From the IMG/VR virus record IMGVR_UViG_3300030685_000004, positions 1 through 52,479 of that record: a stretch of 52,479 bases of DNA. One strand, 5' to 3'. The first letter of the stretch is position 1. Each line of letters begins with the position of its first letter. This DNA comes from a virus. A program made the position numbers and the translations under genes. Below are positions 1 to 52,479 of the stretch, in pieces. The notes under the pieces were generated by a model. It made no database searches. It was not told where the DNA came from and saw nothing but the letters and a program-made list of their open reading frames with translations.

Positions 1-127
1 CCTGAAAGAAACTACGAAATAACACCAATTCCTGGAAGAAATGGAGAATTAACATTAGACCGAGGTGGTTATAAAAATGTTAACCGTTCATACCAGATAG
101 CGATCGGTGCTGTTGGAGGGGACTTTA
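1..127 (+). repeat. Terminal direct repeat, left copy
   Basis: Identical to 52353-52479. The length of exactly 127 bases equals a common assembler k-mer, so this is most likely a circular-assembly overlap rather than a physical terminal repeat. Confidence 0.9.
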
Positions 128-636
128 CGACTCTAGCAAATAAGATTTCAAAGTGGCTTCATTCTGGTTCAGGATATGCCCGACTTGAGGATTCATATGA
201 ACCTGATCATTACAAGTTAGCAACCTACTCAGAAGATGGATCTATATCGAACATACTTCAACAGGCAGGTAGACTCACAATAAACTTCAACCGTAAACCT
301 CAAAGATTTTTAAAGACGGGGGATACAAAGAGTATAATAACAATACCAACTACTTTAGTTAACCCAACTGACCAATCAGCATTACCGATAATAACAGTAA
401 AGGGTTCAGGTGCTGGAGTACTACATGTTGGAAGTTATGTTGTAACAATATCTGACATTATAAATTATATTGATCTAAACAGTGATATAGAAGAAGCATA
501 TAATGGTATCATTAACTTAAATGGATATATTACATTAAGCAATGGATTCCCTAAACTAATTCCTGGGGATAATCTAATCTCCTTTTCAGGGGGAATAACA
601 TCAGTCGAAGTACTGCCTAAATGGTGGACGATATGA
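1..636 (+). CDS. Distal tail protein (Dit), 3' part; gene continues from 52275
   Basis: This is the C-terminal part of a siphovirus distal tail protein. The window starts in frame at codon 27, and the first 26 codons lie at 52275-52352. The joined gene is 714 nt (237 aa). Near the N-terminus the protein reads IPGRNGELTLDRGGY, the usual 'ipGRnG.l..d.G.y' signature of the Sipho_tail (Dit) family. Dit forms the hexameric hub between tail tube and tip, and the gene sits between the tape measure and the tail-associated protein as expected. The TGA stop (634-636) overlaps the ATG of the next gene (633), so the two are probably translationally coupled. Confidence 0.88.
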   Translation, partial: PERNYEITPIPGRNGELTLDRGGYKNVNRSYQIAIGAVGGDFTTLANKISKWLHSGSGYARLEDSYEPDHYKLATYSEDGSISNILQQAGRLTINFNRKPQRFLKTGDTKSIITIPTTLVNPTDQSALPIITVKGSGAGVLHVGSYVVTISDIINYIDLNSDIEEAYNGIINLNGYITLSNGFPKLIPGDNLISFSGGITSVEVLPKWWTI

Positions 637-2288
637 TTACGTTATTTCCATCAAGTGCAACCACATTTACTACTAATGGTTTGGGAAGTCTTAATGAGTC
701 CATATCTTGTATTGTAACTGAAGAAAAAAATGGAGAGTTTGAATTAGAACTAGAATATCCTATAATAGGAAGGCGATATTCTGACTTAGAGTTACGAAGG
801 ATCATACTAGCAAAACCTAATCTGTACGACGATCCACAACCATTCCGAATATACAATATATCTAAGCCAATGGATGGCATCATAACAGTTAGTGCTCACC
901 ATATAAGCTATGACTTAACCGGATATCCAGTATCACCATTTACTGGTAGTTCCATATCGATTTCCTTAGCAAACATGAAAATAGCATCGACATTAACCTG
1001 TCCTTTTACGTTCGTAACAAATTCAGAAGTAGTTGCAGATCTACAAGTCATTAAGCCTGTTAGTATAAGGTCCTTATTAGGTAACGAAATCATTGGTACC
1101 TATGGAGGAGACTATGAGTTTGATAAGTACGCAGTTAAACATCATGCTGATAGAGGCTTTAACCGAGGAGTCTCTATTCGCTATGGTAAGAACCTATTAG
1201 ACCTAAAACAGGAAGAGAATTGTGCTGCTGTTTATACAGGAGTATATCCTTTCTGGTATTCTGAAGCAGATGGTCTTATTCAACTTACAAATAAAATAGT
1301 AAATGCAATAGGTACTTATGACTTTGATAGGATATTTCCTTTAGACCTATCATCATCCTTTTCGGAAGTACCAACAGAAACTGAATTAAGAGCAGCGGCC
1401 AATGAATTTATGGTAACTAATAATATAGGGATTCCAAAGGTATCAATTGATGTATCATTCATGCAACTAACACAATCTGAAGAGTATAAAGATTTTGCTA
1501 TTCTAGAGACAGTTAAGTTATGCGACTATGTCAATGTAGAATTTCCTATAATGGGTGTTAGTGCAGTTGCTAAATGTATAAAAACTATCTATGATGTACT
1601 TACTAAAAGATATGAGAACATAGAACTTGGCGAGGCTAAATCTAATATTGCTCGTACTATTGCTGATGGATTTCAATCCGCTTCACAAAAGATTGCTGAG
1701 ATCAATACTTACTTTAGTAAAGAAGTAGATACAATCAAAATAGGACTAGCTGATATTGACTTTGCCATGGTTAACAAAGTTGATACTGAGGAATTAGAAG
1801 CAGGTTATGCTCATCTTGTAAACGGATATATAGATTTGGCTCAAATCGGAGACGCAACAATAGGACATGCTAAGATTGCCAATGCTGCGATAGAGACAGC
1901 CAACATTAAGGTTGGAGCAATAACAACCGCCTTATTAGGTACGGCTGCAGTAGATACAGCACAAATAAAAGATGGTAGTATTACTGATGCTAAAATCGTA
2001 GACTTAACTGCTAATAAGATCACTGCTGGAACTATCGATGCTTCTGAAATTGATGTTATTAACTTGCATGCAGTAAATATAACCGTTGGTACAATCAATG
2101 GCGTACAGATTACAAATGGTGCCATATCATCAACTAAATTAGGGACAGGTGCCGTTACAACAGCAAAAATTGCAGTAGGTGCAATAACTGTAGATAAGAT
2201 AGCAGCAGGAACTATTACTGGTGATAAACTAGCATTGGGAACAATAGCAGCACAAAATCTAAATGTCACAAGTCATATGCTGTATTAA
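633..2288 (+). CDS. Tail-associated / tail-tip protein with C-terminal repeats
   Basis: The N-terminal ~370 residues resemble the phage minor structural / prophage endopeptidase tail family: a start like MITLFPS, then an 'AHHISYDL' segment, the usual Tal position after Dit. No catalytic motif could be assigned. The last ~150 residues are imperfect 'A-x-I-x-x-A-x-I-x-x-G' repeats that continue in the next two proteins. The C-terminus is HMLY, almost the same as HMLF in the next gene. I chose ATG 633 (ATGA overlap, GGTGGA eight bases upstream) over the in-frame ATG at 621. It probably forms the tail tip and connects to the fibres. Confidence 0.8.
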   Translation: MITLFPSSATTFTTNGLGSLNESISCIVTEEKNGEFELELEYPIIGRRYSDLELRRIILAKPNLYDDPQPFRIYNISKPMDGIITVSAHHISYDLTGYPVSPFTGSSISISLANMKIASTLTCPFTFVTNSEVVADLQVIKPVSIRSLLGNEIIGTYGGDYEFDKYAVKHHADRGFNRGVSIRYGKNLLDLKQEENCAAVYTGVYPFWYSEADGLIQLTNKIVNAIGTYDFDRIFPLDLSSSFSEVPTETELRAAANEFMVTNNIGIPKVSIDVSFMQLTQSEEYKDFAILETVKLCDYVNVEFPIMGVSAVAKCIKTIYDVLTKRYENIELGEAKSNIARTIADGFQSASQKIAEINTYFSKEVDTIKIGLADIDFAMVNKVDTEELEAGYAHLVNGYIDLAQIGDATIGHAKIANAAIETANIKVGAITTALLGTAAVDTAQIKDGSITDAKIVDLTANKITAGTIDASEIDVINLHAVNITVGTINGVQITNGAISSTKLGTGAVTTAKIAVGAITVDKIAAGTITGDKLALGTIAAQNLNVTSHMLY

Positions 2289-2300
2289 GGGGGATTATTA

Positions 2301-3575
2301 ATGAGTAAAAAACGCACAAGTAAGAACATGAGAAAAAATATTAAGACATCAATTGAGGGTGCCTTGGAAGGAAAACTCCAAAGCATTCTACACGACATTG
2401 AATATAGACTCGATTGTCTGTATCAGAAATCAGAGCAGAATTTAACAGGTATGGCTATGAAATTAGGAAGTAGAGACTTGAACTTAGCAAAACATCAGTT
2501 AGATGGATATACTATTACAGATAATACACCTACTGGATCAATTGCCTGGACATCATGTAATGTTGTTTATAAGGGGACTAACTATCCTATTACGAATGGT
2601 GCTACTGCATTGAAATTTGTATACTGGACATTAGCTCAAGTAGACAAAACTATATTCTTAACTAGTAATACTAAACCAACACTTGGTGAGGATGATGTTC
2701 TTGTATTTATAAATGATGGTGGAATACACAGTACTGTAATGGATACATTCAAATCTGGTTATGCAATGCTTGATGGTTCTATAACTGGAAGTGAAATAAA
2801 AGCCGCATCAATAGCAGGAGCAAATATAGTAGCAGGTGGAGTAGGAACTACTCAAATAGCTAGTGGAGCAATAACATCAACTTTAATTGGTGCAGATGCA
2901 GTAACAACAGCTGCAATAGCTACAGGAGCAGTTACAAGTACTGAACTAGGAGCGGGAGCAGTAGTTGCAGCGGCAATAGGAACTGGTGCAGTAGGGACTA
3001 CAGCTTTAGCAGCAAATGCAGTTGACGGAACAAAGATAGCCACGGGTGCTGTTGCAACAGCCAATCTAGCAGCAAATGCCGTAGATGCTACTAAACTAGC
3101 AAATGGTGCTGTAGGAGCCACTCAGATAGCTACTGGTGCTGTCGGAGCCACTCAATTGGGAACAGGTGCAGTAACCACTATTAAAATAACAGCAGGAGCA
3201 GTTGACTCAGCAGCACTAGGAGCAAATGCGGTAACCACTGCTAAACTAGCCCTGACCTCTGTAGATTCAACCATCTTAGCAGCAAATGCGGTAACCTCTG
3301 CTAAGATAGCCACGGGTGCTGTTGCAACAGCCAATCTAGCAGCAAATGCCGTAGATGCTACTAAACTCGCAAATGGGGCAGTTGGTACAACTCAATTAGC
3401 AGCTAATGCTGTAGATAGTACAAAACTAGCAAATGGTGCAGTTGGTAGTACACAGATAGCTACGGGTGGTGTGGCAACTGGTAACCTAGCAGATGCAGCA
3501 ATCACAGGCGTCAAAATAGGAGCAGGAGCAGTTGCGGCAGATAAGTTAAATACCGCCATGCACATGTTATTTTAA
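2301..3575 (+). CDS. Repeat-rich tail fibre protein
   Basis: 424 aa. Residues 1-60 are basic and helical. A globular module follows (~65-150; 'G-T-N-Y-x-I-x-(N/D)-G' and 'VYWT') and recurs at the start of the next protein. The rest is about 22 tandem ten-residue units of the type A-V-(T/D)-(S/T)-(T/A)-K-(I/L)-A-x-G, expected to form a slender beta-structured shaft. Two 65-bp stretches in the shaft (3033-3097 and 3303-3367) are identical and exactly 90 codons apart, showing recent in-frame duplication. It ends MHMLF. RBS GGGGG at 2290. Likely part of the receptor-binding fibre. Confidence 0.75.
   Translation: MSKKRTSKNMRKNIKTSIEGALEGKLQSILHDIEYRLDCLYQKSEQNLTGMAMKLGSRDLNLAKHQLDGYTITDNTPTGSIAWTSCNVVYKGTNYPITNGATALKFVYWTLAQVDKTIFLTSNTKPTLGEDDVLVFINDGGIHSTVMDTFKSGYAMLDGSITGSEIKAASIAGANIVAGGVGTTQIASGAITSTLIGADAVTTAAIATGAVTSTELGAGAVVAAAIGTGAVGTTALAANAVDGTKIATGAVATANLAANAVDATKLANGAVGATQIATGAVGATQLGTGAVTTIKITAGAVDSAALGANAVTTAKLALTSVDSTILAANAVTSAKIATGAVATANLAANAVDATKLANGAVGTTQLAANAVDSTKLANGAVGSTQIATGGVATGNLADAAITGVKIGAGAVAADKLNTAMHMLF
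3033..3097 (+). repeat. 65-bp direct repeat in tail fibre, copy 1
   Basis: Exact match to 3303-3367, 270 bases (90 codons) downstream, in the same reading frame. It shows recent duplication within the fibre shaft. Confidence 0.9.
3303..3367 (+). repeat. 65-bp direct repeat in tail fibre, copy 2
   Basis: Second copy of the 3033-3097 repeat. Recombination between the two would delete or add nine shaft units. Confidence 0.9.
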
Positions 3576-3599
3576 ACATTTTAGGACTGAGGTGAGGAT

Positions 3600-6065
3600 A
3601 TGGCTTATACAATAGAAAACAATCTACCAAGTGCTGGGTGTATAAGATGGACAAATCTACATATGCAATATTTAGGAACCAATTATACAATTGTGGATGG
3701 ATATACTAATTATATCTATGTATATTGGACACCAGCTACCCCAACAACTCTTGTAGTGTCAAATACATTCCCAACTCTTGGTGTAAATGATTGTCTTATT
3801 TTCTTAAATAAAAGTGGAACAGCCGTTGTAGTACCTTCTGCCACAGTTCTAAATGGTGACCTAATAGTTCCAGGTAGTATTGTAGCTAATGCTATTGCTG
3901 CCAATACTATTACGGGAGATAAACTATTAGCAGGTACTATAACTGCAACTCAAATAGCAGCAGATGCAATAACTGCAAATCAAATAGCTACAGGGGCAGT
4001 AACCGCCGATTCATTAGCCGCGAATGCTATAGGTGCAGGAGCCATAGCAGCAGATGCTATAACATCAGACAAAATAGTAGCGGGCGCCATAACTACAGCC
4101 AAGATAGCAGCAAATGCAATAACCTCTAACGAAATCGAAGCAGGTACTATACAGGCCAGTGATATAAAATCATCAACTATAACAGCTACTCAGATAGCAG
4201 CAGGCACGATAACAGCAGCAAAAATAGCAACTGGAACCATAACAACCACTCAGTTGGCATCCACAGTTGGTGCTGGATTGGATATATCAAGTAATACTAA
4301 TATTACATCAAGGGCTACTAAGACCGAAATGGCTAAGTACGTAGGGTCCAGAGGCGAAAATCTAGTAACAAATGGCACCGGATTGCTTGGAACAAATCAA
4401 AATTTTAGTTCATTTCTATTTAGTGGACTAGACGCCTATGGAGCAAGCGGATCATTTAAGAGTGGGGATTATCAAGCTGGATATAGTATTGATGAATTGA
4501 TCCCAGTAAACCCAGATAAAAATTATAGATTTGGTTTCTATGGAAAGACAAACCCCTATGTTGGGGCGCACTACTATGGAACTGTATCTTGTTTTGATGC
4601 TGATGGTAATGGAATATCTCCCGACCATACTATGCATATAGGGTCTCTTGCCACATTGACACAAGATTTAAAAGCAGGAGATACGGTCATGAAATTATCT
4701 ACAACTGCGGGTTGGAACAATGCAGGAAATGGATATCAACGAGGGTTAATAGCATGGAATTATGTAAATAGTTTCGGTTATCTATATCCACCAGAAACAT
4801 ATAGTAGAAATACTTATGGTGACTATACATTAGGACTTTGGTCTGCAGGAGGTATAGTTGATGGTACTACCATTAATTTAAGGGTCCCTTGGTCTGGAGC
4901 TACAATACCTTCAGGTACATCTGTAAGTAATAAAAGTTCAGGAGGAACCTACAAATATCCAACTAATTGTAGTGGAATTGCAATCCCAAATGTATGGACT
5001 CCATATACAGGAGTTATAGGAACAACAGATTTAAGTGGAACAAGTTATGGTAATAAGTTTCATCCAGGTACGGCTGCTATAAAAATAGGTTGGTTAATAA
5101 ATCGAGATATTGCTGGGTCTACAGTATGGTTATCTAATATAAGTTTCAATATTGACTTAGCTATACAAGCTGATTTAGATGCTGCTGTAACTAGAATATC
5201 TACGGCTGAAACAAAAATAACACCAGCAGCAATAGTATCCACAGTTAGAACATCAACAGAATATGTTAATGACCTGGGCGAGAAACAGACAGTTGCTCAA
5301 GTTAAGTCGACAATAGAACAGACACCGGCAAGTGTATTGATAGGATTCAATGCTATAAATCCAAATGTCCAAAATTCCGCGGCGGGTGAATTCATAGTAT
5401 CAAATGCCAAATTCCGTATGAAAAATGCAGCAGCAAAGGATGTATTTTATGTGGAGACTGGTGGTCTAACTGCTAATGATGCAGGATATGTAGCATATGA
5501 CCCAGATGGTAAAACCAATGGTGGTACTCAGTTCCTTGGACATGAGATATTTAACATACCTGGCCAACCAGGCTCAGGACATGAATATGAACCTTTGTTC
5601 CTTGAATCTGATGGTAATGTCTATGTGAAGACTGCTACTATCGGTGGACATGGTGGACAATATGCTGATTTATATGCTAGGGATTTGAAACTTCAAGGCG
5701 TCTCGGGTTCATATGGAGGAGTATATTGTGCTGGAATATTAGTTGCTGATAAATCAGGAGCCGATATAATAGCACAGGGTTGGTCGGTTAATGGTAATAC
5801 AGTGCTAGGATATAAGAAGTATAGAAGTGGTCTTATAGAACAGTTCGGACGAAAGAGTGTTAGTGCTGCTGGCGGTACTGTTGATTTCCCAATAGTTTTT
5901 CCAACAGAGTGTATTGCTGTAATACCTGGAATAGACCCATCGGGGATGTATGCAACAAGTGCTAGATGTGATGTTAGACGAACAAATAGTTTTGATTGGT
6001 CTTCTTGGCAGGGTGGTACATCTATGTCAACTGGTTATATAACATTCTTCGCAACTGGTAATTAA
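3600..6065 (+). CDS. Tail fibre / receptor-binding protein
   Basis: 821 aa. Residues 1-85 repeat the globular module of the preceding fibre protein. Residues ~88-225 are 'A-x-x-I-A-A-(D/N)-A-I-T' shaft repeats. A large non-repetitive middle follows, rich in Gly, Tyr and Trp. The C-terminus (GLIEQFGRKSV... to ...STGYITFFATGN) resembles the gp53-like C-terminal tail fibre domain, with the usual 'FP..F' core. It probably carries the receptor-binding end. RBS GAGGTGAGG just before the ATG. It shares repeats with two upstream genes, so it could exchange sequence by recombination. Confidence 0.8.
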   Translation: MAYTIENNLPSAGCIRWTNLHMQYLGTNYTIVDGYTNYIYVYWTPATPTTLVVSNTFPTLGVNDCLIFLNKSGTAVVVPSATVLNGDLIVPGSIVANAIAANTITGDKLLAGTITATQIAADAITANQIATGAVTADSLAANAIGAGAIAADAITSDKIVAGAITTAKIAANAITSNEIEAGTIQASDIKSSTITATQIAAGTITAAKIATGTITTTQLASTVGAGLDISSNTNITSRATKTEMAKYVGSRGENLVTNGTGLLGTNQNFSSFLFSGLDAYGASGSFKSGDYQAGYSIDELIPVNPDKNYRFGFYGKTNPYVGAHYYGTVSCFDADGNGISPDHTMHIGSLATLTQDLKAGDTVMKLSTTAGWNNAGNGYQRGLIAWNYVNSFGYLYPPETYSRNTYGDYTLGLWSAGGIVDGTTINLRVPWSGATIPSGTSVSNKSSGGTYKYPTNCSGIAIPNVWTPYTGVIGTTDLSGTSYGNKFHPGTAAIKIGWLINRDIAGSTVWLSNISFNIDLAIQADLDAAVTRISTAETKITPAAIVSTVRTSTEYVNDLGEKQTVAQVKSTIEQTPASVLIGFNAINPNVQNSAAGEFIVSNAKFRMKNAAAKDVFYVETGGLTANDAGYVAYDPDGKTNGGTQFLGHEIFNIPGQPGSGHEYEPLFLESDGNVYVKTATIGGHGGQYADLYARDLKLQGVSGSYGGVYCAGILVADKSGADIIAQGWSVNGNTVLGYKKYRSGLIEQFGRKSVSAAGGTVDFPIVFPTECIAVIPGIDPSGMYATSARCDVRRTNSFDWSSWQGGTSMSTGYITFFATGN

Positions 6066-6075
6066 GGAGGAAAAT

Positions 6076-6423
6076 ATGAAGGTCTTCATGGATTATGACC
6101 ATACAACAGGAATAAGAACTGGATTTTACACAATAGATAATGAAGAGGATACAGCACCAGATACCGCCATATTAATTAGCGAAGAAGTATGGGGTTTGAT
6201 ACTATCTAGTAATAATGACTGTAAAGTTAGACTTGGTTTAAAAGGAGATACACTTAAAATGGGATTTTCTGATCTTATAATTGAGACGGAGATCCCACCA
6301 CCTCCTAAATCAGAGGCTGAGTTATTCAAGGAGAGTATTGCTGGTAAAACATTTAATTCATTAACTGATACTGAGATGTCAAAAATGATAAGGCTTATGG
6401 CTGAATCATTCGGATTAATGTGA
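6076..6423 (+). CDS. Small protein downstream of tail fibre
   Basis: 115 aa with RBS AAGGAGG. Acidic, with a proline run (IPPPPKSEAEL) at ~75 that separates a beta-rich N-terminal half from a helical C-terminal half. No membrane segment. Position directly after the fibre gene and before the lysis cassette suggests a fibre chaperone or tail accessory protein, but I recognise no family motif. Confidence 0.7.
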   Translation: MKVFMDYDHTTGIRTGFYTIDNEEDTAPDTAILISEEVWGLILSSNNDCKVRLGLKGDTLKMGFSDLIIETEIPPPPKSEAELFKESIAGKTFNSLTDTEMSKMIRLMAESFGLM

Positions 6424-6465
6424 CTGGCCCAGAAAAGAAGGACCGGTCCGTAAGGAGGACGGGTA

Positions 6466-6927
6466 ATGACAGATACACAGGTAGCAGAATATGTCAAATG
6501 TAGTAATGATATATGGTCTATGGAGGCTTATATCATGCATAATGAGGCAATGAGAGCGGCTGCTCGGAGGTTTAATGACGAAAGGGATCGTAGATATGCT
6601 GAGGTAAATGTCGAAAAGGAGAAGGCTTTGAAGATAAAAGAAACAGCCGATTTGGCAGCATTAAGCCTGGCCCGAGAAAGTCAGGTATATAAGGATCAGC
6701 AAGCAGATGTCATGCGAGAAAAGAATTTAGCAGCCAGTGGAATATATGCAACTAATGCGGACCTGGCAGGGGTGGTTGAGAAAATGGAGAAAACACTCAA
6801 ACCCATTATTGAGTTTGTCAATACCCAGCAAGGAGCTACAAAAGGTAATGAAATTACTTGGGGCAAAATATTCGCATCTATAGGCGCATTAGGTGTAATT
6901 ATAGGTATCATATTTAATTATTTATAA
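6466..6927 (+). CDS. Membrane-anchored lysis-module protein (holin-like or accessory)
   Basis: 153 aa. Residues ~10-115 are strongly charged and helical (probably coiled coil). One hydrophobic segment lies at the extreme C-terminus (~131-152, FASIGALGVIIGIIFNYL). This C-terminal anchor, placed just upstream of the amidase, matches small membrane proteins in Bacillota phage lysis modules. A classical holin is encoded at 8059, so this may be an accessory. RBS GGAGGA before ATG 6466. Confidence 0.65.
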   Translation: MTDTQVAEYVKCSNDIWSMEAYIMHNEAMRAAARRFNDERDRRYAEVNVEKEKALKIKETADLAALSLARESQVYKDQQADVMREKNLAASGIYATNADLAGVVEKMEKTLKPIIEFVNTQQGATKGNEITWGKIFASIGALGVIIGIIFNYL

Positions 6928-6940
6928 AAGGAGGAACAAT

Positions 6941-7798
6941 ATGTTTGAAATTATCGACATTAACGAGCTACTTAGAAGGTTAGCACAATACAATTATAAA
7001 GAAGGTCAGTTTCATCATACATGGTCGCCTAACAAGACAGCTTATGACGGTTCAGATGCAAGTGCACAGAGACTACAGCAGGGAATGAAAACATATCATA
7101 TGAATACTATGCATTGGAGTGATATCGGTCAGCATGTAACACTGTTGACGGACGGAAGATTTATAACGGGAAGACCGTTTGGTCAAACGCCAGCTAGCAT
7201 ACTCGGATATAACACAGGTGCATTCGCTTGTGAGACATTAGGCAATTTTGATGCTGGGTTTGAAGTACTTACAGGACCGCAGAAAGATAGTGCATTAAGA
7301 CTAGCCAAATACTTCGATGATAAGGGTCTATATTTCAGATTCCATCGAGAAAATGCCGCAAAAACATGCCCAGGTTCAGGAATTGATAAGGGCGTATTTA
7401 TGGCACAGGCAAGAGGTCAGGTTATGGCACCTTCGCCAGTATCAGTACATCCAGGAAATGAATTGGTAAGACAGTTACAGGAACTGGAATATGAAGCAGG
7501 TCTTAAAGGTAGTAATGGTAGTGTAATACATGTTGATGGCGTATGGGGCACTCAGACACAGTGGGCAGCACCTACACTCAAACTTGGTATTACAAAGACC
7601 AGACCCGATGCCATATGGATAGTTAAATTCCTTCAGAAGAGATTGTTGGCAATTGGATATCCACTTCCTAAATATGGTGCTGATGGAGACTATGGTGCTG
7701 AAACTGTAGAATGCATTAAATCATACCAGAGGGATCATTTCCTTGTTCCTGATGGAGTCGTTGGTTCAATTACTTGGACTAGATTGTTAGGGGTGTAA
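6941..7798 (+). CDS. Endolysin: N-acetylmuramoyl-L-alanine amidase with peptidoglycan-binding domain
   Basis: 285 aa. The N-terminal Amidase_2/PGRP domain has the expected zinc ligands: His25/His26 (QFHHTW), His135 (RFHRE) and Cys143 (TCPG). Residues ~195-285 fit a PG_binding_1 domain (AIGYPLPKYGADGDYG.ETVECIKSYQ). It cleaves the amide bond between MurNAc and the stem peptide and ends the infection by lysing the host wall. No signal peptide, so export depends on the nearby holin. RBS AGGAGG. Confidence 0.93.
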   Translation: MFEIIDINELLRRLAQYNYKEGQFHHTWSPNKTAYDGSDASAQRLQQGMKTYHMNTMHWSDIGQHVTLLTDGRFITGRPFGQTPASILGYNTGAFACETLGNFDAGFEVLTGPQKDSALRLAKYFDDKGLYFRFHRENAAKTCPGSGIDKGVFMAQARGQVMAPSPVSVHPGNELVRQLQELEYEAGLKGSNGSVIHVDGVWGTQTQWAAPTLKLGITKTRPDAIWIVKFLQKRLLAIGYPLPKYGADGDYGAETVECIKSYQRDHFLVPDGVVGSITWTRLLGV

Positions 7799-7799
7799 T

Positions 7800-8102
7800 A
7801 TGGAAAAAGGAAAATTCTTACAAGTTAATGAAGCAGAAATTGGAGATGACGTTCAAGTACCAGGAGTTCAGTTCTCCAAAGTAATAGTGATGTTAATTAT
7901 AATCATGAATATATGGTTTACAGTAGCAGTTCTTAGTGTATTTGCTAAGACAGGAGTTGAACCTACTTCATTAGTAGTAGCTTTCTTTGGTTTTACTACA
8001 GGTGAATTATGGCTTATGGCTACAATTAAAAAGACAAAAGTAAAGGGAGTTGCTATTAATGCCAATAACAAAAGCGGACTTGATCAGGAAATTAACAAGT
8101 AG
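7800..8102 (+). CDS. Small membrane protein of the lysis cassette (possible holin)
   Basis: 100 aa with two hydrophobic segments (~29-48 and ~57-77) and a charged C-terminus, a class II holin-like topology. The start lies two bases after the stop of the amidase gene. The end overlaps the next holin gene by 44 bp, so the two membrane proteins are probably made together and one may modulate the other. Confidence 0.65.
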   Translation: MEKGKFLQVNEAEIGDDVQVPGVQFSKVIVMLIIIMNIWFTVAVLSVFAKTGVEPTSLVVAFFGFTTGELWLMATIKKTKVKGVAINANNKSGLDQEINK

Positions 8103-8280
8103 GAAATTATGGTCTATGGTATGTGGAGTTACCACTTTAGTACTTACTGCTCGAGGAATGACCCCTGGTTCGGTAGAACAGATTGCATCGATCATAATGG
8201 CAGGTGGTGCAATTATAGCATATATATTTGCAGAAGCTTGGACGGACGTAGCCTATGCTCCAAAAGACACCATAGTATAA
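8059..8280 (+). CDS. Holin
   Basis: 73 aa from ATG 8059. A TTG nine bases upstream is in frame, but the AAAGGGAG site at 8042-8048 is better spaced from the ATG. The layout 'KLTSRKLWSM' plus a first membrane segment, a short polar turn (MTPGSVEQ) and a second membrane segment (IASIIMAGGAIIAYIFAEAW) matches small two-helix holins of Clostridia phages. It would permeabilise the membrane and release the amidase. The stop is followed directly by promoter element P1. Confidence 0.82.
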   Translation: MPITKADLIRKLTSRKLWSMVCGVTTLVLTARGMTPGSVEQIASIIMAGGAIIAYIFAEAWTDVAYAPKDTIV

Positions 8281-8310
8281 TCGCGAGAATAACATAGGTT
8301 ATAATGAAGG
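8281..8310 (+). promoter_or_regulatory. Promoter element P1
   Basis: TCGCG at 8281 and TATAAT at 8300-8305, then GAAGG. Spacing from TCGC to TATAAT is 19, as in the other copies. It starts right after the holin stop and drives the gene at 8337. Confidence 0.75.
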
Positions 8311-8336
8311 CAAAAACCTTGAAAGGGGAGAAGGAA

Positions 8337-8627
8337 ATGAAAAGATTTCGTAAAGATAAAAGGAATCCAATAACAAAGGAGGTAGATGAGATAATTAGTA
8401 TTATGGCTACTACAGATAGAGGTTCCGATAAATATAAGCAATTAGCTGGTAATTTAGAAACATTAATGAAGGTAAGGTCTAGTTATAAAGACCCATCCAG
8501 AGTTGATGTAAACACATTAGCAATAGTTGTAGGTAATTTATTGGGAATCGCTATTATAGTGGGATATGAGCAAAGTCATATCATCACCACCAAAGCATTA
8601 GGATTTGTTTTAAAGGGACGTGTGTAA
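8337..8627 (+). CDS. Conserved phage protein with membrane segment, unknown function
   Basis: 96 aa from ATG 8337 with GAAAGGGGAG at 8320-8329. The upstream ATG at 8304 belongs to the promoter's TATAATG and is not used as the start. The N-terminal half is basic and helical. A hydrophobic stretch (~60-77, LAIVVGNLLGIAIIVGY) precedes the C-terminus ALGFVLKGRV, which I recognise from small proteins of related gut phages. Own promoter (P1) and a terminator overlapping its stop. Confidence 0.75.
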   Translation: MKRFRKDKRNPITKEVDEIISIMATTDRGSDKYKQLAGNLETLMKVRSSYKDPSRVDVNTLAIVVGNLLGIAIIVGYEQSHIITTKALGFVLKGRV

Positions 8628-8647
8628 TACATGTCCTTCTCTTTTTT
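8616..8647 (+). terminator. Rho-independent terminator overlapping a stop codon
   Basis: GGACGTGT (8616-8623) pairs with ACATGTCC (8629-8636), one G.U pair. The loop contains the TAA stop of the upstream gene. A T-tract follows at 8642-8647. Confidence 0.75.
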
Positions 8648-8652
8648 GCCTA

Positions 8653-8682
8653 TCGCACAAATTACACAGCCTATAATGAAGA
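8653..8682 (+). promoter_or_regulatory. Promoter element P2
   Basis: TCGCAC at 8653 and ATTACACA, then TATAAT at 8672-8677, followed by GAAGA. It precedes a non-coding RNA rather than an ORF. Confidence 0.75.
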
Positions 8683-8807
8683 GATGATTATATGCGAACA
8701 GTATAATCTGAGAAAGGTGTTGTCCTTGAAGGTTTAGCTGATGGCTATCGAAATACGGAACAACTTAATGGTTAATGGTTGAGCCGCCTATCTCTTCTTT
8801 TTTTTTT
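8678..8807 (+). ncRNA. Structured small RNA with own promoter and terminator
   Basis: No ORF fits here. GAAGAGAT (8678-8685), starting at the first base after TATAAT, is perfectly complementary to ATCTCTTC (8790-8797), which is followed by ten T. Inside, GTTGTCC pairs with GGAACAAC around a TAGC/GCTA hairpin, and GGTT pairs with AGCC near the 3' end. The RNA would be ~120 nt, closed end to end. It has no T-loop signature, so it is not a tRNA. Function unknown. Confidence 0.65.
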
Positions 8808-8810
8808 GCC

Positions 8811-8840
8811 TCGCACAATTTACACACCCTATAATGAAAG
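8811..8840 (+). promoter_or_regulatory. Promoter element P3
   Basis: TCGCAC at 8811, TTTACACA, TATAAT at 8830-8835, then GAAAG. An upstream TTGCC at the end of the T-tract gives a weak -35 match. Confidence 0.77.
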
Positions 8841-8867
8841 ATATTTCAGAAAGGGGATTAGAATATT

Positions 8868-8948
8868 ATGATAACAATGTTAGTAATAGCGTTAATAATA
8901 AAAATTCTTAAAAGAAAATCAGGACAAAAGGTAGTAGAGGCAATTTAA
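8868..8948 (+). CDS. 26-residue hydrophobic peptide
   Basis: ATG 8868, preceded by AAAGGGGATT, reads MITMLVIALIIKIL followed by a basic tail (KRKSGQKVVEAI). It is too short for usual gene calling. It has its own promoter (P3), a strong ribosome binding site, and a terminator whose hairpin spans its stop codon, so it is very probably expressed. A single membrane helix with a positive C-terminus resembles small phage membrane peptides, but no function can be named. Confidence 0.65.
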   Translation: MITMLVIALIIKILKRKSGQKVVEAI

Positions 8949-8966
8949 ACTTCTACTATTTTTTTT
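8932..8966 (+). terminator. Rho-independent terminator overlapping a stop codon
   Basis: TAGTAGA (8932-8938) pairs with TCTACTA (8952-8958). The stop TAA is in the loop. Eight T follow. Confidence 0.8.
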
Positions 8967-8969
8967 GCC

Positions 8970-8999
8970 TCGCATAGATTACATATAGTATAATGAAAG
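8970..8999 (+). promoter_or_regulatory. Promoter element P4
   Basis: TCGCAT at 8970, ATTACATA, TATAAT at 8989-8994, then GAAAG. Upstream of the gene at 9025. Confidence 0.77.
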
Positions 9000-9024
9000 A
9001 AATTGTGAAAGGGGATTAAAAATC

Positions 9025-9246
9025 ATGGAGAAAAAAGCAATGGTAGTTTTAGGATTATTTAGTTTAGGAGGTTATGTATTAGGACTCTCTATAGATAGAC
9101 GCATTATGAAAAAGAGACATGCAAAAATCGAAAGGGAATTCTTCGCATTGATTACTAAAGACAAAGAATTAATAGAATTATCAAAACGAATCAATATGAA
9201 AAATAAAATTCTTCACAGTAAAATTAGAGAGTTTGGGTGCTTATAA
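9025..9246 (+). CDS. Small membrane protein, unknown function
   Basis: 73 aa. An N-terminal hydrophobic segment (~5-22, AMVVLGLFSLGGYVLGLSI) is followed by a basic, helical cytoplasmic part. RBS GAAAGGGGATT. It is one of several single-helix proteins in this region with the layout 'short N-terminus, one helix, charged tail'. It is expressed as a single gene between P4 and its own terminator. Confidence 0.78.
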   Translation: MEKKAMVVLGLFSLGGYVLGLSIDRRIMKKRHAKIEREFFALITKDKELIELSKRINMKNKILHSKIREFGCL

Positions 9247-9263
9247 AGCATCCTTTCTTTTTT
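9235..9263 (+). terminator. Rho-independent terminator overlapping a stop codon
   Basis: GGGTGCTT (9235-9242) pairs with AAGCATCC (9246-9253), one G.U. The stop TAA lies in the loop edge. A T-rich tail follows to 9263. Confidence 0.8.
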
Positions 9264-9268
9264 GCCTA

Positions 9269-9298
9269 TCGCGAAAATTACATATATTACAATGAAAG
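9269..9298 (+). promoter_or_regulatory. Promoter element P5
   Basis: TCGCG at 9269, ATTACATA, and TACAAT at 9288-9293 (the only copy with C in the -10-like block), then GAAAG. Confidence 0.7.
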
Positions 9299-9325
9299 AA
9301 TAATAAATTTAAGGAGTGATAAATT

Positions 9326-9550
9326 ATGTTTAAAAAAGAAATGGTTGTTGAGACGACATTAGAACATGGTAATAATCTAGAGGTTCAGGCTTTAGCAAGT
9401 ATATATACAGTAAGTACTGTTCATATAAATGCTAGGAATGACGATCAGGTTATTGTCAGATTCATAATAAAGAAATCAAAAATCAAAGATTTTAAAGCTA
9501 ATTTAAGATTGTTAAATGGATTAGGAATTAAAGGAAGAATAGTAGAGTAA
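9326..9550 (+). CDS. Small soluble protein, unknown function
   Basis: 74 aa, RBS AAGGAGTG, single gene between P5 and a perfect 8-bp terminator. The sequence alternates beta-type segments (VVETTLEHGNNLEVQ, STVHINARN, VIVRFIIKKSK) with a C-terminal helix. No family recognised. Confidence 0.72.
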   Translation: MFKKEMVVETTLEHGNNLEVQALASIYTVSTVHINARNDDQVIVRFIIKKSKIKDFKANLRLLNGLGIKGRIVE

Positions 9551-9567
9551 CATCTACTATCTTTTTT
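9539..9567 (+). terminator. Rho-independent terminator overlapping a stop codon
   Basis: ATAGTAGA (9539-9546) pairs perfectly with TCTACTAT (9553-9560). The TAA stop is in the loop. Six T follow. Confidence 0.85.
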
Positions 9568-9596
9568 GCCTTACATAAATTATATATTGTAAAAGG
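9568..9596 (+). promoter_or_regulatory. Degenerate promoter element
   Basis: After the T-tract and GCC comes TTACATAAATTATATATTG. It keeps the position and A/T pattern of the other elements but has lost TCGC and a clean TATAAT. It would be the weakest member of the family. Confidence 0.3.
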
Positions 9597-9606
9597 AGAT
9601 GCACTT

Positions 9607-9792
9607 ATGACTGTTAACCAAAGATTCAGGGAAGCCGAAGCATATGATCAATTTATGCATAATCTAAACAATAAAATGAATTGTGGTCATTGCCCCGAAA
9701 ATGAGAAATATGCTCCAGGATTTCCATGTGGGAAAGAAAAATGTTTAGTAATTAGTCACTTTTTCCCCTCGCGAAAAATACATATTGTATAA
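9607..9792 (+). CDS. Small cysteine-rich (zinc-binding) protein
   Basis: 61 aa, RBS AAAGGAGA. Motif C-x2-C-P-E-N-x-x-Y ... C-G-x-x-x-C suggests a zinc knuckle. It is a paralogue of the protein at 16527 (shared Y-x-x-F-M-x-N, C-x2-CPEN, CG-x3-C). The last codons run through promoter P7, and its stop TAA is part of that TATAAT block, so the C-terminal residues are probably dictated by the promoter. Confidence 0.72.
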   Translation: MTVNQRFREAEAYDQFMHNLNNKMNCGHCPENEKYAPGFPCGKEKCLVISHFFPSRKIHIV

Positions 9793-9798
9793 TGAAAC
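9769..9798 (+). promoter_or_regulatory. Promoter element P7, inside a coding 3' end
   Basis: TCGCG at 9769, ATACATA, TATAAT at 9788-9793, then GAAAC. It lies within the last codons of the gene at 9607 and drives 9822. Confidence 0.75.
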
Positions 9799-9821
9799 TA
9801 TATTTAAAGGGGGATTTTATC

Positions 9822-10034
9822 ATGGAAGATAGAACACTTATAAGGGTAGCAGCATGCGTAATATTGGCACCAATCATATGGAATGGAACAATGGCACTCG
9901 TGGGACTAACTGCAAAAGGCGTTAATCAAGTAATGTATAAACACCAAATTAAAAAGGGTTTGAAAGATGGAAGCATAGTTGAAATCAATGGAGAGTACTT
10001 TGAAGTAAAGGTATCTGATATTGAGGAGGCTTAG
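9822..10034 (+). CDS. Small membrane protein, unknown function
   Basis: 70 aa from ATG 9822 (AAAGGGGGATT upstream). The ATG at 9792 is part of the promoter. An amphipathic/hydrophobic segment (~6-30, RVAACVILAPIIWNGTMALVGLTA) is followed by a small beta-rich tail ('DGSIVEINGEYFEVKV'). No family recognised. Confidence 0.75.
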   Translation: MEDRTLIRVAACVILAPIIWNGTMALVGLTAKGVNQVMYKHQIKKGLKDGSIVEINGEYFEVKVSDIEEA

Positions 10035-10047
10035 GCTTCTTCTTTTT
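10023..10047 (+). terminator. Rho-independent terminator overlapping a stop codon
   Basis: GAGGAGGC (10023-10030) pairs with GCTTCTTC (10035-10042) using two G.U pairs. The loop holds the TAG stop. Five T follow. Confidence 0.7.
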
Positions 10048-10050
10048 GCC

Positions 10051-10080
10051 TCGCGAGAATTACATACGTTATAATGAAAG
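10051..10080 (+). promoter_or_regulatory. Promoter element P8
   Basis: TCGCG at 10051, ATTACATA, TATAAT at 10070-10075, then GAAAG. It precedes a non-coding RNA and then the gene at 10187. Confidence 0.8.
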
Positions 10081-10160
10081 AAAACGGTGTGAAGCGAATG
10101 TAGAATCTTAAATGATTCCGCCGGTGTAGGAGTTCGACTCTCCCTACATCTCTTTTATAT
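10076..10160 (+). ncRNA. Minimal tRNA-like RNA with a T-arm
   Basis: ATGTAG (10098-10103) pairs with CTACAT (10144-10149). Directly inside the 3' strand is GGAG-TTCGACT-CTCC (10129-10143), a T-arm with the standard T-loop pattern, stacked on the closing stem as in tRNAs. The only other clear hairpin is GAATC/GATTC (10103-10118). There is no D-arm and no normal anticodon arm, and the total is about 52 nt. CGGTG (10085-10089) could alternatively pair with CGCCG (10118-10122). Probably a degenerate or non-translational tRNA-like RNA. Confidence 0.45.
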
Positions 10161-10186
10161 TTTTTATTTTGAAAGGGGTTTTATTA

Positions 10187-10456
10187 ATGAAAAGAAACGA
10201 AGTACTAGACAGTGCAACCAAGTGTGTATGTGGAGACAGGGAGGCTCAATATGGTTCGCCCGAAGACAACTTCAAAGCCATTGCTGATCTATGGACAGTA
10301 TGGTGTGGATATGGTTTTACTGCTCATGATGTGGCAATAATGATGAGTCTTATGAAAGTGGCTAGACTTAAGACAGGAACTTTTAAGGACGATAGTTATA
10401 TTGATGCGGTAGGATATTTGGCATGTGCCGGAGAGATATCGGAGTCGCGAGAATAA
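10187..10456 (+). CDS. DUF6378-like conserved phage protein
   Basis: 89 aa from ATG 10187 (GAAAGGGG upstream). Pattern 'DREAQYGSPEDNF..IA.LW', 'HDVAIMMSLMKVARL..G' and 'DSYIDAVGYLACAGEI' matches a small helical family I know as DUF6378, frequent in phage early regions. Function unknown. The histidine and acidic residues could bind a metal or nucleotide, but this is only inference. The stop codon lies inside promoter P9. Confidence 0.8.
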   Translation: MKRNEVLDSATKCVCGDREAQYGSPEDNFKAIADLWTVWCGYGFTAHDVAIMMSLMKVARLKTGTFKDDSYIDAVGYLACAGEISESRE

Positions 10457-10474
10457 CATGTACTATAATGAAAT
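10445..10474 (+). promoter_or_regulatory. Promoter element P9, overlapping a coding 3' end
   Basis: TCGCG at 10445, ATAACATG, TATAAT at 10464-10469, then GAAAT. The first 12 bases encode the C-terminus of the upstream protein. No T-tract or TTGCC precedes it. Confidence 0.77.
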
Positions 10475-10497
10475 AAAATTAGAAAGGGGTTTTAAAA

Positions 10498-10800
10498 ATG
10501 AAAACTGTAGAATTCTGTAAAAAGTACAAAAAGGAATTAGTATTAACTGGTTTAGTTATTGGAGGTGCCGTAATAGGTGCATTAATAACAAAGAGGTTAG
10601 TAACTAAAAATCTTATTGACTTAAAAGGGAAAAGCATGATTAGTTGGACAGACAACGATAATGGTTTTATGAATTTAGAAAAGGTCAAAGAAATCTTAGA
10701 TGCTAATGCTAATAATTCGGAAGCTTATGCTATATTTAGAGAAGGCCCATCACCAGATGAGTATATCGCTATAGCAATAGGTAAACCTATTAAACCATAG
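10498..10800 (+). CDS. Membrane-anchored small protein
   Basis: 100 aa. Basic N-terminus, then a membrane helix (~14-33, LVLTGLVIGGAVIGALIT), then a ~65-residue soluble domain ending EYIAIAIGKPIKP. RBS GAAAGGGG. Own promoter (P9) and terminator. No family recognised. Confidence 0.77.
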   Translation: MKTVEFCKKYKKELVLTGLVIGGAVIGALITKRLVTKNLIDLKGKSMISWTDNDNGFMNLEKVKEILDANANNSEAYAIFREGPSPDEYIAIAIGKPIKP

Positions 10801-10806
10801 TAATCT

Positions 10807-10830
10807 GAGAGAGCTTTGGCTCTTTCTTTT
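10807..10830 (+). terminator. Rho-independent terminator
   Basis: GAGAGAGC (10807-10814) pairs with GCTCTTTC (10819-10826), loop TTTG, followed by TTTT. Confidence 0.7.
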
Positions 10831-10859
10831 CGCAAAAATTACACACATTATAATGAAAT
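10830..10859 (+). promoter_or_regulatory. Promoter element P10
   Basis: TCGCA at 10830, ATTACACA, TATAAT at 10849-10854, then GAAAT. Abuts the preceding terminator. Confidence 0.77.
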
Positions 10860-10886
10860 CAAATACGATTGAAAGGGGATTTTATT

Positions 10887-11111
10887 ATGGAAATCAATTC
10901 AAAAGAGTGTAACGAAGCTTTAGGAAAGTTTATACCATCAAATTATAGTGAGGAATTAGTAAAAGAATTATTATTAATTCCACAAGGTGATGATGATGCA
11001 TTTGCAAATATGACCTATAAGATATGTGATACTCTTAGTGATGATGAATTTAATGAGTTACCAGATGTTGTAACTAGAGTTCGAAAACAAATAGGATTGG
11101 ATGAGGGGTAA
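10887..11111 (+). CDS. Small acidic protein, unknown function
   Basis: 74 aa from ATG 10887 (GAAAGGGG upstream). Highly acidic and helical (SEELVKELLLIPQGDDDAF, DEFNELPDVV). No cysteines and no membrane segment. Acidity could suit a DNA mimic or a protein-protein inhibitor, but this is not supported further. Confidence 0.72.
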   Translation: MEINSKECNEALGKFIPSNYSEELVKELLLIPQGDDDAFANMTYKICDTLSDDEFNELPDVVTRVRKQIGLDEG

Positions 11112-11134
11112 CCTTCCTCCTTTCTTTTTCTTTT
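11103..11134 (+). terminator. Rho-independent terminator overlapping a stop codon
   Basis: GAGGGG (11103-11108) pairs with TTCCTC (11114-11119) with two G.U pairs. The stop TAA is in the loop. A long T-rich tail follows. Confidence 0.6.
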
Positions 11135-11163
11135 CGCGGAAATTACACACACTATAATAGAAG
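11134..11163 (+). promoter_or_regulatory. Promoter element P11
   Basis: TCGCGG at 11134, ATTACACA, TATAAT at 11153-11158, then AGAAG. Drives the tRNA-like RNA at 11161. Confidence 0.77.
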
Positions 11164-11239
11164 AAGATGTTAGCTCAGTAAGGTAAGAGCGCGATCAAGT
11201 AACTCAGAGGTCGTGGGTTCGAATCCCACACATCTTCTT
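11161..11239 (+). tRNA. tRNA-like RNA with abnormal anticodon arm
   Basis: Perfect acceptor AAGATGT (11164-11170) / ACATCTT (11230-11236), extendable to 10 bp. TA at positions 8-9. D-arm GCTC/GAGC (11173-11176, 11187-11190). T-arm GTGGG-TTCGAAT-CCCAC (11213-11229). The 22 bases between the D- and T-arms do not form a 5-bp stem with a 7-base loop. The best pairing is CGATC/GGTCG with a 12-base loop, consuming the variable region and one T-stem base. U33 is absent and CCA is not encoded. It may be a pseudo-tRNA or a tRNA mimic. Confidence 0.6.
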
Positions 11240-11248
11240 TATTTTCAC

Positions 11249-11278
11249 TCGCGAAATATACATACATTATAATGAAAG
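11249..11278 (+). promoter_or_regulatory. Promoter element P12
   Basis: TCGCG at 11249, TATACATA, TATAAT at 11268-11273, then GAAAG. Confidence 0.77.
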
Positions 11279-11306
11279 AATATATAATTTGAAAGGGGCG
11301 TTTAAA

Positions 11307-11510
11307 ATGTTAAACACAAACGATAAAGTAGTATTAGGACTTTGTGGCGTTGGATTCGTAGTAAGTGTAGGAATAGTGATTTGGGCTAAAAATCGAATTA
11401 GTTACTACCAAGGACGAACAGACGCAACAAAAGACTTGACGAGAGAGTTTGAGATACTAAGACAAAACCTAGAAAATGAACGTATTAAGAAGGAAGGGGA
11501 AGCTAAATAG
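11307..11510 (+). CDS. Small membrane protein, unknown function
   Basis: 67 aa from ATG 11307 (GAAAGGGGCG upstream). Membrane helix ~8-27 (VVLGLCGVGFVVSVGIVIWA), then a charged helical tail (REFEILRQNLENERIKKE) that may form a coiled coil. Own promoter and terminator. Confidence 0.76.
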   Translation: MLNTNDKVVLGLCGVGFVVSVGIVIWAKNRISYYQGRTDATKDLTREFEILRQNLENERIKKEGEAK

Positions 11511-11522
11511 TTTCTTCTTTTT
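11496..11522 (+). terminator. Rho-independent terminator overlapping a stop codon
   Basis: GGGGAAGC (11496-11503) pairs with GTTTCTTC (11510-11517) using G.U pairs. TAG stop at the loop edge. Five T follow. Confidence 0.6.
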
Positions 11523-11525
11523 GAC

Positions 11526-11555
11526 TCGTGGAAATTACACACTGTATAATGAAAG
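11526..11555 (+). promoter_or_regulatory. Promoter element P13
   Basis: TCGTGG at 11526 (only copy with T for C at position 4), ATTACACA, TATAAT at 11545-11550, then GAAAG. TTGACT upstream is the best -35 match of the set. Confidence 0.78.
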
Positions 11556-11624
11556 ATATTAGCTCATGGCATGAGCACCAGTAGGAATGTACTGGAGGGT
11601 GAGTTCGACTCTCACATATCTTTT
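11551..11624 (+). tRNA. tRNA-like RNA with abnormal anticodon loop
   Basis: Acceptor AAGATAT (11553-11559) / ATATCTT (11616-11622), extendable by a pair on each side. TA 8-9. D-arm GCTC/GAGC with a 7-base loop. T-arm GTGAG-TTCGACT-CTCAC (11599-11615). The anticodon stem is CCAGT/ACTGG (11578-11582, 11591-11595) but the loop is eight bases (AGGAATGT), or six if A-T closes it. No U33. Variable loop AGG. No encoded CCA. A GAA (Phe) triplet is present but not in standard register. The 5' end is the first base after TATAAT. Confidence 0.6.
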
Positions 11625-11653
11625 ACTTTTATTTTTGAAAGGGGATTATAAAA

Positions 11654-12430
11654 ATGAACACAGACAGTATTACAAAACTAGCATTAAATGCTAGAGGAAT
11701 GGTTGTTAAAAACTCACCAGCCATCCTAACAGGCTTTGGGGTCTTGGGATTATGCACAACCGTATATTCTGCCATTGATGCAACGCCTAAGGCTATGCAA
11801 ATCTTAGAAGAACGACGTGCAGAGGAACTAGATATCAATGAGAACTTTACAGATTTTACAAGATGGGAGATGGTAAAAGAAACTTGGAAGTATTATATTC
11901 CTACTTTTATCTCTGCAAGTATTACAACTGCATGTATTATATCTGCAAACTCTGTTAATCAGCGTAGGAACGCAGCATTGATGGGTTTATATTCTTTGTC
12001 TGAGAACGCTCTGAAGGAATATAAGAGCAAGGTAATTGAAACAATTGGTGAAAAAAAGAACCAGGAGATTCGAGATTCAATTGCTAAGGACAAGATACAC
12101 AATAACCCAGTTAGAGACACAGAGATACTCACCACAGGTCATGGAGACACATTATGCTATGACGTCTTATCCGGACGATATTTCCGAAGTGATATTGAGC
12201 ATATTCGTAGATCCATACACGAAATTAATAAGAATTTACTACATGATATGTACATGAGTTTGAATGAAGTATATTCTGAATTAGATTTACCATGCATAGG
12301 ATTGGGTGAATTAGTTGGTTGGAACATTGATGACGGAGATGTTGAACCAGAGTTTAGTAGCCAATTGACGGATAATGATATGCCATGCTTAGTTGTTGAA
12401 TTCAGGTCTCTGCCTAGATTTCGAAGATAG
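11654..12430 (+). CDS. DUF6353-family membrane protein
   Basis: 258 aa. Two hydrophobic segments (~22-40, SPAILTGFGVLGLCTTVYS; ~80-98, ISASITTACIISANS) in the N-terminal half, then a soluble C-terminal domain with 'RGHYF/SGRYFRSDIEHIRR', 'LNEVY' and 'GELVGWNIDDGD'. Same architecture and motifs as the protein at 21281 ('GHLFLNEVYDMLG', 'GAVVGWVKDNVDGDG'), so the two are paralogues. I recognise it as DUF6353, a phage family of unknown function that may act at the host membrane. Confidence 0.82.
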   Translation: MNTDSITKLALNARGMVVKNSPAILTGFGVLGLCTTVYSAIDATPKAMQILEERRAEELDINENFTDFTRWEMVKETWKYYIPTFISASITTACIISANSVNQRRNAALMGLYSLSENALKEYKSKVIETIGEKKNQEIRDSIAKDKIHNNPVRDTEILTTGHGDTLCYDVLSGRYFRSDIEHIRRSIHEINKNLLHDMYMSLNEVYSELDLPCIGLGELVGWNIDDGDVEPEFSSQLTDNDMPCLVVEFRSLPRFRR

Positions 12431-12441
12431 GAGGAGTAAAT

Positions 12442-12699
12442 ATGGTTGAGAGAGTTTATAAAATGGGTTATCGAATAGTTGGGTTTATACCTGCTATAAT
12501 AGTTGTATACTACTTAATGCATCAAGTAGTTAAGCGAGTACGAATATATACAAATGAAATTGAGGTAGTTAGATATCTCTCTCACAGAGTTATAGATATT
12601 GCGGTAGCTAGAGATAAAAATATCTTATGGCACCCATTTAAATCTAAGGACGCTATTACTCAGATAACTGATTCAGAAGTTAACAAGTGGTTATATTAA
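12442..12699 (+). CDS. Small membrane protein, unknown function
   Basis: 85 aa, RBS AGGAGG. One membrane helix ~9-30 (YRIVGFIPAIIVVYYLMHQVV), then a basic soluble tail. Cotranscribed with the preceding DUF6353 gene (11 bases apart). Confidence 0.75.
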   Translation: MVERVYKMGYRIVGFIPAIIVVYYLMHQVVKRVRIYTNEIEVVRYLSHRVIDIAVARDKNILWHPFKSKDAITQITDSEVNKWLY

Positions 12700-12704
12700 T
12701 TAGG

Positions 12705-12734
12705 TCGCGAGAATTACACACGTTATAATGAAAG
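12705..12734 (+). promoter_or_regulatory. Promoter element P14
   Basis: TCGCG at 12705, ATTACACA, TATAAT at 12724-12729, then GAAAG. Closest to the family consensus. No preceding T-tract. Confidence 0.8.
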
Positions 12735-12765
12735 AAAAATTTAAATTTGAAAGGTGGAAATAATC

Positions 12766-12966
12766 ATGAAAAATATTAAAGGGTTTGTATCAAATCACAA
12801 GAAAGCAATTAAAAGAGTTGTTATCGGAGGATCAGTAGCATTGGTAGTAGCAGTACTATACAAGGTACTGAACAAAGATAATGAGGAAGTTGAAAGCTTT
12901 GAAATGATATCGGATGAACCAGTAGATGTTAATTATGAAACAATACCTGTCGAAGGACAAGAATAA
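12766..12966 (+). CDS. Small membrane protein, unknown function
   Basis: 66 aa from ATG 12766 (GAAAGGTGG upstream). Basic N-terminus (NHKKAIKR), one membrane helix (~18-35, VVIGGSVALVVAVLYKVL) and an acidic tail. Own promoter (P14) and a strong terminator. Confidence 0.77.
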   Translation: MKNIKGFVSNHKKAIKRVVIGGSVALVVAVLYKVLNKDNEEVESFEMISDEPVDVNYETIPVEGQE

Positions 12967-12973
12967 TTTCAAG

Positions 12974-13017
12974 AGGGAGTGTTATGAGAAATCATAGCAT
13001 TCTCTTTTACTTTTTTG
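12974..13017 (+). terminator. Strong rho-independent terminator with GAAA tetraloop
   Basis: About 14 bp: positions 12974-12987 pair with 12992-13005 around loop GAAA, with a few G.U pairs, followed by TTTTACTTTTTT. Confidence 0.85.
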
Positions 13018-13032
13018 TTGAAGGGAGATATT

Positions 13033-13305
13033 ATGTTTAAAAAAAAGATAGGCAAATATTTAAAAAGGATATTAGGTGGGCATAAAAATATAGGTCGTTT
13101 AACTATATATGGGGATAATGCCATGCAATTTGGAGTTAACTATTGGACTAAAAAGTATGGATATATTTGTTTTAGGTTACCTATATATTGTAACATTGCT
13201 GAGTACTTTCTATACGGGGATAAACCACGATGGGTACCTTTATATTTTTACATTAGTCCTAATGGTACACCCTCTTCTTCAACCTTTATGATTGGAAAAG
13301 CTTAA
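13033..13305 (+). CDS. Small conserved phage protein
   Basis: 90 aa from ATG 13033 (AAGGGAG upstream). Basic N-terminus, then an aromatic-rich body with 'YWTKKYGYICFRLP' and 'PLYFYISPNGTPSSSTFMIGK', a pattern I recognise from small gut-phage proteins of unknown function. No promoter element precedes it, so expression probably depends on readthrough. Confidence 0.72.
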   Translation: MFKKKIGKYLKRILGGHKNIGRLTIYGDNAMQFGVNYWTKKYGYICFRLPIYCNIAEYFLYGDKPRWVPLYFYISPNGTPSSSTFMIGKA

Positions 13306-13333
13306 AGAACTATGTTTGAAAGGATTGGTAAAT

Positions 13334-13573
13334 ATGAAATATATTGCGGTTTATAAATGTCAGTTATGTGGGGCACTCATACAATATGGAGAACCTCAGG
13401 AAATATCACGGGAGTGTTATGAAGCACTTCCTGAACTATGTGCTCGAGTTATTAACAATCAACTTTTTGCAGGCAATCCATATTTACATACAGTACCCAT
13501 GCAAATACCGCATATCCAATGTAAAAACGGTGGTTGTGGTATGGCTTATTTTGCTGGATTTACACAGGCATAG
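13334..13573 (+). CDS. Zinc-ribbon-like small protein
   Basis: 79 aa from ATG 13334 (GAAAGGATTGG upstream). C-x2-C near the N-terminus (YKCQLCGALIQYG) and C-x4-C near the C-terminus (IQCKNGGCGMAYF) look like the two halves of a zinc ribbon. Histidines at ~61 and ~68 lie between. Probable nucleic acid or protein binding. Confidence 0.72.
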   Translation: MKYIAVYKCQLCGALIQYGEPQEISRECYEALPELCARVINNQLFAGNPYLHTVPMQIPHIQCKNGGCGMAYFAGFTQA

Positions 13574-13603
13574 TGGTTTACAATATGAAAAGGAGCGTGA
13601 AAA

Positions 13604-13756
13604 ATGTTAATCCGAATAATTTTGTTTTTATGTAGAATATATTACAAGAAGCATGGCCAGCCTATTTTGTATATTAAAGGGACCGGTAGAGACTACCCTA
13701 GGCATTTGTTGTATACAGAGGACGAAGAACAATATAAAAGAATGGACGAATTTTAA
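13604..13756 (+). CDS. 50-residue protein with hydrophobic N-terminus
   Basis: ATG 13604 with AAAGGAGCG upstream. Reads MLIRIILFLCRIYYKKH, then a charged tail ending YKRMDEF. A short membrane or amphipathic anchor is likely. No family recognised. Confidence 0.6.
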   Translation: MLIRIILFLCRIYYKKHGQPILYIKGTGRDYPRHLLYTEDEEQYKRMDEF

Positions 13757-13778
13757 CGAATCGTTTAAAGGAGATAAT

Positions 13779-13904
13779 ATGAAGTATATACAGTGTTCTT
13801 CACACGGAAATGTGACGATTGTAGAAATGAGAGAGTTAATGTTTACCATAGAACCAGAACCACTTACAGTCTTCGCATCCGAACATGATAAAAAACTTTT
13901 ATGA
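13779..13904 (+). CDS. 41-residue protein, unknown function
   Basis: ATG 13779 with AAAGGAGA upstream. Sequence starts MKYIQCSSHGNVTIVEM. Beta-rich, no membrane segment. The frame is open further upstream, but only this ATG has a ribosome binding site. Confidence 0.55.
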   Translation: MKYIQCSSHGNVTIVEMRELMFTIEPEPLTVFASEHDKKLL

Positions 13905-13920
13905 TTGAGAGGGGTTTATA

Positions 13921-14079
13921 ATGGAAAGTTGTTTAACATGTAAGTCTAATTCTATATGTAAATGGAAAGGAGAGGCTAAAAGATTATTAAACGAAACCCA
14001 CATATATGTTAATCCGGACAGTCCGTTTAGTATAGTTTTATATTGTGGTAAATTTGAAAGGAGCGAGTTAAATGATTAA
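13921..14079 (+). CDS. 52-residue cysteine-rich protein
   Basis: ATG 13921 with GAGAGGGG upstream. CLTCKSNSIC near the N-terminus (C-x2-C-x5-C) and another Cys at ~43 suggest a small metal site. It overlaps the ATG of the next gene by 8 bases, so translation is coupled. Confidence 0.6.
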   Translation: MESCLTCKSNSICKWKGEAKRLLNETHIYVNPDSPFSIVLYCGKFERSELND

Positions 14080-14488
14080 TAAATTCTTAGGAGAATATTA
14101 CTTTTTAAGTAATTTCAGTGATTCTAAAATAGAAATGAATGGATTCATATTTGATAACGCGGAAGCAGCATTCCACTCTTTTAAAGACACTAGTAGACAA
14201 TCTGAATTTGCTGACCTAAATCCATATTCTGCCAAAAGAAAAGGTAGAACCGTCAAACTTAGAGAGGATTGGGAGAGAGTTAAAGATGATATTATGTACC
14301 AGGTAGTTAAAGCAAAGTTCGAACAGAATGATGAATTAAAAGAAAAGTTATTAGCAACTGGAAATGAAGAGTTAGTTGAAGGTAATACATGGAATGATAT
14401 GTATTGGGGAGTATATGACGGTAAAGGTTATAATGTTTTAGGTACAATCCTTATGCTGGTAAGACACGAATTGAAAGGGGAGAGTTAA
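14072..14488 (+). CDS. NADAR-family protein (ADP-ribose / N-glycosidase fold)
   Basis: 138 aa. Matches the NADAR / YbiA-like family end to end: 'GEYYFLSNFSDS', 'F.NAEAAFHSFKD', 'AKRKGRTVKLREDWERVKDDIM', 'LLATGNEELVEGNTWNDMYWGV' and 'GYNVLGTILMLVR'. Family members hydrolyse ADP-ribose-type N-glycosidic bonds, and some NADAR proteins remove ADP-ribose from guanine bases. In a phage this could undo ADP-ribosylation by a host DarT-like defence toxin (inference). RBS GAAAGGAGCG. It sits in a run of tightly packed accessory genes. Confidence 0.88.
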   Translation: MINKFLGEYYFLSNFSDSKIEMNGFIFDNAEAAFHSFKDTSRQSEFADLNPYSAKRKGRTVKLREDWERVKDDIMYQVVKAKFEQNDELKEKLLATGNEELVEGNTWNDMYWGVYDGKGYNVLGTILMLVRHELKGES

Positions 14489-14698
14489 ATGCTAACAAGT
14501 AAAGAACTCGAATTGGCTAACAGTATACTTATGGCAGTCAAATATTCTGGAACTGTTGTATATAATCGTAGCGAACTTTGCGAGTACAAGGGTTATAATA
14601 TTATCCATGCTATAAGAGAAGTTGAATCCAAAGGAATAAAATGCGAAAAAATTTCAGATAGGAATGGAAAACTAATTGCATTTATAGTGAGGGAATAA
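14489..14698 (+). CDS. Small protein, possible winged-helix
   Basis: 69 aa, starting directly after the NADAR stop (AAAGGGGAG upstream). Helices 'TSKELELANSILMAVK' and 'GYNIIHAIREVESKG' followed by a beta-type 'KCEKISDRNGKLIAFIV' could form a small winged helix. Low confidence in any function. Confidence 0.65.
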   Translation: MLTSKELELANSILMAVKYSGTVVYNRSELCEYKGYNIIHAIREVESKGIKCEKISDRNGKLIAFIVRE

Positions 14699-14700
14699 AT

Positions 14701-14934
14701 ATGAGAGTAAAGCCATATACCAATATTGGAATAAAACGTATGAAATGTTTTAAATGTGGTGAGAAAGCATCAGCCCAATGGCAGATTTGCTCAGACAGTA
14801 ATCAGTATAGACCGGTGTGTCTAAAGTGCGATTTCGAATTAAATGAACTGGTTCTTAAGTGGGCAGGTTTTGATGACTGGGAAGATAAATTAAATAAATA
14901 TAAGCACAGAATAAACGAAAGGGGATATTATTAA
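14701..14934 (+). CDS. Small zinc-binding protein
   Basis: 77 aa. C-x2-C (MKCFKCGEKA), then Cys ~30 and C-x2-C (VCLKCDFELN) form a likely zinc-binding core, followed by a helical tail. This type (zinc pair, then 'ELNELVL') is common in phage early regions. Possible internal start Met14. It overlaps the next ATG by one base. Confidence 0.7.
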   Translation: MRVKPYTNIGIKRMKCFKCGEKASAQWQICSDSNQYRPVCLKCDFELNELVLKWAGFDDWEDKLNKYKHRINERGYY

Positions 14935-15284
14935 TGAATAAACATGATGGAGTTATGTATCCATATGGTGACGTCATAACAGAGAATATGATTAGAGAAG
15001 GATATCTATACTCTCTATGGAGTGGAAGATTCAAAGTATATCATGGCAGAGTAAAACCTCGTTCCCGTGATGGTATTTGTAACTTTATAACTGATGAAGG
15101 AAAACTATTCCAATGTAATCCAGAACCAGGTATGTTTCATAATGCACTTGTCTGGCTAGAAGATAATAATGAAACTCTTGCTAGGGAACTTTTGGTAGAC
15201 CATGAAAATAGACAAATAGCAAAATTACAAGAACAAATCGACAATCATCTTTATAAAATAAAAGTGTTGAAAAGTGGGCTTTAG
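14934..15284 (+). CDS. Paralogue 1 of a three-gene family ('GYLYSLWSG')
   Basis: 116 aa. Core 'EGYLYSLWSGRFKVYHGRV', 'LFQCNPEPGMFHNALVWLE', 'ETLARELLVDHENRQIAKLQEQIDNHLYKI'. A beta domain is followed by a coiled-coil C-terminus. The same order occurs in the genes at 15315 and 16003, so the family expanded locally. RBS GAAAGGGG. Function unknown. Confidence 0.75.
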   Translation: MNKHDGVMYPYGDVITENMIREGYLYSLWSGRFKVYHGRVKPRSRDGICNFITDEGKLFQCNPEPGMFHNALVWLEDNNETLARELLVDHENRQIAKLQEQIDNHLYKIKVLKSGL

Positions 15285-15314
15285 TCGAACTTAATATCGA
15301 AAGGGGATATTATT

Positions 15315-15620
15315 ATGGAAAGAAAAGGGTATCTTTATTCATTACGAGGTAATAAATTTAATCATTTTGAAGGTTTGGTTCAGTATGATAAATCTACTAA
15401 TATTACAATCTTCTATATTCCATCTTTAAATAAAAACTTTCAATGTTCGGCAGATCCTGGAATCATGTTTAAAGATAGACTCTGGCTTGAGACCGATGAT
15501 AATAAATTAGCTATAGACCTTTTAATAAAAAATGAAAAAGTAAAGTTACAAATAGAAATTGATAAGCTTCTTAATAAAATGACAATGTTAGATGATCGAA
15601 AGGAACTATACAAGAAATAA
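15315..15620 (+). CDS. Paralogue 2 of the 'GYLYS' family, possibly frameshifted at the 3' end
   Basis: 101 aa, RBS GAAAGGGG. 'KGYLYSLRGNKFNHFEGLV', 'FQCSADPGIMFKDRLWLETDD' and 'LAIDLLIKNEKVKLQIEIDKLLNK' match paralogues 1 and 3. After its stop, the -1 frame stays open to 15763 and encodes a good coiled coil. Either the gene lost its 3' end by an indel or a short separate ORF follows. Confidence 0.7.
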   Translation: MERKGYLYSLRGNKFNHFEGLVQYDKSTNITIFYIPSLNKNFQCSADPGIMFKDRLWLETDDNKLAIDLLIKNEKVKLQIEIDKLLNKMTMLDDRKELYKK

Positions 15621-15763
15621 AAGATGAAATCACTCGTTTAAAAACTGAATTGAATATCATAATAACAAAGAACTGGGATAACCCAGGGATACTCCAACAA
15701 GAAAAAATTATTTATGAAAAAATTAGAACTTTGGAATGGGTTTTGGAAAGTCTAATTAGATAA
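15603..15763 (+). pseudogene. Coiled-coil reading frame in -1 frame after paralogue 2
   Basis: From about 15603 the frame reads TIQEIKDEITRLKTELN and ends LEWVLESLIR before TAA 15761-15763. It has no ATG, GTG or well-placed TTG with a ribosome binding site. It looks like the continuation of the coiled coil of the preceding gene after a one-base change. No classical slippery heptamer is visible at the junction. Confidence 0.4.
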
Positions 15764-15778
15764 AAAGGAGACTACACA

Positions 15779-15973
15779 ATGAACTTAAAAATATATGGAA
15801 CAGATAATGGAATGAAAGAAATCGGATATCGATTAGAACTTGGTTTTGGAAGTGGATTTGATGGAAGTGTTTATGTTCCAGAAGACCTTACTGATATTGA
15901 AGAAATTGAAAAACTTGCAATACTTGATGCTTTAGATCGAGATGGATTAACAATAGAATTAGAAGAAGATTAA
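15779..15973 (+). CDS. Small acidic protein, unknown function
   Basis: 64 aa, RBS AAAAGGAGA. Very acidic C-terminus (IELEED) and 'ELGFGSGFDGSVYVPEDL' in the middle. No motif recognised. Confidence 0.68.
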   Translation: MNLKIYGTDNGMKEIGYRLELGFGSGFDGSVYVPEDLTDIEEIEKLAILDALDRDGLTIELEED

Positions 15974-16002
15974 TATTATTCCTTTGAAAGGGGAGAGTAA
16001 AA

Positions 16003-16329
16003 ATGGACACCAAAATACTTAGTAAAAAAGGTTACTTATATTCAATGTGGAGCGGAAAAGTTAAAGTTTATGAAGGCGAAGTACATTATATGCCATGGAA
16101 CATTATTGGTCGATTTAATACAATACCAAGATCAAATAAAACATTCATGTGTTCAGTCGAACCAGAAGTAGTATGTAATGCTGTGGTTTGGATTGAAACT
16201 AAAGACGAAAAATTAGCTCGTGAATTATTAATTGATTACGAGAATGGACAAATAAAAGTTTTACAGAAAAAGATAGACAATCATCTACATAAAATATCAG
16301 TATTGGAGGGGGTATTCTATGATGAATAA
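16003..16329 (+). CDS. Paralogue 3 of the 'GYLYSMWSG' family
   Basis: 108 aa, RBS GAAAGGGGAG. 'KKGYLYSMWSGKVKVYEGEV', 'FMCSVEPEVVCNAVVWIETKDEKLARELLIDYENGQIKVLQKKIDNHLHKI' is closest to paralogue 1. The C-terminal ~30 residues are coiled coil. The end overlaps the next (interrupted) ORF. Confidence 0.75.
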   Translation: MDTKILSKKGYLYSMWSGKVKVYEGEVHYMPWNIIGRFNTIPRSNKTFMCSVEPEVVCNAVVWIETKDEKLARELLIDYENGQIKVLQKKIDNHLHKISVLEGVFYDE

Positions 16330-16537
16330 AGAAGAATTCAAAAAATGTAAAGTTGGAGATAGGGTTTTAATTATTAGTAATAATACTAAGCGTACAGGAT
16401 AGATAGCTACGATTGTAGAGATTGATACTACTAAATGGGGAAATCGAATGACTATAACTAACGACGTAATTGGCACTCGAAGATATCACAGAAGTTCTTT
16501 ATTCTATATCGAAGGAGATAATAAAAATGAAAAATAA
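16322..16537 (+). pseudogene. Small beta-barrel-type ORF interrupted by an in-frame TAG
   Basis: From ATG 16322: MNKEEFKKCKVGDRVLIISN...RTG, then TAG (16400-16402), then IATIVEIDTTKWGNR... to TAA 16535. The two halves read as one protein of ~71 residues with a KOW/SH3-like 'VGDRVLI...G.IATIVEI' core. Upstream ATG 16319 is equally possible. TAG is used as a normal stop elsewhere (for example 8 genes upstream), so a nonsense mutation, assembly error or suppression are the alternatives. Confidence 0.55.
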
Positions 16538-16697
16538 GAAGAATCAAAATTATATTGAGTTTATGTATAATCCAGATAATCAGGGAAAATGCAAAGGTTG
16601 TCCCGAAAATAAAGGATACGATACATTCTATCTGTGCGGACAGCCGAGATGTTGGGTGACTATTCATTGTGAAAAGGATGGGGTTAAAAATGTATAA
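16527..16697 (+). CDS. Small cysteine-rich protein, paralogue of 9607
   Basis: 56 aa from ATG 16527 with GAAGGAGA upstream. 'YIEFMYNPDNQGKCKGCPEN' and 'CGQPRCWVTIH' match the protein at 9607. C-x2-C and C-x4-C probably hold zinc. Confidence 0.7.
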   Translation: MKNKKNQNYIEFMYNPDNQGKCKGCPENKGYDTFYLCGQPRCWVTIHCEKDGVKNV

Positions 16698-16893
16698 ATG
16701 GTTATTAGTATTGAAGAACGGAAAAGAGTATCTTATATATCATCCAGAAAGTAAGTTGAATGACGTAATGAAAGATATATTACCAAAACCATCAGAAAAC
16801 AAGTGGACTTTATTTGATTTAGTTGAGCCAAAAGATAATTATAAAGCAATAGCTATAAACGGAGCTGATATATCAAGTATTGGTTGTATGTAA
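16690..16893 (+). CDS. Small soluble protein, unknown function
   Basis: 67 aa from ATG 16690, overlapping the previous stop. 'YKWLLVLKNGKEYLIYHPE' then 'NYKAIAINGADISSIGCM' is a small alpha/beta pattern often seen in phage proteins that read 'K.i.ING.dI.SIE'. No function known to me. Confidence 0.7.
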   Translation: MYKWLLVLKNGKEYLIYHPESKLNDVMKDILPKPSENKWTLFDLVEPKDNYKAIAINGADISSIGCM

Positions 16894-16912
16894 TTAGAAA
16901 GGAGTTTTAAAA

Positions 16913-17146
16913 ATGAATAGTAATATACTTTCTTTAATAGATCATGCAATAACAATGAGCAAAGTATTAAATTTAATGTTTAGCTTTGATTATTCGAAAG
17001 AGTATGTGGGGTTTACATTTATGAAAGATTATAAACGTGTGTGTTGGACTGCTAGTTTAACTGAAATAATTGATATAGTTGATATAGATATATATCATAA
17101 ACGATTAACCGAAATGGGTGACCGTCTTTATAAAGGAGGACTCTAA
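16913..17146 (+). CDS. Small soluble protein, unknown function
   Basis: 77 aa, RBS AAAGGAG. Helical N-terminus followed by beta-type 'EYVGFTFMKDYKRVCWTAS'. No motif recognised. Confidence 0.68.
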   Translation: MNSNILSLIDHAITMSKVLNLMFSFDYSKEYVGFTFMKDYKRVCWTASLTEIIDIVDIDIYHKRLTEMGDRLYKGGL

Positions 17147-17149
17147 TTA

Positions 17150-17350
17150 ATGAGTAGAATACGAATACCAGTAGAGAAATTAGACCCCGAGACCGATGAG
17201 ATATTAGCTTGGTATCCTAAAATAATGGATGCTGCAGAAGCAAATTACATTTATGGTGGTAGCATATCAAAAGCATGTAGAGGTCAGTTAACAATCGTTG
17301 GTGGGTTCAAGTGGCAGTATGCTTCAGTCGCAGTTGAAGGGGGATTATAA
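17150..17350 (+). CDS. NUMOD-like DNA-binding protein
   Basis: 66 aa, RBS AAAGGAGG. 'WYPKIMDAAEANYIYGGSISKACRGQLTIVGGFKWQYA' is the NUMOD1 signature, a helix-turn-helix module normally attached to homing endonucleases. Here it stands alone with no nuclease domain, so it may be an endonuclease remnant or a free DNA-binding protein. Confidence 0.72.
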   Translation: MSRIRIPVEKLDPETDEILAWYPKIMDAAEANYIYGGSISKACRGQLTIVGGFKWQYASVAVEGGL

Positions 17351-17352
17351 TA

Positions 17353-17499
17353 ATGACAAAGATAGGTAAGTATAAATTGAGAAAATATAGTGTACTAGAT
17401 ATAGGTTGGTTCTGGTTGCGTTGCACAATAGCAGCGGTAGCGGTTTGTGTAGTTATATATGGACTTGGTGATATGATAGAGATGGTTGCTCGTTTCTAA
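17353..17499 (+). CDS. 48-residue membrane protein
   Basis: ATG 17353 with GAAGGGGG upstream. Basic N-terminus (KIGKYKLRKY) and one long hydrophobic segment (~17-39, IGWFWLRCTIAAVAVCVVIYGLG). Promoter P15 follows the stop. Confidence 0.66.
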   Translation: MTKIGKYKLRKYSVLDIGWFWLRCTIAAVAVCVVIYGLGDMIEMVARF

Positions 17500-17500
17500 C

Positions 17501-17530
17501 TCGCGAAGATTACACAGTATATAATGAAGA
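17501..17530 (+). promoter_or_regulatory. Promoter element P15
   Basis: TCGCG at 17501, ATTACACA, TATAAT at 17520-17525, then GAAGA. It is the last element before the replication region, about 12 kb from the next. Confidence 0.78.
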
Positions 17531-17554
17531 TAAAACTTGAAAGGTGGAGTTAAA

Positions 17555-17809
17555 ATGATGAACAGAGAACAGGTTAAATTTGTAGGAGAATTAGTAATTT
17601 CAGTATGTGTTAATACAGTAATAGGTAATGTTATAAAGGGGACTACCCCTGAGGATATAGGTAAGCTCGAAGGAGCTGCTGTTAGACTTGGGAAGGCAGT
17701 ACTCAGTATAGCAATAGCTAATATAGTAGTTGACAATATTGAGAAGAGATTCGATGCAAGGATGGCAAAAATCGATGAACAGAATAAAAACGAAACAGTT
17801 AAAGCGTAA
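17555..17809 (+). CDS. Small membrane-associated protein
   Basis: 84 aa from ATG 17555 (GAAAGGTGGAG upstream; ATG 17558 is an alternative). Weakly hydrophobic stretches (~8-28 and ~51-65) flank 'KGTTPEDIGKLEGAAVRLGK', and the C-terminus is charged. Function unknown. Confidence 0.74.
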   Translation: MMNREQVKFVGELVISVCVNTVIGNVIKGTTPEDIGKLEGAAVRLGKAVLSIAIANIVVDNIEKRFDARMAKIDEQNKNETVKA

Positions 17810-17823
17810 TCAGAAAGGAGTAG

Positions 17824-17852
17824 GTACTATTAACATAGTACTTATTCTTTTC
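17824..17852 (+). terminator. Rho-independent terminator
   Basis: GTACTAT (17824-17830) pairs perfectly with ATAGTAC (17835-17841), followed by TTATTCTTTTC. Confidence 0.72.
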
Positions 17853-17874
17853 GTTTTTGAAAGGGGCGATAAAA

Positions 17875-18123
17875 GTGAGTGGAGATACTGGCAAATCAAT
17901 AATGGCCTTTGTAGAAATACAAGAAAATGGTATAATAAGAAAAGACAATATTGTAATAGGTCACTTAACCGACTATGCAAAGGATAATTTCGAAAAAACA
18001 TATATAGAGATGGTTAATAAAAGTATAGACCTTGCTATGAAACAAATAAAAGATCAAACTAAGACTATATATATGGGAGCCACTTCTACAATTAATACTG
18101 GTTTTAAAAGGGGAGATAAATAA
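17875..18123 (+). CDS. Small soluble protein, GTG start
   Basis: 82 aa. I chose GTG 17875, which has GAAAGGGGCG at the right distance. The in-frame ATG at 17857 has none. 'GDTGKSIMAFVEIQENG' contains GDTGKS, a Walker-A-like string, but the protein is too short for an ATPase. Function unknown. Confidence 0.7.
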   Translation: MSGDTGKSIMAFVEIQENGIIRKDNIVIGHLTDYAKDNFEKTYIEMVNKSIDLAMKQIKDQTKTIYMGATSTINTGFKRGDK

Positions 18124-18263
18124 TGGTATTATTAACAGTTTTTATAGTTGGATGGATAGGTGGGTCTTTAATGGTGTGCTTAGGTCAAGGTAGACCTAGA
18201 AAATATAAAGATGGAATAATGTTCTTTGATGACGAACTTAATCTGGATGAAAGGGAGAGATAA
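18123..18263 (+). CDS. 46-residue membrane protein
   Basis: ATG 18123 overlaps the previous stop, with AAAAGGGGAG upstream. N-terminal membrane helix (LLTVFIVGWIGGSLMVCLG), then an acidic tail. Confidence 0.66.
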   Translation: MVLLTVFIVGWIGGSLMVCLGQGRPRKYKDGIMFFDDELNLDERER

Positions 18264-18266
18264 ATA

Positions 18267-18455
18267 GTGGACTATATAACCTGCACGATTCCAAATCAAG
18301 AATATACTGGGATATTTATAATTGATAGTCATTTGGTTAAACACAAGTTAATTGAAGCAGGCTTTTATTTAAATAGACCCATGACTCATATATATGACAC
18401 GGTGAATGATACAGTTGTATTCAAACAAGAAAAGGGAGAGATAAATAATGGATAA
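18267..18455 (+). CDS. Small soluble protein, GTG start
   Basis: 62 aa from GTG 18267 with AAAGGGAGAG upstream. Beta-rich (DYITCTIPNQEYTGIFIID). The end overlaps the next gene by 8 bases. Confidence 0.65.
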   Translation: MDYITCTIPNQEYTGIFIIDSHLVKHKLIEAGFYLNRPMTHIYDTVNDTVVFKQEKGEINNG

Positions 18456-19080
18456 AAGAGATTACGTAAATATTAATGATTTTCCAAGCAATTCAAAAGA
18501 GGCACAGAAAGATGAAACTATAGAAAGAAAGGTTGTTAGTAAAGTAACTACTGGTAAAGTTCTAAAAAGGAAAAAATCATTTGGTAAGAAGGTTGTAGAG
18601 ACTTTTGTTGGAGAAGAGATATTTGATGTTAAGACTTATATTCTTCAGGATGTATTAGTGCCAGCATTTAAGAACACGGTAGTAGAGATGTTCAGAGATA
18701 TTCCAGAGTTACTCTTATTTGGAGAAAGACGAAATTCTAGGTCATCATCGTCAAGAGGTATGGGTCGTATTGCTTATGACAGTATGTCTAGTAGAAGAGA
18801 TGTCAATACAAGAGAAATATCTAATAGAGACAGAGCTACTCATAACTTTGATGAGATAGTTCTTACCACTAGAAACGATGCGGTTGAGGTTCTTGGTAGC
18901 CTAATGGATTTGATACAGGATTATGGACAGGCAACAGTGGCAGACTTGTATGACTTTGTAGGAGTGACCGGAGAATACACAGATAGGAAATATGGTTGGT
19001 TAGATTTATCAAGAGCAGGCTTAAGACCAGTCAGAGGTGGATTCATGTTGGATTTACCTAGACCTATATTAGTAGATTAG
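18448..19080 (+). CDS. Member of the 'V-ADLYD ... GW' phage family
   Basis: 210 aa. Residues 1-130 are basic and unusual (Ser/Arg-rich ~99-130). The C-terminal ~80 residues carry a recurring module: 'F.EIVLTTRNDAVEVLGSLMDLIQDYGQATVADLYDFVGVTG...YGWLDLSRA...G..LDLPRP'. The module occurs in five copies across four genes here (18448, twice in 19286, 20146, 20817). Known from gut phages but uncharacterised. RBS AAAGGGAGAG. Confidence 0.78.
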   Translation: MDKRDYVNINDFPSNSKEAQKDETIERKVVSKVTTGKVLKRKKSFGKKVVETFVGEEIFDVKTYILQDVLVPAFKNTVVEMFRDIPELLLFGERRNSRSSSSRGMGRIAYDSMSSRRDVNTREISNRDRATHNFDEIVLTTRNDAVEVLGSLMDLIQDYGQATVADLYDFVGVTGEYTDRKYGWLDLSRAGLRPVRGGFMLDLPRPILVD

Positions 19081-19088
19081 GTGTTATT

Positions 19089-19268
19089 ATGACTATAGTT
19101 GAAATGCGTAGATATGTCGCTAACAAATATTATAGTGACACTTGGAAAAACAAAGTTAAAATGATGAATGACAACCAGGTACTAGCAATATATACCAAAA
19201 TGAAACTAGATGATGATAATGCATTCTATATTATAAAGGATCGAGACCGTTATTTGTATGGCCAATAA
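19089..19268 (+). CDS. 59-residue protein, paralogue of 20662
   Basis: ATG 19089. 'VANKYYSDTWKNKVKMMNDNQVLAIYTKM' matches 'VATVYAGRKWALKVKVMSDHQVLAIYKRF' of the gene at 20662. The stop overlaps ATGAAAGGGG, which provides the next gene's ribosome binding site. Function unknown. Confidence 0.66.
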   Translation: MTIVEMRRYVANKYYSDTWKNKVKMMNDNQVLAIYTKMKLDDDNAFYIIKDRDRYLYGQ

Positions 19269-19285
19269 TGAAAGGGGATATTATA

Positions 19286-19978
19286 ATGGAAATAAAGTTT
19301 GAAACAAGAGAAGAAGCAGGAAGGGTATTAGCAAAACTTGATGCAAAAATACTTTTGGATGGAATTGCTACTTTAAAAGATTATCATGATTTTAGGTCAA
19401 TGTTATCTATTCTTGGAGATAGTCAGTGTGGTTGGAGAGGACTTCAAACTGCCATAATTCAAAGAGACTACATTGAAAATGCTTGGTTATTAATATTACC
19501 AGACCCAATACACTTAGGGGGAGATTATAAGATAAACCCACCAAATAGAACATTTAATAGTAAAGAATGTGCAGATTTGGTACTTCTAGCTATGACCGAG
19601 AATATAGAATATCAAGGAAAGACTAGTCTTGTTGATTACTACAAAATTCTTGGTTGTGAGGATTATCAGGAGTCAGATGATGAATGGGGTTGGACTGATC
19701 TAAGAGAGGCAAGAATAAGAGAAAATACAATTGCTGGCTTTACTTTATTGTTACCCCCAATAGTACGCTTACATGGTCCACAAAACGTAAAAGAAGAGGA
19801 ATATGAGTATCCTAAACTTGAAGGCCTAGCTGTAGAATTTAATAACACCGGATTAGAACCTATATTGTTTGTATGTAAACCCACTAATAAGGGTCTCGTA
19901 TATGTGTCCAGATGCAAAGGAGTAGAAGCAATTAAGATATACAACCTACTGCTTGGTAAGAAAGAAGGAGCGAAATAA
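19286..19978 (+). CDS. Two-module 'V-ADLYD'-family protein
   Basis: 230 aa from ATG 19286 (GAAAGGGG upstream). Contains two diverged copies of the family module: residues ~3-75 ('TREEAGRVLAKLDAKI...CGWRGL...LLILPDPI') and ~86-160 ('SKECADLVLLAMTENI...YQGKTSLVDYYKILG...WGWTDL...LLLPPIV'). A separate C-terminal domain (~175-230) follows. Internal duplication of a module found in three neighbours. Confidence 0.76.
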   Translation: MEIKFETREEAGRVLAKLDAKILLDGIATLKDYHDFRSMLSILGDSQCGWRGLQTAIIQRDYIENAWLLILPDPIHLGGDYKINPPNRTFNSKECADLVLLAMTENIEYQGKTSLVDYYKILGCEDYQESDDEWGWTDLREARIRENTIAGFTLLLPPIVRLHGPQNVKEEEYEYPKLEGLAVEFNNTGLEPILFVCKPTNKGLVYVSRCKGVEAIKIYNLLLGKKEGAK

Positions 19979-19979
19979 T

Positions 19980-20153
19980 ATGGTGACTGATTTATATATT
20001 GTAGGTTTTGACTTATCTGAACAAGATGACATGACTGCATCTATAGGAATACTAGGAACTGGAGTTATGAATGTTGAAATAAAGAAAACTATTCATGGAG
20101 AAAAAGCAATCGAACTATATGAAAAATTGAAAGGGGAGATAAATAATGAATAA
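19980..20153 (+). CDS. Small soluble protein, unknown function
   Basis: 57 aa from ATG 19980 (GAAGGAGCG upstream). 'YIVGFDLSEQDDMTASIGIL' followed by a helix 'GEKAIELYEKLKGE'. The end overlaps the next gene. Confidence 0.67.
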   Translation: MVTDLYIVGFDLSEQDDMTASIGILGTGVMNVEIKKTIHGEKAIELYEKLKGEINNE

Positions 20154-20541
20154 AATATTATTAGTTGTTGGCGGATTTGTTGGGGGTTATTGTGTTCATA
20201 GAAAGATAATGACAATTGCACTTACCGAGATGTTAGAGAAGGATTATCCTAAACCAAGATATACAAACTATCGTGATATAATAATAGGTACGAGAGAAGA
20301 TGCAAGAGAAGTATTAGGTTTACTTCAGAATTTCATAGATAATTATGGTGTAGTTACCGTTGCTGATTTATTAGATTCAGTAGGAGAAACAAGTTCTATT
20401 ATAGATGTTAAATATGGTTGGGTAACATCATTCGGTGCATATGTGGCAAAAGATAAAAATGGTTGGACACTTAAATTACCTAGACCAAGGTTGTTAGATA
20501 ATGACACAAGTTATGTTCCATACTCGAAAAGGAGTAAATAA
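20146..20541 (+). CDS. 'V-ADLYD'-family protein with N-terminal hydrophobic segment
   Basis: 131 aa. N-terminal hydrophobic stretch (ILLVVGGFVGGYCVHRKIM), then one family module ('DIIIGTREDAREVLGLLQNFIDNYGVVTVADLLDSVGETS...KYGWVT..GA...GW.LKLPRPRLLD'). It may display the module at the membrane. Confidence 0.76.
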   Translation: MNKILLVVGGFVGGYCVHRKIMTIALTEMLEKDYPKPRYTNYRDIIIGTREDAREVLGLLQNFIDNYGVVTVADLLDSVGETSSIIDVKYGWVTSFGAYVAKDKNGWTLKLPRPRLLDNDTSYVPYSKRSK

Positions 20542-20542
20542 T

Positions 20543-20680
20543 ATGAATAGATATAAGCAGTTTGAAGAGAAATGCAAAGTGTGTCCTTGGAATACTATGT
20601 GTAGTGTGGAGTTGACTCAAGTGTTAGGATGTATGTCTGATAACGAAAAGGAGAATGACAAATGTCAACCGATCAAATGA
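20543..20680 (+). CDS. 45-residue cysteine-rich protein
   Basis: ATG 20543 with AAAAGGAG upstream. C-x2-C-P-W-x3-M-C and two later Cys suggest a zinc site. It overlaps the next ATG (20662). Confidence 0.6.
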   Translation: MNRYKQFEEKCKVCPWNTMCSVELTQVLGCMSDNEKENDKCQPIK

Positions 20681-20796
20681 GAAATGCTGTAGCCACTGTA
20701 TATGCTGGTAGAAAATGGGCACTTAAAGTCAAGGTTATGAGTGATCATCAGGTACTTGCCATATATAAAAGATTTGTAAATTCCAAATTATTATAA
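20662..20796 (+). CDS. 44-residue protein, paralogue of 19089
   Basis: ATG 20662 with AAAAGGAGA upstream. Shares 'W..KVK.M.D.QVLAIY' with 19089. The two copies alternate with 'V-ADLYD' genes, suggesting that a gene pair was duplicated. Confidence 0.62.
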   Translation: MSTDQMRNAVATVYAGRKWALKVKVMSDHQVLAIYKRFVNSKLL

Positions 20797-20816
20797 AAAG
20801 AAAAGGGGAGAGGCCC

Positions 20817-21281
20817 ATGAAAATTTTAACATTTACAGATAGAGAATCTGCTGAAGCAATTTTAAAGAGTCTTGATGTCTGTATACAATGTAAAGGAGTT
20901 GCCACAGTTGCAGACTTATATTACTATATAAATACTCCAACTTATTGTATGATGTATCCGGAATCACCTGACGATACTAAAATGGGATGGACTACTATAG
21001 ATACAGCTAAGTTATCTAGAGATTTATACCACAATACTTATCGGTTAATGGTACCAGATCCTATAGCGTTAGATAAGCAATCTGGTCCAGTCGAACCAGT
21101 AGCATCAACAATTATTCTCAGTGAGGATTATATGATTGAATATGACCTTAAGGACGATGGTCAAGCCGCATTAACTGTAAAGGTTAAAAATGGACGTAAT
21201 GAAAGAGTTATAAATGTACTTTTCGACGATATTGCAAAACTAGTTTATAAAATATTAATAATTGAAAGGGGTAATAAATAA
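20817..21281 (+). CDS. 'V-ADLYD'-family protein
   Basis: 154 aa. N-terminal module ('FTDRESAEAILKSLDVCIQCKGVATVADLYYYIN...MGWTTIDTAKL...RLMVPDPIALD') followed by a ~65-residue beta domain ('IEYDLKDDGQAALTVKV'). RBS AAAAGGGGAG. The end overlaps the start of the DUF6353 paralogue. Confidence 0.76.
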   Translation: MKILTFTDRESAEAILKSLDVCIQCKGVATVADLYYYINTPTYCMMYPESPDDTKMGWTTIDTAKLSRDLYHNTYRLMVPDPIALDKQSGPVEPVASTIILSEDYMIEYDLKDDGQAALTVKVKNGRNERVINVLFDDIAKLVYKILIIERGNK

Positions 21282-22186
21282 TGAATAAATTAACTACAAT
21301 CAAAAATGTAGTAACATCCAAAGCAGGAAGAGGTCTGTTACAGATTAGAAAGGTTAGTCCAGAAATACTGTTAGTTGCTGGAGTTGCTGGAGTAATAACC
21401 AGTACAGTGCTAGCATGCAGAGCCACACTTAAAGTAGAAGAGATTGTTGGGGATGCGTTAATAGATATTAACAAAATAGAACAGGTTGCTGCAGAAAACA
21501 ACGAAACAAAGTATTCAAAGAAGGATGCTGCAAAAGATTTGTTCATAGTAAGGGTTCAGACAGGAGCGAAGATTGCTAAGTTATATGGTCCATCAATAGC
21601 AGTAGGTGTTGTATCACTAGCATGCTTACTTGGTTCACACAATATTCTACAGAAGAGAAATGTTGCTCTTATGTCAGCATACAAAGCTCTTGAGACTGGT
21701 TTCAACGAATATAGGAAAAGAGTTGTTGATGAGTTAGGTGTTGATAAGGATACTGAGTATAGATATGGAATATCTAAAGTTAAAGTAACTACTATTGACG
21801 AGAATGGTGTTGAAACTTCAAAAATGGTTAACAACATTAACATGACTGATAGTATATATGCAAGAGAATTCTCAGAAAAGACAGCAAAAGAATGGTCACC
21901 AAATCCTGAATACAATCTTATGACTCTTAAATGTCGTCAGAACTATGCCAACGATTTACTGAATGCTAGAGGACATCTATTCTTAAATGAAGTATACGAC
22001 ATGCTTGGTATCAAAAGGTCTGATGCTGGTGCTGTTGTAGGATGGGTTAAGGATAATGTTGATGGAGATGGTTTTGTAGATTTCGGGATTTACAAAGATT
22101 TAAATTGTCAGGAATATGTTAATGAATATGGAACTAGCTGGTTGTTAGACTTCAATGTTGATGGTGTCATATTTGATTTGATTTAA
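21281..22186 (+). CDS. DUF6353-family membrane protein
   Basis: 301 aa. Two membrane segments (~27-47, PEILLVAGVAGVITSTVLAC; ~101-120, AVGVVSLACLLG), then a conserved region: 'NVALMSAYKALETGFNEYRKRVVDELG', 'LNARGHLFLNEVYDMLGI' and 'GAVVGWVKDNVDGDGFVDFGI'. It is the full-length family member and the paralogue of 11654. RBS GAAAGGGG. Function unknown. Confidence 0.83.
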   Translation: MNKLTTIKNVVTSKAGRGLLQIRKVSPEILLVAGVAGVITSTVLACRATLKVEEIVGDALIDINKIEQVAAENNETKYSKKDAAKDLFIVRVQTGAKIAKLYGPSIAVGVVSLACLLGSHNILQKRNVALMSAYKALETGFNEYRKRVVDELGVDKDTEYRYGISKVKVTTIDENGVETSKMVNNINMTDSIYAREFSEKTAKEWSPNPEYNLMTLKCRQNYANDLLNARGHLFLNEVYDMLGIKRSDAGAVVGWVKDNVDGDGFVDFGIYKDLNCQEYVNEYGTSWLLDFNVDGVIFDLI

Positions 22187-22204
22187 TGAAAGGGGTAGAA
22201 AAAA

Positions 22205-22312
22205 ATGAAAAAATACGGATGTATGGCAATGTTGTTTGACCTATTTATGATATTTATAACTGGTGGTCTATGGCTCATATGGATTCTAGTTAGGTTCTTG
22301 AGGACTCACTAA
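22205..22312 (+). CDS. 35-residue membrane peptide
   Basis: ATG 22205 with GAAAGGGG upstream. One hydrophobic segment ending 'GGLWLIWILVRFLRTH', a C-terminal pattern I recognise from very small phage membrane proteins. Too short for routine gene calling, but the ribosome binding site is strong. Confidence 0.7.
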   Translation: MKKYGCMAMLFDLFMIFITGGLWLIWILVRFLRTH

Positions 22313-22313
22313 A

Positions 22314-22556
22314 ATGAGCACGAAGTATATTCCAATGGAGTATGATAATCTTGGAGGGTATGTACGACAATTGTTCTATCTACTAGAAGACAATGTGTTT
22401 GTTAATGAATTTGGTATAGTTGTATTTAATATCTTTGATTACATTACTCCAAACGAGTTAATGTTGTTTAAAGCAACAAAAGAATATACACAGATACCAT
22501 CAAGAAACGGGTTTATGATAGAACTATTATGCCAAGAGTTAAATTTTGATTATTGA
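22314..22556 (+). CDS. Small soluble protein, unknown function
   Basis: 80 aa, ATG one base after the previous stop. Acidic/aromatic helical sequence ('YDNLGGYVRQLFYLLED', 'IFDYITPNELMLF'). No motif recognised. Confidence 0.68.
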   Translation: MSTKYIPMEYDNLGGYVRQLFYLLEDNVFVNEFGIVVFNIFDYITPNELMLFKATKEYTQIPSRNGFMIELLCQELNFDY

Positions 22557-22570
22557 AAGGGGAGAATGAT

Positions 22571-23233
22571 ATGTATAAAAATATAGGATTAGTATTATTA
22601 GGGGCCTTAATCGGGTCCCTTATTACTTACAAATATCTTACAGTGAACTATGAAGAAGTTGAAGATGACAAGAAATCAGCTGAAAAATTAGCAGCGGAAC
22701 TTGCAGAATATAGAAAACCGAAAGAGCATCTATCAATTGGAGGTTATAATATACCAACACCTGGCGAAGTTATAGAGTTAATTGATAAGGCATCTTTACA
22801 CCCAGGTATGGACTCTGAAGAAAGAACCAGGACCAGAGAAGATATAGAAGAAGAACGAATCGAATATGCCAAAGAGGTACTTGGATATACTGGTGATGAA
22901 GATGAGGAAATTGAATTCATACCTAATCCAAGGCAGACAGAAATACAGGATAAACCCTTTGTAATTACTGTAGACTTATTTGCCGAGGACTGTGTCAACT
23001 ATGATAAACTCACAGTCTATTATTATGAGGTTGATAATGTTTTAGTAGATGAGGGTGATGATGCACAGATGGATATTGAAACATCTATAGGTTATGAGGC
23101 TTTAGATGAATTCGGATATGGCAATCCTAACCCTGACTTAGTGTATGTACGTAATGATCATTTAGAGATTGATTATGAGGTTATACGACTTGGTGATTCT
23201 TATGAAGAGAGCGTGATGGAGTATGAAAAGTAG
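22571..23233 (+). CDS. Membrane-anchored acidic phage protein
   Basis: 220 aa from ATG 22571 (GAAAGGGGAG upstream). N-terminal membrane helix (IGLVLLGALIGSLITYKYL), a long acidic linker (~25-120), then a conserved domain 'KPFVITVDLFAED...YDKLTVYYYEVDNVLVDEGDD...GYEALDEFG....DLVYVRNDHLEIDYEV'. I recognise the C-terminal domain from gut siphophages. Role unknown. Confidence 0.78.
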   Translation: MYKNIGLVLLGALIGSLITYKYLTVNYEEVEDDKKSAEKLAAELAEYRKPKEHLSIGGYNIPTPGEVIELIDKASLHPGMDSEERTRTREDIEEERIEYAKEVLGYTGDEDEEIEFIPNPRQTEIQDKPFVITVDLFAEDCVNYDKLTVYYYEVDNVLVDEGDDAQMDIETSIGYEALDEFGYGNPNPDLVYVRNDHLEIDYEVIRLGDSYEESVMEYEK

Positions 23234-23756
23234 ACTAGCGGATAACTATTATGAATGGTTATGTAACCTTATAGATGTGGAACAGGAGGGGGCATCCTAT
23301 TGGAAATTAACCAATGATATGCAATCTAAACCATTCTATTGGACAGTACCCAATGATGATAATCGAGCATATGATGGTAAATTACTTAGGACAGATTTTT
23401 GCGATGCGATGGATATCGAATACAATTATGATGATTTTGACCAGGAGACGTCTATGCTCGAATTGATTATTGGAGTAGCATATCGATGTGAAAGTATTAC
23501 CATACAACATGGTCGAGGCTTCAAAATGATAGACTGGTTTTGGAGATTATTGGACAATTGCGGACTGGGAAAGTGTACGGACGATAACTACGATGAAGAG
23601 TACGTTTGTTGCACTTTGGAGGCAATTATTAAAAGAACCTATAAAAGAGATGGGTATGGAGGTCTTTTCCCCCTTAAAAAGGCTAACCAAGACCAGAGAA
23701 AAATAGAGATTTGGTATCAAATGCATGCATATTTGAATGAAAACTACTATAATTGA
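23223..23756 (+). CDS. Conserved phage protein, unknown function
   Basis: 177 aa, overlapping the previous gene by 11 bases. 'YYEWLCNLID', 'FYWTVPNDDNRAYDGKLLR', 'SMLELIIGVAYRCE', 'WFWRLLDN', 'GYGGLFPLKKANQDQRKIEIWYQMHAYL' is a widely conserved phage family. I know no demonstrated function. It lies directly before the putative origin. Confidence 0.8.
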   Translation: MKSRLADNYYEWLCNLIDVEQEGASYWKLTNDMQSKPFYWTVPNDDNRAYDGKLLRTDFCDAMDIEYNYDDFDQETSMLELIIGVAYRCESITIQHGRGFKMIDWFWRLLDNCGLGKCTDDNYDEEYVCCTLEAIIKRTYKRDGYGGLFPLKKANQDQRKIEIWYQMHAYLNENYYN

Positions 23757-23964
23757 GTAAAAAATGTTGCAGTTGTTGCAGTTGTTGCAGTTTCAAAATA
23801 AAAGTGCAACACCCTCTAGACCTTGATATGACTGGGTTAAGAGACTTTTGTTGCATTGTTGCACTTTTTTTCTATAACTATATAGGAGAAAATAAGTAGT
23901 ATATATAAGAGTTTTACAAAATAAAAGTGCAACAGCAACATTTTACAAAGAAAGGAGGACATTC
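23757..23964. other. Iteron-like non-coding region, candidate replication origin or operator
   Basis: 208 bases without a gene. TTGCA/TGCAA occurs repeatedly: three tandem GTTGTTGCA-type units (23765-23790), an inverted copy near 23804, two more at ~23862-23876 and an inverted copy near 23927. An 18-base stretch is repeated exactly at 23794-23811 and 23917-23934. AT-rich DNA (~23876-23915) lies between. Position immediately upstream of the helicase-polymerase gene fits an origin. A regulator-binding site is the alternative. Confidence 0.5.
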
Positions 23965-26900
23965 TTGGATTTTTACAAAATAAAATCAAGACCAGTTAAG
24001 CAGGGAGTCATCGAACTATCTCCTGATTTCAAAGTATGTAAATGCAAAGATTTGATGATTCGTGGTAAATCATTTTATGCAATATGGGACGAAGAAAAAG
24101 GATTATGGTCTACTGATGAATATGAAGTACAAAGATTAGTAGATGAAGAATTGATTAAAGCTAGAGATGATGAAACCAAAAATAGTGATTCAATTGTAAA
24201 AGTAAAATTGATGATGGAGTTTTCAAATAAGTCATGGGTAGAGTATAGAAACTTTATGAAAAACATATCTGACAATTCCCATCAGTTGGACACAGAATTA
24301 ACATTCCAGAATACCGAGATAAAAAAGAAAGACTATGTAAGTAAGAAGCTACCATATCCATTAGAGGAAGGAAGGTGTGATGCTTTTGATGAACTCATCG
24401 GAACCTTATATGACCCAGAAGAAAGAGCAAAACTCGAATGGGCAATTGGAGCAGTTATCGCAGGAGACGCAAAGAATATACAAAAATTTATTGTGCTCTA
24501 TGGAGAGGCGGGAGCAGGTAAATCCACAATCCTCAACATTATCCAAAAATTATTTGAAGGCTACTATACAACCTTTGAAGCAAAGGCCCTAACTACAAAT
24601 AATAATTCTTTTGCCATGGAAGTATTTAGAACAAATCCACTAGTGGCAATACAACATGATGGTGACCTCTCAAAGATTGAAGATAATACAAAACTCAATT
24701 CAATCATATCTCACGAAGAGATGACTATGAATGAGAAGTATAAGCCATCATATACATCTAGAGTTAATTGTTTTCTGTTTATGGCTACTAATAAACCAGT
24801 AAAGATAACAGATGCAAAATCAGGTATCATAAGAAGACTTATAGATGTTAAACCATCTGGTAAAAGACTTCCATCCAAGAAGTATATGGCTCTTATGTCT
24901 AAGATAGACTTTGAACTTGGAGCAATAGCACAACATTGTTTTAATGTATATAAGAATATGGGTAAGCACTATTATAATTCTTATAAACCATTAGAGATGA
25001 TGTTTCAAACTGATATGTTCTTTAATTTTGTAGAAGATAATTTCTATGAATTTAAAAAAGATGATGGTATAACCTTAAGTAGAGCATTTACCTTATACAA
25101 GGAATATTGTGAGGATTCATTGATAGATTACAAACTATCAAAGACAAAGTTTAGAGAGGAACTTAGAAATTATTTTAAATATTTCTCAGGTGGAACTGCC
25201 ATTCGTGTAAATGGGGTTATAACTAGAAATTATTATTCTGGGTTCTTAGATACCAAGTTCAATTCTGAATCAAAAAAAGAAGAGGAAATACCAAACACCC
25301 TAGTGTTAGACTCAACCGAATCCATATTTGATAAAGAGTGTTCCGAGTGCCTAGCTCAGTATGCTAATGAATATGATACTCCAAACAAAAAATGGGCAGA
25401 TGTAAAAACTAAATTAAAAGATATAGATACATCACAGGTACATTATGTTAGATTACCAGAGAATCATATTGTAGTAGACTTTGATTTAAAGGATGACAAA
25501 GGGGAGAAGTCACTAGAATTAAATACAGAAGCAGCAAGTAAATGGCCACCTACATATGCCGAGTATAGTAAGAGTCAAGCAGGAGTGCATCTTCATTATA
25601 TTTATGAAGGCGATCCAAACCAACTTAGTAGACTATATTCAGAAGGCATAGAAATCAAAGTGTTTAATGGTAATAGTTCTTTGCGAAGAAAGTTGTCTAA
25701 GTGCAACCATATTCCCATTGCTACCATAAACTCTGGATTACCACTGAAAGGAGAAAAAATGATCAACTTTGAAAGTGTAAAAAGTGAGAAAGGATTAAGA
25801 GAATTAATCAAACGAAACATGGAAAAAGAAATTCATGCTGGAACAAAACCTAGTATGGACTTCATATACAAGATATTAGAAGATGCCTATAATTCAGGTT
25901 TGGGTTATGACATTACTGATATGCGACCTAGACTATTAGCATTCGCTAGTAACAGCAGTCACCAAGCAGATTACTGTATAAAACTACTTGGTCAGATGAA
26001 ACTCAAATCTGAGGACATAAGTTCACCTTTGAATGATTATGATCCCAAAGAAGAATTAATGTTTTTCGATGTTGAAGTATTCCCTAATCTATTTGTAGTT
26101 GTTTGGAAGACCAAAGGGAAACAGGCAGTAAAGATGATCAACCCAACACCATTAGAGATAGAATCACTTCTGAAATATAGGTTAGTGGGATTCAATTGTC
26201 GTAGGTATGATAACCATATTATGTATGCTCGTTATATTGGGTACACTAATGCAGAGTTATACACCTTAAGTCAGAGGATTATATCCAATAGTCCTAATTG
26301 TATGTTTGGAGAGGCTTACAATCTATCCTATACTGATGTATATGACTTTGCATCAGCTGGTAATAAGAAGAGTCTTAAGAAATTTGAAATAGAATTAGGT
26401 ATACATCATCAAGAACTTGGACTTCCATGGGATGAGCCAGTGCCAGAAGAGCTGTGGACTAAGGTAGCAGAATATTGTGTTAATGATGTAGAGGCTACTG
26501 AAGCAGTATTTGATCATCTTGTAGGTGACTGGACAGCAAGACAGATATTAGCAGAGTTGAGTGGATTGACAGTTAATGATACAACAAATGCTCACTCTAC
26601 AAGAATCATATTTGGTACCAATAGAAAGCCACAAGATGTATTTGTGTATACTGATCTTAGTGAACAGTTTCCAGGTTATAAATTTGATTTTGGAAAGAGT
26701 ACTTATAGAGGCGAAGAGGTTAGTGAAGGTGGACATGTATATTCAGAACCAGGAATGTATACTAAGGTAGCCCTACTAGATGTGGCATCAATGCATCCAT
26801 CAAGTATTGAGTTACTAGATATGTTTGGCCCATATACTAAAAAATTCTCCGAAATCAAGAAAGCAAGACTGGCAATTAAACATGACAACTATGAAGCTGC

Positions 26901-27894
26901 TAGTAAAATGTTGGATGGTAAGCTAGCTAAATTCTTGAACAATCCTAATTACAAATCTGATGATTTATCAAATGCTTTGAAGACAGTAATCAATTCAGTA
27001 TATGGATTAACCTCAGCTAAATTTGAGAATGCTTTCAGAGACCCAAGAAACATAGATAATATAGTAGCCAAAAGAGGAGCTCTCTTTATGGTAGACCTCA
27101 AATATGCAGTACAAGAAAAAGGATTTACTGTAGCACATATTAAGACAGACTCCATAAAGATACCAAATGCAACTGAGGAAATTATTCAGTTTGTTATGGA
27201 CTTTGGACTCAAATATGGGTATGACTTCGAACATGAAGCTACCTATGAAAAGATGTGTTTAGTTAATGATGCTGTATATATTGCTAAATATGACAGTAAG
27301 GGTTTAATAGGTAAAGGTGGGAAACATGCTGGTGAGTGGACAGCTACAGGAGCACAGTTTATTCAGCCATATGTATTTAAATCATTGTTTAGTAAAGAAC
27401 TATTAACTTTTGCGGATACCTGTGAAACAAAATCTGTAACTACAGCCTTATATTTAGATATGAATGAAGACCTACCACCAGAAGAACATAAATATCACTT
27501 TGTAGGAAAGGTTGGGTCGTTCTGTCCAATCAAACCAGGAAAGGGTGGTGGTATATTACTAAGAGAAAAAGAAGGAAATTATCATGCAGCAAGTGGTAGT
27601 AAAGGATTTAGATGGCTTGAAGCAGAGATGGTTCATATTCTTAATAAAGAAGCAGACATCGATCATGCATATTATAATAAGTTGGTTGATGATGCATTAA
27701 CTAATATATCCAACTTTGGTGATACTGAATGGTTTATATATAGTGAGTCACCTAAACCAAGAAATTTATGTTCAACCCCATGTGGAAAAAATAATGATAC
27801 TCTTTGTGAAAGTTGTAATAACTTATCAGAAGAAGAGGATATCTTATTATGTAAACTTGGTTCACATTTTAAACCAACACTATTACCATTTTGA
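23965..27894 (+). CDS. SF3 helicase / primase-like / family B DNA polymerase fusion
   Basis: 1309 aa from TTG 23965 (AAAGGAGG upstream). Residues ~120-400 are an SF3 / phage D5-type helicase with Walker A at 180-188 (GEAGAGKST) and 'FMATNKPVKI'. Residues ~470-590 look like an archaeo-eukaryotic primase core: D505/D507 (VVDFDL), H542/H544 (GVHLHY) and EIK ~562. Residues ~695-870 are a 3'-5' exonuclease (D702-x-E704; 'YCVNDVEAT'). The polymerase follows: motif A D939 (LLDVASMHPSS), motif B K1006...YG1014, motif C KTDS with D1062. Motif C has Lys where most family B enzymes have Asp, but the catalytic Asp is kept. Cysteine pairs near the C-terminus may bind zinc. It could unwind, prime and copy DNA alone. 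Confidence 0.85.
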   Translation: MDFYKIKSRPVKQGVIELSPDFKVCKCKDLMIRGKSFYAIWDEEKGLWSTDEYEVQRLVDEELIKARDDETKNSDSIVKVKLMMEFSNKSWVEYRNFMKNISDNSHQLDTELTFQNTEIKKKDYVSKKLPYPLEEGRCDAFDELIGTLYDPEERAKLEWAIGAVIAGDAKNIQKFIVLYGEAGAGKSTILNIIQKLFEGYYTTFEAKALTTNNNSFAMEVFRTNPLVAIQHDGDLSKIEDNTKLNSIISHEEMTMNEKYKPSYTSRVNCFLFMATNKPVKITDAKSGIIRRLIDVKPSGKRLPSKKYMALMSKIDFELGAIAQHCFNVYKNMGKHYYNSYKPLEMMFQTDMFFNFVEDNFYEFKKDDGITLSRAFTLYKEYCEDSLIDYKLSKTKFREELRNYFKYFSGGTAIRVNGVITRNYYSGFLDTKFNSESKKEEEIPNTLVLDSTESIFDKECSECLAQYANEYDTPNKKWADVKTKLKDIDTSQVHYVRLPENHIVVDFDLKDDKGEKSLELNTEAASKWPPTYAEYSKSQAGVHLHYIYEGDPNQLSRLYSEGIEIKVFNGNSSLRRKLSKCNHIPIATINSGLPLKGEKMINFESVKSEKGLRELIKRNMEKEIHAGTKPSMDFIYKILEDAYNSGLGYDITDMRPRLLAFASNSSHQADYCIKLLGQMKLKSEDISSPLNDYDPKEELMFFDVEVFPNLFVVVWKTKGKQAVKMINPTPLEIESLLKYRLVGFNCRRYDNHIMYARYIGYTNAELYTLSQRIISNSPNCMFGEAYNLSYTDVYDFASAGNKKSLKKFEIELGIHHQELGLPWDEPVPEELWTKVAEYCVNDVEATEAVFDHLVGDWTARQILAELSGLTVNDTTNAHSTRIIFGTNRKPQDVFVYTDLSEQFPGYKFDFGKSTYRGEEVSEGGHVYSEPGMYTKVALLDVASMHPSSIELLDMFGPYTKKFSEIKKARLAIKHDNYEAASKMLDGKLAKFLNNPNYKSDDLSNALKTVINSVYGLTSAKFENAFRDPRNIDNIVAKRGALFMVDLKYAVQEKGFTVAHIKTDSIKIPNATEEIIQFVMDFGLKYGYDFEHEATYEKMCLVNDAVYIAKYDSKGLIGKGGKHAGEWTATGAQFIQPYVFKSLFSKELLTFADTCETKSVTTALYLDMNEDLPPEEHKYHFVGKVGSFCPIKPGKGGGILLREKEGNYHAASGSKGFRWLEAEMVHILNKEADIDHAYYNKLVDDALTNISNFGDTEWFIYSESPKPRNLCSTPCGKNNDTLCESCNNLSEEEDILLCKLGSHFKPTLLPF

Positions 27895-27907
27895 AAGGAG
27901 AACAATA

Positions 27908-28072
27908 ATGAAATGTCCAGATGAGAGGATATATATTGGAAAGTGTAACAAATGTCAAAAAGAATATAGCATGCCATATATTTACTGTTGTTTAACAGAA
28001 TGTGGAGAACATGAATTTTGTCAAAATTGTAAAGTAAGAAAGGGGATTAATAATAATGATGATCAAGAATAA
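27908..28072 (+). CDS. Small zinc-binding protein
   Basis: 54 aa from ATG 27908 (GAAAGGAGA upstream). Cys-rich: C-x2-C (CNKCQKEY), CC, C, and C-x2-C (FCQNCKVRKG), a likely double zinc ribbon. It lies between polymerase and ssDNA-binding candidates and overlaps the next gene. Confidence 0.72.
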   Translation: MKCPDERIYIGKCNKCQKEYSMPYIYCCLTECGEHEFCQNCKVRKGINNNDDQE

Positions 28073-28502
28073 TTTAGTAATAGAAAACGCGAGGATAGGA
28101 TTCAGAAACTTTAGTGGAAAGGCTGCCAAGTTTAATCCAGTAGGAAGAAGAAATTTCTGTGTGTTCCTAGATATGGTTGATGGTCATAAATTGGAAAACG
28201 ATGGATGGAATGTCCGTTGGTTACAGCCTAGAGAAGAAGGAGAGGATATGGTACCATATTTACAGGTTGCAGTATCATATGATAACATAGCGCCTAAGAT
28301 AGTCTTAGTAACTAAGAAGAGGAAGACTGTACTTGATGATATTTCAGTAAGTGAATTAGATACTGCTGAGATAGAAAATGTCGATTTGATCATTAGACCT
28401 TATAATTGGGATGTTCAGGGTAAAGAAGGAGTTAAAGCATATGTTAAGAGTATGTATGTTACAATAGTAGAAGACGAATTCGCCGAAAAGTATTATGATT
28501 AG
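28056..28502 (+). CDS. Putative single-stranded DNA-binding / replication protein
   Basis: 148 aa. 'ENARIGFRNFSGKAAKFNPVGRRNFCVFLD', 'DGWNVRWLQPREEGED..PYLQVAVSY', 'KTVLDDISVSELDTAEIENVDLIIRPYNW' and 'GVKAYVKSMYVTIVEDEFAEKY' form a beta-rich family I know next to phage replication genes, often considered ssDNA-binding. No enzyme motif. Context between polymerase and helicase supports a replication role. The identity as SSB is inferred. Confidence 0.7.
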   Translation: MMIKNNLVIENARIGFRNFSGKAAKFNPVGRRNFCVFLDMVDGHKLENDGWNVRWLQPREEGEDMVPYLQVAVSYDNIAPKIVLVTKKRKTVLDDISVSELDTAEIENVDLIIRPYNWDVQGKEGVKAYVKSMYVTIVEDEFAEKYYD

Positions 28503-29709
28503 TCTTCGAGACTATCAGATAGAAGCAATTGATAAACTAAAGTCAGGCTCCATCCTTTGTGGTGGGGTCGGCTCTGGTAAATCGAGAACTGCCATAGCTT
28601 ATTATTTTCTGAAAGAATGTAAAGGTACTATGAATGTAAATGGTGTTGGGGAATTCTCTCCCATGACAAAACCAAAAGACCTTTATATCATTACAACAGC
28701 TAAGAAAAGAGATACTTTAGAATGGGAAGGGGAATGTACTCCTTTCCTTATATCAACAAAGAAAGATTGTGGTATGAGTACAGTCATCGTTGACTCATGG
28801 AATAATATATCAAAGTATATCAAAGTTAGGAATGCATTCTTTATATTTGATGAACAGCGATTAGTTGGTTCAGGCACCTGGGTCAAATCATTCTTAAAGA
28901 TAGTAAAGAACAATAATTGGATTCTTCTTAGTGCTACACCAGGTGATACTTGGACCGACTATATTCCTGTCTTCATAGCTAATAAGTTCTATAAGAACCG
29001 TACTGAGTTTCTTAGGCGACACGCCGTATATAATCGATTTACAAAATATCCAAAGATAGAGAGCTTTATGGAGCAAGGTCACCTTAGCCGATTAAGAGAA
29101 CAGATAACCATAAGAATGGAATATACCAAACAAACAATTGCAATTGATAAAACTATAAATGTTCCATTTAAAAAAGAACCTCTTGACACAGTTCTCCTTA
29201 AACGATGGAACCCATATACTGAGAAACCAATCAAGTCCATCAGTGAAGTATGCTATCTAATGAGAAAGGTGGTTAATAGTGATCCGTCTAGGTTGGAAGA
29301 AATAACTAAGATAATCAAGGAGCATCCGAAAGTAATCATATTCTATAATTTTGATTATGAGTTGTCTATGCTTAAAGAATTAGGTGACACATTAAAAATA
29401 TCAACCAGTGAATGGAATGGACATGCCCATCAAGAGATTCCAAAAACTAAATCATGGATATATTTAGTTCAGTATACAGCGGGTGCAGAGGGTTGGAATT
29501 GTATAGAGACAGACACAATCATATTCTACTCACAAAACTATTCATACAAGACCATGGTTCAGGCAGCGGGACGAATCGACCGTCTTAATACACCATTCAC
29601 ATACTTGTATTACTATCATATTAAGTCAAACTCAATAATAGACCTAGCAATAGCAAGGGCATTAAAAAATAAAAAGAATTTCAACATACATCGTTTTATA
29701 GATTCTTAA
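28495..29709 (+). CDS. SF2 (DEAD/SNF2-like) helicase
   Basis: 404 aa. Motif I GGVGSGKSRT (G23-T32, K29), motif II DEQR (119-122), motif III SATP (146-149), and in the second RecA domain 'TAGAEGWNC' and motif VI QAAGRIDRL (356-364). Complete but short helicase, typical of phage replication/recombination modules. The start overlaps the previous gene by 8 bases. The SF3 fusion probably supplies replicative unwinding, so this may handle branched DNA or transcripts. Confidence 0.88.
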   Translation: MISLRDYQIEAIDKLKSGSILCGGVGSGKSRTAIAYYFLKECKGTMNVNGVGEFSPMTKPKDLYIITTAKKRDTLEWEGECTPFLISTKKDCGMSTVIVDSWNNISKYIKVRNAFFIFDEQRLVGSGTWVKSFLKIVKNNNWILLSATPGDTWTDYIPVFIANKFYKNRTEFLRRHAVYNRFTKYPKIESFMEQGHLSRLREQITIRMEYTKQTIAIDKTINVPFKKEPLDTVLLKRWNPYTEKPIKSISEVCYLMRKVVNSDPSRLEEITKIIKEHPKVIIFYNFDYELSMLKELGDTLKISTSEWNGHAHQEIPKTKSWIYLVQYTAGAEGWNCIETDTIIFYSQNYSYKTMVQAAGRIDRLNTPFTYLYYYHIKSNSIIDLAIARALKNKKNFNIHRFIDS

Positions 29710-29711
29710 CC

Positions 29712-29741
29712 TCGCGAAAATAACATATACTATAATAGAGG
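29712..29741 (+). promoter_or_regulatory. Promoter element P16
   Basis: TCGCG at 29712, ATAACATA, TATAAT at 29731-29736, then AGAGG. The only copy outside 8.2-17.6 kb. It sits at the head of the nuclease - RNA polymerase - head gene run. Confidence 0.78.
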
Positions 29742-29746
29742 GATAG

Positions 29747-29774
29747 AATAAGCCCATCTTATTATTTTGTTTTT
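29747..29774 (+). terminator. Leader hairpin with T-tract just after P16 (attenuator candidate)
   Basis: AATAAG (29747-29752) pairs with CTTATT (29758-29763), loop CCCAT, then ATTTTGTTTTT. It lies between promoter P16 and the ribosome binding site at 29780, so it would stop most transcripts before the first gene unless bypassed. Confidence 0.5.
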
Positions 29775-29790
29775 GCAAAGGAGATAATCC

Positions 29791-30102
29791 ATGTTAGAAA
29801 GTAAGTTCCAATCTAAGTTAATTGATGAACTTGAATTCCTATTTAAAGGATGTATAATTCTAAAAAATGATGCTAATTACATTCAAGGCTTTCCTGATTT
29901 ATTAATACTATATAATAATACCTGGGCTGCTCTAGAATGTAAACAAAATTCTAAATCCAGCTATCAACCTAACCAAGAATACTATCTTGGAGTACTGGAT
30001 AAGATGTCCTATGCTAGTGCAATATGGCCTGAGATAAAGGAGGAAGTAATAAATGAACTTCAACACACATTTCGAACTAGCAGGTCAACATGCATTCCTT
30101 AG
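29791..30102 (+). CDS. VRR-NUC-type nuclease
   Basis: 103 aa, RBS AAAGGAG. 'LKNDANYIQGFPDLLILYNNTWAALECKQNSKSSYQPNQEYYL' has the PD-(D/E)XK signature (G-x-P-D ... E-C-K) of small phage VRR-NUC proteins. Members can cut branched DNA, so a Holliday junction resolvase or replication-intermediate role is likely. Overlaps the next nuclease gene by 50 bases. Confidence 0.85.
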   Translation: MLESKFQSKLIDELEFLFKGCIILKNDANYIQGFPDLLILYNNTWAALECKQNSKSSYQPNQEYYLGVLDKMSYASAIWPEIKEEVINELQHTFRTSRSTCIP

Positions 30103-30622
30103 TGCATCCAAATATCATTGGGTGAACTATGATGAAGAGAAACTTGCATCTACTTACTCTAAATTTTTAGCAACTATGCAGGGAACTAGATTGCATGAGT
30201 TTGCTAGTGAGTGTATAAAATTAGGAATCAAACTTCCTAAATCAAAGAAGACAATGAACCTTTATGTAAATGATGCTATAGGTTATAAGATGGCAACAGA
30301 ACAACCTTTGTATTATTCAGAGAATTGTTTTGGCACAGCGGATGCCATATCCTATAGACAAAACTTGCTTAGAATTCATGATTTAAAAACTGGAATTACT
30401 CCAGCATCTATGAGACAACTAGAAGTATATACTGCTTTATTCTGTTTAGAATACAAGATAGACCCAACTTCTATAGATACAGAATTAAGATTATACCAAA
30501 TGGATGAGGTTCTAATTCATACCCCACCAACAGAAGATATCCTACATATCATGGACAAAATTATAGTATTCGACCAAAAGATTACTAAATTAAAGATTGG
30601 AGGAGAATATGATTATCTATAA
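30053..30622 (+). CDS. PD-(D/E)XK nuclease (Cas4/RecB-like)
   Basis: 189 aa from ATG 30053 with AAGGAGGA upstream. 'GTRLHEFASECIKLG', 'FGTADAISY...LLRIHDLKTGITPASMRQLEVYTALFCLEY' contains the G-x-x-D ... D-x-K catalytic pattern and the downstream Q-x-x-x-Y motif of RecB-family nucleases. No CRISPR is present, so a recombination or DNA-processing role is more likely than spacer acquisition. Confidence 0.82.
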   Translation: MNFNTHFELAGQHAFLSASKYHWVNYDEEKLASTYSKFLATMQGTRLHEFASECIKLGIKLPKSKKTMNLYVNDAIGYKMATEQPLYYSENCFGTADAISYRQNLLRIHDLKTGITPASMRQLEVYTALFCLEYKIDPTSIDTELRLYQMDEVLIHTPPTEDILHIMDKIIVFDQKITKLKIGGEYDYL

Positions 30623-33521
30623 TGAACTAAGTCATATTGGCACTGGCACCTCTGGTCGATATCCAAAAGGGTCAGGACAAATGCCACAAAGAAGTAAAAC
30701 ACTACTAACTCAAATAGAAGAATTGAAAAAACAAGGTATGACTGATAATGAAATAGCAACAGGATTAGGCATGAACTCTAACCAATATAGACAAAGAAGA
30801 TCAATTGCCAACGCTGACCAGAAAATAGCAGATGCTCATAAAGCTATGATGTTAGAACAAAAGGGATATAGTAATGTTAAGATTGGTGAAATCATGGGTA
30901 GAAATGAATCATCAATTCGAGATTTATTAAAACCAGGTGTTTTAGAAAAAGCCAGTACAATTAGAAACATATCTAATATGTTGAAAGATGAACTAGACAC
31001 AAAACCTGGTTATGTTGATATTGGTGTTCAAACAGAACAATATATTGGTATTAAAAGAACTCAACTTAAAACAGCTGTTAGATTACTAGAAGAAGAAGGG
31101 TATGTAACACATGAAATTCCAATTGACCAACAAGGTACTGGTAAAATAACAACTATGTTAGTAGTTGCTAAACCAGGAACTACATGGGCAGAAGTTATGA
31201 ACAACAAAGATAAAATTCACATGATTAATGATAAATATTCTGAAGATGGTGGTCGAACTATTCTTGGAATTGAGACCCCTAATAGTATAAGTTCCAAACG
31301 AGTTAAAATAAACTATGCGGATGATGGTAGTGGCGGAAAAGAAATGGATGGTGTTATCCAATTAAGAATGGGTGTTCCTGAATTATCTTTAGGGAGTAAG
31401 CGATATGCTCAAGTTCGTATAGCTGTAGATGATACTCATTACTTAAAAGGTATGGCTATATATACTGATAAACTCCCTCCAGGAATTGATGTAATGTATA
31501 ACTCCAATAAATCAAAAACTACACCAGCTAGTAAAGTGTTTAAATCAATGGCCGATGAGAAAACTGGATTAATAGATCCTGATAACCCATTTGGTGCAAC
31601 CATTAGACAAAAACATTTTGTAACTGAAGAAGGTAAAAAAACACCAGGTTCAGGTAAAATGTTAGAATTAAAGAATGAAGGTAAATCTTATTCTGAAATA
31701 GCTAAAATAATGAAAATACCAGAAGATTTGGTTAAAAAAAGTGTAAAGGTAAGTGCCTTAAATATAGTTAATGAAGAAGGCGATTGGGAAAAATGGTCTA
31801 AAAATATATCATCTCAGATGTTATCTAAACAAACCCCAGATCTTGCCAAACAACAACTCGGATTAGCTTATGCCTCTAAGAAAAAAGAATTTGATGAAAT
31901 TATGACTCTGACTAATCCAACTGTTAGAAAAAAACTACTTGATGGCTTTTCTGATGATTGTGATTCAGCAGCTGTACATCTAAAAGCAGCGGCTCTACCA
32001 AGACAAGGGTCAAGAGTTATATTACCAATTCCAAGTATGAAGGATACAGAGATATATGCTCCAACCTATCGAAATGGGGAAAAAGTAGTTCTTGTTAGAT
32101 ATCCACATGGTGGTATATTTGAAATACCAGAACTAACAGTTAACAATCAGCAACCAATTGCTAAAAAACTTCATGGAAAACTAATTGATGCTGTTGGTAT
32201 ACATCCTAAAGTAGCTGAAAGATTGTCAGGAGCAGATTTTGATGGTGATACTGTTTTAGTTATTCCTAATAGAGGAAGAAATGGTAAACCATTAATAAGA
32301 ACTGAACCAGCTCTTAAACAACTTGAGGATTTCGATCCAAAAGCATTATACAAATTACCTGACTCAGCACCAAAAATGTCATCTCGTACTAAAGGTATTG
32401 AAATGGGAAATGTTTCTAATCTTATTACAGATATGACTATTAAGGGTGCAAAAAATGAGGAAATAGTTAGAGCCGTTAAACATAGCATGGTTGTAATCGA
32501 TGCTGAAAAACATCATTTAGATTATAAACAATCAGCTATTGATAATGGTATTGCTGCTTTAAAAAAGACTTATCAAGGTGGTGCAATAAGAGGAGCTTCT
32601 ACCTTAATATCCAAAGCCTCTTCTGATTATAGAGTTGATGATCGAGTAATTGGAACCGGTAATGGTATTATTAATCCCAAAACAGGTAAAGAAAAGAGAA
32701 TATATATTGACCCTGTTACAGGAAATAAATTATATACAAATACAGGAAAGTCCTATATCAAGAAAACTGTAACTATAACCGATCCAGAAACAGGAAAGAA
32801 GAAAATACTTAGTGTATATAATGCTCTTGTTAAAAAGGCATTGTTAGAGAATCCTAATCTGCCTATTAAAGAAACAGTTGTCACGAAAACAATCAAGTCT
32901 ACTAAGATGGCAGAAGCAAAAGATGCATTTGAGTTATCATCTGGAACTACTATGGAAACGGTATATGCTGAGCATGCAAACAAATTAAAAGCATTAGCAA
33001 ATGAGTCAAGGAAAGCATACATCAGTACCCCACCTTCTTTGTACTCCGCCTCTGCAGCAAAGACCTATGCTAAAGAAGTAGCTACACTTAATGCTAAACT
33101 AAACGTAGCGTTAAAGAATGCTCCTCTAGAGAGGAATGCAAATAGAATAGCAGGACTCAATATAGCAGCCAAGAAGGCAGCCAACCCTGACATGGAACTC
33201 AGTGAGATTAAAAAGTACAAGTATCAAGCCTTAGCAGAAGCAAGAGCTAGAATGGGTGCGAAAAAAGATCCTGTCGAGATAACAAATAAAGAATGGGAAG
33301 CTATACAAGCAGGTGCTGTTAGTAATAACACATTAAGTCAGATACTTAACAATGCTAGCCCTGATTTAGTTAAGCAATTAGCAACACCTAGAGTTAAACC
33401 TACAGTGACAACAGCACAAGAATCAAGGATGAAAAACTTAATTAAGAGTGGCCATACTCAAGCAGAGATAGCCGATGAATTAGGTGTATCAACTTCTACA
33501 GTATCATCATACATGAACTAA
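30609..33521 (+). CDS. Single-chain DFDGD-type RNA polymerase (YonO / crAss-like), with HTH segments
   Basis: 970 aa from ATG 30609 (GGAGGAG at 30599). A TTG at 30597 is in frame but unnecessary. Residues 543-547 are DFDGD in 'LSGADFDGDTVLVIPN', the Mg-binding signature of double-psi beta-barrel RNA polymerases. Upstream 'RQGSRVILPIPSM...YAPTYRNGEKVVLVRYPHGGIFEIP' and downstream 'AVKHSMVVIDAEKHHLDYKQ' fit the same fold. Helix-turn-helix-like segments occur at ~35-60, ~83-108, ~357-382 and at the C-terminus (GHTQAEIADELGVSTSTVSSYM). The N-terminus reads LSHIGTGTSGRYPKGSG, like the tags on neighbouring head-module proteins. It probably transcribes phage promoters and may be packaged (inference). 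Confidence 0.85.
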   Translation: MIIYNELSHIGTGTSGRYPKGSGQMPQRSKTLLTQIEELKKQGMTDNEIATGLGMNSNQYRQRRSIANADQKIADAHKAMMLEQKGYSNVKIGEIMGRNESSIRDLLKPGVLEKASTIRNISNMLKDELDTKPGYVDIGVQTEQYIGIKRTQLKTAVRLLEEEGYVTHEIPIDQQGTGKITTMLVVAKPGTTWAEVMNNKDKIHMINDKYSEDGGRTILGIETPNSISSKRVKINYADDGSGGKEMDGVIQLRMGVPELSLGSKRYAQVRIAVDDTHYLKGMAIYTDKLPPGIDVMYNSNKSKTTPASKVFKSMADEKTGLIDPDNPFGATIRQKHFVTEEGKKTPGSGKMLELKNEGKSYSEIAKIMKIPEDLVKKSVKVSALNIVNEEGDWEKWSKNISSQMLSKQTPDLAKQQLGLAYASKKKEFDEIMTLTNPTVRKKLLDGFSDDCDSAAVHLKAAALPRQGSRVILPIPSMKDTEIYAPTYRNGEKVVLVRYPHGGIFEIPELTVNNQQPIAKKLHGKLIDAVGIHPKVAERLSGADFDGDTVLVIPNRGRNGKPLIRTEPALKQLEDFDPKALYKLPDSAPKMSSRTKGIEMGNVSNLITDMTIKGAKNEEIVRAVKHSMVVIDAEKHHLDYKQSAIDNGIAALKKTYQGGAIRGASTLISKASSDYRVDDRVIGTGNGIINPKTGKEKRIYIDPVTGNKLYTNTGKSYIKKTVTITDPETGKKKILSVYNALVKKALLENPNLPIKETVVTKTIKSTKMAEAKDAFELSSGTTMETVYAEHANKLKALANESRKAYISTPPSLYSASAAKTYAKEVATLNAKLNVALKNAPLERNANRIAGLNIAAKKAANPDMELSEIKKYKYQALAEARARMGAKKDPVEITNKEWEAIQAGAVSNNTLSQILNNASPDLVKQLATPRVKPTVTTAQESRMKNLIKSGHTQAEIADELGVSTSTVSSYMN

Positions 33522-33537
33522 GAAAGGAGTAATCTTT

Positions 33538-33780
33538 ATGAAACAATCAATGTTAACTACAACCGATAATCCATTCGATCCATTCGATGATTTCGATGAA
33601 TGGTATGCCTTTGATGAATCAAAAGGTTATCATTCTCTTAGTTACTTATCTAGAATAGTAAGAACAAGTGATGAACTAAGTGAACTCGATCAGCATTTAG
33701 CAATTGAATCTGCTATTGATGACATAATTAAATTAAATCTTTTAGGAATCTATACGCGAGCAACTAAAGATGTAGAATAA
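33538..33780 (+). CDS. Conserved small phage protein
   Basis: 80 aa, RBS AAAGGAG. 'PFDDFDEWYAFDESKGYHSLSYLSRIVRTSDELSELDQHLAIESAIDDIIKLNLLGIY' is acidic and helical. I recognise the pattern from genes next to RNA polymerase/terminase modules of Bacillota phages, function unknown. Confidence 0.78.
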   Translation: MKQSMLTTTDNPFDPFDDFDEWYAFDESKGYHSLSYLSRIVRTSDELSELDQHLAIESAIDDIIKLNLLGIYTRATKDVE

Positions 33781-33789
33781 ACCAATAGT

Positions 33790-33818
33790 GGGGGGTCCCT
33801 CGCAAATCCTACCCCCCC
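33790..33818 (+). other. G-run/C-run hairpin
   Basis: GGGGGGT (33790-33796) pairs with ACCCCCC (33811-33817), loop of 14 bases. No T-tract follows, so it is not a standard terminator. It may protect the mRNA end of the upstream gene or form part of the adjacent structured RNA. Confidence 0.5.
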
Positions 33819-33860
33819 TCCATATCGCGTTCGTCCTAAAAAAAGCTCCGGTGGGACATT

Positions 33861-33988
33861 TTCCTAGACCTTTTCAAGTATGGCGACGGCTTCTTTAGTC
33901 AAAAGTGGTTCATGGTGGCCATTCTCTCCCCTTTCAAGAGATGTTGATTGTCCAAAGTCGGGTCGCCATACCTGAAAGTGTCTAGGAA
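33861..33988 (+). ncRNA. Large structured RNA candidate upstream of the head genes
   Basis: TTCCTAGAC (33861-33869) pairs with GTCTAGGAA (33980-33988), continuing inward as 33870-33887 with 33962-33978 (including GTATGGCGAC / GTCGCCATAC), interrupted by three small bulges or mismatches: about 24 bp in all. The ~75-base apex holds ATGG/CCAT and TCTC/GAGA hairpins. No ORF fits, and base pairing this long is unlikely by chance in AT-rich DNA. The size (~128 nt) and position before the packaging genes recall prohead RNA, but no shared sequence is known to me. Strand inferred from genome direction. Confidence 0.6.
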
Positions 33989-34033
33989 CACATTAAAACT
34001 TACATAAAAGTAATAGAAAGGAGTGAACAACTG

Positions 34034-34366
34034 ATGGCCGTGTCCAAGAAAGATGATTCACCGAAACGCCAGCCTCCTGCTACTACACCAGAAGCAAGAG
34101 AAAGTCAAATGATAGCCTTTGCTGTAGACTTGGCAGAGAAACAACTTCTCAAAGGAACGGCATCGTCACAAGTTATAACTCACTTCTTAAAACTTGGTTC
34201 GACCAAAGAAAGAATTGAGAAAGAGATTCTTATGAAACAAAAAGAACTCATACAAGCCAAGACAGATGCTATTCAATCAGCAAAGAAGGTAGAAGAATTA
34301 TATGCAAATGCCCTTAATGCAATGAAATCATACAGTGGAAAAGGAGGTAATGACGATGGAGACTAG
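34034..34366 (+). CDS. Conserved phage protein upstream of head module
   Basis: 110 aa, RBS AAAGGAGTG. 'PPATTPEARESQMIAFAVDLAEKQLLKGTASSQVITHFLKLGSTKERIEKEILMKQKELIQAKTDAIQSAKKVEELYANALNAMKSY' is a conserved helical sequence found near terminase genes in Bacillota phages. It could be a small-terminase-like or packaging accessory protein. This is context only. Confidence 0.72.
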   Translation: MAVSKKDDSPKRQPPATTPEARESQMIAFAVDLAEKQLLKGTASSQVITHFLKLGSTKERIEKEILMKQKELIQAKTDAIQSAKKVEELYANALNAMKSYSGKGGNDDGD

Positions 34367-35678
34367 TATAGACAATCCTTCTTTAGATGAACTTGCACAT
34401 CATGGTATTATGGGAATGCATTGGGGACATCATAAAGGAGAAATATCTGCATCCATCGAAAAAGCTCATGCAAATCTAAAGAGTCAAGAAAAGATTCTTA
34501 GAAAAGAGACTGAAAGGTATAATAGAGCAGGATCAACGTATGCAAGTGCATCTGATCAGAAAAGATTTGACTCAGCAATGAGAGAGTATGATTATGCTCG
34601 AACAGATTTAAAAAGTGCTAAGATTTTAGATAAAATAAATTCAAGTCCTAAATCTAAATCCCAACTTAAAGTTGAATCTAAGTATAAAGAGAAAGGTATG
34701 TCTAACGACGAAGCATCAGTGGCGGCCTATAAGCATATAAAAACTAGGAATTTATTGATAGCCGTTGGAGCCACAACAGTTGTAGCCGGAGGTGCATATC
34801 TAGCTTACAAGTATCATGATGATAGAGTCGATAAGATAATAAAAAGTGGTACCAAGTTATCGAACATATCAGCGGAGAATACCAAGGATATTCGTGATGC
34901 ATTCTACTCAACAAGAGTTGGTGAAAAGGGAAAGATACTGGATAAAATAGATAACTCTAAGTATAAAGGTATCTTTGCCAGAAATATATCTGGTTTTGGC
35001 AAAACTCCATATGATAAAGAAATTCATGTTTTAAAAGACATTAAGATGGTATCGCCAGAGAATAGTAGAAAAACAATAGCCTCACTTATTAAGACTGACC
35101 CAGATTACCATGAAAAACTAAAGTCTTACATCTTATACCAGACTGGTGATTATGTTGATAGTTGGCCTGGACTTGATAAAGTTAGAAAGAGAGCTGTTGA
35201 CGATATAGTTGATGGTAAAGTCACAAAAGATGTTTATAAAATAGTTAATATGGCAATGGCTGATCATAGACCAAATGCGGAATCAATAACCGAACCTTTT
35301 AAGAAAGCATTAAGTAAAGATGGTTATAATGCTATAAAAGATATAACCGATAACCAATTAAGTGGATTCCGAACCTTCAATCCAATTATAACATTCAACT
35401 CTAAAGGTTTGGTGGATGTAGTAGGGGTTAAAGAAGTAACAGAAGATATAATTAAAAAATCTGAGAAATTAGCATACGGGCATTTACATACGGTAGAAAA
35501 TGTTAAAGCAGGAGGTCAACTTGCGGGCATAATATTAGGGTTTACTGGTATCAATACAGGAGTCAAAGCACTAGGTAAACAATCACTGACTAGGGAAACA
35601 CTTAACTATCGTAAAGATAATCCTAATACCAAGTTATCAAACACTGAAATAACGCGTATGTTGGAAAGGAGTAGATAG
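34356..35678 (+). CDS. Tagged head-module protein with membrane segment (possible virion cargo)
   Basis: 440 aa from ATG 34356 (AAGGAGG at 34341). Tag 'LAHHGIMGMHWGHHKG' at ~11-26, then a long charged coiled-coil region, a membrane segment (~134-156, LLIAVGATTVVAGGAYLAYKY), and a ~280-residue C-terminal domain ('VDKIIKSGTKLSNIS...DAFYSTRVGEKG...SKYKGIFARNISG'). The C-terminal region resembles uncharacterised proteins encoded next to capsid genes of gut phages, possibly a divergent transferase fold. The tag shared with five neighbours suggests a common destination, perhaps the virion. Confidence 0.7.
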   Translation: METSIDNPSLDELAHHGIMGMHWGHHKGEISASIEKAHANLKSQEKILRKETERYNRAGSTYASASDQKRFDSAMREYDYARTDLKSAKILDKINSSPKSKSQLKVESKYKEKGMSNDEASVAAYKHIKTRNLLIAVGATTVVAGGAYLAYKYHDDRVDKIIKSGTKLSNISAENTKDIRDAFYSTRVGEKGKILDKIDNSKYKGIFARNISGFGKTPYDKEIHVLKDIKMVSPENSRKTIASLIKTDPDYHEKLKSYILYQTGDYVDSWPGLDKVRKRAVDDIVDGKVTKDVYKIVNMAMADHRPNAESITEPFKKALSKDGYNAIKDITDNQLSGFRTFNPIITFNSKGLVDVVGVKEVTEDIIKKSEKLAYGHLHTVENVKAGGQLAGIILGFTGINTGVKALGKQSLTRETLNYRKDNPNTKLSNTEITRMLERSR

Positions 35679-35679
35679 T

Positions 35680-35805
35680 ATGGATGTTAAGAAAATATTA
35701 GTAATAGGTTCACTAATTATATCAGTGTTGGTTTATAAGAACATGACTTTAAAAGTAGGACCAAGTGCTCCAGAGATGGAATATATATTAAACCATAAGA
35801 AATGA
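35680..35805 (+). CDS. 41-residue membrane protein
   Basis: ATG 35680 with AAAGGAG upstream. 'KKILVIGSLIISVLVYK' is a single membrane helix. The stop TGA overlaps the ATG of the HNH gene (ATGA), so translation is coupled. Confidence 0.65.
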   Translation: MDVKKILVIGSLIISVLVYKNMTLKVGPSAPEMEYILNHKK

Positions 35806-36209
35806 AGACCTATTCAGAATTAAAAAAACTTAATTCCTTTGATGAACGATACCAATACTTAAGACTTAAGGGTAAGGTTGGAGAAACTACATTTGGATTT
35901 GACCGATACCTAAATCAAATTCTATACACATCCAAAAGATGGAAACGAACTAGAAATGATATAATCATAAGAGATAACGGATGTGACTTAGGCATAGAAG
36001 GACAAGAGATTCATAGGCATATACTAGTTCATCACATGAATCCAATAAGTATAGAAGATGTTGAACTTGATAGAGATATTCTATACGATCAAAAGTTTTT
36101 AATCTGTACTACATTCAGAACACATAATGCCATACACTATGGTGATCCATCACTACTACCACAAACCCCAAATGAGAGATGCCAAAACGATACTTGTCCT
36201 TGGCGTTAA
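35802..36209 (+). CDS. HNH endonuclease of the packaging module
   Basis: 135 aa. 'FGFDRYLNQILYTSKRWKRTRNDIIIRDNGCDLG', then 'ILVHHMNPIS' (catalytic HH) and 'LICTTFRTHNAIHYGD' (N and H) give the His-Asn-His core. HNH proteins encoded beside large terminase genes stimulate genome cleavage in HK97-type phages, which fits this position. Confidence 0.87.
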   Translation: MKTYSELKKLNSFDERYQYLRLKGKVGETTFGFDRYLNQILYTSKRWKRTRNDIIIRDNGCDLGIEGQEIHRHILVHHMNPISIEDVELDRDILYDQKFLICTTFRTHNAIHYGDPSLLPQTPNERCQNDTCPWR

Positions 36210-36225
36210 GAAAGGAGAACTTAGT

Positions 36226-36627
36226 ATGACCGATGTAATTACACCAGACCCAATTAACATGGATAGTATTCTTATATCTATTAAAAAGATGTTGGGCATA
36301 GAACCCGATATGACTAACTTTGATGTTGAAATCATAATATATATTAATTCAGTTATAATGACCCTAAATCAAATAGGCGTAACTCCGGATGGATTTATAA
36401 TCTTAAATTCAGATGATGTTTGGAACGATATGATTGGTGAACGTACTGATATAGAAGCAATTAAAACTTTTATTTACTTAAAAGTTCGTTTATTATTTGA
36501 TCCACCATCCAGTTCTTTTGTATTAGAGGCTATGAAACAACTAGCCTCAGAGATGGAGTGGCGATTAAATGTACAAGTTGAGAATAAGACTTACGTTCCA
36601 GAAGTCATAGTTCCAGAGGAGGTGTAA
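36226..36627 (+). CDS. Head-tail connector protein (gp6-like adaptor)
   Basis: 133 aa from ATG 36226 with AAAGGAG upstream. The longer frame to 36127 lacks a ribosome binding site. 'DSILISIKKMLGIEPDMTNFDVEIIIYINSVIMTLNQIGV', 'FIYLKVRLLFDPPSSSFVLEAMKQLASEMEWRLNVQVE' is the usual connector pattern. It would bind under the portal to prepare the head for tail joining. Confidence 0.85.
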   Translation: MTDVITPDPINMDSILISIKKMLGIEPDMTNFDVEIIIYINSVIMTLNQIGVTPDGFIILNSDDVWNDMIGERTDIEAIKTFIYLKVRLLFDPPSSSFVLEAMKQLASEMEWRLNVQVENKTYVPEVIVPEEV

Positions 36628-36628
36628 A

Positions 36629-37489
36629 ATGAGAGATAATGAGTATCTAGAGCATCATGGTGTTATGGGAATGAAGTGGGGACATACAAGCGGGAGTATT
36701 GAAAAAACTGCATATTCAGTAGGAGCAAAAATTAATCCTCGAGAACTAAAATACAAAGTTCATAAGATGACAACTAAAGTAAATGACGATACAAAATTAT
36801 TAGCAGATCTTACTAAAGCATCTAGTAAAGAATCCGGTGTTCTTCCAAATAATAAAAATGCACTTCTAGCAATAGAAAAAGTAGGTATCAAAACTCATGC
36901 TAAAACAGTGTATGATAATTTGGATAAACAAGATATTCTTAATTTAAAGACTTATACTGACTCGGCTAGGTATTCTAGAAGTGTTAATAATTATCTAGCA
37001 ATAGGAACACCTAAAGAGATTGCAGCAGAAGCAGCAAAGTTAAAACAAACACTTGGAAAGAATGCAATAAACGATGTTACAGTGTATCGAAGTTGTAATT
37101 TTAAATTTTCCATAAATGGCGTAGCGAAAAAACTAGATACGATGTCTGAAGAAGAACTACAAAATAACATTTCATTACTTTCTAAAAACTTCAGTGGAAA
37201 ATCGCTAAAAGAAAATAGAGTTTTCTCGACAAGTACATCTCCTTTATTTGCAATAGATACCTGGAGAGCAGTTAATCCAACAGCAGCTTCAACCTACAAT
37301 ACATATATGATTATTAATTGTAAGGGAACACCTGGAGTCTTAGCCGATGGTAAAACAAATGATGGAAAATCTCTTGTTAATACAAGAAGTAATCAAGAGG
37401 GCATATTAGCCCCAAATAAGTTAACTTATAAGAAATTAGAGTTTGATAGTGAACGCAAAATGTTTGCTATAACAGTAGATGCCACTTAA
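36629..37489 (+). CDS. Tagged ADP-ribosyltransferase
   Basis: 286 aa, RBS AGAGGAGG. Tag 'YLEHHGVMGMKWGHTSG' at residues 6-21, then a helical region and an ADP-ribosyltransferase fold of the VIP2/ARTT kind: Arg154 (VYRS), Ser-Thr-Ser 200-202 (RVFSTSTSP) and Gln256-Glu257 (NQEGILAPN). The usual E-x-E is not exact here, so activity is likely but unproven. By analogy with T4 Alt, a virion-packaged transferase could modify host proteins at infection start. The tag and head-gene location make packaging plausible. Confidence 0.8.
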   Translation: MRDNEYLEHHGVMGMKWGHTSGSIEKTAYSVGAKINPRELKYKVHKMTTKVNDDTKLLADLTKASSKESGVLPNNKNALLAIEKVGIKTHAKTVYDNLDKQDILNLKTYTDSARYSRSVNNYLAIGTPKEIAAEAAKLKQTLGKNAINDVTVYRSCNFKFSINGVAKKLDTMSEEELQNNISLLSKNFSGKSLKENRVFSTSTSPLFAIDTWRAVNPTAASTYNTYMIINCKGTPGVLADGKTNDGKSLVNTRSNQEGILAPNKLTYKKLEFDSERKMFAITVDAT

Positions 37490-37515
37490 AACATAAGGAT
37501 AGAGGTGATAATAAA

Positions 37516-37998
37516 ATGGATAAAGACTATCAAAATTTTGTAGGAAGAATGGGAAGTTTTGACGATACACTAGAGGTTGAAACTGATTTTGTAAAGCATT
37601 ATGGTAAGATAGGTATGCATTGGGGACGTAGATCAGGCAGATCAGGGACTCTTAGTAAAAAAATGGGAGCCAAGTTATCAGAAATGAAAACTCACTCTAC
37701 TGATAGCGAAGATTTTAAACAAAAACAGACACTTAAAACTAAGAAAATTAGAGAAATGTCTAATGCCGATCTTCAGACTCTAAATACTAGACTTCAGTTA
37801 GAAAGATCATATAAAGATTTAAGTAAACAGGATATGTCAGCTGGTAGAAAATATGCCAATGATGTCCTAGTTAATTCTTCCAAGCAAGCTCTTAGTAATG
37901 TGGTAATTAAGGGTATGTCAGCTGGATTAGACTCGTTATTAAAAAAAGCCATAAAACCAAAAGGTCCTGTTCAACTAAGTTTCGTTAAAGGTATGTAA
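37516..37998 (+). CDS. Tagged head-module protein, unknown function
   Basis: 160 aa, RBS AGAGGTG. Tag 'FVKHYGKIGMHWGRRSGR' at ~26-43, then a helical region 'STDSEDFKQKQTLKTKKIREMSNADLQTLNTRLQLERSYKDLSKQDMSAGRKYANDVL' that I recognise from small proteins next to capsid genes of Bacillota phages. Possibly scaffold-like or cargo. Stop abuts the terminase ATG. Confidence 0.75.
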   Translation: MDKDYQNFVGRMGSFDDTLEVETDFVKHYGKIGMHWGRRSGRSGTLSKKMGAKLSEMKTHSTDSEDFKQKQTLKTKKIREMSNADLQTLNTRLQLERSYKDLSKQDMSAGRKYANDVLVNSSKQALSNVVIKGMSAGLDSLLKKAIKPKGPVQLSFVKGM

Positions 37999-39744
37999 AT
38001 GGGACTATCAAATACAGCAACACCAAAATATTATGGAGAATTTCGTGATGCAGTTATTCGTGGAGAGATACCAGTCTGTAAAGAAATCTCTATGGAGATG
38101 AATCGTATAGACGAACTAATAAGTAATCCTGGAGTCTACTATGATAGTGGTGTTGTAGATGGATTTGTTAAGTATTGTGAAAAAGAACTTACTCTAACTG
38201 ATGGTGCTGATTTGGTACTACTAGATTCATTCAAACTATGGGCTGAAGCAGTATTTGGATGGTACTATTTTGTTGAACGAAGTATCTATGAACCATCACC
38301 AGACAACCATGGTGGTAAGTATGTACGTAAGATGATTAAGAAGCGATTGATTAACAAACAGTATTTGATTGTTGGCCGAGGTGCTGCAAAATCATTATAT
38401 GATTCATGTATTCAATCTTACTTTCATAATGTTGATACTACAACCACTCATCAGATTACTACAGCTCCAACCATGAAGCAGGCTGATGAAGTTATGTCTC
38501 CTATACGAACTGCCATTACAAGATCAAGAGGTCCTTTGTTTCAATTCTTAACCGAGGGTTCTCTACAGAACACAACAGGCTCTAGAGCCAACAGGATTAA
38601 GTTAGCATCCACTAAGAAGGGTGTTGAGAACTTCCTTACAGGCTCACTAATAGAAGTACGACCTATGAGCATTGATAAACTACAAGGACTACGACCAAAG
38701 ATAGCAACTGTTGATGAGTGGCTCTCTGGTGACATTCGAGAGGATGTTGTTGGTGCCATTGAGCAGGGTGCATCTAAACTTGATGACTACTTAATTGTAG
38801 CAACGAGTTCAGAAGGTACTGTTCGAAACGGAAGTGGAGATACAATCAAAATGGAGCTAATGGACATACTTAGAGGTGACTACATAAATCCACATGTTTC
38901 TATCTGGTGGTATAAACTCGATGATGTCAAAGAAATTAATGATCCATCAACCTGGCAGAAGGCAAATCCTAATCTTGGCAAGACTGTTACATATGAAGTC
39001 TATCAATTAGACGTTGAACGAGCAGAGAAAGCACCTGCTTCTAGGAATGATATCTTAGCAAAGAGGTTTGGTCTCCCAATGGAAGGCTATACCTACTTCT
39101 TTACTTATGAAGAAACTTTGCCACATAAGAAACGTAATTTCTGGAAGATGGTTTGTTCTATGGGAGCTGATATGTCTCAGGGAGATGACTTCTGTGCATT
39201 CACATTCTTGTTTCCGTTAGCTGGTGGTAAGTTTGGGATTAAGACTAGATGCTATATCACGTCATTAACTCTTATGAAGCTTCCAGGAGCGATGAGAAGT
39301 AAATACAACCAGTTCTTAGATGAAGGAAGTTTGATGGTCTTAGAAGGGACCGTACTAGACATGATGGAGGTCTATGAAGACTTAGATCAGTTTGTTATTG
39401 ATGAAGATTATGATGTGCGAAGTTTTGGATTTGACCCTTACAATGCTAAAGAATTTGTTACTCGATGGGAAACAGAGAATGGTCCTTACGGAATTGAGAA
39501 AGTAATCCAGGGTGCCAAGACTGAATCAGTACCATTGGGTGAACTTAAGAATTTAGCAGAAGAACGAATGCTTATATTTGATCAGGAACTAATGTCATTT
39601 ACAATGGGTAACTGTGTTACTCTAGAAGATACAAATGGTAATCGTAAATTGCTGAAAAAACGATATGAGCAAAAGATTGATAGTGTCTCTGCTCTTATGG
39701 ATGCCTATATTGCTTATAAAGTAAATAAAGATGCCTTTGAATAA
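37999..39744 (+). CDS. terL: Terminase large subunit
   Basis: 581 aa. ATPase: Walker A VGRGAAKS (125-132), Walker B 'KIATVDEW' (D239-E240). Nuclease: 'MGADMSQGDDFCAF' with D391 and downstream 'YDVRSFGFDPYNAKEF'. It packages DNA into the prohead and cuts the concatemer. ATG directly follows the preceding stop. No small terminase is recognised, though the gene at 34034 is a candidate. Confidence 0.93.
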   Translation: MGLSNTATPKYYGEFRDAVIRGEIPVCKEISMEMNRIDELISNPGVYYDSGVVDGFVKYCEKELTLTDGADLVLLDSFKLWAEAVFGWYYFVERSIYEPSPDNHGGKYVRKMIKKRLINKQYLIVGRGAAKSLYDSCIQSYFHNVDTTTTHQITTAPTMKQADEVMSPIRTAITRSRGPLFQFLTEGSLQNTTGSRANRIKLASTKKGVENFLTGSLIEVRPMSIDKLQGLRPKIATVDEWLSGDIREDVVGAIEQGASKLDDYLIVATSSEGTVRNGSGDTIKMELMDILRGDYINPHVSIWWYKLDDVKEINDPSTWQKANPNLGKTVTYEVYQLDVERAEKAPASRNDILAKRFGLPMEGYTYFFTYEETLPHKKRNFWKMVCSMGADMSQGDDFCAFTFLFPLAGGKFGIKTRCYITSLTLMKLPGAMRSKYNQFLDEGSLMVLEGTVLDMMEVYEDLDQFVIDEDYDVRSFGFDPYNAKEFVTRWETENGPYGIEKVIQGAKTESVPLGELKNLAEERMLIFDQELMSFTMGNCVTLEDTNGNRKLLKKRYEQKIDSVSALMDAYIAYKVNKDAFE

Positions 39745-39755
39745 GGGGGTGCAAA

Positions 39756-40235
39756 ATGAACAACTTAGAACATTCTGGTAAATTAGGAATGAAATGGGGA
39801 CAACGACATGCCGAAAAAAAACTCAATAAGTCAGCAAAGAAAGATGCAACTAAGCATGAAGTAGCCCGTCAAGCATATGGAAAAGGTGCTGGTATACAGA
39901 GACGACTTGTTAAAAAAGAAATTGAGGAGAAGATGAAAAATCCTCAGTATAAAGCAGCATATGATAAAGCCTTATCTGAAATCAACTATTCCAAAATAAA
40001 TAATAAAGCTATAGCGAACAGTAGAGGCCGAGCAACTAAAGATCAAGCAAATAGAAGTGCGGCAATCGTAGCTAAGACTCTAACAGGAACAACATCATTA
40101 GCAGCTGGCTATATTCTATACACTCAAAATAAACCAGCGATAGATAGTGCAGTTAGTTCAGCTTTGAAGTCAGCAAAAACGGCAGTTGATACCTACCAAA
40201 CTGCTAGACAATGGAAAAAGAACTTCGGTGGATAA
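39756..40235 (+). CDS. Tagged small head-module protein
   Basis: 159 aa, RBS AAGGGGG. Tag 'LEHSGKLGMKWGQRHAEK' at residues 4-21. Very basic (Lys/Arg-rich), helical, with a hydrophobic stretch ~115-130. Basic composition and tag suit a protein held with DNA in the capsid (inference). Confidence 0.7.
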   Translation: MNNLEHSGKLGMKWGQRHAEKKLNKSAKKDATKHEVARQAYGKGAGIQRRLVKKEIEEKMKNPQYKAAYDKALSEINYSKINNKAIANSRGRATKDQANRSAAIVAKTLTGTTSLAAGYILYTQNKPAIDSAVSSALKSAKTAVDTYQTARQWKKNFGG

Positions 40236-40255
40236 ACTAGACAGGAGGTGAAATA

Positions 40256-40660
40256 ATGGACAATGAAGCACAACACTTTGGTGTAATGGGTATGCATTGG
40301 GGAAACACTAATGATGAGCATTTAGAACATTACGGTAAGCCAGGAATGAAATGGGGTCATCGTAGTAAAGTATGGGCTAAAGATCGAGTGTTTGGAAGTG
40401 TTAAGTTTGTAAAAAATGCAGTTACGCATCCAATACTAACGACGGTTGCAGAAGTAAAAACTATACCAAGACATAAAGTAAGTACTGTAGCGGCTCTTGC
40501 TACCGGTGGACAATTAATGTCAAATAGACAGATAAAAGATATTAATACTACTACAAATGCGATGGTGGCAGCAAAAAAAGCTAAGAAAATAGCAAAAGCT
40601 CAAGCTCATGCTGCTTCGATTCTTACAAAACATGGTGGTAAAAAAGTGAGTGCTCTTTAA
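40256..40660 (+). CDS. Small protein with two tags
   Basis: 134 aa, RBS AGGAGGTG. Two tag copies in tandem: 'AQHFGVMGMHWGNT' (~5-18) and 'LEHYGKPGMKWGHRS' (~23-37). The rest is basic and helical. Little sequence besides the tags is recognisable, so the tag itself may be the functional unit. Confidence 0.7.
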   Translation: MDNEAQHFGVMGMHWGNTNDEHLEHYGKPGMKWGHRSKVWAKDRVFGSVKFVKNAVTHPILTTVAEVKTIPRHKVSTVAALATGGQLMSNRQIKDINTTTNAMVAAKKAKKIAKAQAHAASILTKHGGKKVSAL

Positions 40661-40693
40661 TTAAAACTAACATGTAGGCCAGGAGGTGAAATA

Positions 40694-41194
40694 ATGGATA
40701 ATGAGTTAAGACATCATGGTGTTATGGGAATGCAGTGGGGTAAAGGTACAATATCTGAAGATTCACTAGAACATTACGGTAAGACAGGAATGAAGTGGGG
40801 ACGACGTGGCAGAGGTCTCACTGCAAATAGACAAGATGCTTTTAACAAACGAGATTTGAATAGACTTAATAATGGCGGACATGTAAGTGTCGGTTTTACA
40901 AAGAAAAGACAAGCTGCCTATGATAAACGAGACAAACAGTCAATAGAAAAATCAATAGAAAAAAGAGATAAACAAATCTCAATCAGAAAATTAGGAAATG
41001 GTAAAACACTGAGTCAGAATCTACTAAAAGATTTAAAAACGGTAGCTCTATCACAAGTAGCTGGTGCCGTTTTAATAAAAACTGGTCATCTACAAGCTGG
41101 AGTTCTTTTAGGAACTTTTGGAACTTATTGTGGTGTAGGACATGCCATAGGTAGTACTATAGCCGCAGGAGTCAATAAAAAGAATAACTACTAA
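40694..41194 (+). CDS. Small protein with two tags
   Basis: 166 aa, RBS AGGAGGTG in the same context as the preceding gene, showing duplication. Two tags: 'LRHHGVMGMQWGKG' (~5-18) and 'LEHYGKTGMKWGRRGRG' (~26-42). Basic middle, hydrophobic C-terminal region (~128-155, VAGAVLIKTGHLQAGVLLGTFG). Confidence 0.7.
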   Translation: MDNELRHHGVMGMQWGKGTISEDSLEHYGKTGMKWGRRGRGLTANRQDAFNKRDLNRLNNGGHVSVGFTKKRQAAYDKRDKQSIEKSIEKRDKQISIRKLGNGKTLSQNLLKDLKTVALSQVAGAVLIKTGHLQAGVLLGTFGTYCGVGHAIGSTIAAGVNKKNNY

Positions 41195-41222
41195 AATCTA
41201 AAAAGAAAGAGGGAAATTTAAA

Positions 41223-42191
41223 ATGGTAAGATTAACCGCTAGACAGATTGCAAAGATTAATGGTATCAATATTCACACAAAAGAAATGAACCTTGGAACC
41301 AGAATTTCCGAAATGGAAGTTATCAGTGGAACACCAGTAAACGCAGTTAGTGCTGGAAAAATTCTAACTCTAACAGGTGTAGTTATTGATGGTGAAAAAG
41401 TAACTATTGATAACCCATTAGTTGCTGGATCTGATGTCTATGAATTCTTAGCAGATACTGCTCAGACCAAAACAGCAGTAACAAACAAAGCTGTAGATAT
41501 TTCTACATATACAGGTAAAGCTTCTGTTGTATTAACTGTTGATACTAAACCAACAAGTGGCGATATTATGACTATCGGTACTAAGGTATATACTTTTGTT
41601 CCAGTTGGTACTGCTGATGGCGATGGTGAAATATCAGTAGGTGCTGATCTAGCTGCTGCTAAGATAAACATTGTTGCTGCTATAAACGGAACAGATGCCT
41701 TTAACTTAGCTCATCCGTTAGTTACAGCTGCAAACTTTACAACAAATACCTGTACTATAACCGCTTTGGTTGGTGGAGTTGCTGGTAATGCAATTGCTTC
41801 AACTAAAACCTTCACTGCAGGAACAAATCTATTTGCTAGTTCTACCTTAACATCGGGAACAAATTGTACTGCCGCTAATGCTATAATAGCTTTAGTATCT
41901 GCAATAACCACCTTGGATACACAGGGCGTTGGAGCAGTAGATGGTACTGGTGATACAGTTGAACTTACTGCCAAAGTTGGTGGTGTTATTGGAAACAATG
42001 TAGTTATTGGAAAAGTAATGGCTAATGCAACCTTTGCTGGAGCAGCTACTAAACTTTCGGGTGGTGTAGATGGAACAGTTGGAACCATAAATCAGGTAAT
42101 GGTCGATGCTACATATATGTATAGATGCATTGCTGATAACACACTTGGTGGTAAAAACTGGAGAAGAGTCTCTCTCGGATCAGCTTATTAA
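41223..42191 (+). CDS. Head fibre / capsid decoration protein
   Basis: 322 aa. Beta-rich, Ala/Gly/Thr-rich, with repeated 'G-x-x-Y-x-F', 'TVTI' and 'TL-x-G' elements. The C-terminal block 'YMYRCIADNTLGGKNWRRVSLGSAY' matches the end of head fibre proteins in Bacillota phages. Position just upstream of the portal fits. It probably decorates the capsid and may bind carbohydrates. Confidence 0.68.
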   Translation: MVRLTARQIAKINGINIHTKEMNLGTRISEMEVISGTPVNAVSAGKILTLTGVVIDGEKVTIDNPLVAGSDVYEFLADTAQTKTAVTNKAVDISTYTGKASVVLTVDTKPTSGDIMTIGTKVYTFVPVGTADGDGEISVGADLAAAKINIVAAINGTDAFNLAHPLVTAANFTTNTCTITALVGGVAGNAIASTKTFTAGTNLFASSTLTSGTNCTAANAIIALVSAITTLDTQGVGAVDGTGDTVELTAKVGGVIGNNVVIGKVMANATFAGAATKLSGGVDGTVGTINQVMVDATYMYRCIADNTLGGKNWRRVSLGSAY

Positions 42192-42236
42192 AGCTAAATG
42201 AAGAGCGTAACCTCACAGCATAAAGGAGGTGAGAAG

Positions 42237-43466
42237 TTGCAAGAAAAAGAAACATTTAGGACAAGATTGAAACATGCTTGGAATTCATTCAAGGGTGATC
42301 AACCAAATAGTTACACTGATTACGGACCTAGTAATTATACTAGACCAGATAAAGCTAGATTATCGATGGGTAATGAACGATCTATAGTTAATTCAATCTA
42401 TAGTCGTATCTCAACAGATGTAGCTGCAATCTCCATACAGCATGTTCGGACAGATCAAAATGGTAGGTTCTTAGAGCCTATTCTATCTGGACTCAATGAT
42501 TGTTTATCATTAGATGCGAACGTGGATCAGACAGGAAGATCTTTTATTAAGGATATTGTGTTATCAATGTTCGATGAGGGACAGGTTGCTATAGTCCCAA
42601 CAGATACTACTATAAATCCATCATTATCTAGCTCATATGAAATTCAAAAGGTAAGAGTTGGGAAGATATTAGAGTGGTATCCAGCTCATGTCAAGCTTCA
42701 GGTTTATAATGAAAAGACAGCTAAGAAAGAAGACATAACAGTTCCAAAAAGTATGGTCGCTATTATAGAAAATCCATTCTACTCGGTTATGAACGAGCCA
42801 AACTCAACCCTCCAACGTCTAATACGAAAGTTAAATCTGCTGGATGCTATTGACGAACAGAGTGGTTCAGGTAAACTCGATCTTATAATACAATTGCCTT
42901 ATGTAATTAAAACCGCAGCCAGAAAGGAACAAGCCGAAATTCGTAGACAGGATATAGTGGATCAACTTTCAGGTTCAAAATACGGTATAGCTTATACTGA
43001 TGGTACAGAACGTATCACTCAGTTAAACCGACCCACTGAGAATAATTTGATGGGGCAGATTACATATCTAACAAGTATGCTATATGGCCAGTTAGGTATT
43101 ACCGAATCCATCTTTAATGGCTCAGCAAGTGAACAAGAAATGTTGAACTACTTTAACCGAACTATCGAACCAATCCTATCAGCATTAGTTGATGAGATGA
43201 AACGTAAGTTCCTAACTAAGACTGCAAGGTCTCAGAATCAATCAATACTATTCTTTAGAGACCCATTCAAGTTGGTCCCAGTCAGTCAATTAGCTGATAT
43301 GGCCGATAAGTTTACTCGTAATGAAATTCTATCATCTAATGAATTTAGAGGTATTATTGGATTTAAGCCGTCGAGTGATCCTAAAGCTGATGAGTTAAAG
43401 AACAAGAATATTAACTCACCAGTGAACCCTGAAACTCCACTCTTACCAAGTGGAACCACTACTTAA
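42237..43466 (+). CDS. Portal protein (HK97-like)
   Basis: 409 aa from TTG 42237, which has AAAGGAGG seven bases upstream. The in-frame ATG 42198 has none. 'RSIVNSIYSRISTDVAAISIQHV', 'SFIKDIVLSMFDEGQVAIVPTD', 'QITYLTSMLYGQLGITESIFNGSASEQEMLNYFNRTIEPILSALVDEMKRKFL' is the portal core. It forms the dodecameric DNA gate on which the head is built. Confidence 0.9.
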   Translation: MQEKETFRTRLKHAWNSFKGDQPNSYTDYGPSNYTRPDKARLSMGNERSIVNSIYSRISTDVAAISIQHVRTDQNGRFLEPILSGLNDCLSLDANVDQTGRSFIKDIVLSMFDEGQVAIVPTDTTINPSLSSSYEIQKVRVGKILEWYPAHVKLQVYNEKTAKKEDITVPKSMVAIIENPFYSVMNEPNSTLQRLIRKLNLLDAIDEQSGSGKLDLIIQLPYVIKTAARKEQAEIRRQDIVDQLSGSKYGIAYTDGTERITQLNRPTENNLMGQITYLTSMLYGQLGITESIFNGSASEQEMLNYFNRTIEPILSALVDEMKRKFLTKTARSQNQSILFFRDPFKLVPVSQLADMADKFTRNEILSSNEFRGIIGFKPSSDPKADELKNKNINSPVNPETPLLPSGTTT

Positions 43467-43484
43467 AAAGGAGGACAAACTAAT

Positions 43485-45215
43485 ATGAAATTTGATTTTA
43501 GTGGATACGCTACAAAAAATGATTTGAAATGCTCTGACGGACGTGTAATTCGTAGAGATGCATTCAAACATAATGATGGTGCGACAGTTCCACTTGTTTG
43601 GCAGCATTCACATGCTGAACCTACGAATGTTCTAGGTCATGCAATTCTTGAAAATAGAGCAGATGGGGTATATGCATATTGTGTAGTTAATGGAAGTACA
43701 GCAGGTATACATGCTAAAGAATTAGTACAGCATGGTGATATATCGGCATTATCTATTTATGCTAATAATCTTAAGCAAAATGGCGGAGATGTTCTACACG
43801 GAGCAATTCGCGAAGTAAGTTTAGTTTTAACAGGAGCTAATCCAGGAGCCTTAATTGATAATATATCATTTCAACATAGTGATGGTAGTATTGATGAAAG
43901 TACTGACGAAGCAATTATATATTCAGGAGAGGAGATAACAATGTTTAATGAAAATAGCGTAACTCATGCAGCAGCACCAGCAGCACCAGCAGCAAAAACA
44001 GCACCACCAGCAGCAGACCCTACAGTTCAGGAGGTATTCGATAGTCTTAATGAAGAACAGAAAAATGTTGTTTATTATATGATCGGTGCAGCACTAGACG
44101 AAGCTACAACAAATAATGATGCCGCTTTACAGCAGGCATACAATGATGGAGGCGAAGAGATGAAACATAACATATTTGAAAGCAAAGACGATATTGGTGG
44201 TGGAGCAGAACTTACACATGCAGATGTAAAGAACATATTCTCAGATGCACAGAAAAGGGGATCACTTAAGGATGCTGTACTCGCACATGCAGTTACATAT
44301 GGCATAGAGAATATAGACATGCTGTTCCCAGATGCGCAGAACATTGTTAACTCACCAGACTTCCTTAAGAGAGATATGGCATGGGTTACAACTGTAATGG
44401 ATGGAACAAAACATACTCCATTCTCAAGAATCAAATCCATATATGCAGATATATCTCTTGAAGATGCAAGAGCTAAGGGTTATGTTAAAGGAAATGTTAA
44501 AAAGGAAGAGTTCTTCGCACTTGCTAAGAGAACTACTTACCCTACTACAATCTACAAGAAACAGAAACTTGACAGAGATGACATACTTGATATAACCGAC
44601 CTAGATGTAGTTGCTTGGTTGAAGGCTGAAATGAGAATGATGCTTGACGAGGAACTTGCTAGAGCTGTTCTTGTTGGAGATGGACGAGATATTGCAAGTT
44701 TAGATAAAGTTGATAGCCAGTGTATCAGACCTATTTACACTGACAATGACCTTTATGCTCACCACGTTAAGGTGGCAGCAGACAAAGACACTCAGGAACT
44801 CATAGATGAGATCATAAAGTCAAGAGAGAACTATAAAGGTAGTGGTACTCCAGCATTCTACACTACTACTGGTATATTGACTGACATGCTCTTACTTAAA
44901 GATAGCTTAGGAAGAAGAATCCACAACACTGTTGCTGATCTTGAAGCATCACTTAGAGTTTCAAAGATCGTTGAAGTTCCACCTATGGTTGGTTTAGAAA
45001 GAGTTGTTGGAGCAGAGACACTTTCTCTTAAAGGTATACTAGTTAGTCTTGGTGACTATGCTATGGGCGCTGATAAGGGTGGTCAGATAGGAATGTTTGA
45101 TGACTTCGACATCGACTACAACCAGTACAAATACTTGATCGAGACTAGATGCTCTGGTGCACTTATACACCCTAAGTCAGCTCTTGTTATTGAGCAGGTT
45201 AAAGTAGGAGCATAA
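43485..45215 (+). CDS. Prohead protease - major capsid protein fusion
   Basis: 576 aa. Residues 1-~135 are an HK97-type prohead protease (His41 in 'VWQHSHAEPTNVLGHA'; Ser90 in 'DISALSIYA'). An Ala/Pro linker (~160-180) and a helical scaffold-like part (~180-240) precede the HK97-fold capsid domain (~240-576, 'LARAVLVGDGRD', 'YTTTGILTDMLLLKD', 'YLIETRCSGALIHPKSALVI'). Fusion of protease, scaffold and capsid is known in some gut phages. Self-cleavage would free the capsid protein. Confidence 0.9.
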   Translation: MKFDFSGYATKNDLKCSDGRVIRRDAFKHNDGATVPLVWQHSHAEPTNVLGHAILENRADGVYAYCVVNGSTAGIHAKELVQHGDISALSIYANNLKQNGGDVLHGAIREVSLVLTGANPGALIDNISFQHSDGSIDESTDEAIIYSGEEITMFNENSVTHAAAPAAPAAKTAPPAADPTVQEVFDSLNEEQKNVVYYMIGAALDEATTNNDAALQQAYNDGGEEMKHNIFESKDDIGGGAELTHADVKNIFSDAQKRGSLKDAVLAHAVTYGIENIDMLFPDAQNIVNSPDFLKRDMAWVTTVMDGTKHTPFSRIKSIYADISLEDARAKGYVKGNVKKEEFFALAKRTTYPTTIYKKQKLDRDDILDITDLDVVAWLKAEMRMMLDEELARAVLVGDGRDIASLDKVDSQCIRPIYTDNDLYAHHVKVAADKDTQELIDEIIKSRENYKGSGTPAFYTTTGILTDMLLLKDSLGRRIHNTVADLEASLRVSKIVEVPPMVGLERVVGAETLSLKGILVSLGDYAMGADKGGQIGMFDDFDIDYNQYKYLIETRCSGALIHPKSALVIEQVKVGA

Positions 45216-45227
45216 TAAGTAGATAGG

Positions 45228-45416
45228 ATGGTGAGTCTTTTGTTAAAGACACAAATGGAAGTAATAGGATGTACAACTTGTCAGTTACAACATACAATGA
45301 ATTGTCCAAATAGTTCCTACTGCTATGACACAAAAGACAAACCATACTTCTTACAGAAGGAGGAACTTCAAAATGGCAAAGTTTTATGGAGTAATCGGCT
45401 ACGCTGAAACAATAGA
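45228..45416 (+). CDS. Small cysteine-rich protein
   Basis: ATG 45228 opens a frame with 'GCTTCQLQHTMNCPNSSYCYDTKDKPYFLQKEE', a C-x2-C ... C-x5-C pattern typical of small zinc-binding proteins. The frame continues past the ribosome binding site of the next gene and ends around 45416. The Shine-Dalgarno upstream is only AGGATG, so expression is uncertain. Exact end not certain. Confidence 0.45.
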
Positions 45417-45690
45417 AACTACACCTGGGGTATGGACTGAAGTTATAACTGAACGAACTTACTCTGGAGATGTTGTTAAAAACTCTAGACGTTATCAGTC
45501 AGGAGAAAGTCTCAATGATAATCTAACTATAAGTAACGAGATTAGTATTGTAGCCGATCCATATGCCTATGGGAATTTCTATGCTATGAGATATATCAAA
45601 TGGATGGGGGTTTCTTGGAAAATCACTAATATTGATGTTCAGAGACCTCGTCTTACTTTAACGATTGGAGGTGTATATAATGGGAACTAG
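45373..45690 (+). CDS. Head completion / head closure protein
   Basis: 105 aa from ATG 45373 with GAAGGAGG upstream. The ORF is open from 45325 but lacks an upstream signal. 'AKFYGVIGYAETIETTPGVWTEVITERTYSGDVVKNSRRYQSGESLNDNLTISNEISIVADPYAYGNFYAMRYIKWMGVSWKI' matches head closure proteins of Bacillota siphophages. It seals the filled head for tail attachment. Confidence 0.85.
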   Translation: MAKFYGVIGYAETIETTPGVWTEVITERTYSGDVVKNSRRYQSGESLNDNLTISNEISIVADPYAYGNFYAMRYIKWMGVSWKITNIDVQRPRLTLTIGGVYNGN

Positions 45691-45979
45691 GCTAGGACTT
45701 CAGACGTTACTAGAAGGATTACTTGTTGATGTTTATTTTCAACCACCAGAATCATTTAAAATAAATTACCCATGTATTGTATTTTCCATAAGTGACATAG
45801 ATACAAAGTTTGCAGATGATAATCCTTATCGTCTTAAAAAACGATATACTGTAACTTTGATTGACAAGAATCCAGACAATATAACTATGGATAAACTAGC
45901 CCTTCTACCATTATGTTCATTTGACCGATATTTCGCAACAGATAATCTTAATCACTATGTTTATAATTTGTACTACTAA
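45680..45979 (+). CDS. Tail terminator / tail completion protein
   Basis: 99 aa from ATG 45680 with GGAGGTG upstream. 'PCIVFSISDIDTKFADDNPYRLKKRYTVTLIDKNPDNI', 'LCSFDRYFATDNLNHYVYNLYY' matches the tail completion family that caps the tail tube. Overlaps the head closure gene. Confidence 0.83.
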   Translation: MGTRLGLQTLLEGLLVDVYFQPPESFKINYPCIVFSISDIDTKFADDNPYRLKKRYTVTLIDKNPDNITMDKLALLPLCSFDRYFATDNLNHYVYNLYY

Positions 45980-45996
45980 AAGGAGGAATCACGAAT

Positions 45997-46950
45997 ATGT
46001 CTAAATTAGTTTGGGATCAGGCCGGACAGAAACTTTATGAAACCGGTGTTAAACAGGGTGTAGTTTACCCACAGTCAGCTGGAGCATATCCTGCAGGTAT
46101 TGCATGGAATGGTCTTGTTAGTGTTACAGAAAGTCCATCAGGAGCAGAACCAAATCCAATATATGCAGATGACATAAAATATTTGAGTCTTACATCAGCA
46201 GAACAGTTTGCCGCTTCAGTTGAAGCATACACATATCCAGATGAATTTGCAGCATGTGATGGATCAGCAGCACTTGGAACTGGAGTTGCTATTGGACAGC
46301 AGGCTAGACAGGCATTTGGTTTGGCATACAAAACAATCATTGGTAACGACCTTACAGGTGAGGCTTATGGATATAAGTTACACTTGATATATGGAGCAAC
46401 TGCTGCTCCTTCAGAGAAGGCTTACAAATCAATCAACGATTCACCTGAAGCAATAACCTTCTCATGGGATGTTAGTACTGTTCCAGTATCAGTTACTGGT
46501 AAGAAACCAACTGCATCTTTGGTAATAGATTCAACCAAAGTAGATCCAGCTAAACTGGCTACCCTTGAAGATCTTTTATTTGGAACAGCAGGTGCTTCTG
46601 CTAGATTACCGCTTCCAGATGAAATAACAACTATCGTAACTGGTGGAACTATAGCAGCTCCTTCAGTAACAATCTTACCTTTGGATGACGCAGCATCAGT
46701 TGCTAAGACTGCTAACATTGTTATGACATTCAACAATGCTATAGTTCAGGAAGCAATCGTTGTTACATCGGCAGCAGGTGTTCTTGTTGCAGGTGCTAAG
46801 ACTTGGGATACTGCCAAGAAAGTACTTACCTTCGACCCAACTACAGACTTCACTGGAACTACCACTTACATTGTTACAATTGGTGGCGTAGTAGATGTCT
46901 ATGGACAGACACTGGCAGCATCAGTTAAGAACTTTGCAACTGTAGCATAA
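45997..46950 (+). CDS. Major tail (tube) protein with C-terminal Ig-like domain
   Basis: 317 aa, RBS AAAGGAGG. 'LVWDQAGQKLYETGVKQGVVYP', 'YADDIKYLSLTSAEQFAASVEAYTYPDEFAACDG' and 'FGLAYKTIIGNDL' are the tail tube signature. Residues ~225-317 form an extra Ig/Big_5-like domain ('DDAASVAKTANIVMTFNNAI...FDPTTDFTGTTTYIVTIGG') that would project from the tail and may bind the cell surface. A hairpin follows the stop. Confidence 0.9.
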   Translation: MSKLVWDQAGQKLYETGVKQGVVYPQSAGAYPAGIAWNGLVSVTESPSGAEPNPIYADDIKYLSLTSAEQFAASVEAYTYPDEFAACDGSAALGTGVAIGQQARQAFGLAYKTIIGNDLTGEAYGYKLHLIYGATAAPSEKAYKSINDSPEAITFSWDVSTVPVSVTGKKPTASLVIDSTKVDPAKLATLEDLLFGTAGASARLPLPDEITTIVTGGTIAAPSVTILPLDDAASVAKTANIVMTFNNAIVQEAIVVTSAAGVLVAGAKTWDTAKKVLTFDPTTDFTGTTTYIVTIGGVVDVYGQTLAASVKNFATVA

Positions 46951-46957
46951 TATTATT

Positions 46958-46973
46958 AGGGGCTTCGGCCCCT
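46958..46973 (+). terminator. UUCG-tetraloop hairpin after the major tail gene
   Basis: AGGGGC-TTCG-GCCCCT, a perfect 6-bp stem with TTCG loop. The following CCATTTAATC has no strong T-tract, so it is probably a partial terminator or mRNA stabiliser that lowers downstream expression relative to the tube protein. Confidence 0.65.
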
Positions 46974-46999
46974 CCATTTAATCGAAAGGGGATTAATAC

Positions 47000-47365
47000 A
47001 TGTTAAAAAAAACAATATCTTATACCGACTTTGACGGTAACGAAAGAAAAGAGGACTTTTATTTTAATCTTACAAAAGCGGAAGCTGTTGAAATGGAATT
47101 ATCGGCCAATGGCGGTTTAACAAAGGCGTTAACCAAAATAGTTATGGAACTAGATTCAAAGAAAATAGTCGAAAGTTTCAAGGATTTGATCCTTAGATCA
47201 TATGGCGAGAAGTCGCTGGATGGTAAACGATTCATAAAGAATCAGGAACTTAGAGATAATTTCTCTCAGACAGAAGCCTATAGTGAATTATTCATGGAGT
47301 TATCTGGTAATGCAGAAGCTGCTTCGGATTTCATTAATGGCATAATACCCAATAGTATAAAGTAA
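47000..47365 (+). CDS. Tail assembly chaperone 1
   Basis: 121 aa, RBS GAAAGGGG. 'KKTISYTDFDGNERKEDFYFNLTKAEAVEMELSANGGL', 'FKDLILRSYGEKSLDGKRFIKNQELRDNFSQTEAYSELFMEL' is the first tail chaperone family of Bacillota siphophages. Protects the tape measure during tail assembly. No overlap with the next gene, so no visible frameshift. Confidence 0.87.
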   Translation: MLKKTISYTDFDGNERKEDFYFNLTKAEAVEMELSANGGLTKALTKIVMELDSKKIVESFKDLILRSYGEKSLDGKRFIKNQELRDNFSQTEAYSELFMELSGNAEAASDFINGIIPNSIK

Positions 47366-47391
47366 TCCAAATTGATAAGGAGGCCAATATA

Positions 47392-47931
47392 ATGTTAAAG
47401 ATCACGATACCTGCTATCGAGCAATGGGATGAGTCTAAGAATGAATTCTTCTATTCTAAAGAACATACCCTACAATTAGAACATTCATTGGTCTCTCTGT
47501 CAAAATGGGAGTCACAATGGAGTAAACCGTTCCTCTCGAAAGAGGACAAAACTGTTGACGAAACAATTGATTACATAAGATGCATGACTATAACCCAAAA
47601 TGTAGACGACTCAATCTACAAACTATTAACAAATGAAAATATTCTGACCATTCATAAATACATAGAAGCAGATATGACGGCAACAAAGTTTAGGAAAAGT
47701 CTCAATGGTCCTAATCGAGAAATCATTACTGCTGAGGTTATTTACTATTGGATGATATCTATGAATATTCCATTTGAGTGTCAGAAATGGCATCTAAATC
47801 GACTACTAACACTAATTAATGTGTGTAATATAAAGAATGCCCCACCGAAGAAGATGAACCAGCAAGAACTTATAAGTAGAAATGCAGAATTAAATGCTGC
47901 TCGAAAAAAATCATTAGGCACGGGGGGTTAA
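47392..47931 (+). CDS. Tail assembly chaperone 2
   Basis: 179 aa, RBS AAGGAGG. 'PAIEQWDESKNEFFYSKEHTLQLEHSLVSLSKWESQWSKPFLSKEDKT', 'TAEVIYYWMISMNIPFECQKWHLNRLLTLINVCNIKNAPPKK' matches the second chaperone family. Made as a separate ORF rather than by frameshifting. Confidence 0.83.
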   Translation: MLKITIPAIEQWDESKNEFFYSKEHTLQLEHSLVSLSKWESQWSKPFLSKEDKTVDETIDYIRCMTITQNVDDSIYKLLTNENILTIHKYIEADMTATKFRKSLNGPNREIITAEVIYYWMISMNIPFECQKWHLNRLLTLINVCNIKNAPPKKMNQQELISRNAELNAARKKSLGTGG

Positions 47932-47935
47932 TAGT

Positions 47936-48313
47936 ATGATATCAATAACTCAAAGAGGAAATTTTAAACTTACAGAAACATTCTTTAACAGGGCACTTAC
48001 TGCTGAATATTTAAATGCCTTAAACAGATGTGGGCAAGCGGGTATTGCTGCTTTATCTGCTGCAACTCCAGTTGATACTGGCAAAACAGCTAGTTCCTGG
48101 GATTTCAAGGTTGTACAAACAGCCAAAGGTGTTAAAATAGCATGGTTCAATTCAAATGTTAACAATGGTGTACCTATAGCTATACTTATTCAGTACGGGC
48201 ATGGTACTAGAAACGGAGGATTTGTTCAGGGAAGAGATTATATTAATCCTGCAATGAAACCAATATTTGATAAATTAGCAAATGACATGTGGAAGGAGGT
48301 AACTAAATTATGA
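47936..48313 (+). CDS. HK97 gp10-like tail component
   Basis: 125 aa. 'AATPVDTGKTASSWDFKVVQ', 'ILIQYGHGTRNGGFVQGRDYINPAMKPIFDKL' matches the gp10-like neck/tail family usually found between head closure and tail terminator. Here it comes after the chaperones, an unusual but known order. Stop overlaps the tape measure ATG. Confidence 0.8.
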   Translation: MISITQRGNFKLTETFFNRALTAEYLNALNRCGQAGIAALSAATPVDTGKTASSWDFKVVQTAKGVKIAWFNSNVNNGVPIAILIQYGHGTRNGGFVQGRDYINPAMKPIFDKLANDMWKEVTKL

Positions 48314-51300
48314 GTAGCATTGATCAACGTATTGTCGATATGCAGTTTAACAACAAACAATTTGAGAGTGGTATTAAGACTAGTGTAGATTCATTAGGTC
48401 AACTTAAGAAGGGTCTTCAATTAGATGGTGCTGCGAAAGGATTGTCATCATTACAATCAATTGCAAACTCTTTTTCCCTTAGTGGAATGGCAAGTGGTAT
48501 CGAAAGTTTAAATAATAAATTCTCAGCACTTGGCATCATGGGTATAACTGTTCTACAGAATATAACTAATTCTGCTATCCATGCAGGAATGAGTCTAGTT
48601 AAAGCATTAACTATTGATCCAATTAAAACAGGTCTTACTGAATATGAAACAAAGATGAATGCAATCACCACTATAATGACCAATACTGCGAGTAAGGGTA
48701 CAACCCTAGACCAAGTAAATGGTGCATTAAATGAATTGAATACATATGCAGATCAGACTATATACAACTTTGCAGAGATGACTCGTAATATAGGTACCTT
48801 CACAGCAGCAGGAGTTGATTTGAAGACCTCTACTGAGTCTATCAAGGGTATTGCTAACTTAGCAGCAGGTTCGGGTTCTAGTGCTCTACAGGCATCTACC
48901 GCAATGTATCAGTTATCACAGGCAATTGCAGGTGGATCTGTTAAACTTATGGATTGGAACTCAGTTGTTAATGCTGGTATGGGTGGTGAACTGTTTCAAA
49001 AAGCATTGGAGAAAACTGCAGTAGAGATGGGTAAGGGTCGAGATATGTCTAAATCATTCAGAGAATCATTACAGGATGGTTGGATTACAGCGGATGTACT
49101 TACAAAGACTCTTTCCAAAATGGCTAATGATCCAGCTCTTACTTTGGCAGCAACTCAGGTTAAGACATTTACCCAATTGATTGATACAATGAAAGAATCA
49201 GTACAGTCCGGATGGGCACAGACATGGGAAAACATAATAGGCAATAAAGATGAAGCCGCTAAATTCTTTACAGCAATTAATAATGGATTTGGTAATATAG
49301 CAGGAGCCTCTGCTACAGCAAGGAATGCAATGCTTAAATTTTGGAAAGATAATGGCGGTAGGGATTCATTAATTAAAGGCTTGGCAAATGCATTTAATGA
49401 TCTAATGAAGGTATTGAAACCTGTCACTAATGCTTTTAGAAATATATTTCCAGCAACAACGGGCGATAGACTAGTAGCTATAACAATGGCATTTGAACGA
49501 TTCACAGCTAGACTCACCATAAGTAGCGAAACAGCTGGTAAGATATACAATACATTTAGAGGTGTATTTGCAGTACTGGATATTGGTAAACAGGTGGTAT
49601 TAGCATTGGCTAAAGGTCTTAGTATACTTATAGGATATTTAATGCCAGTTAGTGGTTCTCTGCTAGGTATAACATCAAGTCTTGGACAATGGCTTGTAGG
49701 ATTAGATGAATCTATCAAGACTACTGGATTCTTTACAAAAGTAATAGATGGAGTTGTTGGAGCACTTAAGGGTTTAGTCGATATACTTCAAAACGGGAAA
49801 AGTAAAATAAACCTTGATTGGATTAAACAAATTAAAATTGACTTATCTCCACTTGAAAAAGTAGCAGGGGTTGTTGGTGGTGCATTTAAGATAATGTCCG
49901 ACATGATATCCAAAGCATTAGGTGGCATTAATTATGGATCAGTCATGACTCTTTTAAATGGTGGCTTATTTGCTGCTATATTATTTGGAATCAAAAAACT
50001 TATAGGCTCGCTTACTGGTATGGTAGATGGTACTAACTTCCTTGGTAAAATAAAAGAAACTCTCGATGGAGTAAGGGATAGTTTAGAAGCATATCAGACG
50101 TCAATAAAAGCCAAGACCTTAATGTTAATCGCCGTAGCAATAGGTATATTAGCAGCATCACTTCTTACAATATCATTAATTGATTCAAATAAACTAATAA
50201 GTTCACTTGGAGCGATGACTGTCGTATTTGGAGAATTAATAGGAGCGATGGTGTTATTTGATAAGTTCTCGCCAGTATCAAGTATAGTAAAACTAAATGG
50301 AACAATGACCGCCATGATTGGGTTATCAGTTGCAGTTCTTATTCTAGCAGGAGCCATGACTGTATTATCAAAACTTGATTGGAATGGTATAGCTAAAGGA
50401 TTGGTTGGAGTTGGTGTACTGCTGGGTGAGTTATCCATATTCTTAAATAAAGCAGCATTTGGAGCAAGGGCCATAACTACATCAGCGGGTCTTGTCATTT
50501 TAGCCTTATCATTAAAAGTATTGGCCTCAGTAATGTGGGACTTTGCACAAATGGATTGGGCTGTTATGGGTAAAGGTCTGTTAATGATTGGTTTACTATT
50601 AACTGAAATGGCCATATTCACAAATAAAATAGGTAATTCAAAAGGACTAATAGCTACTGGTTCAGCCATGCTTATATTGGCTGTATCATTAAAAGTATTA
50701 GCATCTGCTTTATGGGACTTTGGTAAAATGCCACTTGAAGTAATAGGTAAAGGTTTAGGGGTAATGGCTGTATCCTTAGGGATATTAGTATTAGCATTAA
50801 ATAAAATGGAAGGAACCATAAAAGGATCAGCAGCATTATTAGTAGCTGCCATTGCAATAAAGGTATTAGCATCTGCTTTATGGGACCTGGGAAAAATGCC
50901 TATAGAGGTAATAATCAAGGGCCTAGGAGCATTGGCTGGTGTATTTGTAGTACTTGGTATTGCAGGATTAGTATTAACTCCTTTGGTACCTGTTATATTA
51001 GCTTTATCATGGGCTATGATGGGATTTGGAATTGGTATATTAGGCATAGCAGCAGGTTTATCACTTTTATGTATTGCCTTACCAGTATTTGCTACTGTAT
51101 TCGCAGCGAGTTCAGTTATAATTATCGCTACAGCAATTTCTATAATAACAGCAATAGCGGGTATGATTCCATTAATTGTTCAAAAGATAGCAGAGGGAAT
51201 AGTAGCATTCTGTAAAACATTAACAGATAGTGCTACGGTTATAGGTAATACCGTATATACACTCGTAACAACTATAATGGGGGCGTTAGTTAAAACGATA

Positions 51301-52284
51301 CCAGTGGTATTAGATGCAGTAGTTCAACTACTAACTGCGCTACTCAATGTTTTAGTAACGCAGACACCAATCATTGTACAAAAGTTAGTTGACATTCTAG
51401 TTGGATTCATAGAAGTAATAGCACAAAATGCACCTAAACTAGTTAATGCGATGGTGGATCTAATATTATCATTAATTTGGGCTATTACTCAAAGGATACC
51501 AGAGATGGTGGATGCTGGGTTTAGGATGATTATTGGGTTGGTAGATGGTCTTACTAATGCCATAAATAATAATAAGCAAAGACTAGTAGATTCTATGCAA
51601 AGTCTTATCGAAGCAATTGTATCAGCGGGACTACTTGCATTCAGTGACACAATCGGAGACTTTAAGAATGCTGGTATGAACGTAGTTGAAGGTTTTATAA
51701 GTGGTCTAAGGGCCAAGATACAGTCAGCAGCAAATTGGGCAGGTAGTTTAGCCTCTTCAGTATTGACCGCGGCTAAGAATGTATTGGGTATACACTCACC
51801 ATCTAAGGCATTTGAAGAACTTGGTAAGTACTCGGGTGAAGGATTCATCGTTGGACTTAATGGTTATGCATCTAAAGTAATTAATTCGGCTACAAATCTA
51901 GGTCAAGGAGCAATTAGTGCCATGTCAAATGCTATTTCAAACATACATGATGCTATTGATACTAACTTAGATTCAACTCCAGTTATCAGACCAGTACTCG
52001 ACCTTACAAATATTCAAAATGGTAGTAACAAACTTAGTAGTTTAATGAGTGGTTATAACCTGGACGGGACAATTAATACGACTAACACTATCTCTAAGGG
52101 TATTCAGTCACACAATATGGAACTTACTAAATCATCCATAGCTCCCCCAACAGTAGTATCAAATACTGGTGGTGCAGTTAACAACACATTCAACATAACA
52201 GGTAGTAATCCTAAAGAAATTGCTAATGAGGTATCTCGTATAATTCAGAAGCAAATAGAAAGGAGGGACACGGCATGGGCGTAA
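48310..52284 (+). CDS. Tape measure protein
   Basis: 1324 aa, RBS AAGGAGG. N-terminal ~400 residues hold the TMP core ('YETKMNAITTIMTNTASKG', 'LNTYADQTIYNFAEMTRNIGTFTAAGVDLKTS', 'GMGGELFQKAL'). Residues ~600-990 have many hydrophobic segments, probably inserting in the membrane for DNA entry. The C-terminus has 'LGIHSPSKAFEELGKYSGEGFIVGL'. At ~1.5 A per residue this predicts a tail near 200 nm, so a siphovirus. The end overlaps Dit by 10 bases. Confidence 0.93.
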   Translation: MSSIDQRIVDMQFNNKQFESGIKTSVDSLGQLKKGLQLDGAAKGLSSLQSIANSFSLSGMASGIESLNNKFSALGIMGITVLQNITNSAIHAGMSLVKALTIDPIKTGLTEYETKMNAITTIMTNTASKGTTLDQVNGALNELNTYADQTIYNFAEMTRNIGTFTAAGVDLKTSTESIKGIANLAAGSGSSALQASTAMYQLSQAIAGGSVKLMDWNSVVNAGMGGELFQKALEKTAVEMGKGRDMSKSFRESLQDGWITADVLTKTLSKMANDPALTLAATQVKTFTQLIDTMKESVQSGWAQTWENIIGNKDEAAKFFTAINNGFGNIAGASATARNAMLKFWKDNGGRDSLIKGLANAFNDLMKVLKPVTNAFRNIFPATTGDRLVAITMAFERFTARLTISSETAGKIYNTFRGVFAVLDIGKQVVLALAKGLSILIGYLMPVSGSLLGITSSLGQWLVGLDESIKTTGFFTKVIDGVVGALKGLVDILQNGKSKINLDWIKQIKIDLSPLEKVAGVVGGAFKIMSDMISKALGGINYGSVMTLLNGGLFAAILFGIKKLIGSLTGMVDGTNFLGKIKETLDGVRDSLEAYQTSIKAKTLMLIAVAIGILAASLLTISLIDSNKLISSLGAMTVVFGELIGAMVLFDKFSPVSSIVKLNGTMTAMIGLSVAVLILAGAMTVLSKLDWNGIAKGLVGVGVLLGELSIFLNKAAFGARAITTSAGLVILALSLKVLASVMWDFAQMDWAVMGKGLLMIGLLLTEMAIFTNKIGNSKGLIATGSAMLILAVSLKVLASALWDFGKMPLEVIGKGLGVMAVSLGILVLALNKMEGTIKGSAALLVAAIAIKVLASALWDLGKMPIEVIIKGLGALAGVFVVLGIAGLVLTPLVPVILALSWAMMGFGIGILGIAAGLSLLCIALPVFATVFAASSVIIIATAISIITAIAGMIPLIVQKIAEGIVAFCKTLTDSATVIGNTVYTLVTTIMGALVKTIPVVLDAVVQLLTALLNVLVTQTPIIVQKLVDILVGFIEVIAQNAPKLVNAMVDLILSLIWAITQRIPEMVDAGFRMIIGLVDGLTNAINNNKQRLVDSMQSLIEAIVSAGLLAFSDTIGDFKNAGMNVVEGFISGLRAKIQSAANWAGSLASSVLTAAKNVLGIHSPSKAFEELGKYSGEGFIVGLNGYASKVINSATNLGQGAISAMSNAISNIHDAIDTNLDSTPVIRPVLDLTNIQNGSNKLSSLMSGYNLDGTINTTNTISKGIQSHNMELTKSSIAPPTVVSNTGGAVNNTFNITGSNPKEIANEVSRIIQKQIERRDTAWA

Positions 52285-52479
52285 TTATATTTAATGGCGT
52301 ATCTTCTCTAGATTATGGTATTCAGGTAGAGTCCCCACCTAATTATGAGATCCCTGAAAGAAACTACGAAATAACACCAATTCCTGGAAGAAATGGAGAA
52401 TTAACATTAGACCGAGGTGGTTATAAAAATGTTAACCGTTCATACCAGATAGCGATCGGTGCTGTTGGAGGGGACTTTA
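52275..52479 (+). CDS. Distal tail protein (Dit), 5' part; continues at window start
   Basis: ATG 52275 with AGGAGGG just upstream. MGVIIFNGVSSLDYGIQVESPP is the usual Dit N-terminus. The reading frame runs off the window end, and the same bases reappear at position 1. See the entry at 1-636 for the rest. Confidence 0.88.
   Translation, partial: MGVIIFNGVSSLDYGIQVESPPNYEIPERNYEITPIPGRNGELTLDRGGYKNVNRSYQIAIGAVGGDF
52353..52479 (+). repeat. Terminal direct repeat, right copy
   Basis: Same 127 bases as 1-127, inside the Dit gene. Removing one copy restores the gene and gives a 52,352-bp circle. Confidence 0.9.

Follow-up and report, generated by a model that had tools for sequence, protein, structure and literature searches.

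The window analyzed here is the whole stretch of 52,479 nucleotides from the IMG/VR virus record IMGVR_UViG_3300030685_000004 (positions 1 to 52,479). Its plus strand carries a gene for a putative single-chain RNA polymerase of 970 amino acids (30609..33521; start ATG at 30609, stop codon ending at 33521). The product matched the PHROG 4291 profile over its full length (1166 bits, residues 5-969). Homologues with 36-50 % full-length identity were found in 250 phage records, and 249 of them span at least 80 % of the query. The phages infect Arthrobacter, Gordonia, Streptomyces, Lactococcus (1706-like) and Faecalibacterium. An earlier note on this DNA had described the reading frame, a DFDGD motif at residues 543-547, helix-turn-helix (HTH)-like segments near either end as well as in the middle, and an N-terminal LSHIGTGTSGRYPKGSG, all of which were confirmed. 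A chance origin of these features is excluded by the PHROG 4291 match and the homologue coverage, and the family is one already catalogued, not new with this record. The gene is present in hundreds of sequenced phages, many of them cultured, usually under the label "HTH protein" or "RNA-dependent RNA polymerase" (the Pfam RdRP model matched 5 of 48 homologues), and we know of no reported function for the other members. PHROG 4291 phages have in common with the present virus the N-terminal tag, three HTHs and the gene order before cos and the terminase.

The catalytic DFDGD (32235..32249, plus strand) is invariant in 48 of 48 aligned homologues, where it reads GADFDGD, and is located in the DPBB-A region (residues 465-556; 32001..32276, plus strand). 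The presumed DPBB-B region (residues 249-390; 31353..31778, plus strand) contains the invariant R270, K280, G281 and K301. This second barrel is tentatively assigned from AlphaFold-predicted strands at 249-389 together with the invariant basic residues R270, K280 and K301 of the alignment. The AF2 model of the protein had a mean pLDDT of 82, and its top PDB match in Foldseek was Arabidopsis thaliana RDR2 (E-value 1e-4, probability 1.00), a local match with a TM score of 0.24. At the DxDGD motif, the catalytic stretch could also be aligned to gp64 of P23-45 and to beta' of AR9. We are nearly certain that the protein is an RNA polymerase, and AlphaFold and Foldseek support a single-chain two-barrel enzyme of the QDE-1/RDR type. 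A single-sequence search of solved structures with the 970-aa protein gave no RNA polymerase match. When it was compared with YonO using hhalign, the probability was 2.5 %, the aligned part fell outside the catalytic region and no profile similarity was detectable. The single-chain polymerase class proposed in the earlier note is well supported, but the enzyme is a PHROG 4291 member without detectable YonO-family homology, and its relation to YonO is only distant.

Several known polymerases resemble this enzyme in part. QDE-1 and the eukaryotic RDRs are likewise single chains with DxDGD, and RDR2 is the best solved-structure match; however, HTH domains and a promoter motif set the phage enzyme apart, and there is no overall sequence similarity. 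The gp66 protein of the crAss-like phage phi14:2, which was compared by description only, is a single-chain two-barrel virion RNA polymerase, for which virion delivery and early transcription have been proposed; we know of no HTH or tag in it. YonO of SPbeta is also a single-chain phage polymerase with DxDGD, but it transcribes the late genes (PMC5467207), and the tag was not seen in its sequence. In the case of Thermus phage P23-45, gp64 and gp96 are single-chain two-barrel phage enzymes with their own promoters of about 30 bp. Of these, gp96 resides in the virion (PMC10770324) as a fusion with the tape measure protein, whereas the 970-aa polymerase is free-standing and its alignment (with gp64) is limited to the catalytic region.

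Among the HTH segments, HTH1 (residues 31-66; 30699..30806), HTH2 (residues 77-110; 30837..30938) and the C-terminal HTH (residues 933-970; 33405..33518), all on the plus strand, occur family-wide, and the last one scored above the Pfam cut-offs for HTH_23 and Sigma70_r4. Helices were predicted (AF2) at 32-41, 46-52 and 57-84 for HTH1, at 89-96 and 100-107 for HTH2, and at 935-946, 951-958 and 962-969 for the C-terminal HTH. The middle HTH (residues 348-380; 31650..31748, plus strand; predicted helices 348-356, 361-368 and 372-378) is an extra insertion found only in this virus, and a segment at about 345-380 was missing even in a relative with 76 % identity. The earlier note had suggested that HTHs giving promoter specificity without a sigma factor would be a new design. 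The built-in HTHs are not new with this phage, as the whole family possesses HTH1, HTH2 and the C-terminal HTH, and the middle HTH alone is phage-specific. The HTH domains may set promoter specificity.

The tag LSHIGTGTSGRYPKGSG occupies residues 7-23 (30627..30677, plus strand), in which S15, G16, R17, Y18, G21 and G23 are invariant. The mean conservation was 0.97 over tag residues 15-23 and 0.94 over the catalytic loop, and the tag is predicted to be disordered (AF2 pLDDT below 50) despite this conservation. Other tagged proteins stand on both sides of the terminase in the genomes of PHROG 4291 phages, and they carry DUF7211 (PF23847) tags. In the window these are a 447-aa protein (34335..35678; HHGIMGMHWG, N-terminal), a 286-aa protein (36629..37489; HHGVMGMKWG), a 160-aa protein directly before the terminase (37516..37998; HYGKIGMHWG), a 159-aa protein directly after it (39756..40235; HSGKLGMKWG), and proteins of 134 aa (40256..40660) and 166 aa (40694..41194) with two tags each, all on the plus strand. 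PADLOC gave only weak, scattered matches to the tagged proteins. The 286-aa protein has ADP-ribosyltransferase-like residues (R154, STS 200-202 and E257), and its assignment as a putative ADP-ribosyltransferase stays a motif-level guess because its AlphaFold model is poor (pLDDT 32).

According to the database record, the polymerase homologue of phage 1706 (orf75) was deposited as "structural protein", as was the DUF7211-tagged orf7 of the same phage, and the annotators of ReqiPoco6 repeated this label. These records suggest that the polymerase is packaged in the virion, and the tag may be the signal that loads it. A different explanation, which we consider possible and somewhat less than probable, is that the tag forms a conserved element of the polymerase itself, such as an N-terminal arm reaching into the active site or onto DNA. 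It would agree with the invariance of the tag, with the confinement of SGRYP-type tags to polymerases among the loci examined, and with the lack of a DUF7211 profile match to the polymerase at an E-value of 1e-3. However, the tag is predicted to be disordered, and two HTHs lie between it and the core. In addition, its L-x-H-x-G opening, the only part common to both kinds of tag, recurs in the DUF7211 tags of phage proteins, one more of which was deposited as structural protein. Virion delivery is the more interesting hypothesis since the tag is conserved family-wide and the database lists a homologue among virion proteins.

The earlier note had also claimed 15 promoter elements. These are real and represent one motif, with 15 sites in the window and none in 20 Markov controls. 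All are on the plus strand: element 1 (8278..8313, TATAAT at 8300), 2 (8650..8685, -10 at 8672), 3 (8808..8843, -10 at 8830), 4 (8967..9002, -10 at 8989), 5 (9266..9301, TACAAT at 9288), 6 (9766..9801, -10 at 9788), 7 (10048..10083, -10 at 10070, before a tRNA-like sequence), 8 (10442..10477, -10 at 10464), 9 (10827..10862, -10 at 10849), 10 (11131..11166, -10 at 11153, before a tRNA at 11164), 11 (11246..11281, -10 at 11268), 12 (11523..11558, -10 at 11545, before a tRNA at 11552), 13 (12702..12737, -10 at 12724), 14 (17498..17533, -10 at 17520) and 15 (29709..29744, -10 at 29731). They are concentrated in a region of small genes, which appears to be early in timing because of the gene layout. 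Element 15 precedes the nuclease-exonuclease-polymerase operon, and its position is conserved across relatives. It is directly followed by a short hairpin and T-run (29737..29780, plus strand), possibly an attenuator or terminator, weak here and clearer in relatives; the hairpin alignment is too gappy for covariation. A standard sigma-70 scan of two stretches found no excess over shuffles. The five-copy TAGCAGCAAATGC repeat at 3008-4106 was rejected as a promoter because it belongs to the coding sequence of a gene in the tail region.

Ten relatives (33-61 % GC) have the same motif architecture, CGCg-N2-AAttACA-N4-cTATAaTGaaA, in 6-15 copies on the coding strand only, and the counts in the controls sk1, P23-45 and SPbeta were about zero. 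The strict motif scan of IMG/VR returned 34 contigs, with the polymerase on 29; four of the other five trace to the same phage group. Divergence of the motif follows that of the polymerase (Mantel r 0.66, p 2e-4). Such co-conservation would fit any other core gene as well, since the motif, like the polymerase, belongs to a single phage lineage. On the best reading, the polymerase would transcribe from the 15 elements.

Since most genomes have TATAAT or TATAGT as the -10, the host RNA polymerase, assisted by a phage activator, could also recognise the elements. The corresponding scenario, in which host RNA polymerase and a phage HTH activator serve the early promoters and the phage enzyme is made after infection for middle or late genes, seems rather unlikely to us. 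It draws on the retention of this sigma-like -10, on promoter 15, which stands before an operon leading toward late genes, and on the precedent of late-gene transcription by YonO (PMC5467207). However, a TTGACA-like -35 at 16-18 bp is absent, and conserved TCGC and ACA blocks sit within the would-be spacer instead. The region from +1 to +8 is conserved too. In Faecalibacterium phage oengus, 11 of 14 elements have CTTTAT as the -10, with unchanged spacing and without the -11A, and sigma-70 should not read them. The deposition of the 1706 homologue as a structural protein also argues against this scenario.

Alternatively, the polymerase-fold protein might reside in the virion chiefly for RNA-dependent RNA synthesis or the making of primers, and not for promoter transcription. 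The closest solved fold is indeed an RNA-dependent RNA polymerase and the family is annotated likewise, but DNA-dependent transcription is favoured by three family-wide HTHs and by the DNA promoter motif conserved along with the polymerase. In addition, primase activity already exists in 1706 GP55, a homologue of the replicase encoded at 23965-27894. We therefore regard this role as very improbable, and the 970-aa enzyme is probably DNA-dependent, judging from sequence features.

The explanation we lean towards, and hold to be slightly more probable than not, is a virion-packaged, tag-loaded, sigma-free two-barrel RNA polymerase that carries out early transcription at its own promoters via its HTHs. 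The polymerase would be made late, from the final operon ahead of the cos end and of the lysis and terminase genes, and packaged, probably through the disordered N-terminal H-x-G...SGRYPxGSG peptide. Entering the cell together with the DNA, it would then initiate early transcription, independently of a sigma factor, at the phage-specific promoters of about 32 bp (15 here), which the N- and C-terminal HTH domains probably bind. Within the literature searched, no relevant paper on the tag or promoter-motif strings was found. If this mechanism is true, these phages own a transcription system with a predictable and directly testable promoter, and their early genes are independent of host RNA polymerase. 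Being small, single-chain and sigma-independent, with its promoter known, such a polymerase would make a useful tool; it would also shed light on the origins of cellular RNA polymerases.

More tentatively, and with the odds somewhat against it, many siphophages of Firmicutes and Actinobacteria, as a large group, may possess a self-contained start-up kit. It would consist of a free-standing, sigma-free two-barrel polymerase, loaded by its peptide, injected with the DNA and accompanied by DUF7211-tagged effector-like proteins with deamidase, ADP-ribosyltransferase, acetyltransferase and 2H-phosphoesterase folds. The built-in HTHs of the polymerase would recognise the promoter of about 32 bp found throughout the family. 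If the tags load virions, they would mark the phage proteins that are injected first. In addition, an 80-aa protein of PHROG 4303 (33538..33780, plus strand) adjoins the polymerase; it is similar in position and sequence to orf76 of phage 1706 and is possibly a polymerase accessory protein.

The polymerase gene was located on the plus strand at 30609-33521, with an ATG at 30609, an end at 33521 and a product of 970 aa, and DFDGD was found at exactly residues 543-547, as had been claimed in the earlier note. The PHROG 4291 profile, annotated "RNA-dependent RNA polymerase", covers residues 5-969 (1166 bits), and by this sequence match the protein belongs to an already known family. When tblastn was run, homologues were found in 250 phage records (at least 80 % of the query covered in 249), mainly of Arthrobacter, Gordonia and Streptomyces phages, with further members in Lactococcus, Curtobacterium, Microbacterium, Rhodococcus and Faecalibacterium phages. 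The FP_oengus homologue is annotated "putative RNA polymerase". Relatives are also encoded on at least 177 IMG/VR stretches and on contigs from genomes or MAGs of Lachnospiraceae, Clostridia and Bacilli. The window itself is the record of a virus and is 52,479 bases long. We regard the identification as a polymerase as nearly certain.

In an alignment of 48 sequences LSGADFDGD was invariant. We infer a second barrel (DPBB-B) in the same chain, and the residues presumed to belong to it (R270, K280, G281 and K301) were invariant too. The AlphaFold model had a mean pLDDT of 82 and a pTM of 0.72. Among solved structures, Foldseek ranked A. thaliana RDR2 first (E 1e-4, probability 1.00) and beta'-type subunits next; as the TM-score to RDR2 was low (0.24), it is the core that matches, not the protein as a whole. 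The viral structure library gave as its top match (E 3.6e-10) a further phage protein labelled "RNA dependent RNA polymerase". In profile comparisons the catalytic stretch aligned with P23-45 gp64 (E 8e-4, probability 24 %) and also with AR9 beta'; the two sequences of that subunit were the only PDB matches of the core profile (E 1.2). Pfam RdRP was matched by 5 of the 48 members. For YonO, the SPbeta enzyme, profile comparison detected no similarity to the polymerase.

Helix-turn-helix (HTH) segments had been noticed near both ends and in the middle, and four were recovered (residues 31-66, 77-110, 348-380 and 933-970), each on a predicted tri-helical stretch. The C-terminal one scored above several Pfam cut-offs. 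HTH1, HTH2 and the C-terminal HTH occur throughout the alignment, HTH_23 matching 47 of the 48 members, so the "new design" suggested for this phage is that of the family; only the middle HTH, an insertion absent from the nearest relative (76 %), is particular to the window's phage.

When a position matrix was built from TATAATG sites, it converged on exactly 15 sites, the number previously reported, all on the plus strand, and on none in 20 Markov genomes (consensus cTCGCG.aaaTtACATAc..TATAATGaAag). Fourteen lie in the small-gene region at 8.3-17.5 kb, with a start codon mostly 28-36 nt downstream. Those at 10070, 11153 and 11545 precede tRNA or tRNA-like sequences (one with an anticodon unreadable in ARAGORN) by a few bases, so that these would be transcribed almost leaderless. 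The remaining element, at 29731, is upstream of the nuclease-exonuclease-polymerase operon, and the window's matrix found a copy at the same position in most relatives. Directly after it (29731-29780) a hairpin with a T-run was observed, weak in the window itself, which looks like an attenuator or short RNA. In relatives (e.g. loci L023 and L011) the hairpin precedes the polymerase gene by about 880-960 nt; across 36 loci its mean folding z was -1.5, with a T-run in 34.

Starting from the window's matrix, we refined the motif separately for each genome against shuffled controls. Sites were found in Cheesy (8), Scap1 (6), P162 (12), 1706 (12), Magel (12, one doubtful), DizzyRudy (11, two doubtful) and three IMG/VR genomes (11, two of them doubtful, 15 and 8), without exception on the coding strand and at genome GC of 33-61 %; the same refinement gave 1, 0 and 0 sites in the control genomes sk1, P23-45 and part of SPbeta. 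The motif is a property of the family. When a strict exact pattern was run over all IMG/VR contigs, 34 matched and 29 of these encode the polymerase. Four of the other five trace to the same phage group: one comes from the window's own phage, of which it is a fragment, one carries a protein with the DUF7211 tag (PF23847), and two encode the group's replicase (56-57 % identity) and end where the polymerase is expected. The motif is thus specific to the group; the scan does not set the polymerase apart from the group's other core genes. In a Mantel comparison of ten genomes, distances between motifs rose with those between polymerases (r 0.66, p 2e-4), more closely than with differences in GC (r 0.42, p 0.009), which supports a link of enzyme to motif without proving it, as phylogeny confounds the comparison and the search was seeded by the window's matrix.

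In the reading that we favour, the polymerase would be delivered in the virion and, free of sigma, would start transcribing early genes from promoters of its own. The chief alternative is a late enzyme of the YonO type, the early promoters then being read by the host polymerase. The consensus of the window's elements has a -10-like core, TATAAT; no TTGACA-like -35 was found at motif sites in any genome examined. The conserved TCGC and ACA blocks sit within the would-be -35/-10 spacer and conservation runs on beyond the -10 in several genomes (e.g. TATAATGAGACCCC in Magel), features that promoters of phage polymerases commonly show and those of sigma-70 rarely do. FP_oengus sites were not picked up by the first matrix search; inspection of upstream regions gave its own variant, CGCGAAAAATACAG..T.CTTTATGGAAG, with 15 matches (14 good) spanning 2284-27682. 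In 11 of the 14 the -10 position reads CTTTAT, not TATAAT, and the -11A that sigma-70 requires is therefore gone, so this variant offers a natural test of whether sigma is dispensable. That the polymerase reads this motif we consider quite probable.

Its presence in the virion we hold to be fairly likely. The homologue in phage 1706, orf75, was deposited as "structural protein", as was orf7, adjoining the terminase. Since orf75 lies outside the morphogenesis cluster, its label most likely came from proteomics (Garneau 2008). In Rhodococcus phage ReqiPoco6, the polymerase homologue was annotated with reference to "1706_gp75 structural protein" and a tagged protein with reference to "1706_gp07 structural protein". 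The N-terminal tag noticed earlier in the polymerase was located at residues 7-23; residues 15-23 (SGRYPxGSG) had a mean conservation of 0.97, the catalytic loop one of 0.94. With a pLDDT below 50, the tag is modelled as a peptide that is conserved yet unfolded, a combination that a docking signal would be expected to show. Searched by tblastn it matched 246 phage records, with a genus make-up nearly identical to that of the polymerase set, and among the matches listed nearly all fall in the polymerase gene.

A tag that looks related, the DUF7211 tag H-x-G-x-x-G-M-K-W-G, opens six proteins around the window's terminase. It was found in 244 phage records, whose genera are again almost those of the polymerase set; of 20 polymerase-bearing IMG/VR records 17 have it, versus 0 of 14 control genomes. 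In 267 of the 278 tagged ORFs at the loci examined, no more than 30 residues separate the tag from an ATG. The domains that follow it include 2H phosphoesterase/2'-5' ligase, glutamine deamidase, ADP-ribosyltransferase, GNAT and barstar, and 25 of 114 tagged proteins matched a "virion structural protein" PHROG. Because the two tags have only L-x-H-x-G in common and the DUF7211 profile found no match in the polymerase, a common function is a hypothesis. The tagged protein at 36629-37489 has conserved R154, STS 200-202 and E257 and, by this resemblance in sequence, is a candidate R-S-E ADP-ribosyltransferase. Ten DUF7211-tagged places, the most in any one phage record examined, were counted in G067 (94,754 bases), the record of locus L078.

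Elsewhere in the window, a homologue of the replicase family of 1706 GP55 is encoded at 23965-27894; GP55 was described in 2025 as a helicase-primase-PolB enzyme (PMC12205980). Four adjacent ORFs at 18448-21278, a local paralogue array, all match PHROG 4079; for three the match covers its C-terminal part. At 3008-4106, within a tail-region gene, TAGCAGCAAATGC occurs five times in a coding repeat.
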